From assembly GCA_001692895.1 (NCBI GenBank), contig KV748179.1, positions 4,291,222 to 4,355,221 of the forward strand: DNA of 64,000 nt, given 5' to 3'. Positions 1 to 64,000 of this stretch are shown here, piece by piece. Under the pieces are notes generated by a model, which saw only the letters and a program-made list of their open reading frames with translations, had not been told where the DNA came from and searched no databases. The number at the start of each line of letters is the position of its first letter. Position 1 is the first letter of the stretch. The position numbers were made by a program, and so were the translations under genes. The stretch is from Cenococcum geophilum 1.58 (Eukaryota; Ascomycota; Dothideomycetes; Gloniales; Gloniaceae).

Positions 1-1410
1 CTTAGCACTCTTTCGGCTATCAGCCGAGACCTGATAGCGGATTCTACTTCGCTAGACTCAGGGTGTATGATGCTCTTTCAATTCTGATGATTACCTACTA
101 AGTCATTTCCCCCTGAAGTTTTCTCATACAACAACGATGAGCGAATAGCAAAGATACAAGAGCGAGCCGAACGATACTCAAACACTGCTCTTGCAAATGG
201 GGCCTATCAAACATGGGACTGGTAAGTGCCTTGGGAATTATTCAAACAACATCTGATCATCACAGCAACGAAGAAACAGCTCAGCTCGTCAACATAGCCG
301 CCAGATGTGCCAAAGCCGTGTACCCAGGGGAAAGCCAGCCTGACATCCCCCGCCATTCTATCCGGCAGACGTTCAAGCTTGAGCCTTCCTCATTTGATAG
401 TTTGACCAAGGTTTCGGCACTTTACGTTGCAGAGCGAGTCTCCGTTGATGACGGAAGACTCACAACGATTGTGGTGTCTATCCGGGGGAGCAAGAGCATT
501 GTCGATTGGATGGTAAATGCAAACAACCACGCCGCAGACGTGAAAGACTTCATCGTATATCCCCTCCATTCTCATCCTTCCGTCCATCCGCTAACCCCAT
601 GCACCAAAGAACATGGAAACCCTCAACATGCTCACCGGGCAGAATGACACCGGTGCCCTCCTCGTCCACCGCGGCTTCCTCGCCTCAGCCCGCGAACTCG
701 CCCCCAAAATCCGCCCACACCTCGAATCCGCGCTCCGCAGCAACCCGGGCAACGTCAACGTCATCTTCACGGGACACAGTGCCGGCGGCGCGGTAGCCTC
801 GCTGCTCTACGCGCACTTCTTCTCCAACACCTTCACGCTGTACAGTTTCCTCGACGCCGCGCACATCAGCCTCTCCATCATCACGTTCGGCGCCCCGCCC
901 ATCTTCTCGCGAGACATCCTCCCCATCTTCAGCAGCATCCCACCGGGGCTGGTCGGGAAAGGCGAGCTGTGGAGCATCGTCAACGAGGGCGATCCGGTTC
1001 CGCGCGCTGATGACGCATACATCCGTGTGCTGCTGCGCCTCATCCAGAAGACCGACGCCGCAGGCGCTCCCGCACCGACAAATCGCTTCCTGGGCTTCGC
1101 CCAGAGGGGATCCTCAAAACCGCGCCAACAGCTTCCGCCGCTGTCGCTGCACGCGCTGGGTACTCTGATCGTGCTGCGCGACGCGAATGCCGATGCGGCG
1201 GACCCCGAGGCCGAGGAGGAGCTGCGGGCGGAGGTGCTTAGACCGCAGGAGCTGGGCACGCTGCTGTTTGCGAATTTTTTCGCGCATAAGATGAATTCAT
1301 ATTTGGAGGGGGTGGGTCGGGTTGCGAGGGGGGAAGTTAATGGGAAGAGCGGGTGGTTGCACAGTCAGTTGAGTAGGGTTGAGATGGAGCAGTTGGAGCG
1401 GTGGATTTGA
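1..1410 (+). CDS. Class 3 lipase (alpha/beta hydrolase), 5' end outside the window
   Basis: A triacylglycerol lipase-like serine hydrolase, cut by the left edge of the window. My model has exons 1-64, 119-221, 266-554 and 610-1410, giving about 418 visible residues in one frame. The introns of 55, 44 and 55 nt all join in phase; the 44-nt one is unusually short. The lipase elbow GHSAGG lies near visible residue 209, followed by NEGDPVPR (acidic residue region) and HKMNSYL near the C-terminus (likely catalytic His), the order expected of the lipase_3 family. The stretch around residue 130 (VVSIRGSKSIVDW) matches the conserved strand before the lid. A start at 213 is possible, but it would discard a well-formed upstream exon (ending QTWDW) and a GTAAGT donor, so I prefer the spliced model. 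No signal peptide can be judged because the N-terminus is missing. Physiological substrate unknown. Confidence 0.82.
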
Positions 1411-1908
1411 GGAGGAATGGCTGCTTTGTTGGAGATTAGGATTTGTGTTGGTTATTTTAGGAGTAATGAAATTCCGCTTGTAGATCGTATGATGTCATTT
1501 ACAAACGCTGGGAGTCGCATGTATCCCTTCGCCTGAAAATTTGTCCTACGGTTAACTATCGATAAGAGCAAAGCCAATAGAACCAATCCAATCACGTTCA
1601 CCTCGCCAGCGCACGGACCCACGAGATGGTAGGACACTACCAGGGAAGGGATATCGATCTTGATTCGTGCAATGCTAGATTTCCACAGCAGGAAGCGTCT
1701 AAATACACTTATTTCAATATGGGAGAAAGTTCTCGAAGCTCTAAGAACCGCCGATTTGCTTCTGCACCATAATAATTGTGCTATTCTGTATCGAAATCAG
1801 CCCTGCCTTACCCAGCGCCTCGATTCCAAAGAAATAACTCAGGACTCACCTCCTGCACGTCATAATCAATCAAGGTGAGACCTAATACTGCGTCAGCTTA
1901 CCCCCACT
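1411..1908. other. Intergenic, nothing recognised
   Basis: About 500 bases between convergent genes. Only short frames without protein-like character are present. It presumably holds the two 3' UTRs and terminators, but no defined signal was recognised. Confidence 0.5.
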
Positions 1909-2651
1909 CTAATACTCTTCGTATATATCTTCAAACTCACCTCTCCCCTCAGCAAACTGCTTCCCGCCAAAGATCAAGAACACCTGTGACTTGTCCTTGT
2001 CAATCCCCTTCTCCGACTTCAGCCGCTGGAAGAGCTCCTCCACGGTGCTGGTCACGGGAACGTTGCGCAGCGTGTGGGTCCTGTGGTCCTCCTGGAAGAA
2101 GATGTTGGACAGGCGCTTATCGCCCGGCGGGGCTGCAGCTTGACCATCGTACGGCGGCGGGTTCATCTGGAGCGGATTGAGTACTCCCGGGCCGCCTGCA
2201 TTAGGACGGGCAGGGGCATTGGCCTCGGGCACGACGTCGACGCGCGTGATGGTCATGCCCTGGTTCACAGTCAGTGCTACCTTTGTCACTTCTCAAGTCT
2301 TTTAGCATCCCCGGCCACATGGGCAAGTTGGACACTTCAAACGCCGAAAAGAACCCGAACGCACATTCTCGATCCCATACCCCGCCAATGTCATCTCTGT
2401 TCCTAGTCAGCTCTGCTCGAATCCCTATATATACCTATCGCACTACGCATACCTCCATCCGTCATCGGATTCCCAAACGCTGTCAGCTCCAACTCGGCCG
2501 GGCTAACGTAGCGGCCATGCTGCCGCTGTAGCTTCATCGCAACGACGGACTTGAAGCTGGACAGCCGCATGGCGCGCGAGATACCGGAGAAGTCGTAGCA
2601 CTCGCTCCCGTCGAGGTTGGCCACGATGATATTATCGAAGTATTCATCCAT
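1909..2651 (-). CDS. Small protein with a possible C-terminal ubiquitin-like (beta-grasp) half
   Basis: Two exons on the minus strand, 2651-2453 and 2291-1909, join in phase (GGAG|GTATGC donor, TTGAG acceptor) to give about 193 residues. The N-terminal 66 residues contain an RAMRLSSFKSVVAMKLQRQ segment. A Pro/Ala-rich linker (about 90-120) follows, then a C-terminal part around VPVTSTVEELFQRLKSE and SQVFLIFGGKQF that has the spacing of a ubiquitin-like fold: helix, then a strand with a K/GGKQ-like turn. That assignment is by eye and weak. The 161-nt intron is long for this window, so a further small exon may hide in it. A CT-rich putative promoter lies upstream. Function unknown. Confidence 0.55.
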
Positions 2652-3866
2652 TTTTGCGGTGAGGGTTCAGAGTTTGAGACGAGGAGAATCAAGGAATGGC
2701 TGTGGAATGGGACTTGAGGGGAGAGAGATGGCAAGGCTAGGTAGATAGAGCACCGTAGCTGCAGTGGTTACATACGGGGGGAGGGCGGTGCAGGCGATGG
2801 GTGGGGAGGGAGGCAAAGGTAGGAGGGGAGCTCCGCTCAGCCTGCTGCCAGCTTCCGACGCAAGGCAGAAATTCAAGAGCTCGAATCAGCAGCGAGCTGT
2901 TGCGGTTTGTCGAGGCAGGTGAGCGCCTCCGCATGAGGTGTTTCTGATTCTCGGTTCCTATCGAGGCGTTGCCGACTATCGTAGAGCCCCAACCAGCGCG
3001 GTCGATACGCGGGGGCGTGAGGGGGTGGCTAGTTAAGCCGCTGATTGTAAGAAAGCATGACCATTTCATGTTTTGTGGGAGCTAATAGGTAGAGTTTTGG
3101 ATCAGGCTGAGCAATTCTTTGGCGGGTACAAAGCCTTACTAAAAGTAAAGGAGAGCTGGACTGCTGAACTAGTTGCGCAATCGGCAAATCTCTTGGGGTC
3201 ATTTAAATATCCCTAGTTAAGTTATATGTGCTAGAAGACTGGACAATTGCTTTGTGCAGTACCTTTAATGTTTCGGTGTACCGGAACATTAGCACGAATT
3301 ACGTGATTATAAACAATCACCTCAAAGGGTTCTGAATGCCGAATCAGGACTAATGTTGTTCGCCTGTGACGTCTGAGCTAAAAGTCCGCAAAACTAGGCC
3401 TTAGTCAATGAGAGGGTCGTACCTTATCTGTCAAGTCGAGGAGAAAATAGAGCTTGAAACTAGTGGCCCGATATTGACCATATCTACAGGCTACTTGATC
3501 GGATCCCCTCCATGTCTCATATTGTAGAAGCTAAAGGGTGCAGCCTTGCATGAGCGGGCCCAAAGGCAATGCAAGAGAAGTAAAGTTCGTAGATTGAGGC
3601 GAAGTGCAGCGAACGCTTAAGGCACGAGGAAAGGACTGCGGAGTTTGCAAAACGTGTCTATCAGTCGTTGGTCCCCCGCTCAATGCAGAGCTATCACTTT
3701 AAGGCACTAGCCAAGGGTTCACCGGAGGCACCTCTCGTATTAACATTGTGGCGTGCAAGGCTAAACCTCGGTCTGATAAAAGTCACATCAGGACGTCAAA
3801 CCCTTCTTGCACTCCTTTCGGAACTGACACTAAAGTTGTGGATAGCGTTCTAATTGCATTAGAATA
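2652..3866. other. Intergenic and promoter region
   Basis: About 1.2 kb. The part next to the minus-strand gene is purine-rich on the plus strand (CT-rich in its transcription sense), as is common in fungal promoters. Open frames here are low-complexity Pro/Ser/Leu reads and are not supported as genes. Confidence 0.45.
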
Positions 3867-4223
3867 ATGGCCACGGATGACTTCGAAGTATGGAAGATTT
3901 GCTGGGAGGTAAACCTCCTCTTCCACACTACGATTCTCTGCAGCGCCTACAAATGCATATTCTGCAAAAAGAGCGAGACGTCGAACAGAACGATGGGTTC
4001 TGACTTTGCGCTCGTTGCGGCGCGTTGCTCTGCGAATCATGATCCCAGGGTATTCGAAGGGAGCAGTCGCATTGGAGTGTGTCCAGCCTGCGAAATAGAT
4101 CTTGTGCAGAATATCGCGGAGAGAAAGCAGGTATGCTTTAAGGACGGGTGTAGAAGATTGATGATGGCGGTTAAGTATACGATAAAGCAGAGGCTGGGGC
4201 AGAAAGAGATCGTGGAGAAGTAG
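3867..4223 (+). CDS. Doubtful Cys-rich open frame just upstream of the RBR ligase gene
   Basis: An open frame of 118 residues with Cys pairs CIFC and CPAC plus a CFKDGC motif, 55 bases before the first clear exon of the RBR gene. It could be an N-terminal exon of that gene or a separate short gene. I could not find a splice junction that links it in frame. The antisense strand is also open here (3783-4373) over 196 residues in the codon-aligned frame, so one of the two may be a shadow of the other. No family recognised. Confidence 0.25.
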   Translation: MATDDFEVWKICWEVNLLFHTTILCSAYKCIFCKKSETSNRTMGSDFALVAARCSANHDPRVFEGSSRIGVCPACEIDLVQNIAERKQVCFKDGCRRLMMAVKYTIKQRLGQKEIVEK

Positions 4224-4278
4224 GTAGAAGAGGTTCATATCGTTAAGTGCGGCGTCTTGCAGCGCCAATCCGTATTCC

Positions 4279-5264
4279 ATGACCGTTAACGCGTTCATTA
4301 GATATCTTGCTATTGTGCATAAGAATCGATTTTTCGAGTGTAATACCTGCTTTTGCGAATTATCCCTCGACAATCCGGAGGAATGGGTCAGGGCTCCGAC
4401 TAGTAAATGTGTTCACGATGCGATTACTTGTCGAGATTGTCTAGCCAGGTATATCGAGGACGCTGTACAAAGCAACAGATGGCACTCAATCAAGTGCCCA
4501 GATGCGAAATGCGAGGAAAAGCTTGACGGTCGTGACGTACACCAGTTCGCACCCCCCGAAATCTTCAGGCGGTAAGTGAGATAAGATTAGATCTATCCCC
4601 GTGGTAGGGACTAGAAGCGCTGATAAATGAGCAGATATGACGAGAACGTTACACGAGCGAATCTCTCAAAGATGCCGAACTTTCGGTGGTGCTACTATCT
4701 GGGATGCGGTAATGGTCAGATCGTAAACAGTAGAGGTGCGCAACAGGAATGGAGATGCAAGAGATGCACACGAATGAACTGCTTCGATTGTAAACACGAA
4801 GGCCACCCTGGCGAGACCTGCGCCCAGCACGAACAGCTGAAGCCCCATCGAGCCAATAATGAGAACGAAGTACGGAGAATAAGTAAAAGGTGCCCAAAGA
4901 ACGGTTGCGGAAGGCGGATATATAAAGTCGCAGGTTGCGTACACATGTTCTGTGATCCGAAATATGGTAAGCACATCGACTCCGAACAAATTCGTGACTA
5001 ACTTGGTACGTAAAAGATGGCTGCGGAATCAAATTCTGCTGGAAATGCAAGGTCATATTCCCAAAGAAGGCGGGACAAGAGAGTAGTACCGGGTATTCCG
5101 CATGGGACTACAAGCATCTTCAGGGATGCAAGTTCATCAATGGACGATTCGAGGCCGCTTCAACCTTACCGCGGCCTGAACGGGGTGATCCGCAGTATCG
5201 TGATGATTGGGACCAGGACCCTGGGTATGAAGAAGGCAATTCTGATTCAGAACAGTGGATTTGA
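4279..5264 (+). CDS. RBR (RING-IBR-RING) E3 ubiquitin ligase-like protein
   Basis: Three exons (4279-4571, 4635-4966, 5017-5264) join in phase to about 290 residues. The introns are 63 and 50 nt, with a GACTAAC branch point in the second. RING1 ligands are visible as CNTC, KCVHDAITCRDC and KCPDAKC. The IBR is seen as WCYYLGC, CKRC, CFDC and H-x4-C. RING2 is seen as RCPKNGC, GCVHMFC, CGIKFCWKC, with the second intron splitting it. RBR enzymes pass ubiquitin through a catalytic cysteine in RING2, which should lie in the GCVHMFC segment here. The C-terminal tail after RING2 is acidic (DDWDQDPGYEEGNSDSEQW). The true start may lie upstream, because the frame is open to about 4228 and an AG at 4261-4262 could be an acceptor. 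Substrate unknown. It converges on the membrane-protein gene downstream. Confidence 0.8.
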
Positions 5265-5417
5265 ACCATCGGAGATACGTCGAGTGCGTTTACTGGCAAT
5301 ATAACTACCTAAAGAGCGTTGATAGAGCAAGTTATCGATGTCGACAGGCAGGGAACAAACACATGCTAAACGCCTTGAAAATCACAGTGAGAGCCGACGG
5401 TTGAATCTTGTGAATTC

Positions 5418-6548
5418 CTAAGCGCGTGACATGTCGACAGAACCACGGCCGAGAAACCTAGAGATGTGAGGGAGTCTCAATGCTTCCGGACGTTGCGGTG
5501 CTACGCCTCGAAGTCGTTGCAGTACTCGCTCAATAACCCCCGTTTCCTCCTCCTCACCCTCCCCCTCTTCTTTCGGGAAATAAGTGACATCCATAGGCCA
5601 GCCAGGCTTGTCGTACCCGCTGAGCAGTTCGGTGTATTTGCTCAAGAAGATCCATTCCACTCTGCCCACGCAAAACAAGGACCTCCACATATGATCGGCG
5701 ATCGTAACGGCCACCCAAACCGTTGCCATCCCTCCAGTCGTGTCAATGCTCGGACAAAATGTAGCAGGTTGTAGCAGTGGAACACCAGCCCAGATCGCGA
5801 AACCGGCAGCCATGCGCATGAAGTTAAAGAAGATAGACCAACAAGTCCATAGCTGCGTGGCGCGACGTCCTGATTGAAATATTCCTGCTTTTATACAAAC
5901 CAGCAGTGCAAAAAAAGATAGCACCCACATGCCAACGCCCAGCTTGGATCCATCTCTCATGCGTTTTAAGCCAAGTTGAGCTTGGGCGACGGATTCCGCG
6001 TCTAGAGAGGGGTCCCAGGAGACGTGGTTGGGAATCGACTTGCGTATGCCGTCATATATACCAATGGTAAACATGCCTAGGACACCTTCGACGAACTGCA
6101 TCTCGATGGCATTCTCAAGGTAGAGGGCGGGATTTATAATCGTCAGTAAAGAAATAAAAGTAGCAGCAAGCGGTCGGATGGCAATGATCCAGTACATATC
6201 GGTGAAACTGTTGCAGGAAGATATATAGCAGGAGGGTGAGGCCGGATCGCAGGTCCCGTTACAACCGAGCAGAGCGGCCGCTGATACATTCCAGACGACA
6301 GCTTGCAGAAGAAAACTGCCGAGCATTGAGAAGACGAAGCGGGTATAGTATAAATCTCCAAGACCGCGATATTCTGAGAAGAAGGCCAATTTACGGCGAA
6401 CGCCAGATGAGCCAAAGATGAGACCGCACACCGCGGTTGGGACCCATAGTGAGACGAGAAGCAGGAGAGTGGTTGTGAAGGTTTTGCATACTCCCCCAGA
6501 CTGCATAAGTTCGAAATAGTTGGCTGGAGAAGTCTCTCGAAAAGACAT
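5418..6548 (-). CDS. Six-helix integral membrane protein, family not recognised
   Basis: Single-exon frame of 376 residues. Hydrophobic segments lie at about 24-45, 70-95, 118-143, 203-224, 234-259 and 275-297. Between segments 2 and 3 is a Cys-rich loop (CNGTCDPASPSCYISSC) that looks extracytoplasmic and disulphide-bonded, with one NGT glycosylation site. The C-terminal tail after residue 300 is hydrophilic, with an acidic run (EEGEGEEEE) followed by basic stretches. The layout resembles uncharacterised fungal multi-pass proteins, but I do not recognise the family. The start at MSFRETS is the first Met of the frame. It is transcribed away from the coiled-coil gene on its other side, with about 515 bases of shared promoter space. 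Confidence 0.75.
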   Translation of the reverse strand: MSFRETSPANYFELMQSGGVCKTFTTTLLLLVSLWVPTAVCGLIFGSSGVRRKLAFFSEYRGLGDLYYTRFVFSMLGSFLLQAVVWNVSAAALLGCNGTCDPASPSCYISSCNSFTDMYWIIAIRPLAATFISLLTIINPALYLENAIEMQFVEGVLGMFTIGIYDGIRKSIPNHVSWDPSLDAESVAQAQLGLKRMRDGSKLGVGMWVLSFFALLVCIKAGIFQSGRRATQLWTCWSIFFNFMRMAAGFAIWAGVPLLQPATFCPSIDTTGGMATVWVAVTIADHMWRSLFCVGRVEWIFLSKYTELLSGYDKPGWPMDVTYFPKEEGEGEEEETGVIERVLQRLRGVAPQRPEALRLPHISRFLGRGSVDMSRA

Positions 6549-7063
6549 TGTGTATTCCCTCTGAGATGTTTTTGTGCAGGCAGGCTAACCAGCACAAAAA
6601 TGAACAGCTTTGTTGAACACGGGGGTGTCCAGCTCGATTGAGCCTTCGAGAGTCCGGAAGTAGGAGGCCGCCTGCACAAGGCAGAGCTCGTGCTTCTTGT
6701 GCAGCTCGGCGAAGCTAAGGCAAACCCTAAATCATTGGTTCTTGCGCCACGCATTGACTTTCCGGCTTCATGAGAAGGCAGTCCAATCACTAGAACCAGA
6801 TGCGATAAGTCATGGGATACAATGCTGGCTCCCAAGCGAAGTGGCCGTCTGGTGGGCGGGGCGATGAACAGTCGCTGCCTGCAGGCTGTCACGCTGCAGC
6901 CCTCCAGCAGCGGCCGCCAGGCTGGCTTAGCTTCTGCGCATAGCTTTGAAAACGAGTCCCGTGAGTTCCACATTCTTTCGCTACCTGCAATTTGAGACCC
7001 ATTGCATCAGGGTCGTCTGCTCTTGACGAGAAATATTGATATAGTTCCAGTACCGCGCTGACC
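6549..7063. other. Shared upstream region of two divergent genes
   Basis: 515 bases between two divergently transcribed genes. Frames running through it are antisense or out-of-frame continuations and look artefactual. No specific operator was recognised. Confidence 0.45.
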
Positions 7064-7648
7064 ATGCCACCACTGCGACGCGGTGTTGTTCTCCAACGCC
7101 GCTGGACCGATGCAGACGGCGAGAAGGTCGGCCTCTGGCTTGCTTGTGGGATCCTCCTTAGCATCTGCTTCTTCGCTATCCTGCTAGCCGCTTTCAACTT
7201 ATTTCTTAATAATCCTCTAAGACGATACCGAGTTCTAAGGAAAAAAGAAAAAGATAAAGACAGACGAATATCGACTTTGACCTCAAAGGTCGACGACTTA
7301 AACAAGACTATTTCGCAAAGCGAACGCGAAGTTCGCAACGAACGAGGCCGAGTCCAGCAGACGATGGACGCCATGGGGAACTATAGAAGGGATATTGCTG
7401 ACAAAAATATCATCATCGCCCAAAAAGAGGGTCGTATAGCGGGTTTGCTGCCGTTTGAAGAGGAAGCCAATCGACTCCGACCTGCAGTTGGACAGAAGGA
7501 TGATCAAATTCGGGACCTGCGGCACCAACTAGACCAGATGACGCAAGACCGCGACCAAGAGCAGAGAGCTAAGGAAGAGAGCAACCGCAGACTTGCATTT
7601 GTGACTGCGCAGGTGGCTGAATTCCAGACGAGAGGAGGGTTTGACTGA
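7064..7648 (+). CDS. Single-pass membrane protein with a long coiled coil
   Basis: An intronless frame of 194 residues. A short basic N-terminus is followed by one transmembrane segment at about 23-48 (LWLACGILLSICFFAILLAA). From residue 52 to the end the chain is highly charged and heptad-like (KKEKDKDRRISTLTSKVDDLNK, then repeated QKDDQIRDLRHQLDQM-type stretches), so a long coiled coil is likely. This fits a membrane-anchored tether or scaffold, but no family was recognised. The first Met, MPPLRRG, is taken as the start. Confidence 0.65.
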   Translation: MPPLRRGVVLQRRWTDADGEKVGLWLACGILLSICFFAILLAAFNLFLNNPLRRYRVLRKKEKDKDRRISTLTSKVDDLNKTISQSEREVRNERGRVQQTMDAMGNYRRDIADKNIIIAQKEGRIAGLLPFEEEANRLRPAVGQKDDQIRDLRHQLDQMTQDRDQEQRAKEESNRRLAFVTAQVAEFQTRGGFD

Positions 7649-7830
7649 GGTACCAAGACCATCCGTTACAATTTGTGTCTGAAGTATAGCTTAATATAGT
7701 GATTGCAATATGGGATAAGTGGGTAATATAACTTACATTTCTGGCCCAAAGGGCGCCAAAGACACCGGTAATTATACGGTGTCATAGACTTTAATCTCTA
7801 ACCGCATAAATTCATTCCCACTTCCGAATC

Positions 7831-9010
7831 TCATCTCTCATCACTGCCCCCCTTTGGCCCCGCAGGCTTGCTCAGCCTACAACTCGATGCACCCGTATCC
7901 AACTCTACATTACTTGTCGAATACGGCAACGAAAGCTCAAACCACTGGGGCTGAATAACTAGCTTCACTGGCTGCAGTAGCTCTTCTTCCAGGCTCAACC
8001 ACTTCTCTTCCCACAATCTCGTCGAATCAATCAACACCACGCATAACTCTCTCAACCCGCGCAATGACGCAATAATCTGCCACGCACGGATCCACTTCTC
8101 TGTGTCTTCGGGGTATGCGAGCTTGGATTTCGAAGAGAGGGATTTCAGAGCGGGGTAGGTGCGGCGGTAGTAGGGGAGGGCACGGATGTGCCAGCGGAGT
8201 CGGAGGGTACGGATTGTATTGAGTCGGGGCGCTGGAATCCGCTGCGGGAGGTGAAGGAGGTGGGTTACGTGGAGGAGAGAAAATGTATGGGATTTGTAGA
8301 GGGTGGGGATGGCTTCGGAGTACCTGGGGTTGGTTAGATGCCTTTTAGGGAGAATTGATAGCGACAGTGGAGTTTGAGACTTACACCCTTCGACATATCA
8401 TGAGATAACCCAGAATCCATGTCCCCAGCCTTTTGCCTACGTTCCCGCCTGCGAGCACGCGGCAGCTGCATCCGCCCAGCGCGAAGCCCAGATTCCCCTC
8501 CTCGCAGAGAAAATGCTCGAATTTGCCCTTGCCGGCTAGCGTTAAATGAATAACTTCCTTCCCTACGACCAGCTCGTAAATCATCCGTCTCAACTCCAAC
8601 GGTAGCTTGTTGAAAAACAGCGACTGGTCCTGCGGCGAAGTCCTCGCATCAAGCTCTGGATCATGCGTCGAAGTAATACTCAGCGTGCTCCTCCTCCGAT
8701 GAACAGGCGACTTCAAACCCTCCACCCTAGGCTTCAATTGCTTCTTCGAAAAAGCCTTCGATCTCGCGTGTCTCTGCTGCCCCTCACTCGGAATGTCGTG
8801 CGGGACCCAGCGGATAGCGGGTAGACAAGCCAGCATTCGGCCGCGCATTGGGACAGCGACTCCTGAGTCCACCGAGGCCATGGGGGATACAAAAGAGGGA
8901 GGGGGAGAGAGGTGTATGCGTCCGAGTGAGAGGAGGTCAGGTTCTTTATTAGTATCGTAATGCTGCATGCCAAGGCGGGCACTGGAATGATTGGCTGTGG
9001 CAGCTACCAC
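7831..9010 (-). CDS. 2EXR/DUF7730-like fungal protein
   Basis: Exons 9010-8385 and 8323-7831 join in phase across a 61-nt intron (GTAAGT donor, CTAAC branch) to about 372 residues. From about residue 130 it reads FNKLPLELRRMIYELVVG, the hallmark of the large 2EXR/DUF7730 families of filamentous fungi. These resemble degenerate F-box starts. They continue with a Cys-containing core (GGCSCRVLAGG) and, across the exon junction, CRRVYSEAIPTLY, the usual motif of the family. The first 125 residues are low in complexity and basic. The families are abundant in Pezizomycotina, with no firmly assigned function. The Met at 9010 is the first of the frame; a start at the third Met (about 8878) is also possible. 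Confidence 0.75.
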
Positions 9011-9198
9011 TAAAATTTACTGTAATGTATAACCTTGCAGTGCAATACCAAGCTACAAGTGCGGGTCAGCCACTGCCTGCTTGTGGCGGCGATAGTTATC
9101 CTGTACCAAATCACCTTAATTACCGTCAGGTATTACTCCCTTGTGACGGTTACGCGCCTCAACCTGTTCGGTATTGTGCACTAGTTTCTATTTACTAA

Positions 9199-9312
9199 AG
9201 GGTACTGCTAATCATACACTCCCTAATTACTGCGCGTACAATAGACCTATAACCCCTTCCTAAACAGGCCTGCGCAGGTTAGAACATCACGTGTGGTTGA
9301 CTTGTTTGCATC
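9199..9312. repeat. Left terminal inverted repeat of the MULE-like remnant
   Basis: Matches the reverse complement of 10411-10500 in at least three blocks, including AGAACATC[AG]CGTG[TC]GGTTGACTTGTTTGC. About 40 extra bases separate the two outer blocks compared with the right arm. Confidence 0.7.
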
Positions 9313-9377
9313 TGCATCAGTGCGCGACGATCGCGCCCATACCCAAACCAACACCTTACTTTTCCCTACATCTACCA

Positions 9378-9685
9378 TGNCTCTCAACCCACCTCCGTTG
9401 AAGCTGTACGATTGCGCTCAGTTTGCCCTTAATGATATCAACGAGTTCGCCAAGGGGCAGGGCTATACAGTGTCAAAATTCCGCTCAAAAACTGACAAGC
9501 AGTCACCACCAACTGTGCGCAAGATGTGGCTCCGGTGCGCCAAAGGCAACAGCTTCAAAGGGACTGCCCGAAAGCGCCTGACTTGTAAGGCATTGGCAGT
9601 AGTATTCTATAAGCTTACAGCAGTTGTGGGGCCTTGTCCTTTCAAGAGGACTTTGCTGAGGGTCCTTTGGTACATGTTGACCTGA
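9378..9685 (+). pseudogene. FAR1-like DNA-binding domain fragment of a MULE transposase
   Basis: Starts at ATG 9378, whose second codon contains an undetermined base (N at 9380). The reading LYDCAQFALNDINEFAKGQG, then KFRSKTDK and VRKMWLRCAKG, is the FAR1-type zinc-finger start of fungal Mutator-like transposases (the usual pattern ends in WLRCDRGG). After about 75 residues the family signal fades, and the MULE catalytic domain is absent, so this is a truncated relic. Confidence 0.6.
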
Positions 9686-9769
9686 AAATAAGGTCTGAAA
9701 ATGAGGACTCGTGTGTTTATTGAGTGTGGCTCTAAGGCCTCTATATATACACCAGATAGGTGATAAATA

Positions 9770-9792
9770 GAATGACGACGTAGTCGTCATTC
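9770..9792. repeat. Perfect 10/3/10 inverted repeat
   Basis: GAATGACGAC, three bases, then its exact reverse complement. It lies in the interior of the MULE-like remnant. It may be a hairpin or a protein-binding palindrome; no role is known. Confidence 0.6.
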
Positions 9793-10410
9793 GGTAGTGG
9801 AAACAGGTAATTAGACATTCGATGAGACATATGATGGTAAATAGCGGGGTAATGAGACATAGGGTACTAGGTATCACAAACAGTGATAAGTACGTCATTC
9901 TCAGTTCGACAGTACATTTTGAAATCAAGGCTTGATGTGGTATCACCTCCCACGGTGGTGAGCGTCCTGCCATTATCGATAAGGATTGGCCGATTAAACA
10001 AGCTGAATTCGAGCTTGATCGTGAGGCTTCTAATATCGTCCAAATTGTATGTACAGAGTAAGTAGTCCGTGCACGAATACCAGAATCAAAACGCGTTTTG
10101 GGTATGGGCATCAAATTTATCTGATCTGATCGGCTAGACCTTGTCGATAACCTGAGGACCCAAATCATCGTGCTAAGGGATATTGCTATACAAGCCTTAT
10201 TTCTTAGCGTCTAGTCAGTCGATATGTTCCTGCCAGCAACGCCTTGTTTTGCAGAGCGGCATATTGCAGAGCTTGCAGCTAAAGGAAGTCCTCGGCGTGC
10301 GTTAAGGCCTCTTAGGACTATGTTTTGATATTCGCGCACGGACCACTTTACTTATCGATAACGGCAGGCACCACCGTGTGAGGCGGTAGTCATTTTAAAA
10401 GTTTGATTTT

Positions 10411-10500
10411 CGCAAACAAGTCAACCGCACGCGATGTTCTAACATGAACAGGAAGCAGCGAAGCCTGTTTAGGACGATTAGCAGTGCCCCGAACTTTTAG
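10411..10500. repeat. Right terminal inverted repeat of the MULE-like remnant
   Basis: Inverted counterpart of the left arm. It contains CAAACAAGTCAACCGC, GATGTTCTAAC, GCCTGTTTAGGA and GATTAGCAGTGCC in that order. Confidence 0.7.
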
Positions 10501-10754
10501 TCATCCTCGCCCGCAAGGCTGCCTTCGAGACTTTCGTTTTTCCTTCTTTTCCTTCTCTTAGTTTCTCGTGGTTTAACCATTTCTCCTGTGTAGAGCCTAA
10601 CTCTCCTGCTCTGTGAGAGATGCTGAATTACTGAGCGCTAAGACTCCTGTTGAGCAAATTGACGGCACTAAACTCCACGGAGAAACCCTGCGGAACCGAC
10701 CGATACAATTAAAGACACTATCGAACATCTCACGTCTTTGACCTACGAGCGAGT

Positions 10755-13700
10755 ATGTCTAATCCCGACAACTATACCGTCGGATGGATCTGCGCCATAC
10801 AAACGGAGTATGTTGCTGCGCAATCTTTTCTCGACGAAGAGCATGAAAGACCTGAGTTTATGTCTACCAATGACAACAACGACTACACATTAGGCAAGGT
10901 TGGGAAACACAATGTCGTTATCGCCGTCCTGCCCGAAGGGGAGTACGGCATATCCTCTGCAGCAGCCGTCGCAAGAGATATGCTGCATAGCTTTACCAAC
11001 GTCAGAATGGGTCTGATGGTCGGTATTGGCGGCGGTGCACCAGGCCAAAAGCATGATATCCGTCTTGGCGACATTGTAGTTAGCGCTCCTCGCGATGGAA
11101 AGGGTGGCGTGTTCCAGTACGATTTTGGCAAAACTATACAAGACCAGAGCTTCCGATCGACAGGATTCTTAAACCAGCCACCAGCCCTCTTAAGGGCGGC
11201 GGTGAATGGACTCAAGGCCCAGTACGAGAGGAAAGGGCATCGGCTAGAAGAGGCTATTAATAGTGTTCTTGAGGATAATCGAAGAATGCGGCAGAAGTAT
11301 AAGCGACCGGACCGAAGCAGCGATAGGCTATACCATCCCGGGGTCATCCATCCTCCGGGGGATAAAGCAGGCTGTGCGAGTGTCTGTGGCGATGATCCAT
11401 CAAGGTTGATATTACGACTCGAACGAACTGAAGACGATGACAATCCGGCAGTTTACTACGGTCTAATTGCTTCGGCGAACCAATTAATGAAGGACGCTAC
11501 TGTTCGAGATAGACTTACGGCTGAAAAGGACGTTCTGTGTTTTGAAATGGAAGCGGCAGGACTGATGAATCACTTTCCCTGTCTGGTTATTCGCGGTATA
11601 TGCGACTACTCGGATTCCCATAAGAATAAGGAGTGGCAAGGATATGCAGCAATGGCGGCAGCTGCATACGCCAAAGACCTCCTCTACCGAATTGCCCCCA
11701 ATATAGTGGAGGCTGAGAGGAAAATCACTGAGGTTCTTTCTTCTGGTTAGTTACTTTAGTGGACTATAGGAATTATTGTTAACGAAATTCAAGTTAAGAG
11801 AGATGTAAATGAAATGAGTGCTAAGGTTCAAGATGCAAGTAATGCTGTCAAACATTTAGGGTTTGAGCAGAGGCAAGAAAAGATAGACCGTTGGCTGTTG
11901 CCCCCAGATCCCTCAACAAATTACAATAAAGCTCTAGAGCAACGCTACGAAGGCTCAGGCCATTGGTTCTTAGCAAGTAGTGCCTTCACCGAATGGAAGA
12001 CGCGGCGAAGTTCCTTTTTATGGCTCCATGGCATTCCTGGATGTGGTAAGACGATTCTTAGCTCCGCTATCATTAAGAACCTTAATAGTGTCCTATCTTC
12101 CCAGCCTCTCCTCTACTTTTACTTTGGCTTTGCCGATATAGGCAAGCAAACGCTTGAGAGTATGATCCGCTCCCTTATTAGTCAGCTCTACTACAAGCAT
12201 ATAGAGACCTCGCAACAGCTAGATACTCTTTTTTCCTCTTGCGAAGACGGACTTCGACAACTAACATGCCGATTACTTTGCGAGGCCTTCTTGCATATAA
12301 TAGAGCAAGTTGAAGAAGTCTGGCTTGTTCTGGATGCACTTGACGAATGCCGTACAAGGAAAGGACTGTCGACGGAAGGATTGCTATCGTGGATAAGAGA
12401 AGTCCGAAACTCGGAGCAAAGGAACGTCCATCTTCTTGTGACAAGTCGGCCAGAACAGGACATCGAATCTAAAATAATGGAGTTCGCTCATACCGACGAT
12501 GTAGTGCCCATTCAGAGCAACCTTATTACTAATGATATCCGTACGTACGTTCGTGCGAGAGTTAGAGAGGATAATGGTCTTAAGAGGTGGCGATCGCAAC
12601 CGGAAGTCCAAAACGAGATTAAGACCCGACTTATGGAGAAAGTAGATGGAATGTAAGACTAAATAGTCTTATTATTATTAATCCATTATCTATAAGAGAT
12701 GCTCATAGTTGACAGGTTTCGATGGGCTGCGTGTCAGCTTGATGCGCTAGAAAATTGCCTAGAGTATCGCACTCTCCAGAATGCTCTCGCATCCCTCCCG
12801 AAGACGTTGGACGAAACTTATGCCAGGATCCTGCGTGGCATCCCTGAGGAATACAAGCAAAATGCTACAAGAATTCTCCAATTCTTAACATACTCCGAGC
12901 GGCCGCTAAGGATCGAGGAGGCCGTTGACGCAATAGTAGTAGATGCGAAGGCGGATCAACACTTCAATCCAAAATATAGAATGCCTAATCCTTACGAGAT
13001 CTCGTGTTACTGTTCAAGCTTAGTGGTCATAGTGTCCGCAAATGACAAGCCTGTGGAACTTCAATTAGCGCATTTCTCGGTTAAGGAATATCTAACCTCA
13101 AACCGACTTGACAAAGATATCGCGCAAAGCTTTCAGGCGACCGTTGCTAAAGCATCAATTGCGATAGTTTGCCTTGCGTATTTGCTGCACTTAGACTTGG
13201 CACTTCTAATAGTGGAAATCCAAGAGGGATTTCCGTTGGCGCAGTATTGTGCGAAGTATTGGATAACCTACGCCGCAGTGGCTGAAAGTAAGGACGAAAC
13301 ACTGCAAGGCTTCATCAGGGAGTTTTTCTGCTACCACATAAATTCGTATAGGAACTGCTACAGCCTCTATCGCCCGGATTATCCAGGGTTCTTTGGCCCA
13401 GACTTTGGAGAGGGACCAGCTTCAGCGTTATATTATGCATCTTTTGGAGGTCTGGTAAATGCGGTAGAGTACCTGCTAAGTCGAGGAGCCAACGTCCACG
13501 CGCAAGGTGGACGCTATAGTACCGCGCTCCATGCAGCGTCGCATAGAGGCCACGACAAGATCGTCGAGCTGCTGCTAAGCAAGGGCGCCGACGTCCACGC
13601 GCAATGCGGACTCTATGGCACCGCGCTCCAGGCAGCATCGCTTGGAGGCCACGACAAGACCGTTGAGCTGCTGCTGAGCAAGGGCGCCGACGTCCGCGCG

Positions 13701-14414
13701 CGAGATGGAATCTATGGCACCGCGCTCCATGCAGCATCGCTTGGAGACCACGACAAGATCGTCGAGCTGCTGCTGAGCAAGGGTGCCGACGTCCACGCGC
13801 AAGATGGATACTATGGCACCGCGCTCCATGCAGCATCGCTTGGAGGCCACGACAAGATCGTCGAGCTGCTGCTAAGCAAGGGCGCCGACGTCCACGCGCA
13901 AGGCGGACACTATGGCACCGCGCTCCAGGCAGCATCGTTTGGAGGCCACGACAAGACCGTTGAGCTGCTGCTGAGCAAGGGTGCCGACGTCCGCGCGCAA
14001 GGTGGATACTATTGCACCGCTTTCCAGGCAGCATCGTGGGAAGGCCACGGCAAGATCGTTGAGCTGCTGCTAAGCAAGGGCGCCGACGTCCATGCGCAAG
14101 GTGGACACTGTGGCACCGCTCTCCAGGCAGCATCGCAGGAAGGGCACGACAAGATCGTCGAGCTGCTGCTAAGCAAGGGCGCCGACGTCCACGCGCAAGG
14201 TGGAGACTATGGCACTGCGCTCCATGCAGCATGGCTTGAAGGCCACGACAAGGTCGTTGAGCTGCTGCTGAGCAAGGGCGCCGATGTCCACGGGAACTAT
14301 GGCACCGCTCTTCAGGCAGCATCGCGTAGAGGCTACGACAAGATCGTCGAGCTGCTGCTGAGCGAGGACGCCGAGGTCTACGCGCAAGATAGAATATATA
14401 GCACTGCGCCCTAG
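10755..14414 (+). CDS. Fungal NLR-like receptor: nucleoside phosphorylase - NACHT - ankyrin repeats
   Basis: Exons 10755-11745, 11794-12652 and 12716-14414 join in phase (introns 48 and 63 nt) to about 1,182 residues. Residues 9-315 form a PNP_UDP/MTAN-like domain ([11 protein letters not shown] near 86-96, [17 protein letters not shown] near 263-272, [11 protein letters not shown] near 281-291). The NACHT domain follows, with P-loop GIPGCGKT (about 410-417) and Walker B LVLDALDE (about 508-515). A helical region precedes about ten ankyrin units with consensus [31 protein letters not shown] proteins are a known class of fungal STAND/NLR proteins, relatives of heterokaryon-incompatibility and non-self recognition genes; function here is inferred. 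The ankyrin units are nearly identical at DNA level, and the frame ends inside a further degenerate unit where the expected CAG codon is TAG. Transposon remnants flank both sides. Confidence 0.88.
13518..14411 (+). repeat. Homogenised ankyrin-coding tandem array (99-bp unit)
   Basis: About nine consecutive 99-bp units encode GTAL[HQ]AAS...[14 protein letters not shown]. Most differ at only a few positions, clustered at the same two or three sites per unit (after AAS, and in the HAQGG-x-Y turn). The ninth unit lacks 9 nt in the turn (HGNY instead of HAQGGDY). A weaker diverged unit precedes the array at about 13413-13517. Such high identity is expected of repeats kept alike by unequal exchange or gene conversion, and the variable sites are those exposed in ankyrin turns. 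Confidence 0.85.
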
Positions 14415-14482
14415 GCAACATCGCGTAGAGGCCACGAGAGTGAAAGAAGAGAATGGGGAGGCTACTAAGTAAGGGCGCCAAC
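14415..14482 (+). repeat. Degenerate extra ankyrin unit after the stop codon
   Basis: Bases after the NLR stop still resemble an ankyrin unit (ATCGCGTAGAGGCCACGA, then CTACTAAGTAAGGGCGCC) but are frame-broken in the middle. The array was therefore once longer at its 3' end. Confidence 0.65.
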
Positions 14483-14543
14483 AGTTTTAATTATAAAATT
14501 TAATAAAAGACTAAATCTTAACTATATAGTGTAGAAGAGAGTA

Positions 14544-15356
14544 TGGAAGCAGCGGTCAAAAGTTCCTGGCCCCCCTACGCCATAAATGCGCCACCAATAA
14601 CCCACAAAACCGCTTTCTTGGCGTTCCGGATTAGGAAGAAGGCTGGTATAGAAGATAGATTTTGGCTCTCTACGACGAGAGTGTAGATATATGATATTAT
14701 AATAGCCACCTAGTGTGGTGGTGATATATAGGATTACTGCTTCTGCCTATTACCTCGCCCACTACCTCGTTTACGACCTCGTCTACTATCTTGTCTACTA
14801 CCTCGCCTACCACCTTACCGTGGCTTCTTTCCTTTTGATAACTTAGCCTACTGCTTCTATAGCTCCTGCTGCCATCGTAGCTCTTATTAAGGCTTAATAA
14901 ATATTTTATTAAGTAGCTTAATTAGTAGGCGGCGGCGTAGGTTTCGTTATAGCTCTAGAGGCGGGGCTTATAATTTAGGAGGTAGCTATAGAGGCTAGGG
15001 TGGCTCTTAGGGTGGCTCTTTAGATAGTTTATAAGCTTCTTATATCACGAAGATAGCGGTAAGAGTAGCGGTAGCGCTCTTAGCTACTACTATTAGTATA
15101 TGCTTTAGAGCACGCTGCCGTAGCTTTAGCTATAGCTCTTCCTCCCTTTCTTCCTCCTTAATATTAGGTATATCCTCTTAATTATACTACGGAACTTGGT
15201 GTTCTAGTGGCCCTAGTTAACGTAGCTTATCTAATAAGAGTTATATGCCGCAACTCCGTGGTGCGCGCTAAGCATTGCTTACGCTACACTAAGCCACTAA
15301 AGGCTAGCGTACGCCACCATGATAAGGGGGCCAGGAACTTTTGACCGCTGCCTCCG
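14544..15356. mobile_element. 813-bp non-autonomous inverted-repeat element with TA target site
   Basis: The ends are inverted copies (29 of about 30 bases) of GGAAGCAGCGGTCAAAAGTTCCTGGCCCCC, shown here only as the motif GCAGCGGTCAAAAGTTCCTG. TA dinucleotides flank both ends at 14542-14543 and 15357-15358, which fits a Tc1/mariner-type target duplication. The interior has no coding potential and includes short CCTCG/CTACTACC-type repeats. It lies 130 bases after the NLR stop codon. Confidence 0.75.
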
Positions 15357-15436
15357 TAATAGTAAGGTTATAGTAGCCTTATATAATATATTATTATTTT
15401 CTTTCTCTCTATTTTATAGAGGGTTAAGGGGAATAT

Positions 15437-15903
15437 ATGCCTATCCCTTCCCACGCTAGTTTATGTCCACGCATATCGATAAGGGTCTGGCTGATTATAG
15501 GCTCTCGTTCGCCTATACTACGGTATTAGGCATTAGTTTCGTTAGCATACGTACAAGGGGGTAACATCAATGCCTCAGACGCCCCCCCTGCTAGTATGGT
15601 ACACAAAATAACCTAGCCCCGCTATGTTACTTAGGGCTCGCTTATTTTCTTCTCTATAATAGCAGGGGGGGGCGTCTGAGCCATTCATGTTACCCCCTTG
15701 TAGAGCTTGGTGAAAGAAATCCTCTTTTCTCGTTGGTTACTTTGAAAGATTATCGTACATCATTGGTTAGATGGCTTGTCTTATCCTTGTCAATAATCTA
15801 TGTCAGACGGACGTACTAACGAAACTTATGTCTGATACCGTAGTAATTGGCCAAACCCTTATCGATATGCGTGGACGCAAACCGGCGTGGGAAAGGATAT
15901 AGT
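15437..15903. mobile_element. Inverted-repeat element (about 100-bp arms) interrupted by a smaller element
   Basis: The left arm (CCCTTCCCACGC, GTCCACGCATATCGATAAGG, ACTACGGTAT, AGTTTCGTTAG) is repeated inverted at 15812-15903. The arms are about 100 bp with a 20-base extra piece in the left one. Without the inner element it would be about 318 bp. No coding capacity. Ends are accurate to a few bases. A partial copy of its end occurs at 50163. Confidence 0.72.
15554..15700. mobile_element. 147-bp MITE nested in the 15437-15903 element
   Basis: Inverted ends CAAGGGGGTAACAT and a following GGCTCAGACGCCCCCC block (about 42 bp in all) are flanked by TA on each side (15552-15553, 15701-15702). It sits immediately inside the left arm of the host element, so it inserted later. 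Confidence 0.8.
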
Positions 15904-16735
15904 TATATTATTCGCCACCCTGATTTCAGCGTATTCCGCGAAGGTCACACGCTCGTTACTGGAAGCTAGGGAATATAAGAGTCACTAGATGGTAATAATA
16001 CTTTCCCGATCTATACTCTTCGTAGGGGGTCAAGCACGCGTACCAACTGATGGAATTTCTTTGTGTGAAAACTCTACTGCGAGTGCTGCTGTGGCTATAC
16101 CCTTGTGGGCCGCTTCTCACCGAGAGGACAGCTGGTAAGAATGCAATTTCGCTAAGGAGTGGACAGTTATAATAATTAAAGCAATATGGTGCTAGATGAG
16201 AATATTACCATATAAGATAGGGGTATCAAAAGCCTGGTATTAACGCATTGAACGCGTGTCCTAAGGTCGCGACGCTTTACTAGACGTGTAAGGTGGAGCG
16301 CCAAGGTGCCTGTTCGTAGATCTAGGTATGTAGACTTTGTTGGAGAAGCTGGTTTCGCTAGCGACTGTAGCAATGTATCGCTAGGTAGCGAGTATCCTTT
16401 ATGCTGCATATAAAGGAGAAGCTAGGTTTGTCAGCAAATATACAAGGGATCCTATAACTTTTCCATTAGAGGTGCGACTGCAACTGGAGGACTATGCAGC
16501 TAGAATACTAGTAAACGCTCCCTACCTTAATCCTTTACCCCCACCCTACTTACCCCCTATCTTACCCGGCATCTTTACTAAAACAGCGCTGCTTACCTCT
16601 AAAACCGGAAAGAGCTTTACTAAAGTAAATACTCGCTCGAGAGTCGAGCCACCTTAAAATCTGCTAAAAACCACTAACTTTAACCATTTATAACTCCACC
16701 CCTATTTAAGATATTTAAATAAAAATAAAAATATA
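15904..16735. other. Inter-element sequence, nothing recognised
   Basis: About 830 bases of mixed composition between inverted-repeat elements. The frames here lack protein character. It may be old repeat sequence. Confidence 0.4.
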
Positions 16736-19203
16736 ACTAACGTATGTGATGGGGTTATAAAGGTGACCCTAGTTATAAAGGTTTTGAACATTAAAATACT
16801 CGAAAATACAAATTTGGTCGCAAATAACCAGTAAACCCTATTTAAAATCACTGCATCATTATTAAGGAGCATTAAAGCCATAAATATATATAATAGAGTC
16901 TATATAAAGTCGATTTTTGGTGTTTTAAAGTTTAACTAACGACCGAGTTTCGCTCCAGATATTGCTAATTAACTCAGGCTCCTTATCTAAGGACTCTTCG
17001 TCGCTTAAATTGCTTATATTATTATCCTCTTACCCTTCCTACGAGTCCTCTGGTAAAGCAGCTTCTTCTATAGCCTTCTTGGCGGTCTTTTAAAGTTGCT
17101 TAATAAGAACTATAGCCGTAGCAGCGGCAGCAGAGGACTCTTCCGCCCGCTTCTGGAGCTTATCCGCGGTTAATTGTTTTAACGTTATATAATAGGCTGC
17201 TATATTAGCCGCTAATCAAGCTTCTTTAGTATGCTTTCTGCGAGCTATATTAGCGGCAGTAAGGGAGTCCTTTTATGCCTTCTTAGCTACCTTTCCTGCC
17301 TCTGCTGCTTCTCTATGGTGAACCTTAGCCAGCTCCTTCGCATTAGCAACCCTTTTCTAGGCTGCCTTTCGGACCTTAACTTACTCCTTAGTAAGCTCTA
17401 CTACCACTTAATAATCCTTCTTAAGCTATTTCCTAGTAAGCGTAGCTTACTCTTTAGCCTTTTAAGTGGCCTCTTTAGTAGCAGTAAGCTCCCTTATTGC
17501 TTCTAAAGTAAGAACTAATTTAGTAGAGAGTACGTTCCGTTTACGCTTCTTCTTAGCCTTTCTCTTCTTAGTATATTGCCAAAGATCGTTGTTTTTAACT
17601 TATATAAGCTTAAGGCCTTCCTCTAAGGATTGTAAGTATTGTATTAACTTTAAAATAACTGCCTCCGTTGCCTCCGGTGTAGTTTCTGGATAAAGGATTA
17701 TATGCGTATACCAAGCTCGAGCGTACTCGCTATCTGGTAGGGAAGGATACATAGGGGAGGATAAGATCGTTACCTCTTTATAATAAGGTGGAGGCGTAGA
17801 TAGCTTAATAGATATAGGCTGTTTAGAGCAGCGCGTAAGGGCTTAATTTAGGTTAAAGGGAAGAAGGCCTATAGCCTTAAAGGCGCTCCTAATTAACTCT
17901 CTAGTATATACCTGCGGCCGAATCTCACCTAGTATCTATAGAAAGTAGTCTCTATTAATACCAGTAATACCGCGCGCCGTATATTTATTAACTTTTAATA
18001 AATAAAGTCGCTTAAGAACTAAAAAGATAACCAGATCTAAGGGCTAAAGAAGGTATATTAAATACGGCGGTAGATAAATTGGTATAATCTTCTTTAACTA
18101 GCAAAACTTAACAAACTTAATATTAACGTAGCTACTATAGCCGTCTATAATTAACAGTTAATAGCTGTTGTATTTTCCGTCTTCTATTATCCTCTCCTAT
18201 ACCTTAGTTTGTTAGGTATAGCGCTTAAAGTGCTCTAGCCACTATACCCTAAGCTCTTAATTTAACTATCTATTTTCGCTTATTGCAATTATAAACTTGC
18301 CTACAGCTTCCTCTACTTCTTGCTATAGCGATTCTATATATTAGCGTCCTTTAAAAATAATAAACGGTGGAATTATGCCCCCTTATATACTAATTAAATT
18401 AATTTATAAAACCCACTCCTAAGAGCCGTTAATTGTCTTAAAGTTAATAACGTTGCCTCTTAATATAACTACTTTAGCGCTATATGCGAAGCCTATAGCA
18501 TAGCCAGTCTCATCTATATTCCATACGTTGGCGTTATTAATATTATACTAAGTCTTTGCATTTAAGTAGTTGGTAAAAAACCTCTTAATTAAAGCAGGAT
18601 TATTGCCAGCAATAGCGCGCTCTAAGCTAATTAATCGTACGTAGTAAGTACGGAGCTCCTCCTGCCGTTTTAGGAAGCCGTATATCTATTTTATACCAAG
18701 TGGTGTAACTTGGGTATAAGGGAGGTTGAGGTTTTCGCGTTGGAGAATGAGTATCACAATTATTCGAACTGTATAGTATCAACATAAAAAGCCAGCTTTA
18801 GCAAGATAAATATAATGTTAAACAACTGCTGCCTCTCCAGCTGGAGTAATACGATACTAATTAATATAGGCAACTTAAGAAGACTGTAATTTGCCTTGGA
18901 GCCGGCGGCGGAAAGTAACTGGGTTAACCTCATAGGCCTTCGCATAAGCTTCGGCGCTTTTATAGAGACTTATTATTCGCCAGGCTATTAAAGCTGCTTA
19001 TAAACGATCTTCTGTATCAAGAGCACGCGGCTAGCGAGGCATAGTAATATGGAGTTTTGTATAGGGAGGTAAGGAGAAAAGTTAATGTGTTGATGTTTAA
19101 AGCGGCAGTATATTTTAGGCAATATGCTAGCCTAAATAGGAAGGCGGTAATATAAAACCTTTATAACTAGGGTCACCTTTATAACCCTATTACATACGTT
19201 ACT
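16736..19203 (-). mobile_element. Pogo/Fot1-like Tc1-mariner transposon, RIP-degraded
   Basis: A 2,468-bp element with inverted ends of about 46 bp (A[CG]TAACGTATGT, then GGGTTATAAAGGTGACCC and TAGTTATAAAGGTTTT), flanked by TA at 16734-16735 and 19204-19205. The minus strand holds a decayed transposase. Base composition is strongly TpA-rich, and many codons look converted to stops, consistent with RIP. Both ends are intact enough that a related active element could in principle act on it, but this copy codes for nothing. Confidence 0.85.
17800..19042 (-). pseudogene. Decayed pogo-type transposase (psq HTH plus DDE_1)
   Basis: Begins at ATG 19042. The reading PRALDTEDR, SLYKSAEAYAKAYEVN and PVTFRRRLQGK matches the psq helix-turn-helix of Fot1/pogo transposases. 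Further on, NVWNIDETGYAIG is the first DDE_1 aspartate motif, and KLIVDGYSSY fits the second (normally DGHGSH). Stops occur throughout, including the fourth codon (CGA/CAG to TAG type) and many TAA/TAG at former CAA/CAG codons. This is a dead copy. Confidence 0.8.
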
Positions 19204-19205
19204 TA

Positions 19206-19802
19206 TAGAGTTAGAAATTCTTCATTTTAAAATTTTTTTTTAAATTAATATAATAGTTTTTTAAAATACTAATTTTTAATATTTATTATAAAAATATTTA
19301 TAATTTAATTAAATATATTTTAAAAGGTTTAAATTTAAAATTTTAGCTAAATATCTGTAACGTAGCCCGCCTCTACGTCGCCATACGGCCAAAAAGACTG
19401 AGAGTGCTTGCGAACTTGTCGCAAGCGCGGCGGGACCTAATATATATACTCTTACAATATCTTTAAAGTTGGTTAGATTTTGACGGTGGCTCGAGCAAGT
19501 GGCTGGCTTGATCGGGTGGCTAATACGTTAAGCAGCTGCCCCCTTTGCTTTTCCGGCTTTATCGAAACATGACTTCCCCTCAGCATTCCCTTCCCTTGCC
19601 AGCTTCTCTCGCCCGTCATCATGTATCAACTATCCCAATTATTATACTACATCATCCAACTGCATTTTTAGCACCCTACATATCCTGAGATCACTTCCAA
19701 GAGCTCTTAACTTCTTGCTATTCTCGCACCTTACCCCGTAGTCCCCTGCGGATATCTCACTCTCTTGGAAACCTCGAAGGTTCACGCGCAGGCAGAAAGG
19801 GA
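19206..19802 (+). promoter_or_regulatory. Upstream region of the TRP-channel gene
   Basis: The first part (to about 19380) is extremely AT-rich and belongs with the transposon neighbourhood. Normal composition returns by about 19460 and runs to the start codon. No defined operator was recognised. Confidence 0.35.
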
Positions 19803-22324
19803 ATGTCGCGACCACTACACGTCTCCCATCCATCGCACCGCAGCTTTTCTGAGGCATTGCGCGCGGTCCGATCAAGAGAGGAGCAAGAGACTTTGCTTGG
19901 CGATGAGGAGCAAGCTGATCCAGATGGCTGCTTAAGAGGCAACGCAGGTCCGAGGCCGATATTTGTACCAGATCCGCATGCCGGCCTGCCGGTTTATACG
20001 ACGATTCACAGGTGAGAGCTCACTTTTTAGTGTTGAACATTGGAGCTATTCTTCATATAAACAATGCCTTGTTGACTCTATTATTGACCGTATTATCCGA
20101 TAGGATTCGTCGGGTTATCCTTGCTAGCATTGGTAAGTCAAAATTATTGCATATCAAATCCCTTGAACAGGCACTAATAAATGTATAGATGATCCATATA
20201 CTACCGACCAATTGAAAGAACCTCGGATGAATATCCTCATTGTAAAACCTCTTGTGGATCGGCTTTACGATCCAAGTGACGTTTCAATAAGTATGTATGG
20301 ACCTTTTGTTCCAAGACTATTTCATCTGTGGCAATATTCTAGCTACCGAAGGCTTTAATGATAATATCGCCCTTGACGAAGGATTTCTTTATAGGACCGT
20401 TAGCGTGATACAATGGAGACAGTAACTTACACCTTCCCGGACGCTGCAACATATCGAACTCCTTTTAGTTTTCTAGCATCTTGAAATGCAGCACGCTATT
20501 TCATATTTTTGTTCCATCATTTAGTGCGAGTCTTGGTGCAAAAACGATCCCAGCGATATTTTCTGAGTGGATATAGAGTATACGGAGTGTACTTGGAGTT
20601 TCTAATGCAAACTAGTATACTGCCTTCTCGTCAACAGAGTCCAATTCCTCCGCGAGCAATCCTTCCAAGCGCACCATCAAACCGTAAATGTGACTCGGGC
20701 CAACCTCTGCGAGTTAGTGGCATCAAAAATGCTACGGCGATACGATGAAGACAATTCTGGACGGCCGGGTCTGCTCCTCCTCGCGAACATTCTCGTTGGT
20801 GGGTTTGAGCCATTCCAAAACTGTCCCTCAGAAGTTGCTCAAGAAAATCGGCACGCCCTGGCTTGGTCGCTACAGAAGCGTGGCGGTTACGAAGGGAAGT
20901 TGACGTCGTTGGAAATTGCCATTATCTCGGAGAGCAAGCAATTTCTTAGCAGCTCAGCTTGCCAAAAGGTGGTAGATGCTGTGTATCGCGGACGGGTCGT
21001 CTACACTCCCAACGCGTTCATTGATATACTACCGGATCACTACAAGCACAAGCCTATCGCACTTTACGACCCTAAGAAAGCACCCCTTTTGAACCAGTAC
21101 CGGCTGATCGTTCCTCGCTCGCGTAATATCATCGAGGTCTGTCAATTTATTGTTCTCTTAATCCTATATTGCGTCTGTATGATGAACCGAGATCATACGC
21201 AGTTCACCGGCTACGAAATCTGCTTCACGGTATATGCTGCTGGCTGGGTTCTCGATGAATTTGCTTCGATGCTTGAGCATGGCTGGCACGTCCATACGCA
21301 AAATCTCTGGTCTTTCCTCGACATCACTTTCGTAATCATCTATACGCTCTACCTCATCATTCGCCTTCGCGGTTGGTTCACAGGTAATATCGAAGAAGGC
21401 CGGCAGGCTCTCGACATCCTCTCCATTGCCGCACCTATTCTCCTGCCCCGTCTAGCATTCAATCTTATGCCCGAGAATATGCTCTTCATTTCACTCCGCG
21501 CTATGATGGCCGACTTCACAGCCCTCAGCCTCATCGCCGTATGGTGCTTCGCCGGCTTTCTCCTCGCCATGAAGTGGCTCAGCATGGGCAACAACGGCGT
21601 CGAGCCAGACGATTCCCCCGACCCCCTCACCATCTCGAAATGGATGCTCTGGATCTGGTTCGGGCTGGACGGGACGGGGATCCAAGAAGCGCCATCCTTC
21701 CACGCGATCCTCGGGCCCGTCCTCATGGTGACCTACGCCTTCCTCGGCAACACGCTGTTCCTGACGGTGCTGGTGTCCATCCTCTCCAATACCTTCTCCA
21801 AGATCGCTGCCGACGCCACCGCCGAGATCCAGTTCCGCCGCGCCGTGCTGACCTTCGAGGGCGTCAAGTCCGACGCCCTCTTCGCCTACCGGCCCCCCTT
21901 CAACATCCTCGCCTTGCTCATCCTCCTCCCGCTCAAATTCGCAGCCTCCCCGCGCTGGTTCCATAAAGTAAACGTCGCCGCTGTGCGTGTGCTCAACGCC
22001 CCCATTCTGCTCGCCATCTCACTGTATGAGCGCCGCCGGCTGTGGAAGTCCAAGAAGCGGGCTCCCTTGGGCCCCTTGAAGCGCAGTAAGTGGTTGTTCT
22101 TGAACTTCTCGAGCTTAAACGTCCATGGCGATCTGCAGGCCGTGTTCGATACCGATCCGCCGCAGAGCGTGCTCGATCAGATCGAGGAGGAGGATGAGTT
22201 GGAGGATGCGATCTTGGAGAATAGTTTTGCCGCGACGGCGAATAAGGATTTCGTGGACAGGGAATTGAGCCCCGGGAGTAATGTGCAGAGGCGGAGGAGG
22301 TTCTCGAGTGTGTGGCAGGGATGA
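19803..22324 (+). CDS. YVC1: TRP-type vacuolar cation (calcium) channel, YVC1-like
   Basis: Exons 19803-20011, 20104-20132, 20189-20290 and 20616-22324 join in phase to about 682 residues. The N-terminal cytosolic domain carries family landmarks (YTTIHRIRR, LVNRVQFLREQS, NVTRANLCELVASK, LLLANILVGGFEPFQN, AFIDILPDHYKHKPI). Six or more membrane segments follow, from IIEVCQFIVLLILY to GPVLMVTYAFLGNTLFLTVLV, with a pore-like WMLWIWFGLDGTG stretch before the last. The C-terminus has an acidic cluster (QIEEEDELEDAILE), which in yeast YVC1 is linked to calcium sensing. By homology it releases Ca2+ from the vacuole. The third intron is 325 nt, far longer than the others (56-92 nt). The symbol denotes family resemblance to the yeast gene. 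Confidence 0.85.
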
Positions 22325-22633
22325 TAGGGCGGATGTATTTAAGCAGAGGGGGGATGTAGGATTATGATGAGATCATCGTGTTCTTCAAGTTGATAGTATT
22401 GTTACAGTACGGAATCAATACATACATTGATAGGTTTACACGTGATGCCTTCTACGAAATGAAAGAACTCCATAAGCGGATGGTCATTCATCATTAAAAC
22501 ACTTTTCAGAACTCAAAGTTCCTTTGTTCCAGCCTGTTGGTCGAATCAGCTCGTTAATCGTGAACCCGCAACTCATACCGGGATATGCTATCCTCCTATC
22601 TCCCTTTCAGCATCGTAAGTTCCTTGAACCCAA
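22325..22633. other. Convergent 3' intergenic region
   Basis: About 310 bases between the channel gene and the reductase pseudogene. AT-rich, probably holding both 3' UTRs. No gene seen. Confidence 0.4.
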
Positions 22634-23960
22634 TTACTGTGTCTTCGCCAAAACCTTCGCCTCCTGCAACTCACCAAAGACCTCTGAAAGCGCATCCCAA
22701 GTATCGACATACCTGCAAAGCGTCAGCTTACGTCCTCATTCCCAATCCACCTCACATGAAAAAAACGGTCAGAACCCACCCAATCCACCCCAGCTTCCTC
22801 GCCTTGCTCATATCGATCACCAAATCATAGTTCCTCCCCAGCACAAACCCTAAGAAACCCCACGTCGCCTTCTCCAACGCATCTCTACTCCGTCTTCTCC
22901 TGATGCACTCTGCGACTTCCCACCAGCCCCAACTCCGCCGCCATATCCGCAACCGGCGGCTTCTCGACGAGCTCCATAACCGCGCCATCCTTCCCCGGCG
23001 GCTTCGCAAACTGGTCCGACTTAACGCGCAGCCCGAAGCGCTTCGCCAGCTTCGGCCACAGCGTCTGCCAACTCTCGACGTCGCCATTCACAGCATTGAA
23101 CGCCTGGCCCGCGGCGCGGGGCTCCAGCGCCGCCCAGACGCAGAAGCGCGCGTGCAGCTTTGAGCACGTGAAGCTGTCGAAGCCGACGTAGAAGCGCTCG
23201 CTGCCGGGGAAGACGAGCTCGGTGCCGAGTTCCTTGGTCATGGCGGCGTACAGGCCCAGCGTGGTGCCCAGGTTTATGAAGTTGCCCTCGGCGAAGCCGA
23301 TGACGTCGTTCGGGTACGTCACGACCCAAGAGATGGAGTGCCGTGCGCAGAAGTTGTGCAGGGTGTCCTGCTGGCGGTAGTAGGGGTTTGGCAGGCGGTG
23401 CGGTGCGATGAGCCACGGGTCGGACTCGCACATGGAGTTCTTGGGGGCCCCGAGGTGCACGCCGTACAATTTGGCGCCGGTGACGAGGATGACGCGTTTT
23501 AGGGAGAGGGCGCCGGTGAATTTGAGGGCGCTGGGGAAGTTGTCAAGCATAGCGCCTAGGGAGTGGGGTCAGTGTGTTGAATGGGCGAAATGGGGGGCAG
23601 AGGTAGGGAGGGAGGTCAAAGGGGACGCTACCGTCCACTTCTCGGTTTTCTTCCTCAGTTTTTCCGGGGGTAGGCAGCGAAGAAGATGTATTCAGCTTTC
23701 ACGTTCTTGAGGTCTTTGGCCATCTCTTGGGCGGACGAGGTCAGGTCGATATGGTTATGGATGACGCTGGATGGGTAGTCTTCCTTCGTGCTGCGGGAGA
23801 GGGCATGCATGGTGGGCCATTTCTGAGGATTGCGGCCGAGTATGCCTGTGTACAGGTTAGAAGAGGTAGGAAGAGCCAGATTTAAAGCAGATGATAAGCT
23901 TATGTATGAGGGTAGTGGGGAGGCCGTACCTGTGGCACCAGTGACAATTACGGAGGGCAT
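22634..23960 (-). pseudogene. PRISE-like short-chain reductase with two apparent frameshifts
   Basis: Related to progesterone 5-beta-reductase/iridoid synthase-like NAD(P)H enzymes, common in fungi. Exons read 23960-23930, 23845-23632, 23555-22780 and 22712-22634 with good splice signals. Landmarks are the start PSVIVTGATGILGRN (Rossmann glycines), EYIFFAAY, ILVTGAKLYGVHLG (TGxKxYG motif), WLIAPHRLPNPYYRQQD, WVVTYPNDVIGFAEG, and the C-terminus ATWGFLGFVLGRNYD followed by YVDTWDALSEVFGELQEAK. The frame slips twice. One slip is just after FFAAY, where C5 and A5 runs lie together and there is one base too many (plus-strand 23659-23670). The other is before RDALEKATWG, where a base seems missing in GAGTA.AGAGAT (about 22888). 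Either the gene is dead or the sequence has two homopolymer-type errors. Confidence 0.75.
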
Positions 23961-24077
23961 TGAGGTCAGGAAGCCTCGAGGGTGTGATAGCAGTGAGTTC
24001 ACGGTAAGACAACACACATTGGACTTAGGATGCTTAATAGAAGATAGACTTAATAGAGGAATTCAAATTATCTCTCA

Positions 24078-24085
24078 TGACGTCA
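24078..24085. promoter_or_regulatory. CRE-like palindrome TGACGTCA
   Basis: Perfect ATF/CREB consensus, about 120 bases upstream of the start codon of the reductase pseudogene. Such sites bind bZIP factors in fungi. One 8-bp match can occur by chance. Confidence 0.35.
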
Positions 24086-25621
24086 AATACATGTAACGTG
24101 ACTTCTGTAAACTTGACGTATCCCCCGGAGGTTGTAATCGTACCGGGTGTAGAGCAGTAGATAACACGTCCCGCCTCTCTACAGTAGCTAGCTTCTACCG
24201 AGTTGAGCGTGTGAATGCCCTTGCTCGCGTAATATATACACCAAGACAGCAGTATTCCAAATTGCTCCCATTATGTGTTGTGACTTCAAAATAACAGCCA
24301 TTACGCCAATTCCGTCTAACCAAGCCGCGGGCAATGTGAGGCATCGTGCATGTTGGGTTATGGTCGTGAATGTCAAAGCTGCCTAGGTGGTTGCTTCGAT
24401 TTTCCGCCCTTCAACTGCTCTTTAATCTCATCTTTGAAATATTTCAACAACGAAGGACCTTTATCTGCGCCGCTTCGCATCAGCTGTAGCCTCCAGAGAA
24501 TATAACCTAGATGAACGCACGTTCAACATTGGTCCCGCCCATCTCTTCCATCGGTGTTCCATATCGGATGCGGCGAATGCTGCGATGAACGTTGTGGACT
24601 GTTCGATGGAAAGAAGGGCTCGAGAGGAGCTGTAGCAGACAGGTCAGTGATACACGGTTGTGCAGTGTCAGGCGGTCCGAACAAACGTACTCGAGCAACA
24701 GCCCAGGCCTGGAGAAGAGATGATGAGCACTGAACGTCCATCAGGACACGTAAGGGGCGCAAACCTCAAATACTCGTAGCCACATCGGCTGCCACATGGT
24801 CAGAGTTTCATCCGTGATCAAGGTGGGAAGATATCACGTCTCTTGACGCCTGCGCAGGGCTCAGTGGATGGACATAGCCACAGACGGGGGCGGATGTGAG
24901 AGGTGTGGAAGTGGGATGGCAAGGATTGGAAGGGATGGTTTGCAGCAGTCATGCAAACACTACGCCGACATACATCACGAATCATTCAGCCATGGAATCA
25001 ATGATGCACCCTGAGCCTCACTCCTCCTGCTACCTTCTCCCCTCTCCCCTATATTCCAGAATATTTCTAGCGTATTCTCTCTCTTCTCCTCCCTGTCACC
25101 TTCTAGTCTCCTAGAACTTCGAATACCTCCTTGTGACCTGATAGCTGCCCGCGTGCTCTTTACCTATCGCCCCGACCGTTCCTAACGATCAGGATTCCCA
25201 AAGACGCTTTCAAAACCCCTAGACAAACTTGCTTTTATACACCTGTCGGCCTTAGCGAACCTCCGAGCTCTTGGAAACTCGGGCGCCTCCTACCCATACA
25301 ACTCCTCAGCCTTATTGTTCGAAACCTCAAACTGCTCGATTATAATCTCGCCTCCTCCGTTACTTACCCTACCAACAAGCTCAGATTGAAAAGGCATAGG
25401 TAGAACTAGCGGCTCGCCTTTCACCCGCTATAAATGCCAACCGTCCCAAATCTACAAAAGCAATCTATGCGCGCCACCACAGCTACGAGAGAAGCATTGA
25501 CAACGTAACATCTGCCACCTTTTCTTTCAAACAAACATCAAGAGAACCGTACATACGATCACATACACGTGAACCCAGCAGGAAGGCCCTCAAACTGTAT
25601 AGATTTCGCGCCCTCCGGCGC

Positions 25622-25657
25622 AAAGGCGCACGTAAAGGCGCACGTAAAGGCGCACGC
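25622..25657 (+). repeat. Three tandem copies of a 12-bp GC-rich unit
   Basis: AAAGGCGCACGT occurs three times head to tail (the last with one change), just before the phosphatase start codon, so within its leader or core promoter. Confidence 0.7.
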
Positions 25658-25678
25658 ACAAGCGCTAAACCCAAGAAC

Positions 25679-27124
25679 ATGTCCACACCGCTGGCCGTCC
25701 CAGCGTCTCCCAGTCCCTCATCAAAACGCTCTAGATCCCGCGAAAGCACTCGCTCCTCGGCCGCCGCATCTGTAAATACACCATCCGTAACCGGACCATC
25801 CGCAAGCTTCCCCTCTCTTATAATACCTTCACCCTCGCAAACACCGTCGTCTGTGGAGCACTCGCCTCGGGACTCCACACCATACCCCGCGTTTCTGCGG
25901 CAGAGCAAATCAGGCAGGTAGACATGTGGCCTATAACAGAAAGGTTTGACTGCAGGCACCCTGTACTGACTGGGGAATTGCAGATGTCCATACTAAATTC
26001 ACCGACCTGGAATGGGAGCAACGCAAGCGACTTCTACAGGGCACGCAGACCACGGACCCGCAAGGTCCACCCTCGCAATGGGCAAGGGTCAGCGGGGAAG
26101 CTGTCATGAACAGGAACAGATATGCGAATGTGGACCCGTACCTTAACAATCGGATACGCTTGAAGGTGCCCGAAGGGTATAGCGACTACATAAATGCATC
26201 GCCGATAGTGCTGCGGAACACGAAATCAGACACGGTAACGAACTTCATCGCAACGCAGGTACGTCCACAGAGCAGCCTAAAAGGGCCACTCCATGTCCCC
26301 CCGCAAATGGGCAAACGCGCTCACCTTCCCAATAGGGCCCCAAAGCCGAAATAACCTCGCACATCTGGCGCATGCTATGGCACGAGGCAGCCTCACCCTC
26401 GGTCATAATAATGCTCACGCAGACGCACGAATCCGGGCGCGAGAAATGCCACCCCTACTTCCCGCCGTCGCCCTCCAGCCCCACGCTAACCGTCAACTCG
26501 CACGACGAGTTCGCCGACGGCTTCACGGCGACCGTCACGCTGCTGTCGCTGACCGAGGACGACGCCGCGCGCTGCACCGTCCGCGAGCTCGAGATGCGCA
26601 CGCCCGACGGCGACGCCAAGATCGTCTGGCACCTGCTGTTCGCCGGCTGGCCTGACTTCCTGGTGCCCGAGGGCGCCGACCGCGCCGCGCTGCTGCAGCT
26701 GCTCGCGCTGTCGCAGGCCAAGAACGCCGCGCACCCGGAGAGCCCGCGCGTCGTGCACTGCAGCGCGGGCGTCGGCCGCTCCGGCACCTTCATCGCGCTC
26801 GACTGGCTGCTGCGCGAGCTGGAGGAGGGCAGCCTGGACGCTCTTGACGCCGCTGACGACCCCGTGGCGGAGATCGTGGATCGTCTGCGCTGCCAGCGCA
26901 TGATGATGGTCCAGGGCGAGCAGCAGTTCTCGTTTCTGTACGACGTGCTGCGCGAGAAATGGCGCGAGCGTTGGCGGGAGCTGCACCTCGGCATTGATGC
27001 AGATGCCGAGGGCGAGGACGCCGGCGAGGGGGTGAATGGGGAGGGTGAGGAGGGTGCAAGTGCGGGGGCGGAGGTGGCGGAGGTGCAGGCGCAGGTGGAC
27101 GATGGTGGGGAAGGCACGTCGTGA
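25679..27124 (+). CDS. Protein tyrosine phosphatase
   Basis: Three exons, 25679-25913, 25984-26258 and 26336-27124, give about 432 residues. After a Ser/Pro-rich N-terminus come KFTDLEWEQRKR, NRNRYANVDPY (phosphotyrosine loop region), YINAS, FIATQGP, the WPDF loop (Asp near 277) and the active site HCSAGVGRSG (Cys near 312, Arg near 318), then a QQFSFLYDVL motif. All elements of a classical PTP catalytic domain are present in order. The first intron works in frame only if it uses a GC donor (CAG|GCAGGT) with AG at 25982-25983; the nearby GT at 25918 gives the wrong phase. The C-terminus is Glu/Gly-rich. The catalytic exon is markedly GC-rich. It probably acts on MAPK or other phosphotyrosine proteins, as in fungal Pyp-type enzymes; the target is not identifiable. 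Confidence 0.83.
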
Positions 27125-27618
27125 GCTATAAGTAATTGGGGTAATAAAGGGATTTGTTTCTGCGGTTTTTCCAAAGGTCGGGCTGTTGTATCAAGTTGCA
27201 TTGGGCGCTACATATGCATATGCTGGATTATATATCCCCGCAAGGGCTTCTCTCGAGTAGGGTTCAATTGAATGTTTTTGTCTGTTTAACCAGCAGATCA
27301 TTACTTGGACGGGTTTAAGGACCCTTTCGGACATGAGGGGGAGAGGAACGAGGCAGCTTTAGTGGTTGTACGTTTATTGCTCGGACAGCATGGCGGGATT
27401 GAGCCATCTAAAACTTTTGGATTCACGACAAGACTAGCATTAATATCCAGAAACCAGAAATCTGAAATTGAAAAACGAGAAAAGAACCCTAACACCAATC
27501 CGTAGCCTCATCTACACATCTAAACACTAACCCCCTCTCCCCTCCCTATACAAACCCCCGCTCTAACCCTTCCCTCTCTTCTCCTCTCCTCTCCCCCTTC
27601 TCCTTCCATTCCCACTCC
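27125..27618. other. Convergent 3' intergenic region
   Basis: About 490 bases between the phosphatase and DOP1 stop codons. The end near DOP1 is a long CT-rich tract on the plus strand (27520-27620). No gene seen. Confidence 0.45.
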
Positions 27619-30600
27619 CTAATCCTCACACAAATCCCTCAACAACCCCACCCTACAAGCCTCCCAATCCGCCACCCCCATCCCATACGTCGCCTCAAAC
27701 GCCGCAATCCCCAGCTGACCTAAAAATGGTCTCAGCACTCTCCCCGCCAGCTCTGAACGCGTCATGGCCCTCACATCGGCACCCTCCTCGCCTGCCTGCA
27801 CCGCCTCGAGCAGCGGCTCTAGGAACGGCTGCCGCAGCGGCGTTTCCACGCCAGGGTGTTGTGGCGAGAGGCTAGCATGGTGCGCGGCCACACGCGACGT
27901 CGGGGTGCCAGCGGCCGCGAGCGCCTCGGCGACCTCGTCGGTGAGCGCGGTGGCGGACCAGGCGGCCGGGCGGTAGACGGCATCGATGGTGTCGGCGACG
28001 AAGAGCCAGGCGTGCAGCTGGAAGTCGTCGGGGGCGAGCACGACTAGCGTGTCGAGCAGCTTGCAGGCCTGCAGCACTGCGGCGTTGGAGTACGTGTCGC
28101 GGTTGTCGGCGTCCGGGAGGAGCGACGTCAGCGCCGCGGAGAGCTCCGCAGTCACAATGGGCCAGAGTGGCGCGAGGTGCACGGGTGAGATCGTCAGGAG
28201 CAGGGCGCGGAGGAGCATGAAGAGTTCAGCGCGGGTGGTCGAGGAGGGCGAGGAGGCGGGCGTGGCGGTGAGGAGTTCTACGAGTTTTTCGGAGAGGGAG
28301 GGGAGCGTGGGTGTGAATGTGTCTTCAGGGGCGGCGAGGAGGAGGAGCGAGATGCGGCGGAGGGTGAGTTGTGTTTTGCGGTCTGTCTCCTGGCGAGCTG
28401 ATGCCGCACCGACGCCGAACATGATCCCAGCGGTTGTTGGAGCGGACAGGCGTGACAGGAGTTCTGGGAGGCGGTCTTTATCTGTTAACGTCCATTGAGC
28501 CAGTATTGGGAGCCAGGAGGACGTAATGAGAGGCAGAGGCGTGCTGAAGAAACGAGGGTCATTGAAAGCGTCCGCGACGTCCTTTTTCCACGCCTTATTG
28601 TTTTGTGCAACTCGGGTAAGCTGGTAGATCAAGTCGAGGGTAGACTTGGTCACGTTCTCAGGAAAGGCTTTAGAACGGAAAGCGGGCCCTATGATGTTGG
28701 TTGAGATGCTTGTAGCGGCGTTGGCTACACGATCATTCTCCACGAGAATGAGTTGGAGACTGGGCATTATAGATGTAAGAATTGCCACGACATCTACAGG
28801 TTTCTTTATATTTCCGCCGCTTGCTATGCTTGATGCTTTTTCTACTGCGGCAACTTGTGATGGTTCCTGTAGGAAGCTCATGGATCGAGTGGTGAATACT
28901 GCAGTTAGAAGCCTAGCGAAGAGGTCCTGAAACAGAATTAGCAGGAAACTTTGAAAAGCTGAGGTTTTGACATACCCCAAGCTCCCTTCTCATTTTCCTT
29001 TGCTCTCCGAAATTTGTATTATCCACCTTTTGCCCCAATACCGCTGTAAATTCGAGCAGTGTTGGGAGAATTTGTCGATGCGGAAGAGGATTGGCAAGAA
29101 CATCCCGCAGGAAAATCATACAGTCAGGCCATATCTCATCCATAGCATCGTCTTCTAATGACCTGGTGTAGTCAACGAGAAAGCTGACTAGATCCGTGTC
29201 TGATAAATCCGAAGTCAATGTGGACATCCTCATAGGATCGAGAGCGTTAGGATTTGTTCGGCTATACACCGCGTTGAATATGGCTGGAATAGTGTGCTTT
29301 GGCTTGGACCCGTTAAGAACATTTAGTAGGCCCATCACCGAAGTAGCTCTGGAATCTGTTCTAGAAGATTGGCACCACAACACGGCTAAGGTTTCTAGGC
29401 ATTCTAACGCTTCGGCAGCAAACAGATGCTCTAAAATACGTCGAGCACGATTTCGCATTCGCAAGGATGTGTATCCAAATGATGCAAGAGATGTGGGATC
29501 TGGCTTGCTGCTATTCGAACCGTATCCGCCCCACGACCAAATGGAGAAGCAAATACGAACAGTATCTTGAAAACATAAGAGAACCGTTAGCCTACTGTTG
29601 GCGGTAGGTGTCCGCGTCTGATTTATTTCCGATGAGAAAACACCGGAGACCATGTTCCCAAAGAAGCCTTGTGGTTGTTCAGGTGATTTTGCCGTTGCAG
29701 TCTTAGTTTCTTGCAGGACAAGGCGATCATGAGCCTTTGCGAGAATTCGCTCAAGGCCATTCATCAACGATACCAAGGTTGATTCAGGTGAAATCTGGAC
29801 ATCCCCGACGGGCTGCTTGAAAGTTGATCTAAGCTGCTCGAAGGCTTGGTCAATTTGAGTACAGAAACATTCCACGAGCGGGATTAAATTTTGAAAAATA
29901 GCATCAGCGAAGAGCGGTAGAACTTCCGCAAGAAACTTAACCCAGTCGTCGAGAACTAGGCGGCTTGATGGTGAGGCAAATCCAGCTCGCAGACATTCGA
30001 CGAGCTGGGGCGGCGGAGGTATGGGAGGAGATGAAGGCTCTTCATTTAGAGGCTTCTCCATTATTAGAGACAGTCTTGAAGGCGCTCCGACGTCTCTTGA
30101 CTGTTTTCTCTGATGTCCTGAAGGTGGTCGCTGGAGAGGTGGACTAAGAAGCCGGAGTTTCAGTGCTGCAAGTATGGCCTCGAGAATTAGACTCTGCAAG
30201 GAGGGACTTGACATTTTAAGCCGTGCCATCAAAGGTACTTCCAGCTCGAGGGCTTTGAGGGGTGCAGCATAGGGACTTTGAAATACCTGCAACACAATCG
30301 ATACGGCAGTCCGATATAATTCTTCAATATGAGGTTTCTGCTGTGAATGGTCTGCTCTACTATTGACCGAAAGAGCCTTCATAGATGTCCGTACAATCCA
30401 TTCTTGCAAGGTCATCTTTTCAGCGTCAGAAACCGTTTCAGTGATCTGCGGTGCCGCCTCCTCGGCTAGAGTTAACCACGTATAACTTGAGGGCCACCGC
30501 AAGATGTTCAACACATGCTTCAGGTAATAAAGACATTCTTTAGTGTCGTCGACAGAAGCAGACGCACGCGACTTACCTCCAGCCTGGCTGGGGGCTAACG

Positions 30601-33497
30601 TTTCTCTCTCTTTTAACGATTGGAGAGATTGGAGATGTCTCGCGAGGACCTCGAATACCTTGTCTAGCGTTGGCAAATCTTGAAGCCAGCATTTTACAAA
30701 TGCGAAGAGCCCCGTACCTTCTTCCGCCAGAGCATCCAACAGCAAGAGCAGCGGTCTTGTTAAGACAGATTGGAAACCTCCCGTTGGTGGTGAAAGTTCC
30801 GGGATTGTTGTAGTCCCGCTAGAGCGTCTGGAAACGGTGCTACCACGTTTCTCCGTCTGCAAGCTTTGTTCATGTATTGTGTGTGTCCATAAAACAGCAA
30901 GCCGTCGACCCCGACCAGCTAATTCAATAGGGTCGTTTTCTTGGGATGATTGCCCAGGGGAAACCATGAGCGTTGTAATAGCCGCTTCCACCAAACGGCC
31001 CGAGGAAGATATCGAATGCAGTTGCCAAAGACAACGAACAGCTTCAACATGGTATTTTGGGTTGAAAGGTGAGAGGTAATGCCAGATCAGGGCAATGAGA
31101 GGGTGGAGCAAGTCGGGAAGCTCAGTAGCGCTGACGTAGGGATTCGAGGTATTAGCAGTTTGCAGTGCGGATAGTACTGAGGTAATGGCGACAAGACATG
31201 GAAATGGCAGGGTTTCTTTTGGCCTGGTGGGAGAAGAATCCGAGAGGACCTGGTGGAAGACGAACAAGAGATCGATATCGTGTAACGAACTCTGATCTTG
31301 CAGCTTGTATATCAGAGTTGCAAGAATTCTAGCATAGAGCTCAGCCATGCTCTGAGACGACTCTGATCGGAGGGAAATCGCAAATAGTGAGCCGGCTTCA
31401 TGCAAGCAGAGCTGTCCCAATGTATGCACATCGAATGGAGGCTCAGAAAAATCGAGATTGCCGTGAGATTCAATATAAAAGGAGGTGATCTTGCTGGTAA
31501 TTTGGTCTCCTTTGAGGTCGGGGGCTTTTGAGGTAGGCTCTTTCGTATTATTCTGCTGCTGGAGTAATGCCCGTTCCGGGATGAGTTGTATAAGGGAATC
31601 TGCAATATCATATGCTAAAGTCGAAATATCTTCTGCCGAAGCCTTCTCTTCCACATTTTTGCCAGCATATTTGTTGAGCATTACCAGCACCGACAAGGCC
31701 ACTAAAGGCATATGGTGCATCAACATCTCTTCTTCCCTAACATTGAAACGACCCAAGATAAATTTAGCCAGTCTCAACTTCCGCAGGGCATCGTCGTGTT
31801 TCGAGGCATCTGATCTCAGGGCCGATGTGACTAGTTCCACAAGCTTTCCCCAGATAAGCCCACTCTCCACGCCGTCGAAAAACACACTAGCACTTCTCAT
31901 CACCTCGTCAAGCTGCTCTTTACTGGATGTCTCACTATAGATCTGAACACTCTGGAGCGCAGGAATAAATATCTCGGGAACAATCAAACCACCTACCTCC
32001 CAGCGATCCATTAATGACAGACATATACGGAATGGCTTAGATCTATCGGCTGGGAGAGGGCTAGGCCGTTGGATCATTTTCATGATGCTCCGAGTCAACG
32101 AGCGAAGACCGTACTGTGAAAAATAAGCTGCATGATGTGAAGAAACATCAACCCCAGCACCTTTCATGTCTTGAGTAGGAGACGCAAGAGGCTCGTTCGC
32201 GTCGGCCCCTGCTGAAGGCTCAGGCCCAAGAAACCATGTCCAGAGTCTTCGATTCAGGCTCATATCTCTACGTGAAACCACACCTGCAGCTGCAGCAACC
32301 AAACGCTCCAAGTCATCGTGGCTGATTCTCTCCTGTAGTACTGGCGAGTCAAGAGGTAAGTGGCTAACTAAAAGGTCAAGAAATCCTCGTTGAATTAGTA
32401 GTTGGGAATCCGAAAGCCCTGCGGCGAAACAACGAATAAGCAAACCTGGCTCTGGCGAGATTGCAGACTCCGCTTCATTTGACAATTTTTCAGGCGCTGT
32501 GGATTTCTCGGTTGAGATAGAGCCGCGCCGATTCCGTATCCCAAACTTCGGTAGACGACGGACAAGGAATGCAAGAGCCCCTTGTCTCCTCGAAGGATTG
32601 GTAATAGTAGCCAAAAAAAAGCATTGCCAATAGTGTGATGCTGTTCCATCAGCTTTTGTCTCATCATGGGTATCCGGTGATACAGTAACTGCCTGTCGTA
32701 ATTTATCAAGAGCCTGTACCATACGCTCAAAGTCTTCACCTGTCTCTTCTTCCAGGCCCGGAAGCAGGCACAGTATAATCGCTTTTAGGGCAGGTCGGAG
32801 CGCATAGCTATCCAAGGTCAAGATATAATTCTCCAACAGTGAGAGAAATAATGGTCGAACAGACAAGGAGGCGAAGGAGAGGACCGGTGCCAGACCGGGA
32901 AAATACAGGCTGAGGTCCCGACTCAGCGCATCTTTCTAGAAGTGGTGTCAGTTTTTGGAGAATCAGGGGAATGCATTGAATAAATATGCAGTAGTGTATA
33001 CCCCAATGACTGAAAATATGTATGAATAAACCTCAAGAGCTTTCTGGTGAACCCCGGAGGGAAGCGTGGGGTTCAAGCATTGTGCCAACCGAGTCGCGAC
33101 AGTAGTGCTGTGTGGTATTATAGGAATGTCTGAGGGATGCGCTTGGATTGCCTAAGAATAAATAAACTTAGCTAGTTTTCTTGAATCTTTACCTAGAGAA
33201 ATATAGACCTTCAACAAGCGCGCGAGGAAAGAAATATAGTCAGCCCATTCCTGCTGGGCGGTATCGAACAAAGACAAGGCGCGTTCCACTCCGGACGCAT
33301 ATCTTCGGTAGCTTCGGTCCTTTTTGTAAAGGGCTAAAGAGAAAAAAAATTGTTAGCTATGACCATTTCCAACAGGGCATACACCAAACGTACATACCGT
33401 CCTCGACAGTTCTTCGAGGCGCTCTTAGTACTGGTGAAGAACGTCCTGAGCTTGTAGGAGAGTGTGATTGCAGATTGGAAGCAGGATCAAGAGACAT
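27619..33497 (-). CDS. DOP1: DOP1/Dopey family protein
   Basis: Five exons on the minus strand (33497-33398, 33333-33209, 33151-33002, 32935-28976, 28926-27619) join in phase to about 1,880 residues, the usual size of fungal Dopey proteins. Introns are 64, 57, 66 and 49 nt. The Dopey N-terminal domain is plain: YRRYASGVERALSLFDTAQQ, EWADYISFLARLLK, RLAQCLNPTLPSGVHQK, DLSLYFPGLAPVLSFASLS, then HYWQCFFLATITNPSRRQGA. The middle is helical and rich in Leu, and the C-terminal region ends in a domain with LGIAAFEATYGMGV. DOP1 works with Mon2 and the Neo1 flippase in Golgi/endosome trafficking; the Aspergillus homologue DopA affects development. The Met at 33497 is followed by a short Ser-rich leader, as in homologues. 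The gene is intact. Confidence 0.93.
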
Positions 33498-33785
33498 GCT
33501 GCGCTTGACCATAAATTGGAACTATGAAGAGTGGACTCTTAAGCCGGCGCATCCTTGTCGTCATTTGTATAAAGGTGTTAAAATGGTGCCTTGCGCCATC
33601 CGCATACGTACTCACAGCGGAGTACACATTATCACGATCGGCGCAGTTTTCATACCAGGTGGCGCCAATGCCAGACGCAGGAACCCTTCACTGTATCACC
33701 AACATGTACCACCGAAAACTATTCCTACGAATGCAGTCGAGTATATCCTTCTACTAATGCGATACGAGAATTATATCTGCCTAAT

Positions 33786-34148
33786 ATGAATCCTTCAACG
33801 ATGGTATATCAGCCTCGAGAAGCTCCGGAAACAAGTCACGAAGCTAACAAATATCCCCAGGAACCTCAGACAACTGCGGCTTCCCCCCAACACCCTAATG
33901 AACCCCCACCATCCTACGACGACGCAACCAATTCAGCTTCAGCTCCTCTCCTGGTTGGCCCTCCACCAAATTATGGGACTCAACAAGCCTATACCGATGC
34001 CGACGAATCTTCAATGAGTAGCCACCCCGAAGAGTCAACAAGGGTTTTACCTGAGTGGATTGGCCAAGGCCTCGTTGTCCTCTGCTTTCTAGGCCTCCTC
34101 TATGGCTTTTGGAGTGTTGTGAATGAGCCAGACTTTGTCTATCGATAG
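33786..34148 (+). CDS. Small PPxY tail-anchored membrane protein
   Basis: 120 residues from the Met at 33786. It carries two PPxY motifs (PPSY near 41-44, PPNY near 60-63) in a Pro/Ser/Thr-rich cytosolic part, then one hydrophobic segment (about 95-112) and a ten-residue tail ending DFVYR. PPxY motifs bind WW domains of Rsp5/Nedd4 ubiquitin ligases, and small membrane proteins of this layout often serve as Rsp5 adaptors. This role is inferred. The frame stays open upstream to 33591, so an extra 5' exon is possible. It is divergent from DOP1 with about 290 bases between starts. Confidence 0.6.
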   Translation: MNPSTMVYQPREAPETSHEANKYPQEPQTTAASPQHPNEPPPSYDDATNSASAPLLVGPPPNYGTQQAYTDADESSMSSHPEESTRVLPEWIGQGLVVLCFLGLLYGFWSVVNEPDFVYR

Positions 34149-36811
34149 AGACTGAACAAATATGTTCTTGAAACCGCTATGACAGCATGCGTAATACTAC
34201 GCCAGAAATTCCTTAAGGTTTAGACAGGACCTTCCAATTAATCTGTAATATTCGAAAAGCCCTCAAAGATCTTCAACTTCGAGTCGCTAGAGGAAGTCAG
34301 GCACTCGATGAACACGGACGGAGAGGGGTTTCGCTTTACGGAATAGCTACAGCTACAGCCACTTGGAGATAAAGATAAGGAGATTTCATCGTGCCCAGCA
34401 AAGCCGGAGACCCCAATTGTAAAGTCATTCATCGATATGAAACGGACGATATAGTAAAAGAGATCTCAGGACAGCACGGCCGGTAGTCCTCACTACAGCA
34501 GAGCTATTCCGCTTACACAAAACACTGACGAATTTCACCTCTTAATCTCATAGGTTCATGGGGCTTTTCGTCTTGTTTGTTTCCTTAGTCGCAACAGACC
34601 CACAGCTGGCCATTTTGTCTCTGGAATTTTTTGGGAAGCCGGAAGGTCCCCAACCTCAGGGGCTTTCGCTTGTGCCGTAATGGGTACTGATTCTAGGTTT
34701 ACGGAAGTGGAGACAAGCTGTTCATTCCGTAGGACAAGAATACTTTCGTTATCGCAACCTACCCAATACGTGGCAGCAGTGAATACTCAGGTCGCCTGCC
34801 GTGTTCGTCGAGCATTACTAGCTTCATCTCATAGATCGACGGTATCCCACTCGAGCGTTCTATTCGGAGTGTGGGCTATTCTAATCCAGACAGCCTGCTA
34901 ACGCCGAAGGCAACATTGTATTCTACTCATTTTCTCTGAATATTCCATCAGTTGCAATTCATGACGAATCTTCCACTTCCAAATTTCAAGGCTAGAAAAG
35001 TGACTGTAAATTTGAGATGCTCGGACTTACCGCAAATCTGTTTACCTGGCTAAGGCCTTCAGCATCACCATCTTGTGAGTTCCATTACGCAATGCATAGC
35101 TCCGCTGAGATGTTCTTAAAGGGTTTAAAGTCGGGACAAAAGACTCAATAGAAACCAGTGGCAAGTTTTCGCAACACTGAAACGCGAACATCTAGAGTTC
35201 TTTCCTGTAAGAACATACTGTTCTTCATTATAATGTTCATCTAGAGAGCATACTCGTCAACCCATTAAGTCGGTCTTGATACGTCGGAGCATTTGCGGAT
35301 TACGTAGCACTCGACGTCCGCGGTAAAGCACATTACCTATGGATTAACGAGATCATGTTTACAGTATCTCCGTAAATACAATTATGCATACGCGTCTTTA
35401 TAATTCTTTTCCAGTTTTGTTCCTCGCCCCGCCCAACACCACGTCACCTAGAAAGCTGCCGCTATGATTCAAACTCTTCCGGCCTAAAAGGTTCCACAAT
35501 AACTAGCTCCACTTTCATGTCTTCCAGGTTAATTCCAAATACTAACGTCGCTTGCATATCTCATGGGCTCTGACGTATGGTGAGAAGCAGAAAGGCTAGG
35601 GCGATGGAGAAGAGAGCATATTTCAGTTGAGCAGCTTCTAAAGATCCTCGGGCGAAATGCCTCCAAGACGGAGTCTACGCCATAGGCATTGGAGATGAGA
35701 AATTCGATTCACTCAAACCCGGACACACGGAGAGCTAGTTTGAGAGATATGACGGAAGCGCCGTACTAGAATAACAACATTGTATTAGAAGCATGGGATA
35801 ACGATTGCTAAACAGCCGTATGTCGACTATGAAAGAGCATGGAGCAAAATTCCGGCGAATACAAGGAGTCTTTCCGTAATAATCGTTCAGCAGTTGCTAC
35901 ATCGGGGTTTTAGGATGTAAAACAGTTGATCAACAAAGCCAGAACTTTTACGGAAACTTACAAACGCATCCCGAATTCTTGGTCGGCATACTCTCACACG
36001 GGCTACCGAAATTCCGTTTCCCTTCAAGTCCCATCACCTGAATACCAGACTGAGGATCTGTTTTCGGAACCGATCTAAGACCAGAGGCTCAGACAAAACT
36101 CCAAGACACTCTTGATCTCGAACTTCAACATCATTCAGCCACCATGATCCAAATTACAAACCCGTCCCTTCCATCTTTAGATCTCTCTCTCAATCACACC
36201 CCTACCTCCAGCAAAACCAAACATCACCCACCGCCGCCACCTAACCCAGAAATACAACCACAAGACACAGCCCTATAGTCTCTCCCTATCCTTACCGCCT
36301 TCTCGAATACGAGCAGGATCTACACGTAACACCGGCGGCGTCGGGAAGCAAACACTCCGATCTGCGAATCGCGCAGGTACGTCCCCCTCGCAGCAGCAGA
36401 TCCCACGACATGATCTCAGCGTGGTGAGACTCGCCACTAGGGCTGCGAATCTTACAAGCCCCGCGTGCCAGAGCGGGGCTGTGTGGGTAGCGGGGCGAAT
36501 GGAGGGCCTGAATTCGCTTCGTGCTTACGGACGATGTTTTTCTGGACAAGAAGCACTGCGAGGGGAGGGAAAGCAAAACTTTATTTGGACGCGCACGCGG
36601 AGGCTAATTGCGGATATCTAATCTTGTATTACACTAATGCTTCCACTTGTGACAAGCTATTCTTGGGTATAGTGTGGAGTATAATAGAGGAAAAACAGGG
36701 CGTGTCAGATCCCTCCCCGCACTTAGGCCGGAACAAGAATATGCCAGATGTAAATAGCCGCCACGAACGTCGGGCTAGTGGGAGTTGGTTCAGCCCTTTT
36801 CAGCCCTCATT
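34149..36811. other. 2.7-kb intergenic region with a few weak open frames
   Basis: No firm gene. Two weak candidates exist: a minus-strand frame at 34238-34432 (64 residues, Ser-rich), and a plus-strand stretch at about 36278-36621 reading YRLLEYEQDLHV and, after a gap in frame, CQSGAVWVAGRMEG. Neither has a good start codon or splice signals. Confidence 0.35.
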
Positions 36812-37800
36812 CTAGCGTCTCAGCGCTCCCACCGCCATTTTGCTGCTGAAGTAGAAGAGGTCAATGGGGTAGGTGTATGCTGCGACGAAGTGCTCGTAGT
36901 CCAGCACCACCCTCTCGCCGCCGATCCCGTCGTAGCGCGCCGCGATGGCTTTGTAGTACTGCATCATGTCGCGCTCGCGGGCCTCGTTCCCCCCCTGGTT
37001 CCCATCCCCATCTCCATCCTCCCTAGCCCGCGCGATTCGCACCACGTCCAACCTCCGCTCGAACTCGCACAAGACGACCCCAAACCCGCCCTCAATGCGA
37101 ACAAACCCGTCGACGCGCTCCTCCCACTCTTGCGCCGCGAGCTCGCACAGCCCCGCCGCCGCCGCGAGCAGGATGCAGTCCTGCGAGTCGAGGATGCCGT
37201 TAGCCGTCTTGCCGGCGGACACGCCGTCGATATAGAGGAGGCGTAACGGGCGCAACGCGGCGTAGGTGTGCAGGAAGCCGGCGCGGACGTCATCGTCATC
37301 GTCGCCGCCGCCCCCTTCTCGAGCTCCTGGCTCTTCTTCGCGCTGGGCGGGCTGGACGAGATGTCGCTACGGATGCTGTTGGGCTGCCAGCGCGGGACGG
37401 GGCCGTGGTGCTGGTGCTGGTGCTGGTGCTGGTGCCGGTACTGCTGCTCCACTCCCCCTCTCTCATCTCGTCTCCGCTGCCTTCGAAGCCTGCGGAGGCG
37501 CCATCGCCATCGCCATCGCCTCCCCCGGGTGGCCGCCGCGGCCGACCGTGTCGGGGCCTCGCGAACAGCAGCGTGTGCTCGGGCTCAAAGGCCAGCCAGT
37601 CCATGGCGGTGACGGGCTCGCGCTGGTACGTGCCGTGGTACAGCTGGGTGCCGTGGGGCACGGAGGCCAGGGAGAGGGACATGCCGCTGTGGTTGAGCGA
37701 GGAGCCCCATTGGCGCAGCGAGGAGTGGATTGCGTTGAAGATGTGGTTGGCGTTGCGGAGGGCGGAGGTTTGCAGCGGGGAGAGAGCGGGATGGGCGTGT
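36812..37800 (-). CDS. Uncharacterised fungal protein with a low-complexity centre (structure unresolved)
   Basis: Two conserved-looking parts. The N-terminal part (37800 to about 37540) reads ALRNANHIFNAIHSSLRQWG, SGMSLSLASVPHGTQLYHGT and MDWLAFEPEHTLLFARP. The C-terminal part (37310-36812) reads GFLHTYAALRPLRLLYIDGV, SAGKTANGILDSQD and VDGFVRIEGGFGVVLCEFE. I recall this pair of blocks from unnamed secreted-type proteins of filamentous fungi; no function is known. Between them is a Gly/Asp, Ser/Thr and His/Gln-codon repeat region where the two parts are in different frames, so an intron I cannot define or a frameshift must lie at about 37290-37450. The 5' end is also unresolved: the frame is open above ATG 37682 to about 37800, and a CAG acceptor there suggests an upstream exon. 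Confidence 0.55.
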
Positions 37801-38126
37801 GCTAGCTGAGGGCTGCTTGGGGGCGGGGAGGAGGAAGGCCTAGGTTAGGGGTGTGAGGGGTATGGGTTGGGTTCTGAGAGTTTGATTTTATTTTTATTCT
37901 TCACAGGAATTTAAAAGAGTTGAGATTTTGGCATTGGTTCAATGGCTTTGAGATGTGGAACTGAGAGAAATCATTTTGCGGTAATTAGGTTTATGATAGG
38001 AGACTTGACGACTAGAAGACGAAAGGGGCAGACTAGCTTTATCACTGCGTCGTCCACCTACCTTTAGACAAGTTGAAGAGATAGGAAATGCTATCGTGAC
38101 GCGTCAGCCCGAACATCATTGTTGAG

Positions 38127-38170
38127 ATCTCTCTTTCTCTCTCTTTTTCTGTGTGTATGTGTGTGTATAC
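38127..38170. repeat. CT/TTTC then TG microsatellite
   Basis: A TCTC-type tract runs directly into a TGTGTATGTGTGTG tract. Simple sequence. Confidence 0.7.
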
Positions 38171-38792
38171 AAGAGCACGCATGTGGTGTTCTGAGCACAG
38201 TGGATTGCGAAGCAGCAGAAAGTCGTGGGCGCACCATGACCTGGCTAAGCGATTCCCTCGTGCGTGGGGCGGCAAAGCAAGTGAGTAACTCACAGCATGT
38301 TTATTTATGAGGCATTTGTAATTTAAACGCAGCTTAGTAGAGGGAGTGAGGTCTACTAAAAGACATGCATAGACTAGCAGCAATAAAGATTAACTTTTCG
38401 CGCTGCGTGTTATTATTATATATGCTCGCTGCGCCGCTGCCACAATCTGACGGTGTCCCGTGTCTGCATGTTGCATACTTGGCCGTCAGCGTCGAACCAT
38501 ACCGTAAACCTGATACGTGGGAAGATGTTAACTTCTAGGTGAAGGGACATACCGCGTTTTGATTTGGCCTCTAGCCAGAGACGGGATACCCACCGGTCGG
38601 TATTGAAGCCGCGATAGCTTCGAGCTCAAACTATCCTCCGCCTTGATTGGTTGGTCGAAGTCACAGAGACGCTACCAAGGAGAGGAGGATTTTCATCCTT
38701 CAAAGCTGTTAACTTGCTCTCCTCAAGCACTAGTCCCCGCAAGCCGCACATTGCCCCTGGCATAGTCAACCCCAGCCCCGCAGATACTGTCT

Positions 38793-38815
38793 CAGCAGCA
38801 GCAGCAGCAGCAGCA
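38793..38815. repeat. (CAG)7 microsatellite
   Basis: Seven perfect CAG units followed by CA, outside any supported gene. Confidence 0.8.
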
Positions 38816-40984
38816 ACAAAGTACCGCAGAAGCACGGCGAAGCCATGCAGGTACAAGTGCGAACGAGCTGCAAAGGGGAAGATTCCGGTTGACAAAGCCT
38901 TCTCGTTGGGCGTCTGCACGGCGTGGGGAAAGCGGGTTAGAGCGATCGCGATGTGTGGCGTGAGAATTCGTCCAAGCTCGCACGACGTGTGGAGATGCGC
39001 AGGAGCTGTGCGTCTTCCGAAAAGACGGGGCCTAAATGGACGTTTCAAATGCCGCACGCAGGGTGCGACTTTTATTTCAACGGCCGCAGTGTCTCATATA
39101 CCAGAGTTATATTTCGAACGGGGCCTAGCGTTCCGGTTTGCATGTCCGTGCCGAAGGGCTATGCTACGAGCTACTGCGTTGTAGGTGTCTATAATAGAAG
39201 CGGCGCTGTAAATTCCTGTCTTATCTGTATAGGACTTAGCAGTGAACGGTAGGGCGCATGCAGGATTCGCGGCGCAATGTCCAAGACACTGGGGTCCGAT
39301 TAATGCAATCGGAAAGTTTTTGACTCGTGGACGTGCCCCAAGGTGAAACGTAGCGAAGAAGAAAACAGTCAGTCTAAGCAAAAAATAGCGAGACCAGCCG
39401 CTGAAACGTGGCACCGACGCGACGTTGGTGGGCAGGGTGAGGAGACAGACGGGGCGAAGTTGAGCGAGCTGGCCATGTTGCCGTGGTGCCATGGCGCCAT
39501 GGGGGTTTGTTCCGGTGACTCTCTGGCCGGAGGGGAGGGCGACATGTGGTGATGTCGTTCGCCTATCGAAACGGGCTGGAACGATCGTGGAAGAAGTTAC
39601 ACATCCCCCTCTCATAACCCCCCTCATACCCTCGTTGGCGACGACCGCCTTGATTGGAACCAGCGTTGGTCCCTGCTGTCCATCATTCCAGTACCTTGGC
39701 CAAGACGTAGCACTCTGCTGCGCTCTGTTAGGCTCTGGCAGGTTCTGGCGGGCTCTCATGGCCGAGACGATGCGAGTGAGATGTGCGGAAAGATGGATGC
39801 ATCCGACAGCCCAACAGCGCGGTGACAGGCGTCCATGGTCGCGACGAGCGGAATAGCGAGGCTACACGCCTGGGCCATTCGTTGCCCTGCCGCCCTGCTG
39901 CACTGCTGTTTGCTTGTCCATCGCTTGCCCATCACTTTGCCATCAACCGCTTCTCTGGGTGCTACTGGTCATCCCGTCCAGTGCCCCGAAGAATGGGGCA
40001 AAGTTGCGGCAACACGTGGGTGCACCGCACGCAAGCTTTGGAAAAACTTGGGTGAAGAATCGGAGCTCCGCTGAAGCAGCAATGTCCCGTTCGAATGTCT
40101 GACATCTCTTCCGACCCAGCTGGAAAGAGAGCGGGAGAAAAATGGTTGACGAAAGCCAGCCCTGGGCCCGAGCGGCTTGCACGGTTGCTGCGAAGAGACA
40201 GCCATAGGGCGGTCTGACCGTCCTGTCCTGGCTGCTTACACCTCAGCCACCAACCAGACAACACGGGCAATGCAGCTGCAGCAGCATCTCCAGCCACTGC
40301 ACTGACGGCTTATCTTGCCGAGGCTCCTTCTCCGGCGCTAGAACCACTCGTTCCGCGCTTCCATTTAACGGCTTTCTGGGGTATAACCACTCCCTGTCAG
40401 CCCTGTCACCTCCATCTGCAAGGCCCCCCACTAGCTATTCCCGCTTCAGGGCAACATCCTCGATGCGATGAAGATCGGCGTGGGACAATCCGCCGGTCAA
40501 AGCATCATCACCATTATATAAGAAATCTAAAAATTGTGCGAGCTTAGTATGGCTGCTTGAATCTGCGAATAAGAAAAGCAAAAACAAAAATTTGAGCCCC
40601 CCTGCAGCACATTTCACACCAATGAACTGGAGGAAAATGAACGCCTTGATTGATTCGTCTGCTTTCTCTACGATGCTGCCTCTCTTCGTGCCTCCCCCAT
40701 GCCGCTAATCAAATCCCGTCTGATATCCCCTTCTATTATGCAATTTCCAAAATCCTTACTGGCGCCCATTTGCCAGCAATCGACGCCGGCGCCATTGTAC
40801 AATGTGCAGAACATGCCCGAAAATAAAAAAACGCCACCGGCGCACCTCTTTCACAAGAAAGTCGGCCGTATGAAGACAGTCATAAACATCATGAATCGTG
40901 GTGACGAATAAAAGAGTCCAACCTGAAACCTCCCCTGAAATGAACGACTGGAAAAAAATTGGGACTATACTTCGAGACAGCTCC

Positions 40985-41929
40985 TCATACAGAGCCCGTG
41001 TGCTTGGTTGGTGGCCGAGAGTTCTTTAGATGTATCCTCTTGACATGATCCCTCTAAATCCATAATCAGTAAATAATTAATTAAATAAAAATTTAAAGTC
41101 TGAAAATATAGTTTGAACTTACCATGTTGTCAACTCTGCTGAAAACTCGATCGCACCCACTCCACTCGCAAATCACTCCTGGGTTGTGCTTCGCTTCGTG
41201 CCTTGCGAGGTCTTTCTTGCTGGAGAATCCGCCTCCTGTTGACTGTGGGCAGCCCTCGTGTCGGCAGAAGAAAGACTTGGTGTGCCGTTTATGGTGTTTT
41301 CTTAAATCGCACCCTCGCGTGAAGACAGCTCTCGACGTGCAGCCCGGGTAGGCGCATGTCCATGTGCCGTTCTTGTTGAGATATCCATAAGCTCGGAGGT
41401 CCTGTGCGCTTGGAGATAGGGACCGCGAATAGCCGTTCACCGACCCATCATCTTGCGTGCTTCCTGGATATGCTCCTATTGATGAATCCGAAGGAGACCT
41501 CGACGCTCGCGTTTCTCCCACCTGGCCGGAAATTACTGCGGACCCTACAGGAAGCTGTTGCGTAGGCACCAGGTTTCCGGTTGCCGGAGGATATGTCGAA
41601 TACCCCATGTGGCTCTGCGCCATCTGGGTTGGCTGTGACCAAAGTGACTGCTGACCATAAGTTGAACTCATGCTCGGACTCGAGTAGTGTTGAGCGTAGT
41701 ACTGTCCAGCGTGGGGATGTCCCATGGGCGACCTCTGCGGCATATGGTGAAGAGGCGGAGAATATATTGTGCTCGGTGGCGACTGGCAGGTACTTGAAGG
41801 GAACAAGTATTCATCCTGACCCATCAGAGCCAGTTCGGCTTCCGCTGAGAGGAACGTCATAGCTGGGCAGCTGTGATCAAAAGCTAGGTCGAACGGGCTA
41901 AGTCGATACGAACTCTTAGCGAGATACAA
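40985..41929 (-). CDS. C2H2 zinc-finger transcription factor
   Basis: Exons 41929-41123 and 41053-40985 join in phase (GTAAGT donor, TTTAG acceptor, 69-nt intron) to about 291 residues. The first 170 residues are rich in Ser, Pro, Gln and Tyr, as in activation regions. The C-terminal third holds three finger-like units: CAYPGC...H-x3-H (CDLRKHHKRH), FCRHEGC...DLARHEAKH, and CEWSGCDRVFSRVDNM completed by RDHVKRIH from the second exon. The first finger starts TWTCAYPGC, typical of fungal C2H2 factors. A nuclear DNA-binding role is inferred; the regulon is unknown. The start may be the Met at 41929 or that of MTFLSAEAELAL at 41860. About 3.6 kb of gene-free DNA lies upstream, suiting a heavily regulated gene. 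Confidence 0.82.
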
Positions 41930-44900
41930 AGCGGATTCCGAGTAAGAAGATGTCCCGGTTTAGTCGAGATATAGCAGTACGCATTAACAGTAGAGCTGGC
42001 GGGAGTTGGCGGTAAGAGTGGGAGTGTGTGAGAGGGTTAGGAGAGGAACTAGGGAGAATGTACGTCTGTTAAGTAAGGTGTGAGAATCTAGCAAGTCCAA
42101 ATTTATGATAGAAGCGCAGCGGTTTTCAGTGCAGTAATAAATCCCAAGGGATCTCCCACAGTAATAAGGCTGAATGAGCGTGTACCTACGTGGCGGGCAG
42201 TGGCGGAGCTATCGATGTCTCGCATTGCTGAGCACACGTGATTGGTCGGCAGCTTTAGGCCTTGATGGACCAACTTAGAAAGCTGAAACTGGTGTCTGGT
42301 CTCGAGGAGCGTGCGATCCCGCGCACTTGTACATTTTGGGGGCGCAAGCCTGAGTGCTAATGACGCTGTTATCATGAAATGGGATTGCGCATCTTACTGA
42401 AGCTAGTCCAGGAAACGAGAGCTCGAAACAAAAGGGAAGGGGTCCGAAAACGCGCAATGCTCCTTGCTCAGCTTCTAGTATACTCTCTTTGATAGAGTTG
42501 CATGGATAATTTACCTCGATACATGGAGCCATGCACAACGGCAAGCGCGCGAGCTCGTGCCCGTAGGGATATGATTCATACTCAACTTCTCAGACCATCG
42601 ATGAAATACCGACACAGCGGTTACTAAAGACTGTCGACGATGCAGACCTCTACTGATCAACCGCAGAAGTACCTCATAGGGCGCGTCAGGTGTAATCCCA
42701 AGCAGTGAGGTCTCACAAGCCATAAGCGTTACCATGAGCATTGCCATGAGCAATTCTCTCATTCTGGGACAACTGGAGGACTTCCACCAGCAACCAACAC
42801 CCAGGTATTTTCCAGAATCGTGCCGTTGGACACGGCTTTGATCTCGATCAGATTTGCTGGGCTCGCCAGCAAAGAGCTTCGAAAGCGTGTGAGCTTGTCC
42901 GCTCATGCCGCGGCTAGTGAGATTGGCAGCACATAGACGGACAAATAAGGTGGTACGCAGAGGACAAGTCAGAGGTCTGTTCATAGGAAGATGGCAGCAG
43001 GGCTGCCGGTGTGGGGGGCTTACTCCTCGATTGCACCGACGAGTCATCCCAGTCTCCACGCGCGGTGGACAGCCCATGCATGGTGTGGTGGTCGGAAGGG
43101 AGCAGACTGTGATTGGGGCCGGTGGAAGACGAATTAGTAATTGTGGCAGGGCGATATAGTTTTAAAGCCGAGGACAACCTGGGGTTAATCACTTAAGGTC
43201 TGAGGTCAGCAACGCAATACGTGAGAGAGAGAAGTCGGTGTCCAGAGGCGTCGCTCCATTGACAGTGCAAATCTTCCAAGGTTTTTGCTGAGCTCCCCGA
43301 GCTTCGCCCCTGCTCGTCCTTGCCCTTTTTCACTTTGGCCCGTGATGCGATTCCGCCGATTAGGTCATCTCGGATTCGCCGCCTTACCGGTTGTCGAGGC
43401 GAGCTTTATTGACATCGTCAAAGCCGTTGAACCCCCATAACTCATGAGCCGCGATAGCCCTGCCCCAATCTATCATCACTTGGCTCCCAGAGCGCCAGCA
43501 CGCAGAGAGCGTGGGCTGTGGCAGTCGGATGCGGCCATAACGTGTTATCGGCCCGTGTCCAAAGAGGCTCACTACACTCAGACACTCAGACACTAAGGCA
43601 TTCAGACTCACAGCCCTGCTCTACTCATGTTTCTTCCTTCCGATGCTAAAACCACTCTGCCAGACCCCGATTCATCTCCAGTCCTAGCCAACATTCCAGT
43701 GGGATATCGCTGGGAGAGCTAGGAGCGGTATAGAGCCATAACGGTGCTCCGTCGTCGCCGATTGCGATTGGCCTTCTATTCTGGGTTGCGGCGGCGTTGG
43801 CTTTGTCTCATCCTTCCCCTATGCGTTCATCCCCGACACCAAGCCTCAATTGATAGTCTGAGTCGTGTACATACGCAATTATAATCGATTGGGCTTGAAG
43901 CCCTCTCGCAACACTTTCTTGTAAGTATCTCCATGTCTTCACATCAGCCATCTCTCTCTAGTTGTCGAAACAGTTCCTTCACCGTTTACTCTTCAGCTTT
44001 GAAACATCCGACTTCTGATTGCGGACCCCACTAACGCGCTCAAGCCCATCACAAAACCCCCGGCTCTTCATTCATCGCCCGGAGCATGCCCAGTGCCCAG
44101 TTGTGGATACTGATCGCTCCAAGCACAATTAATTTCCTGCGATGGTGCAGCTACGTGTTCCTTCGAAGCCGTTTTCATGTCGCCAGTAGACAACCATGTA
44201 ACCTCGGCATCGATGACTAGAGTGAAAAACGTATTTCGACTACAATAGCTGAACATGCGAGACTCTCGGGTACCTCCCCCGCCAAGCTGGGTGCACGAAA
44301 GCCTAACCTATCGCTTCAGCGTTTAAGCACGGTGGTTGTCGGAACTCCCCTCCAACGAGAGCAAAGAGGCACATCTAGCCACGAGCTTCCAGCAAAGCAA
44401 CAATTCTAGAACGAGGCGAGGATGACTTGATTTCAAAGGGCTCGACAATAATAAACTAAGCAAAAGCAACCAGGTGCCACTTTGACTCCTTAACAAATCA
44501 AGCATAACAGGGATCATGTCCCGATCAAAAATTTCCGAGCGATTAAGAACCCTGGAACATTCCATGCACGACGGTAAGGAAACCTGGCTTGTTCCCCCTA
44601 CCCTGCTCCGTCGAAGTAAAGTAGGGATTCGCCTGCACCGAAAAATATTTGCTGAATATAGTGGACGCCTTTTCTAGCCAGCTTAGGTTTATAGCGGCGA
44701 CATGTGATAGCTGATGTTTTCAACCTTGGGTGAAATCTTCGCATTTTGTGGCAAATAGAGTAAAGACCAATATTCTTAAAACACTTCTCGTCAATCCAAA
44801 TCTTCGCTTCTCGCACTTTGGAATATCGATTTCGCAGCGAAAACTCTCCTGTTGTCATCCTCGCCTGAACAAAGCCGTTTGGTCTAATATGTCACATGTT

Positions 44901-45508
44901 GCAGGATTTCCAGTCAGGCTAACAGCCTTTAATCAGAGTCTTGTCTGTCTGAAATCACGACTCCGGCACTCACGAAATAGCAGTCCTCCGTTGCTATGCT
45001 GGTTTAGCTGGATAGTTCCAATGCAGAATACGTGGATGAAAACATCATACCAAGAGCTCTGGCAGTTTTAAGCAAGATCTATTCCGAAACCCACTGTATC
45101 AGGGCCTTGAAGACTTGCGTTATATGGAGCAAGCTCACATGCCACTGCTGCTAGACTGGCTTCCAAACAGCAGCTGCCCTTCATGCGTTAGCCATTCTTC
45201 CCTCTTTTTGTTTATTTCCATTTCGTCGTTATAGACAACGGGCGATACTGATGGTCAGCCCCAGAGGCGGAGGTGCAAGTGGTGATGTTGCAGTTTCTAC
45301 GGCGTAGAGGATTTCGATGAAATAACGGAGTGAAAACTTAGGCTTGTCTGCACGTGGAGGTGAAGGTGAAGTGAAGAGAATCACGCCCTACTTCCATTCT
45401 CGAGTGTGTTTTCTTCTCCCTCAAATGCACTCCTCCGTCGTTCACTTCCAACACTGCACTTCCGACTCTTCAGTACCTCACCTATTCCAATTCGCTATTT
45501 AAGATTGT
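41930..45508. other. 3.6-kb gene-free region between two divergent genes
   Basis: The region separates the zinc-finger factor from the 577-residue protein. Normal GC content, no repeats detected, and no frame that looks like a protein. It may hold long 5' UTRs and regulatory sites for both genes. Confidence 0.45.
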
Positions 45509-47242
45509 ATGCCAGCCGGTTTCGGAAACATGCGACCCAAATCAGAACCCATTGATAGTGACGCCACTTCCATCGACAGTCATCCAAGCCGCCTCTCACC
45601 AGCAACCAATGGCAATGACAAACCAGTGTTGGCAACTATCCGCACGAGTGGTCAGAACTATTCAATCGATAATAGCGTGTTCGATTCAGAGGTTCGGATT
45701 CAGCACGAAAGCCACGCAGAGAGAGCTCTCGCTCATCAGCAGCATCTAGCCCGCCAAGCACAAATCCTGCGCGTACAACATATTCTCAATCAACAGGATT
45801 ATGTGCGAACCTCCGGTCATCCACTGCTCCCAGCAATAGGTTATTATCCCAAATTCCACAGGGCGGGTTCCCATCATGATACCGCACCACCGAACCGCTA
45901 TCAACAGGATCCTACATCTACCACCACTCCTCTACCAGTTGCCTCAATGGATCGTCATGGCGAAGTCCCACGAGCGAACCCTCAACATAGCCATCTTCGT
46001 CCTAACATGGCATCGGCATCTACTGCTCGTGTGCCACCATCCAAAATCCTTCAATCCCAGCTGGATATTCCGGATACTCCAGTCCCAGAGCTCAACGCTC
46101 CATCAGTCATTACTCAGGCGTCTAAGGTCCAAGCTGACGGGAAATCCCGTCCTTCTATGCTCACCGATAATGGAAGTCCTAAGAATCGCAAGAAGAACTT
46201 CGAGGATTTGCCTACTATCAGGCAGAAGGGTAGGGAAGCTCGACTTAGAGTAATAAAGGAACATTGGGGCCGCCCAGTCTGTGACTGTATTCCTCAAAAT
46301 ATACGTCCACGCAAGCAAGATGGTGCTTGGCGGAAGGCACACAAAGGGGACGAGGCCGCTATCGAAAACGATCCACGCAACTGGAGCGATCATCTACTGA
46401 ATGAGCTCTCCGCCTTGTCGCGTATCACGAGGAATGAGCTTGGCTATGCCCAGGAATTAATGTTAGAACAAGTCAATCATCGGCTCGCTGACATAGATGG
46501 CCGTGGGGGACGCCATGCAGCCGTCGTGGAACTACTTCTGAGCGACCTGAAACGTGCCACAGCAACTGCTCACGAGAGAAAGAATCTTGCTAGCCAGACG
46601 AATCAGGACACTGTTATCCCATCAATTGAGGAAGCAGAAGGTGAGCAGCAGCCAGCGGCAAGTGGCAGTGCGTCAACCATGAATAAAGAGCCTGATGGAG
46701 AAAAAGAGGAGGTTATGCCTGAGCGCGCTTCTACCATCATCGGCTTTGGATATGACAACATCAAAAGAGACGGTCAAGCTCTTTCTGACGATGGAGGATA
46801 CCAGGCCAGCACAGACAGCCGCTCACCATCTCCTCTAGCGAACCGATCCGCTCCTCTACAAGGGACTCTCCACCGCGGCCCTATGCAGAATCCACAAGAA
46901 CATTCACTGGAAAACACTGACGACTCGGCTAATGTCAGCAGCGCTCCTGCCAACAATGCTCCTACCGAGAACCCGCACGTTCGGTACTACAGCGAGCAGG
47001 CATACAGCACATATATGCAGATGCTGCACTATCAAAACATGGTAGCTGAGGGAAGAGCTCGTGCTTTCAGGGAGCAAGAGCTCGCCTACGAACTACAAGC
47101 TCAAGCTAACACTGCTCGAGCCCAGGCTGCAGAGGCTAGAGCCCGGGCTCTTCTCGAAGATGCGAATGCGAATGAGGCCAAGTGTGAGATCCACAAAACG
47201 GCGTTCAACCGCAGAGTGATGAATGATCATGAGGATAATTAG
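45509..47242 (+). CDS. 577-residue protein of unknown function, mostly disordered
   Basis: One long intronless frame with a CT/AC-rich leader before the start. The N-terminal 220 residues are Ser/Pro/His/Gln-rich and probably disordered. The most conserved-looking part (about 235-365) contains DLPTIRQKGREARLRVIKEH, WGRPVCDCIPQNIRP, NDPRNWSDHLLNELSALSR and HAAVVELLLSDLKRATA, suggesting a small helical domain. After an acidic, Ser-rich linker, the C-terminus (about 510-565) is a strongly charged Ala/Arg/Glu helix, likely a coiled coil (ARAFREQELAYELQAQ). It looks nuclear and regulatory, but I recognise no family. Confidence 0.7.
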   Translation: MPAGFGNMRPKSEPIDSDATSIDSHPSRLSPATNGNDKPVLATIRTSGQNYSIDNSVFDSEVRIQHESHAERALAHQQHLARQAQILRVQHILNQQDYVRTSGHPLLPAIGYYPKFHRAGSHHDTAPPNRYQQDPTSTTTPLPVASMDRHGEVPRANPQHSHLRPNMASASTARVPPSKILQSQLDIPDTPVPELNAPSVITQASKVQADGKSRPSMLTDNGSPKNRKKNFEDLPTIRQKGREARLRVIKEHWGRPVCDCIPQNIRPRKQDGAWRKAHKGDEAAIENDPRNWSDHLLNELSALSRITRNELGYAQELMLEQVNHRLADIDGRGGRHAAVVELLLSDLKRATATAHERKNLASQTNQDTVIPSIEEAEGEQQPAASGSASTMNKEPDGEKEEVMPERASTIIGFGYDNIKRDGQALSDDGGYQASTDSRSPSPLANRSAPLQGTLHRGPMQNPQEHSLENTDDSANVSSAPANNAPTENPHVRYYSEQAYSTYMQMLHYQNMVAEGRARAFREQELAYELQAQANTARAQAAEARARALLEDANANEAKCEIHKTAFNRRVMNDHEDN

Positions 47243-48133
47243 CGAATGCCTCCTACAATGAATTCCTGGACTCACGAATTGTTGTTTGGAAGATGCATAC
47301 GAAAACTTACTTTCTGGCGTTGTTGGATCGAGGAATATCGATTTATGATGACCACGAGCATACGATTGTCACGAAAACTTCCGGCTGAAACTGGGTATGT
47401 CTCACTAGCAAGGCGTTCTCTCCACAAAATTGGCCCCGGAATTATGTTTTACTTGTTCGTTTGGTGAAATCTAGTGAGCTTGCTGTTGTAAGATTTGTTT
47501 TCTACGGAACGTAGAAGAACCAAAATGAGAGCTACCTTCAGTCTTGTTTCTGCAACTAACAAAATATGGGTAGGTCCTGCGCATATGGTGAGTTGGTTTC
47601 CGTTCTCGTAGGCTTATCAGTTGGTCTCATGTCACCAAGCATTCAATAGAGTGCGCAAAAGGGTTTGTATGTGTTTCTTTGGGGGTGTACTTCGCAGCGA
47701 CAAAATTAGCTCCTATTAGTTCAATATTATTCGACACCAAAATTTCGTTTTCTGTCGCTGTATATGATATCTTGCTATCGTGTATCCTACGAACACTCGT
47801 CTATCCTTATGGTTGTACATACTCGCCCTGAAGACTATTGGCCCCAGATTGGCCCCGGCATCAGGGCAAGTAACTGGCAAGTATTCTTCACCAGCCAAAG
47901 CAATCACTAATGCACGGGAAGCGCTCTCGATTACTCGTCGCCGCTGCTACAAAATAAAGTCGTCTGAATCTCGACTGTCAGCTAAATTCGCTCTTTCCAA
48001 GCATCCGGGCACCTCACCTTTCCGGGGTCCCTCCCACACCTCTCACTCGACCTTCTTCTCTGGATTCAAAATCCAAGTCTCCTCCGGAGTCCTCCATAGT
48101 CTAAACTATGCGAAGCTCCTCGCCCACTCCGTT
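47243..48133. other. Transition from gene space to repeat block
   Basis: About 890 bases with no supported gene. A frame open at 47780-48295 runs across the hAT boundary and contains undetermined bases, so it is not a gene. Confidence 0.4.
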
Positions 48134-48141
48134 GTTCGAAN

Positions 48142-49524
48142 CAGACTTGCTGATAAACAAACCCCGTTTGCTAGTTTGTTTGTTTGTTTGCTTTGTAATC
48201 AAACAACCAATCAAACCCAGAGACCCGATTTTAGCAGTCAATCAAGCCCTATATCGTCTCGTTTGATTGAGTTGGTTTGCTCGTTTNATACATAAGATAT
48301 AGGTATTATTTTTGGCTAAGGGGAGTAGATATAGGGGTTCTTGGTGGTTGATTTTGGGCAGTTCTATAATATACTACGATTGTGATATAATATACGCGCC
48401 GAAAATAAACATCCGAACNCGTCTTTTTGACTTAAGCCTACTAAAATCTCCTCTTTTACCCACCAATTCCTATACCGCCTTTACTACAGCACCTTCCTTA
48501 TCTAATGATTAAGAAGACGAGTACAAGCAGTAGAAGAAACTCGATCCACTAGCGGAAGATCACCCACTGGCTTGCGATCCGTTCTTATACTAGAGGACGA
48601 TGGTAATGGAGTTTCCTAACCTTAGTTAAATGGCGCTTGATATACTAAGTATACCGCCATTAAGCTGCGATTGCAAACGATCGTTTAGTGAGCTTGGTGA
48701 TATGCTTGAGCCTCGTCGCTCACGAATGCGGCCTAATATTATTGCAGCCTTGCAGTGTACGCGAAGCTAGAACCACAACGGCTTTATTAAACGCAGAAAA
48801 TAACCTTTCCTAATAAGGAAATCGTATACTGGTTCGGACTTAACCGGAGATCGCGCTATTTGATTTGGTTTGCTAACTTTTAAATAGTGCAACGTCCTAC
48901 CCAAAATTTTAATTCTGGCCTTTAACTTTGGCGCTATTAAGAGGCGTGATCTCCCACTTTAGGAGCTGTTTTGTATACATACAATAATGTACAGGGAGGA
49001 CTGGCTATATAGCCAGGTCGATATTGCTGCCGTCGTGGCGGGCGATCGATTTTTTGGGCATCTTTTACATAGGAAAACTCTGCATCAAATTTGGAGTCAC
49101 GTGACCTTCCCTGGGAACCGCTAGAGCGACAACAAGGTTTGATCCACACTACAGTAAGCTATCCTTATATAACGTTCAGATATCATTATAGTAACTAATA
49201 TTAATAGATTTGCCGCTTTAGATTAATAGAATTAGACCTTCCTGTTGTTAATACTAGGGGTAATTGATTTTGTTCCCTCTTGACTTTTAAGCTTAGCGCG
49301 AGCATTAAAACACCAAACGCCTATCACTAGATTGTAGCGTAGAGCTCCTAGATCCTCTTACCGTCGCGCAAAAATGTATATAAATCTATCCAAACAGTCA
49401 AATCTATCCAAACCGTTTGCTAGTTTGATCAACCAAACGAAACAAACAAGCTTAAAGCTTCAAAATATCCAATCAACCAAACCGAAGATCCATGGTTTGA
49501 ATTGTTTGTTTATCAGCAAGTCTG
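48142..49524. mobile_element. hAT-like non-autonomous element, 1,383 bp
   Basis: Inverted ends CAGACTTGCTGATAAACAAA are flanked by an 8-bp target duplication: GTTCGAAN at 48134-48141 and GTTCGAAC at 49525-49532. CAG-type ends and 8-bp duplications are the hAT signature. The subterminal 100 bases at each side are full of GGTTTG/CAAACC and GTTTGCTAGTTTG repeats, as hAT transposases bind. The interior is AT-rich and has no transposase. Two undetermined bases lie inside. Confidence 0.85.
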
Positions 49525-49774
49525 GTTCGAACCGAACAGCTCACAACCTCGCTACAAGTCTCTACTTGACCCACCTCTACACGACATCTCACCTCAACCA
49601 TCGAACCTGATAGCGAAAAAGAGCAGTCAGGGCGGCCGGCGACTGCACTCTGGCCGGAGGGGGAAGATGGAGAATGATACGGCGACGGGGCCGCTATATT
49701 CGCCTATCTCTTCGGATAATGACGCTCTAGAGGAGGGCCGTCGAGTGAGTCCGATGCGAAGTTGAAGTTTGAGA

Positions 49775-49870
49775 CAGACTTGCTGATAATCAAGCAAGAG
49801 GCCTCATTTTGGGCAATCAAGCAAGCAAAGGAAGAGCTTGCTTGCTTGTTTATTGCTTGTATATAGTTAA
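49775..49870. mobile_element. End of a second hAT-like element
   Basis: CAGACTTGCTGATAATCAAGC resembles the neighbouring hAT end but differs after 15 bases, and the subterminal repeats are CAAGCAAG/GCTTGCTTG instead of CAAACC. No partner end or clear target duplication was found, so the element is truncated or its far end is too diverged. Confidence 0.55.
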
Positions 49871-50339
49871 TTTAGTAGTAGCGGTGGTTGGTAATAGACC
49901 TTCAGTGTTTTTAGAATTAATTGCAAATGGCTAAGGAAATGCAAATAGTGCAAACAAGTCCTTTTAGGCAACCGCTAAGCCTATTTAGAAACGGTTTTCC
50001 GCGCCGACCTAAAGTCTCGCGCAGCTTACTTCTTCGATCCTCTACACCACGCCAAGATCGCGATATACGCGCTGCCTTTACTGCGTCTGCCTCATAAACT
50101 GCCTCCGAGCCGCGCGAATAAGCTTATACTACAATTGATTGATGGTGGAGGAGCTTAGTGGGCAATATCCCTTCCCACGCTGGTGTCCACAGTTTGGCGC
50201 CAAGCCTATGAACATTAATAACATGCGGATCGTTAGTACCCCCTAACGAAATTTTTGACCCGAGTTTACAAAAACTTTAATCTAAGTTTATAATTAATAA
50301 GCTAACTAATTAACCTAAAGCTTTAATTTAAAGCTTTAT
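49871..50339. other. Repeat-derived filler
   Basis: No gene. Contains a short end fragment of the 15437-type element (listed separately) and begins the AT-rich block. Confidence 0.35.
50163..50190. repeat. Partial end of the 15437-15903 inverted-repeat family
   Basis: ATATCCCTTCCCACGCTGG and GTCCAC follow one another as in the arms of the element at 15437. The match then stops, so this is a truncated second copy in the window. Confidence 0.5.
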
Positions 50340-51106
50340 TATAGAGCTTAATTGCTATACTAGTAGGTATGGATTTACTTTACAAATCCTATACCTTTGT
50401 TACACTTTACAGTAGGGGGTAAGCTTTAGGCAGAGCCTTATACAAAGCTTTAGTAGAGTCTTATATAAAGCTTTATGTAGAGCCTTATATAGAGCTATAT
50501 ATAAATATATAGACGTACAGATATATAGATGTGTAGACGTATAGATATATAGATATACTTTAAGTAGAGCTTTAAGTAGAGCTTTAAGCTTAAGGGGGAG
50601 ACCCCCTTAGACCCCCCCTACGCACTACGTACTCTATTTACTATATAGGCAGAGCTCTTATAGAGGCTTTAGTAGAGCTTTTATAGAGCTTTAATAGAGC
50701 TTTATATAGAGCTTTAGTAAAGCTTTATATAGAGCCTTATATAGAGCTATATATAGGCGTTCGCTCGGGCAATTAACTACGGAGACGTTTATATAGACGA
50801 TTATATAGGCAATTATAAAGCCGTTTATAAACAATTATAAGACTTCCTAGTATATTAGAGCTGCGTATTAGTAGAGCTTTAAGCAGAGCTTTAAGCTTAA
50901 GGGAGAGACCCCCTTAGACCCCCCCCCTACGCACTACGTGCTATATTTACTACGTAGGCAGAGCTCTTATAAAGGCTTTAGTAGAGGCTTTAGTAGAGCT
51001 TTTAATAGAGCCTTTATAGAGCTTTATATAGAGTTTTATATAAAGCTTCTATAGAGCTATATATAGGCGTATGAGGTATAGACGCCCGTATAGGTAATTA
51101 ATTATA
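50340..51106. repeat. GAGCTTTATATA-type repeats with a 186-bp direct duplication
   Basis: Imperfect units of AGAGCTTTA[TG]ATA fill the region. Within it, 50575-50760 and 50882-51070 are direct copies sharing AGCTTTAAGCTTAAGGG, GAGACCCCCTTAGACCCCCC and CGCACTACGT. The same 12-base unit builds the array at 58150-58925. No coding role. Confidence 0.65.
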
Positions 51107-51525
51107 TATTACGAACGCTTTAAGTACAATGTTATAACTACTTAGAGAAGAGTCGGAGGAAGCTAGTTGGTTAATACAAGTACGGTCTAGGATGGAACCC
51201 ATAGAACCATATGATAAGGAATAGTAAGTAAAGTTACGTAAGGTAATCTATATAATCTATATAATCTATAAGATCTATAATAAAGCAAATAGAGCAGATA
51301 GAGTAGACAGAGCAACGACTTTCTTAGGAGTACGGTTGTGTATTTAAGGACCCTTAGTCCCTACCTAGATAGTTCCTTCCTTATAGTAATTCTTAGAATA
51401 TAATTAGAGTTAATCTATTAGGTAACCACTCTACTAGTTATTATTACGTTATTAACTTATCTATTCCTATATACCTAGCCTATTAATAGAACCCACTGTA
51501 GTATAAGCTATAAGGTTCCGTTATA
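51107..51525 (+). repeat. Left LTR of the plus-strand gypsy fossil
   Basis: About 420 bp. It aligns along its whole length with the reverse complement of 53567-53986, and both share TATTAC[GA]AACGC at the start and CTATAAGGTTC[CT]GTTATA at the end. Ends are consistent with a decayed TGTTAC...GTAACA. Confidence 0.75.
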
Positions 51526-53566
51526 TAATTACTACCTAGTTATAGTCTAATAAGTCGAATAATATGCTACTAAAAGCAGCCACTATAACGCCATTAACGG
51601 CAGCAACTACTTTAAGATTAGGTAATAATACTAGTATAGTAGACACTAACTTATAGCAACCTGTAACAGTAGGGCAGTTATAAGAGATAGTTAACCAGTT
51701 AATAGAAAATAATGCGATACTTAAAAATAGGATTAATAGAATAGGTGCGGCGAAAATTAAGCTACTATTAATTAAGAAATTCTTAGGAGAGAGATTAAAA
51801 TTTAAAGAATTCCTTATATAAATGCACTTTAAGGTTTTATAAGAGGGAGTTAAGCTACTAATACTTATAGATTAAGTAGTATATATAGGATTATTCTTAT
51901 TAGGAAGAGCACTTAAATAGTTTAAGCCTTATCTTATAGAGATATAAGTAAATAGAATAATAACTATAAACTAAGAAGTACGGTTTATATTCTTAAGCTA
52001 AAGCGGATTTACAGAGCGGCTTATATAAATATTTAAAGGCCTAAAGGTAACAACTATAGCGGAAAAAAAACTCTAAGACATTATATAATAAACCTTAGCA
52101 ATTAAGTATATAACGTAGTTCTAGACGCTAGCTATATAAGTTAAGTGGAATAATAAGGCGCTTATGGTATAGTATAAATAGGGACTTAAGGCTAAAGTCT
52201 AGGATGTAATTATTTTAATAGAAGATGCGGATACCCTAAGGAAACTAATAGATTAAGTAATAAAAATTAATAATAGGATTTACTAAAGGGAACAGACTAA
52301 AAAGGGTTAGAATAGAGTTTTATAGTTATATAAGGCGTAAAGCACGCAATAATAAAAGCTAAGTTAAAAAATATAGTATAGTGTAGAGCTAATGGACCTA
52401 AGCGGTACTAAAGAAATTTATAAAAGATAAAGTAAGAAACTATAAAAACCTAGAGGATAAGAATTAAGTAATTAAAGGTTTAGGGAGTATAGGCCAAATT
52501 AAGGATCTTAGTAGTAGAAGATGTTTAAGCGGACTTTATAATAAAAGCAATAGTTTAAAGATAAAGCTTATATAAATTATAGAAAATAGGGTTATTTTAC
52601 TAAAGACTATAAAGGTAGTTAGAGTTACTATATAGTAAAGGAAACTAGACTAATAGTATATAATATATATATATAGAAGGATAATAGTATACTATAAGAA
52701 ATAAAAGAATATTTAATTAGAAGTTTTATATTTTATTATAATAACGTATGCTAAATTTATAAAGACGCTAAGTATAGTATAAGCTATTAGCTATAAGAGC
52801 TAGAGTTAAAAGGACTTAAAGGAACTAAAGAGTTAGATAAAGAATAAGATTAACTCTATAAGCTAGATTAAAATATTATAGCAATATATAGATAAAGATT
52901 AGTAATAATAATAATAGAGTTAAAGTACTTATTAATTAATAGCGATAAGGATAGTAAGAAAACTAATTAGGGGTATCTAAACCTTAATAATATAATAGAA
53001 GTAGAGACTAAGACCGCTATAGAGTAAGGTTTAGAAACGGATATTATAACACTATTAGATATGGCATCTATTGCTTTATAAGATAGAAGAAGTAATATCT
53101 AAAGATAATTAAGTAAGTAGACAACTGCTAGTGCTAGCTTACTACTTAATAAAGGCAAAAGGCTAAAAGCTTAAGATTTTTAAGAAGAGATAAAAAACGA
53201 CTAAGATTCTTAAAATAAGATAAGGTATGCTTAAGGACCTATAATGGACGAAAACTAATAGAGTAGAGTAATAGCTTAGTTTAGTAATATATAAATAAGC
53301 TTAGAATAAAGTTTCCTAAAGGTATAAGATTCTTAAGACGAGATAAGTAAGATTTAAAACTCTTAAAATAAGATATAAATACTAGTTAAGCCTAGTTAAA
53401 CTAAGGCTAGAGCTAAGCTTAAGAAAGAAGTAAGCTTAGGATTAAAGAATCTAAGGGGTTAAGAATTTAGAGTATAAATAAAGACACCTATAGATAAGAG
53501 GTAAGAGGCTTCTTTATAGATTAGAGAATCTATAATATAAATAGTAGTTAGACTAGGAGATAGATA
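51107..53566 (+). mobile_element. Ty3/gypsy LTR retrotransposon fossil, plus orientation, 5' part
   Basis: A 419-bp left LTR is followed by a gag-like region with capsid landmarks of fungal gypsy elements and a decayed zinc-knuckle region. The copy is cut at its right by the LTR of the oppositely oriented copy; the remainder should lie beyond the window. It is broken by dozens of RIP-type changes and is old relative to those changes. No intact protein. Confidence 0.75.
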
Positions 53567-53986
53567 TATAACAGAACCTTATAGCTTATACTATAGTGGG
53601 TTCTATTAATAGGCTAGGTATATAGAAATAGATAAGTTAATAACGTAATAATAACTAGTAGAGTAGTTGCCTAATAGATTAACTCTAATTGTATTCTAAG
53701 AATTACTATAAGGAAGGAACTATCTAGGTAGGGATTAAGGGTCCTTAAATACACAACTATACTCCTATAAAATCCTTCTTATACGTAATATACGTATTAT
53801 ACATATTATATATAGGCGTATAATATATATACCGTGTATACTATATATAATATTATATAACTTACTTACTATTCCTTATTATATAGTTTTACGGGTTCTA
53901 TTCTAGACTATACTTATATTAACTAACTAGCTTCTTTTAACTCTTCTCTAAGTAGTTATAATATTATACTTAAAGCGTTTGTAATA
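53567..53986 (-). repeat. 3' LTR of the minus-strand gypsy fossil
   Basis: 420 bp, inverted relative to 51107-51525. Its outer edge abuts the gag region of the plus-strand copy, which marks the insertion point. Confidence 0.75.
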
Positions 53987-56544
53987 CTATCTCCCTCCTT
54001 TTTATCTTTATCCTTAAAATTTTCTAGTATCTCTAAGTTATTTACTAGAGGTATAATATCCATTTAATTAATTTAGTTAATATTATTACTTATTATAGCT
54101 AAAGCCTTTTCTTCTTTATAAGCGCAACGTTGTGCCTATACCGTTGCTGTAATATTATTACTTAGTAAAATTATACTATCTCTATATTCTTATTATTTAA
54201 AAGTAGGGTTAGTATATATTATAATAGTAAGTCTATTGTCTTAACAGCCCTTTTTTTATTTGGAGTATACCAAAGCAAACGTTTAATTATTTTATAATAT
54301 TCGCTCTATTTTTAACACTAAGTATACGTATTTTATTACTCTTAATAGTCTCTAAGTTTCCTAAGTAATTTATTATAGGGTTTTATATTTAATCTACTAC
54401 TATAAAGCTTAAATTAGAGTTGGCCGCTGCCTATACTAAACTCTACTATTCTACTAAGGAAACCGCTCGCGCCCTTAAGGCTTAGCGTCGCTTCTTTAAG
54501 GTTTAGTAGGTTGTATTTACTTAATTAACCCGTTTTAAAAAGGGTTATAAGAAGGTTTGTTCTAAGAAGTAAAAACTTATAAAATAAGGTCTATAGAAAC
54601 TTAGTAATAAAAAAATAGATTCTCTTTTAACAGCGAGGGAAATAACTCTAAGTAGTTTAGCAGTCGCTCCTCTTAAGTCCCCCTTAGGTGGCTTATTCTT
54701 TAGCAATTTTTTATTATTAATGCTACCTAACCTCTTCTCTTTTAATACTCCTATACCTTTTCTATAGCGTTCTTTAGGTTTTCTAGTAGCTCCTAGGTAG
54801 TCTCGTTATAGCCTATCTACTTTACTTCGTACTATATTTTATTATTAACGTCCTTATAACTAATAATCTTTAAAACTTACTATTTATCTTCCTCTTATCC
54901 TCTATATATATCTACTTTATAAACCAGTGGCTTAATATTCCTATATACTAGCTTTAGTATTGCGATATACTATATAGGGTAGATCTTTATCTTAGCTAGT
55001 AGATTTAACTTAAATATAACTAATAAAATTCTTTATATAATTTCAAAAGGTCCTAGTTTAATATAGTCTAACTTCTTACTTAGTTATTAACTCTTAAAAT
55101 TTTTATATAGTAGCTATACTTTATCTCCCTTCTTAAGATCTAGTCCCTTAGATCTCTTAGTATTATAATACCTTTTTATTCTTTGCTGTACTACCTTAGT
55201 TATTTCCATAAGGTCTATATAAAGATTTATTAAATTCTTTATTCTCTACTTAGCTATACTACTTATTTTCTTCACTTATTATAGTAATAATAAGGTCCTT
55301 AGCTTATACCCATAATTCGCCTTAAATAGTAACGTGCCTATTTCTTCCTATAGTATTATATTATATGTAAACTATATAACTAGTAATAATAATACCTAAT
55401 TATTCTATATATAATTAATATAATGCCTTAGATACTATTCTAGTGTCTAGTTTAATCTTTCCGTTTAACTATCCGTCTATAGATAATATACGGTAGAAGT
55501 CGCTGCTTAAACTCCTTACTCTACTAAAAATACTTTTTAGAATGCTATTATAAATCTTAGATCTCTATCTAATATAATTTTACTTAGTGCTCTATGTCTT
55601 ATAAATACTTCCTTAATATAAATTCTAGTAATATCTTCTAGTAATATTTCTTCTAAATATACTATAAAGTATCCCTACTTTATAAGCTTATTTACTATTA
55701 CTAAGATTATATTATAATCTTATCCAGTAATAGGATCTCGTAACTTTAGTAACTTAATAATAAAGTCCTATAATATAACCTCCTATAGTCTCTCTAGTAT
55801 TTTAATAGGTTATAGCTCTCTATATAGCTTATACCTTATTAGTTTATTTCTCTAGTAATCTAAATATTCTTTAGTAACCTTCCTTACTAGTCCCTAGATT
55901 CTATTAATAATATACTCCTCTTAAAGTCTTAACACTAAGCCTATAGCTCTATTATGCCCTTAAATTAGTCCCTTATAAAACAACTTAATAAACTCTTTTG
56001 CAATAGACCTTAGTATATACGTTACTTTTTAATTTTTATACTATTCTAAGTATAGATCCTCTACCTATATATCTTAGATCTTTTATACCTAATTACTCTC
56101 TAGTAATTCGTAGATTTATTTTTCTTATATTACTATAATCTTTAAATAATTATATCTAATTAATTTATAATAAAGCCCCTAATAGCTTCTTATTATTTTA
56201 TAGTTTGGCTTTTCTACTTAGAGTATCCGCTTATATATTCTCTATACCCTTAGTATACTAAATCTTAAAATAATATTCTATAAGCATCTTTACCTATCTA
56301 ACCTATCTATGGTTAAGTTCTTTTATTATTAGGAACCCTATTAGGTTCTTATAATCCGTCTTAACTATAAATAGTTTCTCTATACCTTATAAGAATGCTC
56401 TCTATTTCTTAAGTACTATAACTATACCTAATAATTTCTTATTTATTAGGAAAATGTTTATACCTCCTAACAGTACTAACAGGTTCCTGACAGCTCCTGT
56501 CAGGGCTGTCAGGAGCTCTAGGAGACACTTACACTCGGCTTCCT

Positions 56545-56745
56545 ATCAGGAACCTATCAGGAGGTCGCCCGGACCACACGGACCACACGGACCTCTAGGA
56601 CCTCCAGGACCTCTAGGATCTCCAGAACCTCCAGGACCTCCAGGACCATCAGTACTGTCAGGACCATTAGGACCATTAGGACCATCAGTACCATCAGTAT
56701 AATTAGGATAATTAGGACAATTAGGATAATAATTAAAATAACAAA
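56545..56745. repeat. AGGACC-type tandem repeats, left edge of the block
   Basis: Imperfect 9-base units (CCAGGACCT, TTAGGACCA and similar) run through this stretch. The plus-strand frame reads collagen-like GP-rich triplets, an artefact of the repeat. Confidence 0.75.
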
Positions 56746-57029
56746 ATTCTAGATTTTAAAATAAGGTATATTAATACTCCAGTATTTATAGCAGTTAAAA
56801 TATAAAAATTGGTTTAATTTTAGGCCCTATTCTATATACAGGATGCTTTAAGCTATCTAAATAATCCAAATTAATCCTTTCTACCTACCCCTATGTCCGT
56901 ATCTACTTAGGCGTCAAGCAATCAATTAAAGAGACGAGGGGGAAGGCTCTCGCAGAGGTTCCAAATCGTCAATTAGCGGTATTCCCAATAATCCACCGGC
57001 CGTGTACTAATTTCCTAACTAGGCCTAGT

Positions 57030-57220
57030 GCCTGCCTGCCTGCTTACCTGCCTGCCTACTTGCCTGTCCTACCTATCTTGCCTATCCTACCTATCCTACC
57101 TATCCTACCTATCCGACCATCCTACCTATCTATACCTGTCTGTCGGTGCCTACCTATTTATACCTACCTATCTATACCTACCTGTCGTGCCTACTTATCT
57201 ATGCCTACCTATCTATATCT
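57030..57220. repeat. CCTA/CCTG tetranucleotide repeats
   Basis: Long runs of CCTACCTA and CCTGCCTG with interruptions; a second run lies at about 57497-57595. No known role. Confidence 0.8.
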
Positions 57221-57227
57221 GCAATTT

Positions 57228-57850
57228 GGGGCAGAGGTCGGCCCGATTAAAGGCTCTGCTTAATTCGATTGCGATTAATTATATTAATTTAAATCGTTCT
57301 CTATAGCCGTTCGCTGGCTATATATTTAAACGGTAGTCGTCTAAGGTACCTCCCTAGGAGGCCTTAATTCGATTCAGTGACGGGCCAATATTAAAGCTCT
57401 GGTTCAATTCAATCGATTAATTAATTAAATCGTTCGTAGTGTTTGCTAGCTAGTCGTTCAAACGGTCGTCGTCTGGTTCTAGCGACGGTCGTCTCCTACC
57501 TACCTACCTACCTACCTATCTGCCTGCCTACTTGCCTACCTACCTGCCTGCCTACCTGCCTGCCTACCTGCCTACTTGCCTGCCTATCTGCCTATATTAG
57601 TATCTAATTCAATTTAGGGGAGGGGTCGGCCCAATCAAAGGCTCTAATCGATTCAGATCGTTCTCTACGGCCATTCGCTAGCTATATATTCAAACGGTAG
57701 TCGTCTAGGGTGCCTCCCTAGGAGGCCTTAATTTGATTTGGTAATAAGCTAATATTAAAGCTCTAGTTTAATTCGATCGATTAATTAATTAAATCATTTG
57801 TGGTATTCGCTAGCTGGTTATTTAAAAGGTTGTCGTCTAGTTCTAATAAC
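57228..57850. repeat. Direct duplication of a roughly 250-bp unit
   Basis: 57228-57485 and 57615-57850 share GGTCGGCCC, AAAGGCTCT, CAAACGGTAGTCGTCTA, CCTCCCTAGGAGGCCTTAAT and CGATTAATTAATTAAATC in the same order. A CCTA/CCTG run separates them, so unit plus tetranucleotide run appears duplicated together. Confidence 0.75.
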
Positions 57851-58012
57851 AGTTGTCTAGTTCTAGTAATGGTTATCTAGCTTTAGGACGGTTATCTAAT
57901 TCTAGTAACGGTCGTCTAGTTCTAGCGACGGTTGTCTAGTTTTAGTAATAGTCGTCTAGTTCTAGCGACGGTCGTCTAGTTCTAGTAATAGTCCTCTACT
58001 AGCTGCCGTTCT
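57828..58012. repeat. 21-bp minisatellite
   Basis: About eight units of GTCTAGTTCTAG[TC][AG]A[CT][GA]GTC. Confidence 0.75.
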
Positions 58013-58149
58013 AGTNCCTNNTAAGGTAGGGAGGATATAAGGAAGGGTAAAAAATAAGGTAGCTATAAAGGGGGTAGCTTAGTAGAGGTATGTATAGGGC
58101 TATTAGGAATATAGCGGGGACCTAATAATAATAAATATTATATAGGGCT

Positions 58150-58925
58150 TCGTATAAAGCCTCTATATGTAGAGCTTCGCGTAAAGCCTTATACAGAGCC
58201 TCGTGTAGAGCCTTTATACGTAGAGCTTCGTATAGAGCTTTGTGTAGAGCTTTATATAGAGCTTTATATAGAGCTTCGTGTAGAGCTTTATATAGAGCTT
58301 TATATAGAGCTTTATATAGAGCTTTATATAGAGTTTTATATAGAGCCTTATATAGAGCCTTAGTATATAGAGCTTTATATAGAGCCTATAGAGCCTTATA
58401 TAGAGCCTCGTATAAAGCTTCGTATAGAGCTTTATATAGAGCTTTATATAGAGCTTTATATAGAGCTTTATATAGAGCTTCGTATAGAGCTTTATATAGA
58501 GCTTTGTATAGAGCTTTATGTAAAGCTTCGTATAGAGCTTCGTATAAAGCTTTGTGTAGAGCTTTGTATAGAGCTTCGTATAGAGCTTTATATAGAGCTT
58601 CGTATAGAGCTTTGTGTAGAGCTTTGTATAGAGCTTCGTATAGAGCTTTGTATAGAGCTTTGTATAAAGCCTTGTGTAAAGCTTTATATAAAGCTCTATA
58701 TAAAGCTTCGTATAAAGCTTCGTGCAAAGCTTCGCGCAGAGCTTCGTATAAAGATTCGTGTAAAGCTTTGTGTAGAGCTTTGTGTAGAGCCCTATGTAGA
58801 GCTTCGTGTAGAGCTTTATATAAGCTTTATATAAAGCTTTATATAGAGCTTCGTATAAGCTTCACGTAGAGCTCTAAGCAGAGCTTCGCGCAGAGCTTTA
58901 TATATATAGAGCCTCGTGTAGAGCC
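58150..58925. repeat. 12-bp minisatellite (AGAGCTTTATAT family)
   Basis: More than 60 imperfect units of 12 bases, mainly AGAGCTTTATAT and AGAGCTTCGTAT. Because 12 is a multiple of three and the unit has no stops, both strands stay open for hundreds of bases (Ala-Leu-Tyr-Arg on the plus strand, Ala-Leu-Tyr-Lys/Glu on the minus). That is a repeat artefact. Confidence 0.85.
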
Positions 58926-58974
58926 CCAGTAGTATTACTTAAGGGGTATGCATAGGGTGTTGCTTTAAGGGGGT

Positions 58975-59345
58975 ATCCTAATAGGACAATCAGAAAATAC
59001 TAGTTTCCTATTAGGAGCGCATTAGAATAGTAGGGTCCTATTAGGAGCGCATTAGGATAATAGGGTCCTATTAGGAGCCTATTAGGACGACTAGGACGAT
59101 TAGGACGTTTAGGACGTTTAGGATATTAGAACGTTTAGGACGTTTAAGATAATCAGGAAAATCAAAATCCTGCTAGGAGCCTATTAGGAGCCTATCAGGA
59201 CGACTAGGATAATTAGGACGTTCAGGACGTTTAGAACATCAGGACGTTTAGGACATTCAGGACATTTAGGACAATTAGGAAAATCAAAATCCTGCCAGAA
59301 GCCTGTTAGGAGCCTATTAGGACGATTAGGACCTCTAGGAAAATC
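58975..59345. repeat. AGGACGTTT-type repeats, right edge of the block
   Basis: Imperfect TTAGGACG and CCTATTAGGAGC units, partly arranged in longer duplicated segments (AAAATCAAAATCCTG occurs three times). Related in motif and orientation to the AGGACC repeats at the left edge. Confidence 0.7.
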
Positions 59346-62134
59346 AAAATCCTATTAGGAGGCCTCTAGGATCTTAGCACCCTAACAAAATGCTAATGTT
59401 ATAGATATTATAGTTTAACTTTAGTAGTATTATCTTCTAACTATAGTATACTACTAGGTGCTATTTATCCTTATATCTTTATAAAAAGCACGCTCCTAGT
59501 ATATAGTCTAATATATTTATTTTAACTACTATCTCTAGCTATAGCTAATAGATTTTAAAAACTGGTTCCTAGGTAAATAACTATTTAACTTCTTTAAATA
59601 GTTCTCTTTATTTTTTTCTCTATATCTATAGTTCTTCCTTCTTTATTAACCTTATAAATGGCTTAATATCCTTTAACCATTAAGTAATAAACCTTTTATA
59701 GTAATTGCAAAACCCTAAAAATAATCTTAACTATATTATATTCTCTAGTTCTTACTAATTTACTATAGCCTTAATCTTTTTTAAATCTATGCTAAGTTAG
59801 CCTAGTTTAATAATAAATCTAATAAAATCTATCTTCCTAGTAAAGAACTTATATTTCTTAATTGCTATTAGCATCTACTCCTTTTATAGTCTCTTTAAGA
59901 CCTATTTAACGTATTCTCTATATTCTTCCTTACTTACTAAGTAGATAATAATATTGTTAAGGTATACTATAACAAATTCATCTAAGTATTCTCTTAATAT
60001 ATTATTAATACGCTTCTAAAACGTCGCTAGTATATTTATAAGCCCAAATTATATAACTAATGGTTTATATAGTCCTTCCTTTAATCTAAAAGCTACTTTT
60101 TATTTATCGCCTTCCTTAATCCTAATCTAATAGTACGCCTATCTTAGATCTATCTTAGTAAAGATTTACGCATTACCTATCCTATTTTAAATTTCGCTAA
60201 TTAAGGGTAAAGGATACCTATCCTTTCTAATAATGCTGTTTAACTGTTTATAGTTAATATATAGCCTAAGTTTTCTATTTTTCTTTAGTATAAATAGTAC
60301 TAGATAACCTGCTAATAACTATAATAGTCTAATATATCCCTTTTAAAGATTTTCTTAAATAAACTTCTTAAGTGCCTATAACTCTTTTTCTATTAACTTA
60401 TAGATTAGATAAAACCTTAGACTTATTCCTAGTTCTAACTCTATCTTATAGTCCTATACTATATATTCTAATAGCTTTTCGCTTTTTAGCGACTATAACT
60501 TTTTACTATACTTATAGTATCTCTTTAGTACGTAACTTAATCCTTAATTAGTTTCTTTATATATTACTCTAACCTAGTACTATACTATCTTAGTCTATTA
60601 TTATATATTTCTAATATTAACTTAACCTATAACCTAATGAATCTTTAGATTATATTCCTGTAACTAAGGCATTCCTAATACTACCTTATTATTCCCTAAT
60701 AGTAATATATTAAAAGACATCTTAATTTATCTCCCTTTAATGGTTATTTAAATTAGTCCTATTTCTAGGTTAATAATGCCTCCTCTATAGGCTATTAAAT
60801 CTCCTAAAATTATAACTAATAGATAAGGGTGCTCCTTTTATCTATATAGTAGCCCTATCCTTTTAACTGCTATTAATAAGATATAGTTTCGCGTTGCTCC
60901 ACTATTTATTAATACTTTAAACTTTTAATCTTACTAATTAATCCTTAAATTTAGATGTTATTCTTAAATCCCTTTAAGAGTCTAAGGTTCTATTATTAGC
61001 TCCCTCTAGTTTTATAAGCCTCTACTTTTCTTAACTATTAGCTACTAGATTCTTATATACTTAACTTACTCTTTAGCTAATACTTAGTTCGCTTTTTATC
61101 TTTAATATACTATAGATAGGTATTCTCTAGATATTCTTATTATTATTATCTATCTAGGTATTTTTCCATAAGGAATCTTTTTAGTTAAAGTATTAAGTCT
61201 TCTAACTTTTAAACTTCTACTAGATGCCAGCCGTGTATATACTTAGTATTTCTATATTATTACTTATCTAACGCCTAATATATTCTTATAGGGTATTTCT
61301 AATTTTTCTCCTTTAAATTTTTGTGTATTTTATATATATTATCTATATATACAATCTATAATAGCGTATAGTATACTAAATACTTCGGGTTAACTCTTAA
61401 CTTATCTTTATTTTTAAGTTTAAACCTTTATCGCGTTAATTTAAACGTTACAGTGTTATTCGTAGGTACTAAAATACGCCTTTCGCTTCTCTAATCCTTT
61501 AATTATTTCTTTAGATCCTTTAATGTTATAATTAAGGCTCCCTTAATATAATTTATTGCTTTTTCTATAATTAGGTAGTCTTAAATAACTCTCTTATCTA
61601 ACTATATATAGAAATCTTTCTACTTATTATTATATTATTGCCTATACTACTTTTAATACAGTTATTAGAGTATATACAGCTTATCCATAAGGAAGTATCT
61701 TCTTATTACTGTGTTATAATAGCCTTTTATATATTATTCCTTAAACCTAGTTAAAATCTCTAAATCCTCTTTATTTTCTAGTTTAGTAAGCTACTTAGCT
61801 CTTAGTATACCTATCTTAGGTCTATTAGTAATTCTTTATATAGGTACTCTATCCCTTATATAACCTAGTATACTAGATCTCTAGTTTAGCTTTTACTCTT
61901 ACTATATAAGGATTCTTACTCTAAACTTATCTATAGTTTCTTATTATTTGCGTCTTATAATTAGATTCGTAAAGTTTTCTTACTTCTTAATTATAGTATT
62001 AACTTTTTAATCTTTAGGCTAAACACTTTATTCCCCTAGTAAGTCTTCTAGTTCTATATATCTGTCTCCTAGTTTAACTGCTATTTATATTATAGATTCT
62101 CTAATTTATAAAAAAGCCTCTTACCTCTTATCTA

Positions 62135-62276
62135 TCCCTTGCAACGTCAAAATAGGTCCTTAGGTTATCAATAAGAACTAACCAATTAAATTAGCTGGAT
62201 TTAGTGCCTGTACTTAGAAATTTATAGGTTTTCCTATACGGACCACTTACTTTAAGGACCCTAACGTTGCAAGGGA
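62135..62276. mobile_element. 142-bp MITE with TA target site inside the gypsy fossil
   Basis: Inverted ends TCCCTTGCAACGT and GGTCCTTA (about 28 bp) are flanked by TA (62133-62134, 62277-62278). The plus-strand gypsy copy lacks this segment at the matching place (about 53490), which gives an empty site. No coding capacity. Confidence 0.85.
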
Positions 62277-64000
62277 TAAGTATCCTTATTTATACTCTAA
62301 ATTTTTAATTCCTTAAGTTCTTTAATCCTAAGCTTACTTCTTTCTTAAGCTTAGCTCTAGCCTTAGTTTAACTAGGCTTAACTAGTATTTATATTTTATC
62401 TTAAAAGTCTTAAATTTTACTTATCTCGTCTTAAGAATTTTATGCCTTTAGAAAACTTCGTCCTAAGCTTATTCATATATTACTAAACTAAGCTATTACT
62501 CTACTTTATCGGTTTTTATCTATTATAGGTCCTTAAGCATACCTTATCTTATCTTAAAAATCTTAGTTATCTTTTATCTTATCTTAAGAATTTTAAGCCT
62601 TTAGCCTTTTACCTTTATTAAGTGGTAAGCTAGCACTAGCAGTCGTCTACTTACTTAATTGTCTTTAAATATTACTTCTTCCGTCTTATAAAGCGATAGA
62701 TGCTATATTTAACGGTATTATAATACCCATTACTAAACCTTACTCTATAGCAGTCTTAGTCTCTACTTTTATTATATTATTAAGGTTTAAATACCCCTAG
62801 TTAGTTCCCTTACTATCCTTATTACTGTTAATTAATAAGTACTTTAACTCTATTATTATTATTACTAATCTTTATCCGTATATTACTATAATATTTTAAT
62901 CTAGCTTATAGAGTTAATCTTATTCTTTATCTAACTCTTTAGTTCCTTTAAGTCCTTTTAACTTTAGCTTCTATAGCTAATAACTTATACTATACTTAAT
63001 ATCTTTATAAATTTAGTATACGTTATTATAATAAAATATAAAACTTTTAATTAAATATTCTCTTATTTCTTATAGTGCACTATTATCCCTCTATATATAT
63101 ATATTATATACTATTAGTCTAGTTCCCTTTACTATATAGTAACTCTAACTACTTCTATAGTTTTTAGTAAAATAATCCTATTTTCTACAATTTATATAAG
63201 CTCTGTTTTTAAACTATTACTTTTATTATAAAGTCCGCTTAAATATCTTCTACTATTAAGATCTTTAGTTTAGCCTATACTCCCTAAACCTTTAATTACT
63301 TAATTCTTATTCTTTAGGTTTCTATAGTTTCTTACTCTATTTTTTATAGGTTTCTTTAGTACCGCTTAGGTTATTAGCTCTACGTTATACTATATTTTTT
63401 AACTTAGCTTTTATTATTGCGTGCTTTACGCCTTATATAACTATAGAACTTTATTCTAACCCTTTTTAGTCTATTCCCTTTAGTAGATCCTATTATTAAT
63501 CTTTATTACTTAATCTATTAGTTCCCTTAGGGTATCCATATCTTTTATTAAAATAATTACGTCCTAGACTTTAGCCTTAAGTCCCTATTTATACTATACT
63601 ATAAGCGCCTTATTATTCCACTTAACTTATATAGCTAGCGTCTAGAACTATATTATATACTTAATTACTAAGGTTCGTTATATAATATCTTAGAGTTTTC
63701 TTTCTATTATAGTTATTGCCTTTAGGTTTTTAAATATCTATATAAGTCGCTCCGTAAATCCGCTTTAGCTTAAGAATATAAACTATACTTCTTAGTTTAT
63801 AGTTATTATTTTATTTACTTATATCTCTATAAGGTAAGGCTTAAACTATTTAAGTACTCTTTCTAATAAGAATAATTTTGTATACGCTACTTAATCTATA
63901 GGTATTAGTAGCTTATCTCCCTCTTATAAAACCTTAAAGTGTATTTATATAAGGAATTCTTTAAATTTTAATCTCTCTCCTAAGAATCTCTTAATTAATA

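What the first reader, a model, noticed from the sequence alone, without database searches (positions are those of the whole stretch)
10755..14414. Complete NLR-type receptor with a homogenised ankyrin array in a transposon-lined locus
The sequence shows a PNP domain, a NACHT with intact Walker A and B, and about nine 99-bp ankyrin units that are nearly identical at DNA level and differ mainly at a few exposed codons. From fungal NLR work it is known that such repeat arrays evolve by concerted exchange and vary between strains at self/non-self loci. I infer this is an allorecognition or immune-type gene with a rapidly changing ligand surface.
Basis: partly seen in the sequence, partly recalled or inferred. 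Interest (0 to 1): 0.8.

Follow-up and report, generated by a model that had tools for sequence, protein, structure and literature searches.

The report
Fungal PNP-NACHT-ankyrin immune-type receptor gene
This is an intact-looking fungal NOD-like receptor gene whose similar ankyrin repeats vary mainly at three positions each; the gene type and its way of evolving are already described in other fungi, so it is a good new example rather than a new kind of system.

Summary
The gene is real. Three exons (10755-11745, 11794-12652, 12716-14414) encode 1182 aa: PNP_UDP_1, then NPHP3_N/NACHT, then ankyrin repeats, as predicted. The array has one degenerate and nine similar units (mean pairwise identity 87% DNA, 77% protein). 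The TAG at 14412 lies inside a decayed further unit, so the array's 3' end is worn. Variation concentrates at codons 2, 12 and 13 of the 33-codon unit (ankyrin positions 3, 13, 14): pN/pS is 5.4 there, 0.42 elsewhere. Nine arrays of this genome show the same three codons as most variable on average. 91 of 93 units are closest to a unit of their own array, as concerted evolution predicts. Transposon-like elements flank the gene; RIP-type composition marks the right-hand ones and one sister copy, not this gene. PNP and NACHT histories conflict: relatives share one or the other, with the joint at or just past intron 1. Architecture, repeat behaviour and domain reassortment match published fungal NLRs (Podospora Pa_3_8560). 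Most likely an NLR that harms its own cell through a PNP nucleosidase, probably acting on ATP (inferred). An allorecognition role is possible but untested: no second strain was readable.

The parts
10755..11745 (+). Exon 1: start codon and PNP_UDP_1 effector domain (Pfam stretch 10782-11639); E18, E266, D284 match the nucleosidase catalytic residues
   Evidence: equivalence to E. coli MTAN E12/E174/D197 recalled, the last two also seen in the alignment to 4jos
11746..11793 (+). Intron 1, 48 bp (GTTAGT...TTAAC...CAAG), contains in-frame stops; DNA similarity to the C11 (1.09 Mb) and C16 (1.53 Mb) paralogs ends at 11751
11794..12652 (+). Exon 2: linker and NACHT (NPHP3_N) NTPase; Walker A 12030-12053, Walker B 12321-12350
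12653..12715 (+). Intron 2, 63 bp (GTAAGA...ACAG)
12716..13409 (+). Exon 3, first part: winged-helix-like stretch (GPIID_WHD, 22.6 bits, below its cut-off of 27; about 12855-13124) and linker
13410..13508 (+). Ankyrin unit 0, degenerate first repeat (52-60% DNA identity to the nine others)
13509..14390 (+). Nine similar ankyrin units: seven of 99 bp at 13509, 13608, 13707, 13806, 13905, 14004, 14103; one of 90 bp at 14202-14291 with an in-frame 9-bp deletion; one of 99 bp at 14292-14390
14391..14414 (+). Start of a further unit, ended by TAG at 14412-14414 where the nine units carry CAG or CAT
14415..14482 (+). Untranslated decayed remainder of that unit; the alignment to the C116 sister gene runs to 14482
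9269..10452 (.). DNA-transposon-like element with 41-nt inverted ends (88% complementary); carries a nested repeat of about 240 bp (about 9675-9911) with other copies at 79-100%; no RIP-type composition
14542..15358 (.). Stretch bounded by 36-nt inverted repeats (92% complementary), RIP-type composition
16732..19207 (.). 2.5-kb element with 54-nt inverted ends (94% complementary); copies elsewhere, best 93% identical; RIP-type composition

Best explanation
A fungal NOD-like receptor of the PNP_UDP/NACHT/ANK class. Inferred mechanism: the ankyrin solenoid binds a ligand, mainly through ankyrin positions 3, 13 and 14 of each repeat; binding releases the NACHT domain to bind ATP and oligomerise; the clustered PNP domains then act as a nucleosidase, most likely cleaving ATP, and kill or arrest the cell compartment. 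Shown here: domain order, intact Walker motifs and catalytic residues, array-private repeats, excess replacement variation at three codons, absence of RIP-type composition, reassortment of PNP and NACHT at or near intron 1. Inferred: ligand binding, oligomerisation, ATP as substrate, cell death.
For: Pfam order. E18, E266, D284 kept in 9 of 9 distinct stop-free copies in which all three could be read; the Asp is Asn in 3 of 3 stop-bearing copies. PNP stretch hits a PADLOC 'PN-superfamily' effector at 1.8e-13. Window pN/pS 5.42 at three codons against 0.42 at the other 30. Site test on 77 units of seven other arrays gives beta>alpha at the same codons, p = 0.0015, 0.032, 0.016; with 74 units after a register filter p = 0.0031, 0.043, 0.025. 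Codon 2 is the most variable in 8 of 9 arrays and ties for first in the ninth (after filtering 7 of 9 and two ties); codons 2, 12, 13 rank first to third by mean in both. 91 of 93 units (88 of 89 after filtering) are nearest a unit of their own array. Array model matches designed ankyrin proteins best in the PDB (6mol_A, TMq 0.73). Composite RIP index of the gene's parts -0.12 to -0.81.
Against: On the window's nine units alone no codon passes 0.05 (p 0.079, 0.071, 0.061). For 33 codons tested, only codon 2 of the pooled set comes near a Bonferroni limit, and not after filtering. The test ignores recombination, which can inflate it. At the three codons pN/pS in other arrays is about 3.3 (C11), 2.5 (C1), 3.6 (C61) but only 1.8 (C21), 1.4 (C12), 1.3 (C8) and just under 1 (C23). 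The decayed last unit could weaken the receptor. NCBIfam's nearest PNP models are mostly MTA/SAH nucleosidases, all far below cut-off, so the ATP substrate is not shown. No expression or strain data.
Confidence: 0.72

Rival explanations
1. It is specifically a heterokaryon-incompatibility (allorecognition) gene: alleles differ between strains and fusion of unlike strains triggers cell death.
For: Related genes have this role or are candidates for it: A. fumigatus hetA (PNP_UDP, with NB-ARC in one allele) and the NACHT-ankyrin candidate at hetE; Botrytis Bcvic1, a NACHT-ankyrin gene, is cited there (PMC11138114, passages). The array behaves like published allorecognition arrays.
Against: The same pattern is expected for any ligand-binding NLR. 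[quoted passage not shown] No SNARE-type partner was recognised, but only 19 of the 61 ORFs of 130 aa or more listed were scanned for that.
Confidence: 0.2
2. The PNP domain is an MTA/SAH-type nucleosidase making or destroying a small signal, not an ATP-depleting killer.
For: The best solved sequences (4jos and others) and NCBIfam models are MTA/SAH-type nucleosidases; Dyrka et al. predicted this for Podospora NLR PNP domains (PMC4986451).
Against: Best PDB match only E 0.0012; NCBIfam scores far below cut-off. Reviews report PNP-family immune effectors as ATP-cleaving (PMC10197012, PMC11249213, PMC12881547, passages), and the domain hits a PADLOC effector model.
Confidence: 0.25
3. The gene is a decaying copy kept by chance.
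For: Stop inside a decayed repeat. Sister loci C116, C30 and C80 carry stops in the PNP stretch, and the arrays of C12, C8 and C1 have unit steps that are not multiples of three (3 of 6, 6 of 9, 2 of 20; none in C11 (2.84 Mb) of 17, C61 of 9, C23 of 8).
Against: About 1180 codons open across all domains, catalytic and Walker residues kept, the only indel within the nine units is an in-frame 9-bp deletion, and pN/pS is 0.42 at the other 30 codons.
Confidence: 0.08
4. The repeats are simply a recent tandem amplification with no selection on the variable codons.
For: Neighbouring units tend to be more alike than the most distant ones (lag 1 0.880, lag 8 0.808, though lag 3 is 0.882).
Against: Synonymous differences among units are substantial (pS 0.17) and variation sits at the codons that also vary most in other arrays. 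32 of 78 informative site pairs fail the four-gamete test, against simple duplication, although there is no distance trend and recurrent change can do the same.
Confidence: 0.05

Closest known systems
Podospora anserina Pa_3_8560 and Pa_2_8180, PNP_UDP/NACHT/ANK NLRs (Dyrka et al. 2014, PMC4986451; sections 8, 13, 17 and passages seen)
   Same: Same three-part architecture; ankyrin units of similar length with high internal conservation; for Pa_3_8560 positive selection at five positions, variable sites (one exception) on the concave face in inner helix and beta-hairpin/loop.
   Different: Unit number polymorphism across strains was shown there (7 to above 16); here one allele is readable. I made no direct sequence comparison with these genes.
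Chaetomium globosum gi116208038 (PNP_UDP/NACHT/ANK, 21 repeats; PMC4986451 section 17)
   Same: Same architecture and reported location of variation.
   Different: More repeats; not compared by sequence here.
Podospora HNWD genes het-d and het-e (PMC12222747 and PMC4986451, passages)
   Same: Tandem repeats kept alike by concerted evolution, with variation at ligand-face codons.
   Different: WD40 propellers instead of ankyrin; known allorecognition genes; exchange between loci is reported there, whereas here 91 of 93 units are nearest their own array.
Bacterial Detocs PNP effectors (PMC11249213, PMC10197012, passages)
   Same: PNP-superfamily effector in a defence system.
   Different: Detocs is a three-gene bacterial system; ATP cleavage was not tested here.

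Membership tests
Fungal NLR (STAND) proteins | Central NACHT or NB-ARC NTPase with Walker A and B | tested here: met
   NPHP3_N 9.8e-42 and NACHT 2.9e-13, both over cut-off; motifs intact
Fungal NLR (STAND) proteins | C-terminal WD40, TPR or ANK superstructure repeats | tested here: met
   Ank 5.3e-70, ten stretches; model matches ankyrin solenoids
Fungal NLR (STAND) proteins | N-terminal effector domain of a known class | tested here: met
   PNP_UDP_1 39.7 bits against cut-off 25.1
High-internal-conservation NLR repeats (Dyrka et al. 2014) | Similarity of 0.85 (T-REKS PSIM) over at least 100 aa | tested here: inconclusive
   Consensus similarity 0.854, or 0.845 with gaps as mismatches; own calculation, not T-REKS (method read)
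High-internal-conservation NLR repeats (Dyrka et al. 2014) | Repeats closer within the array than to other loci (concerted evolution) | tested here: met
   Window 9 of 9 units nearest own array; 86.8% within against 72.4-79.5% to eight other arrays
High-internal-conservation NLR repeats (Dyrka et al. 2014) | Positive selection at particular codons | tested here: inconclusive
   Window alone p 0.06-0.08; pooled other arrays p 0.0015-0.032 (filtered 0.003-0.043) at the same codons; window pN/pS 5.42
High-internal-conservation NLR repeats (Dyrka et al. 2014) | Repeat number polymorphism between strains | not testable with these tools
   Only the window's own genome was readable
Heterokaryon-incompatibility (het) genes | Allelic difference triggers rejection on fusion | not testable with these tools
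   Needs strains and crosses
PNP-family immune ATP nucleosidases | Catalytic Glu/Glu/Asp of the nucleosidase fold | tested here: met
   E18, E266, D284; the latter two aligned to 4jos, the first by motif position, recalled
PNP-family immune ATP nucleosidases | Cleaves ATP | not testable with these tools
   Enzyme assay needed; single-sequence fold of the domain failed (pLDDT 36)

The most novel reading that the evidence does not exclude
Intron 1 is a recurrent recombination joint: effector exons and NACHT-ankyrin bodies are traded among paralogs at the exon 1/exon 2 border while the ankyrin face diversifies locally, giving two separate levels of receptor diversification in one RIP-active genome. 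The C11 (1.09 Mb) and C16 (1.53 Mb) genes share the window's PNP exon (77% aa; DNA similarity stops at 11751, in intron 1) but carry a NACHT of another clade (29% and 25%); the C8 (1.94 Mb) and C23 genes share its NACHT (74% and 67%; DNA similarity starts at 11901) but carry a distant PNP (45% and 49%).
Probability: 0.3. Interest if true: 0.5.

Novelty: new member of a known kind. Interest (0 to 1): 0.33.

Why it matters
One genome shows a whole published scheme at once: an NLR whose effector can be swapped, a repeat array that stays private and self-similar, and three codons per repeat that carry much of the replacement variation. An array without RIP-type composition, next to RIP-type elements on its right and with a RIP-hit sister gene elsewhere, makes the conflict between genome defence and NLR amplification testable in this species.

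Tried and rejected
Rejected: two separate genes or frame breaks at 11750 and 12656 (introns explain both; paralog C12 needs splicing). No second allele was found in the assembly (best other copies 78-81% DNA). Led nowhere: single-sequence fold of the PNP domain (pLDDT 36); one paper search pairing Cenococcum geophilum with NLR terms, a guess at the organism from genome size, gave no paper with that name among the eight listed. The organism is not identified.

Superseded: (first site test); its null model was badly optimised and some p values were too small. Units dropped before the counts: those with a stop, an N, or under 0.72 identity to the window consensus; 93 units of nine arrays remained. 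On checking I saw that a few of the 93 hold indels and are partly out of register, so repeats the counts with a filter (at least 22 of 33 residues as in the array's consensus, and most of codons 3-7 and 26-30). It kept 89 of 93 and also dropped one real window unit (14292), one unit each of C12, C8 and C61; results hold, with slightly weaker p values. The pooled tests left out the window and the RIP-hit C116 array; C12, C8 and C116 were not tested alone. The PNP/NACHT comparison used 9 chosen loci out of the 78 and 126 match rows.

Full report
The observation. Reading 10500-15100 and the ORF list gives three open stretches, all in one frame, separated by short stop-bearing gaps. Both gaps look like canonical small introns: 11746-11793 (48 bp) and 12653-12715 (63 bp). 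Spliced, the gene gives 1182 aa before its stop. The C12 paralog (2.52 Mb) has its three exons in different frames and joins at matching residues, which supports both introns. Pfam gives PNP_UDP_1, NPHP3_N/NACHT and Ank in that order. The tandem array is clear (TRF score 1275).

The array. One degenerate unit (13410) is followed by nine similar ones, the eighth short by 9 bp in frame. Mean pairwise identity is 86.8% at DNA (81-95%) and 77.4% at protein level; without codons 2, 12 and 13 DNA identity is 89.7%. Consensus similarity is 0.854, or 0.845 with gaps as mismatches, right at the 0.85 cut-off of Dyrka et al.. The reading frame ends at TAG 14412, at a codon that is CAG or CAT in the nine units; decayed array sequence follows, and the alignment to the C116 sister gene runs to 14482. 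So the domains are complete but the last repeat is lost.

Where the units vary. In the nine units codon 2 shows seven amino acids through seven codons that all end in C; codon 12 shows six amino acids and codon 13 three. pN/pS is 5.42 at these three codons and 0.42 at the other 30. A site-by-site codon test that I wrote gives beta>alpha at these codons in the window, none below 0.05 (p 0.079, 0.071, 0.061); on 77 units from seven other arrays p is 0.0015, 0.032 and 0.016. After removing units partly out of register, 74 units give 0.0031, 0.043 and 0.025. Only codon 2 of the unfiltered set is near a Bonferroni limit for 33 codons. Single arrays are mixed: C11 (2.84 Mb), C1 and C61 each give two of the three codons with p from 0.0095 to 0.09; C21 gives none; C23 gives only codon 31. 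Averaged over nine arrays the effective number of residues is highest at codon 2 (5.3), then 12 (3.1) and 13 (2.7), then 1.8. Codon 2 is first in 8 of 9 arrays and ties with codon 31 in C23; after filtering it is sole first in 7 and ties in C8 and C23. In standard ankyrin numbering (recalled) these are positions 3, 13 and 14, which are among the randomised positions of designed ankyrin binders (recalled). Dyrka et al. place the variable sites of Podospora Pa_3_8560, with one exception, on the concave face in inner helix and beta-hairpin/loop. My single-sequence model of the array (mean pLDDT 70, pTM 0.68; the other four models 39-49) shows helix pairs; codons 12-13 lie at the end of the first helix of a unit, and codon 2 at its start or just before it. 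I computed no surface exposure. Its best PDB matches are designed ankyrin proteins.

Concerted evolution. All 9 window units, and 91 of 93 over nine arrays, have their nearest relative in their own array (88 of 89 after filtering); window within-array identity is 86.8% against 72.4-79.5% to the others. 32 of 78 informative site pairs fail the four-gamete test, without a distance trend, so exchange among units is likely but recurrent change is not excluded.

Paralogs and module exchange. The genome (177 Mb, 162 contigs) gives 86 NACHT matches over the cut-off, 126 match rows to this NACHT exon and 78 to this PNP exon (some genes give several rows; counts are lower bounds). DNA similarity to the C11 (1.09 Mb) and C16 (1.53 Mb) loci, about 80%, runs from 10771-10773 to 11751 and stops; similarity to C8 (1.94 Mb, 81%) and C23 (71%) starts at 11901. 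Protein identities agree. PNP: window to C11 and C16 77%, to C8 45%, to C23 49%. NACHT: window to C8 74%, to C23 67%, to C11 29%, to C16 25%. The C11 and C16 genes also have NPHP3_N and ankyrin repeats. So effector and receptor bodies have been traded near intron 1. Reassortment of fungal NLR domains is already published (PMC4986451); the joint at or near intron 1 is what these data add, and I made no literature search for that point. Note that the array called C11 is another locus (2.84 Mb).

RIP and flanks. Compared with the window gene, the C116 sister shows 449 of 540 transitions in the C-to-T/G-to-A direction; the window-C12 pair, as a comparison, 205 of 390. Composite RIP index: C116 0.96; the window gene's parts -0.12 to -0.81; right-hand elements 1.26, 0.60 and 0.99; left element -0.23, so not RIP-type; 51-56 and 59-64 kb 1.42 and 1.36. 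Elements with inverted ends lie at 9269-10452, 14542-15358 and 16732-19207; parts of the first and most of the third have copies elsewhere. Further out are a class 3 lipase (595-1410), a DUF7730 gene (7831-9016, minus), a YVC1-like channel (20606-22324), a tyrosine phosphatase (26336-27124) and DOP1 (27619-32935, minus).

Effector. E18, E266 and D284 are kept in 9 of 9 distinct stop-free copies where all three could be read; D284 is Asn in all three stop-bearing copies read, C30, C116 and C80. The domain hits a PADLOC PN-superfamily effector (1.8e-13) and, far below cut-off, mostly MTA/SAH nucleosidase models. Reviews seen in passages describe PNP-family effectors as immune ATP nucleosidases (PMC10197012, PMC11249213, PMC12881547). 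ATP cleavage here is inference.

Verdict. A well-preserved member of the known PNP_UDP/NACHT/ANK class of fungal NLRs, with the known evolutionary behaviour.

Noticed in passing
window 51000-56000 and 59000-64000: AT-rich blocks (GC 0.27, composite RIP index about 1.4) with many short tandem repeats between 50.4 and 59.4 kb; look like RIP-degraded repeat DNA.
   Followed up: partly
L010, L011, L021 (C12, C8, C1 arrays): Sister ankyrin arrays contain unit steps that are not multiples of three (3 of 6, 6 of 9, 2 of 20). Many are one-base changes, so assembly error and true decay cannot be told apart.
   Followed up: partly
window 9675-9911: A repeat of about 240 bp nested in the left element, with 15 other places at 90-100% identity (one of them partial; 40 of 395 candidates scored): probably a recently active small element.
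   Followed up: partly
L015/L014 (C30:112523-118853): A PNP-NACHT relative whose match to the window breaks at 12178/12228 with over 500 bp of extra sequence in between; possibly an insertion in the NACHT. It also carries a stop in the PNP stretch.
   Followed up: no
L059 307-3501 (C11:1089306-1092500): Open frame of at least 1065 aa with 21 Pfam Ank stretches, belonging to the gene whose PNP exon resembles the window's but whose NACHT does not.
   Followed up: partly
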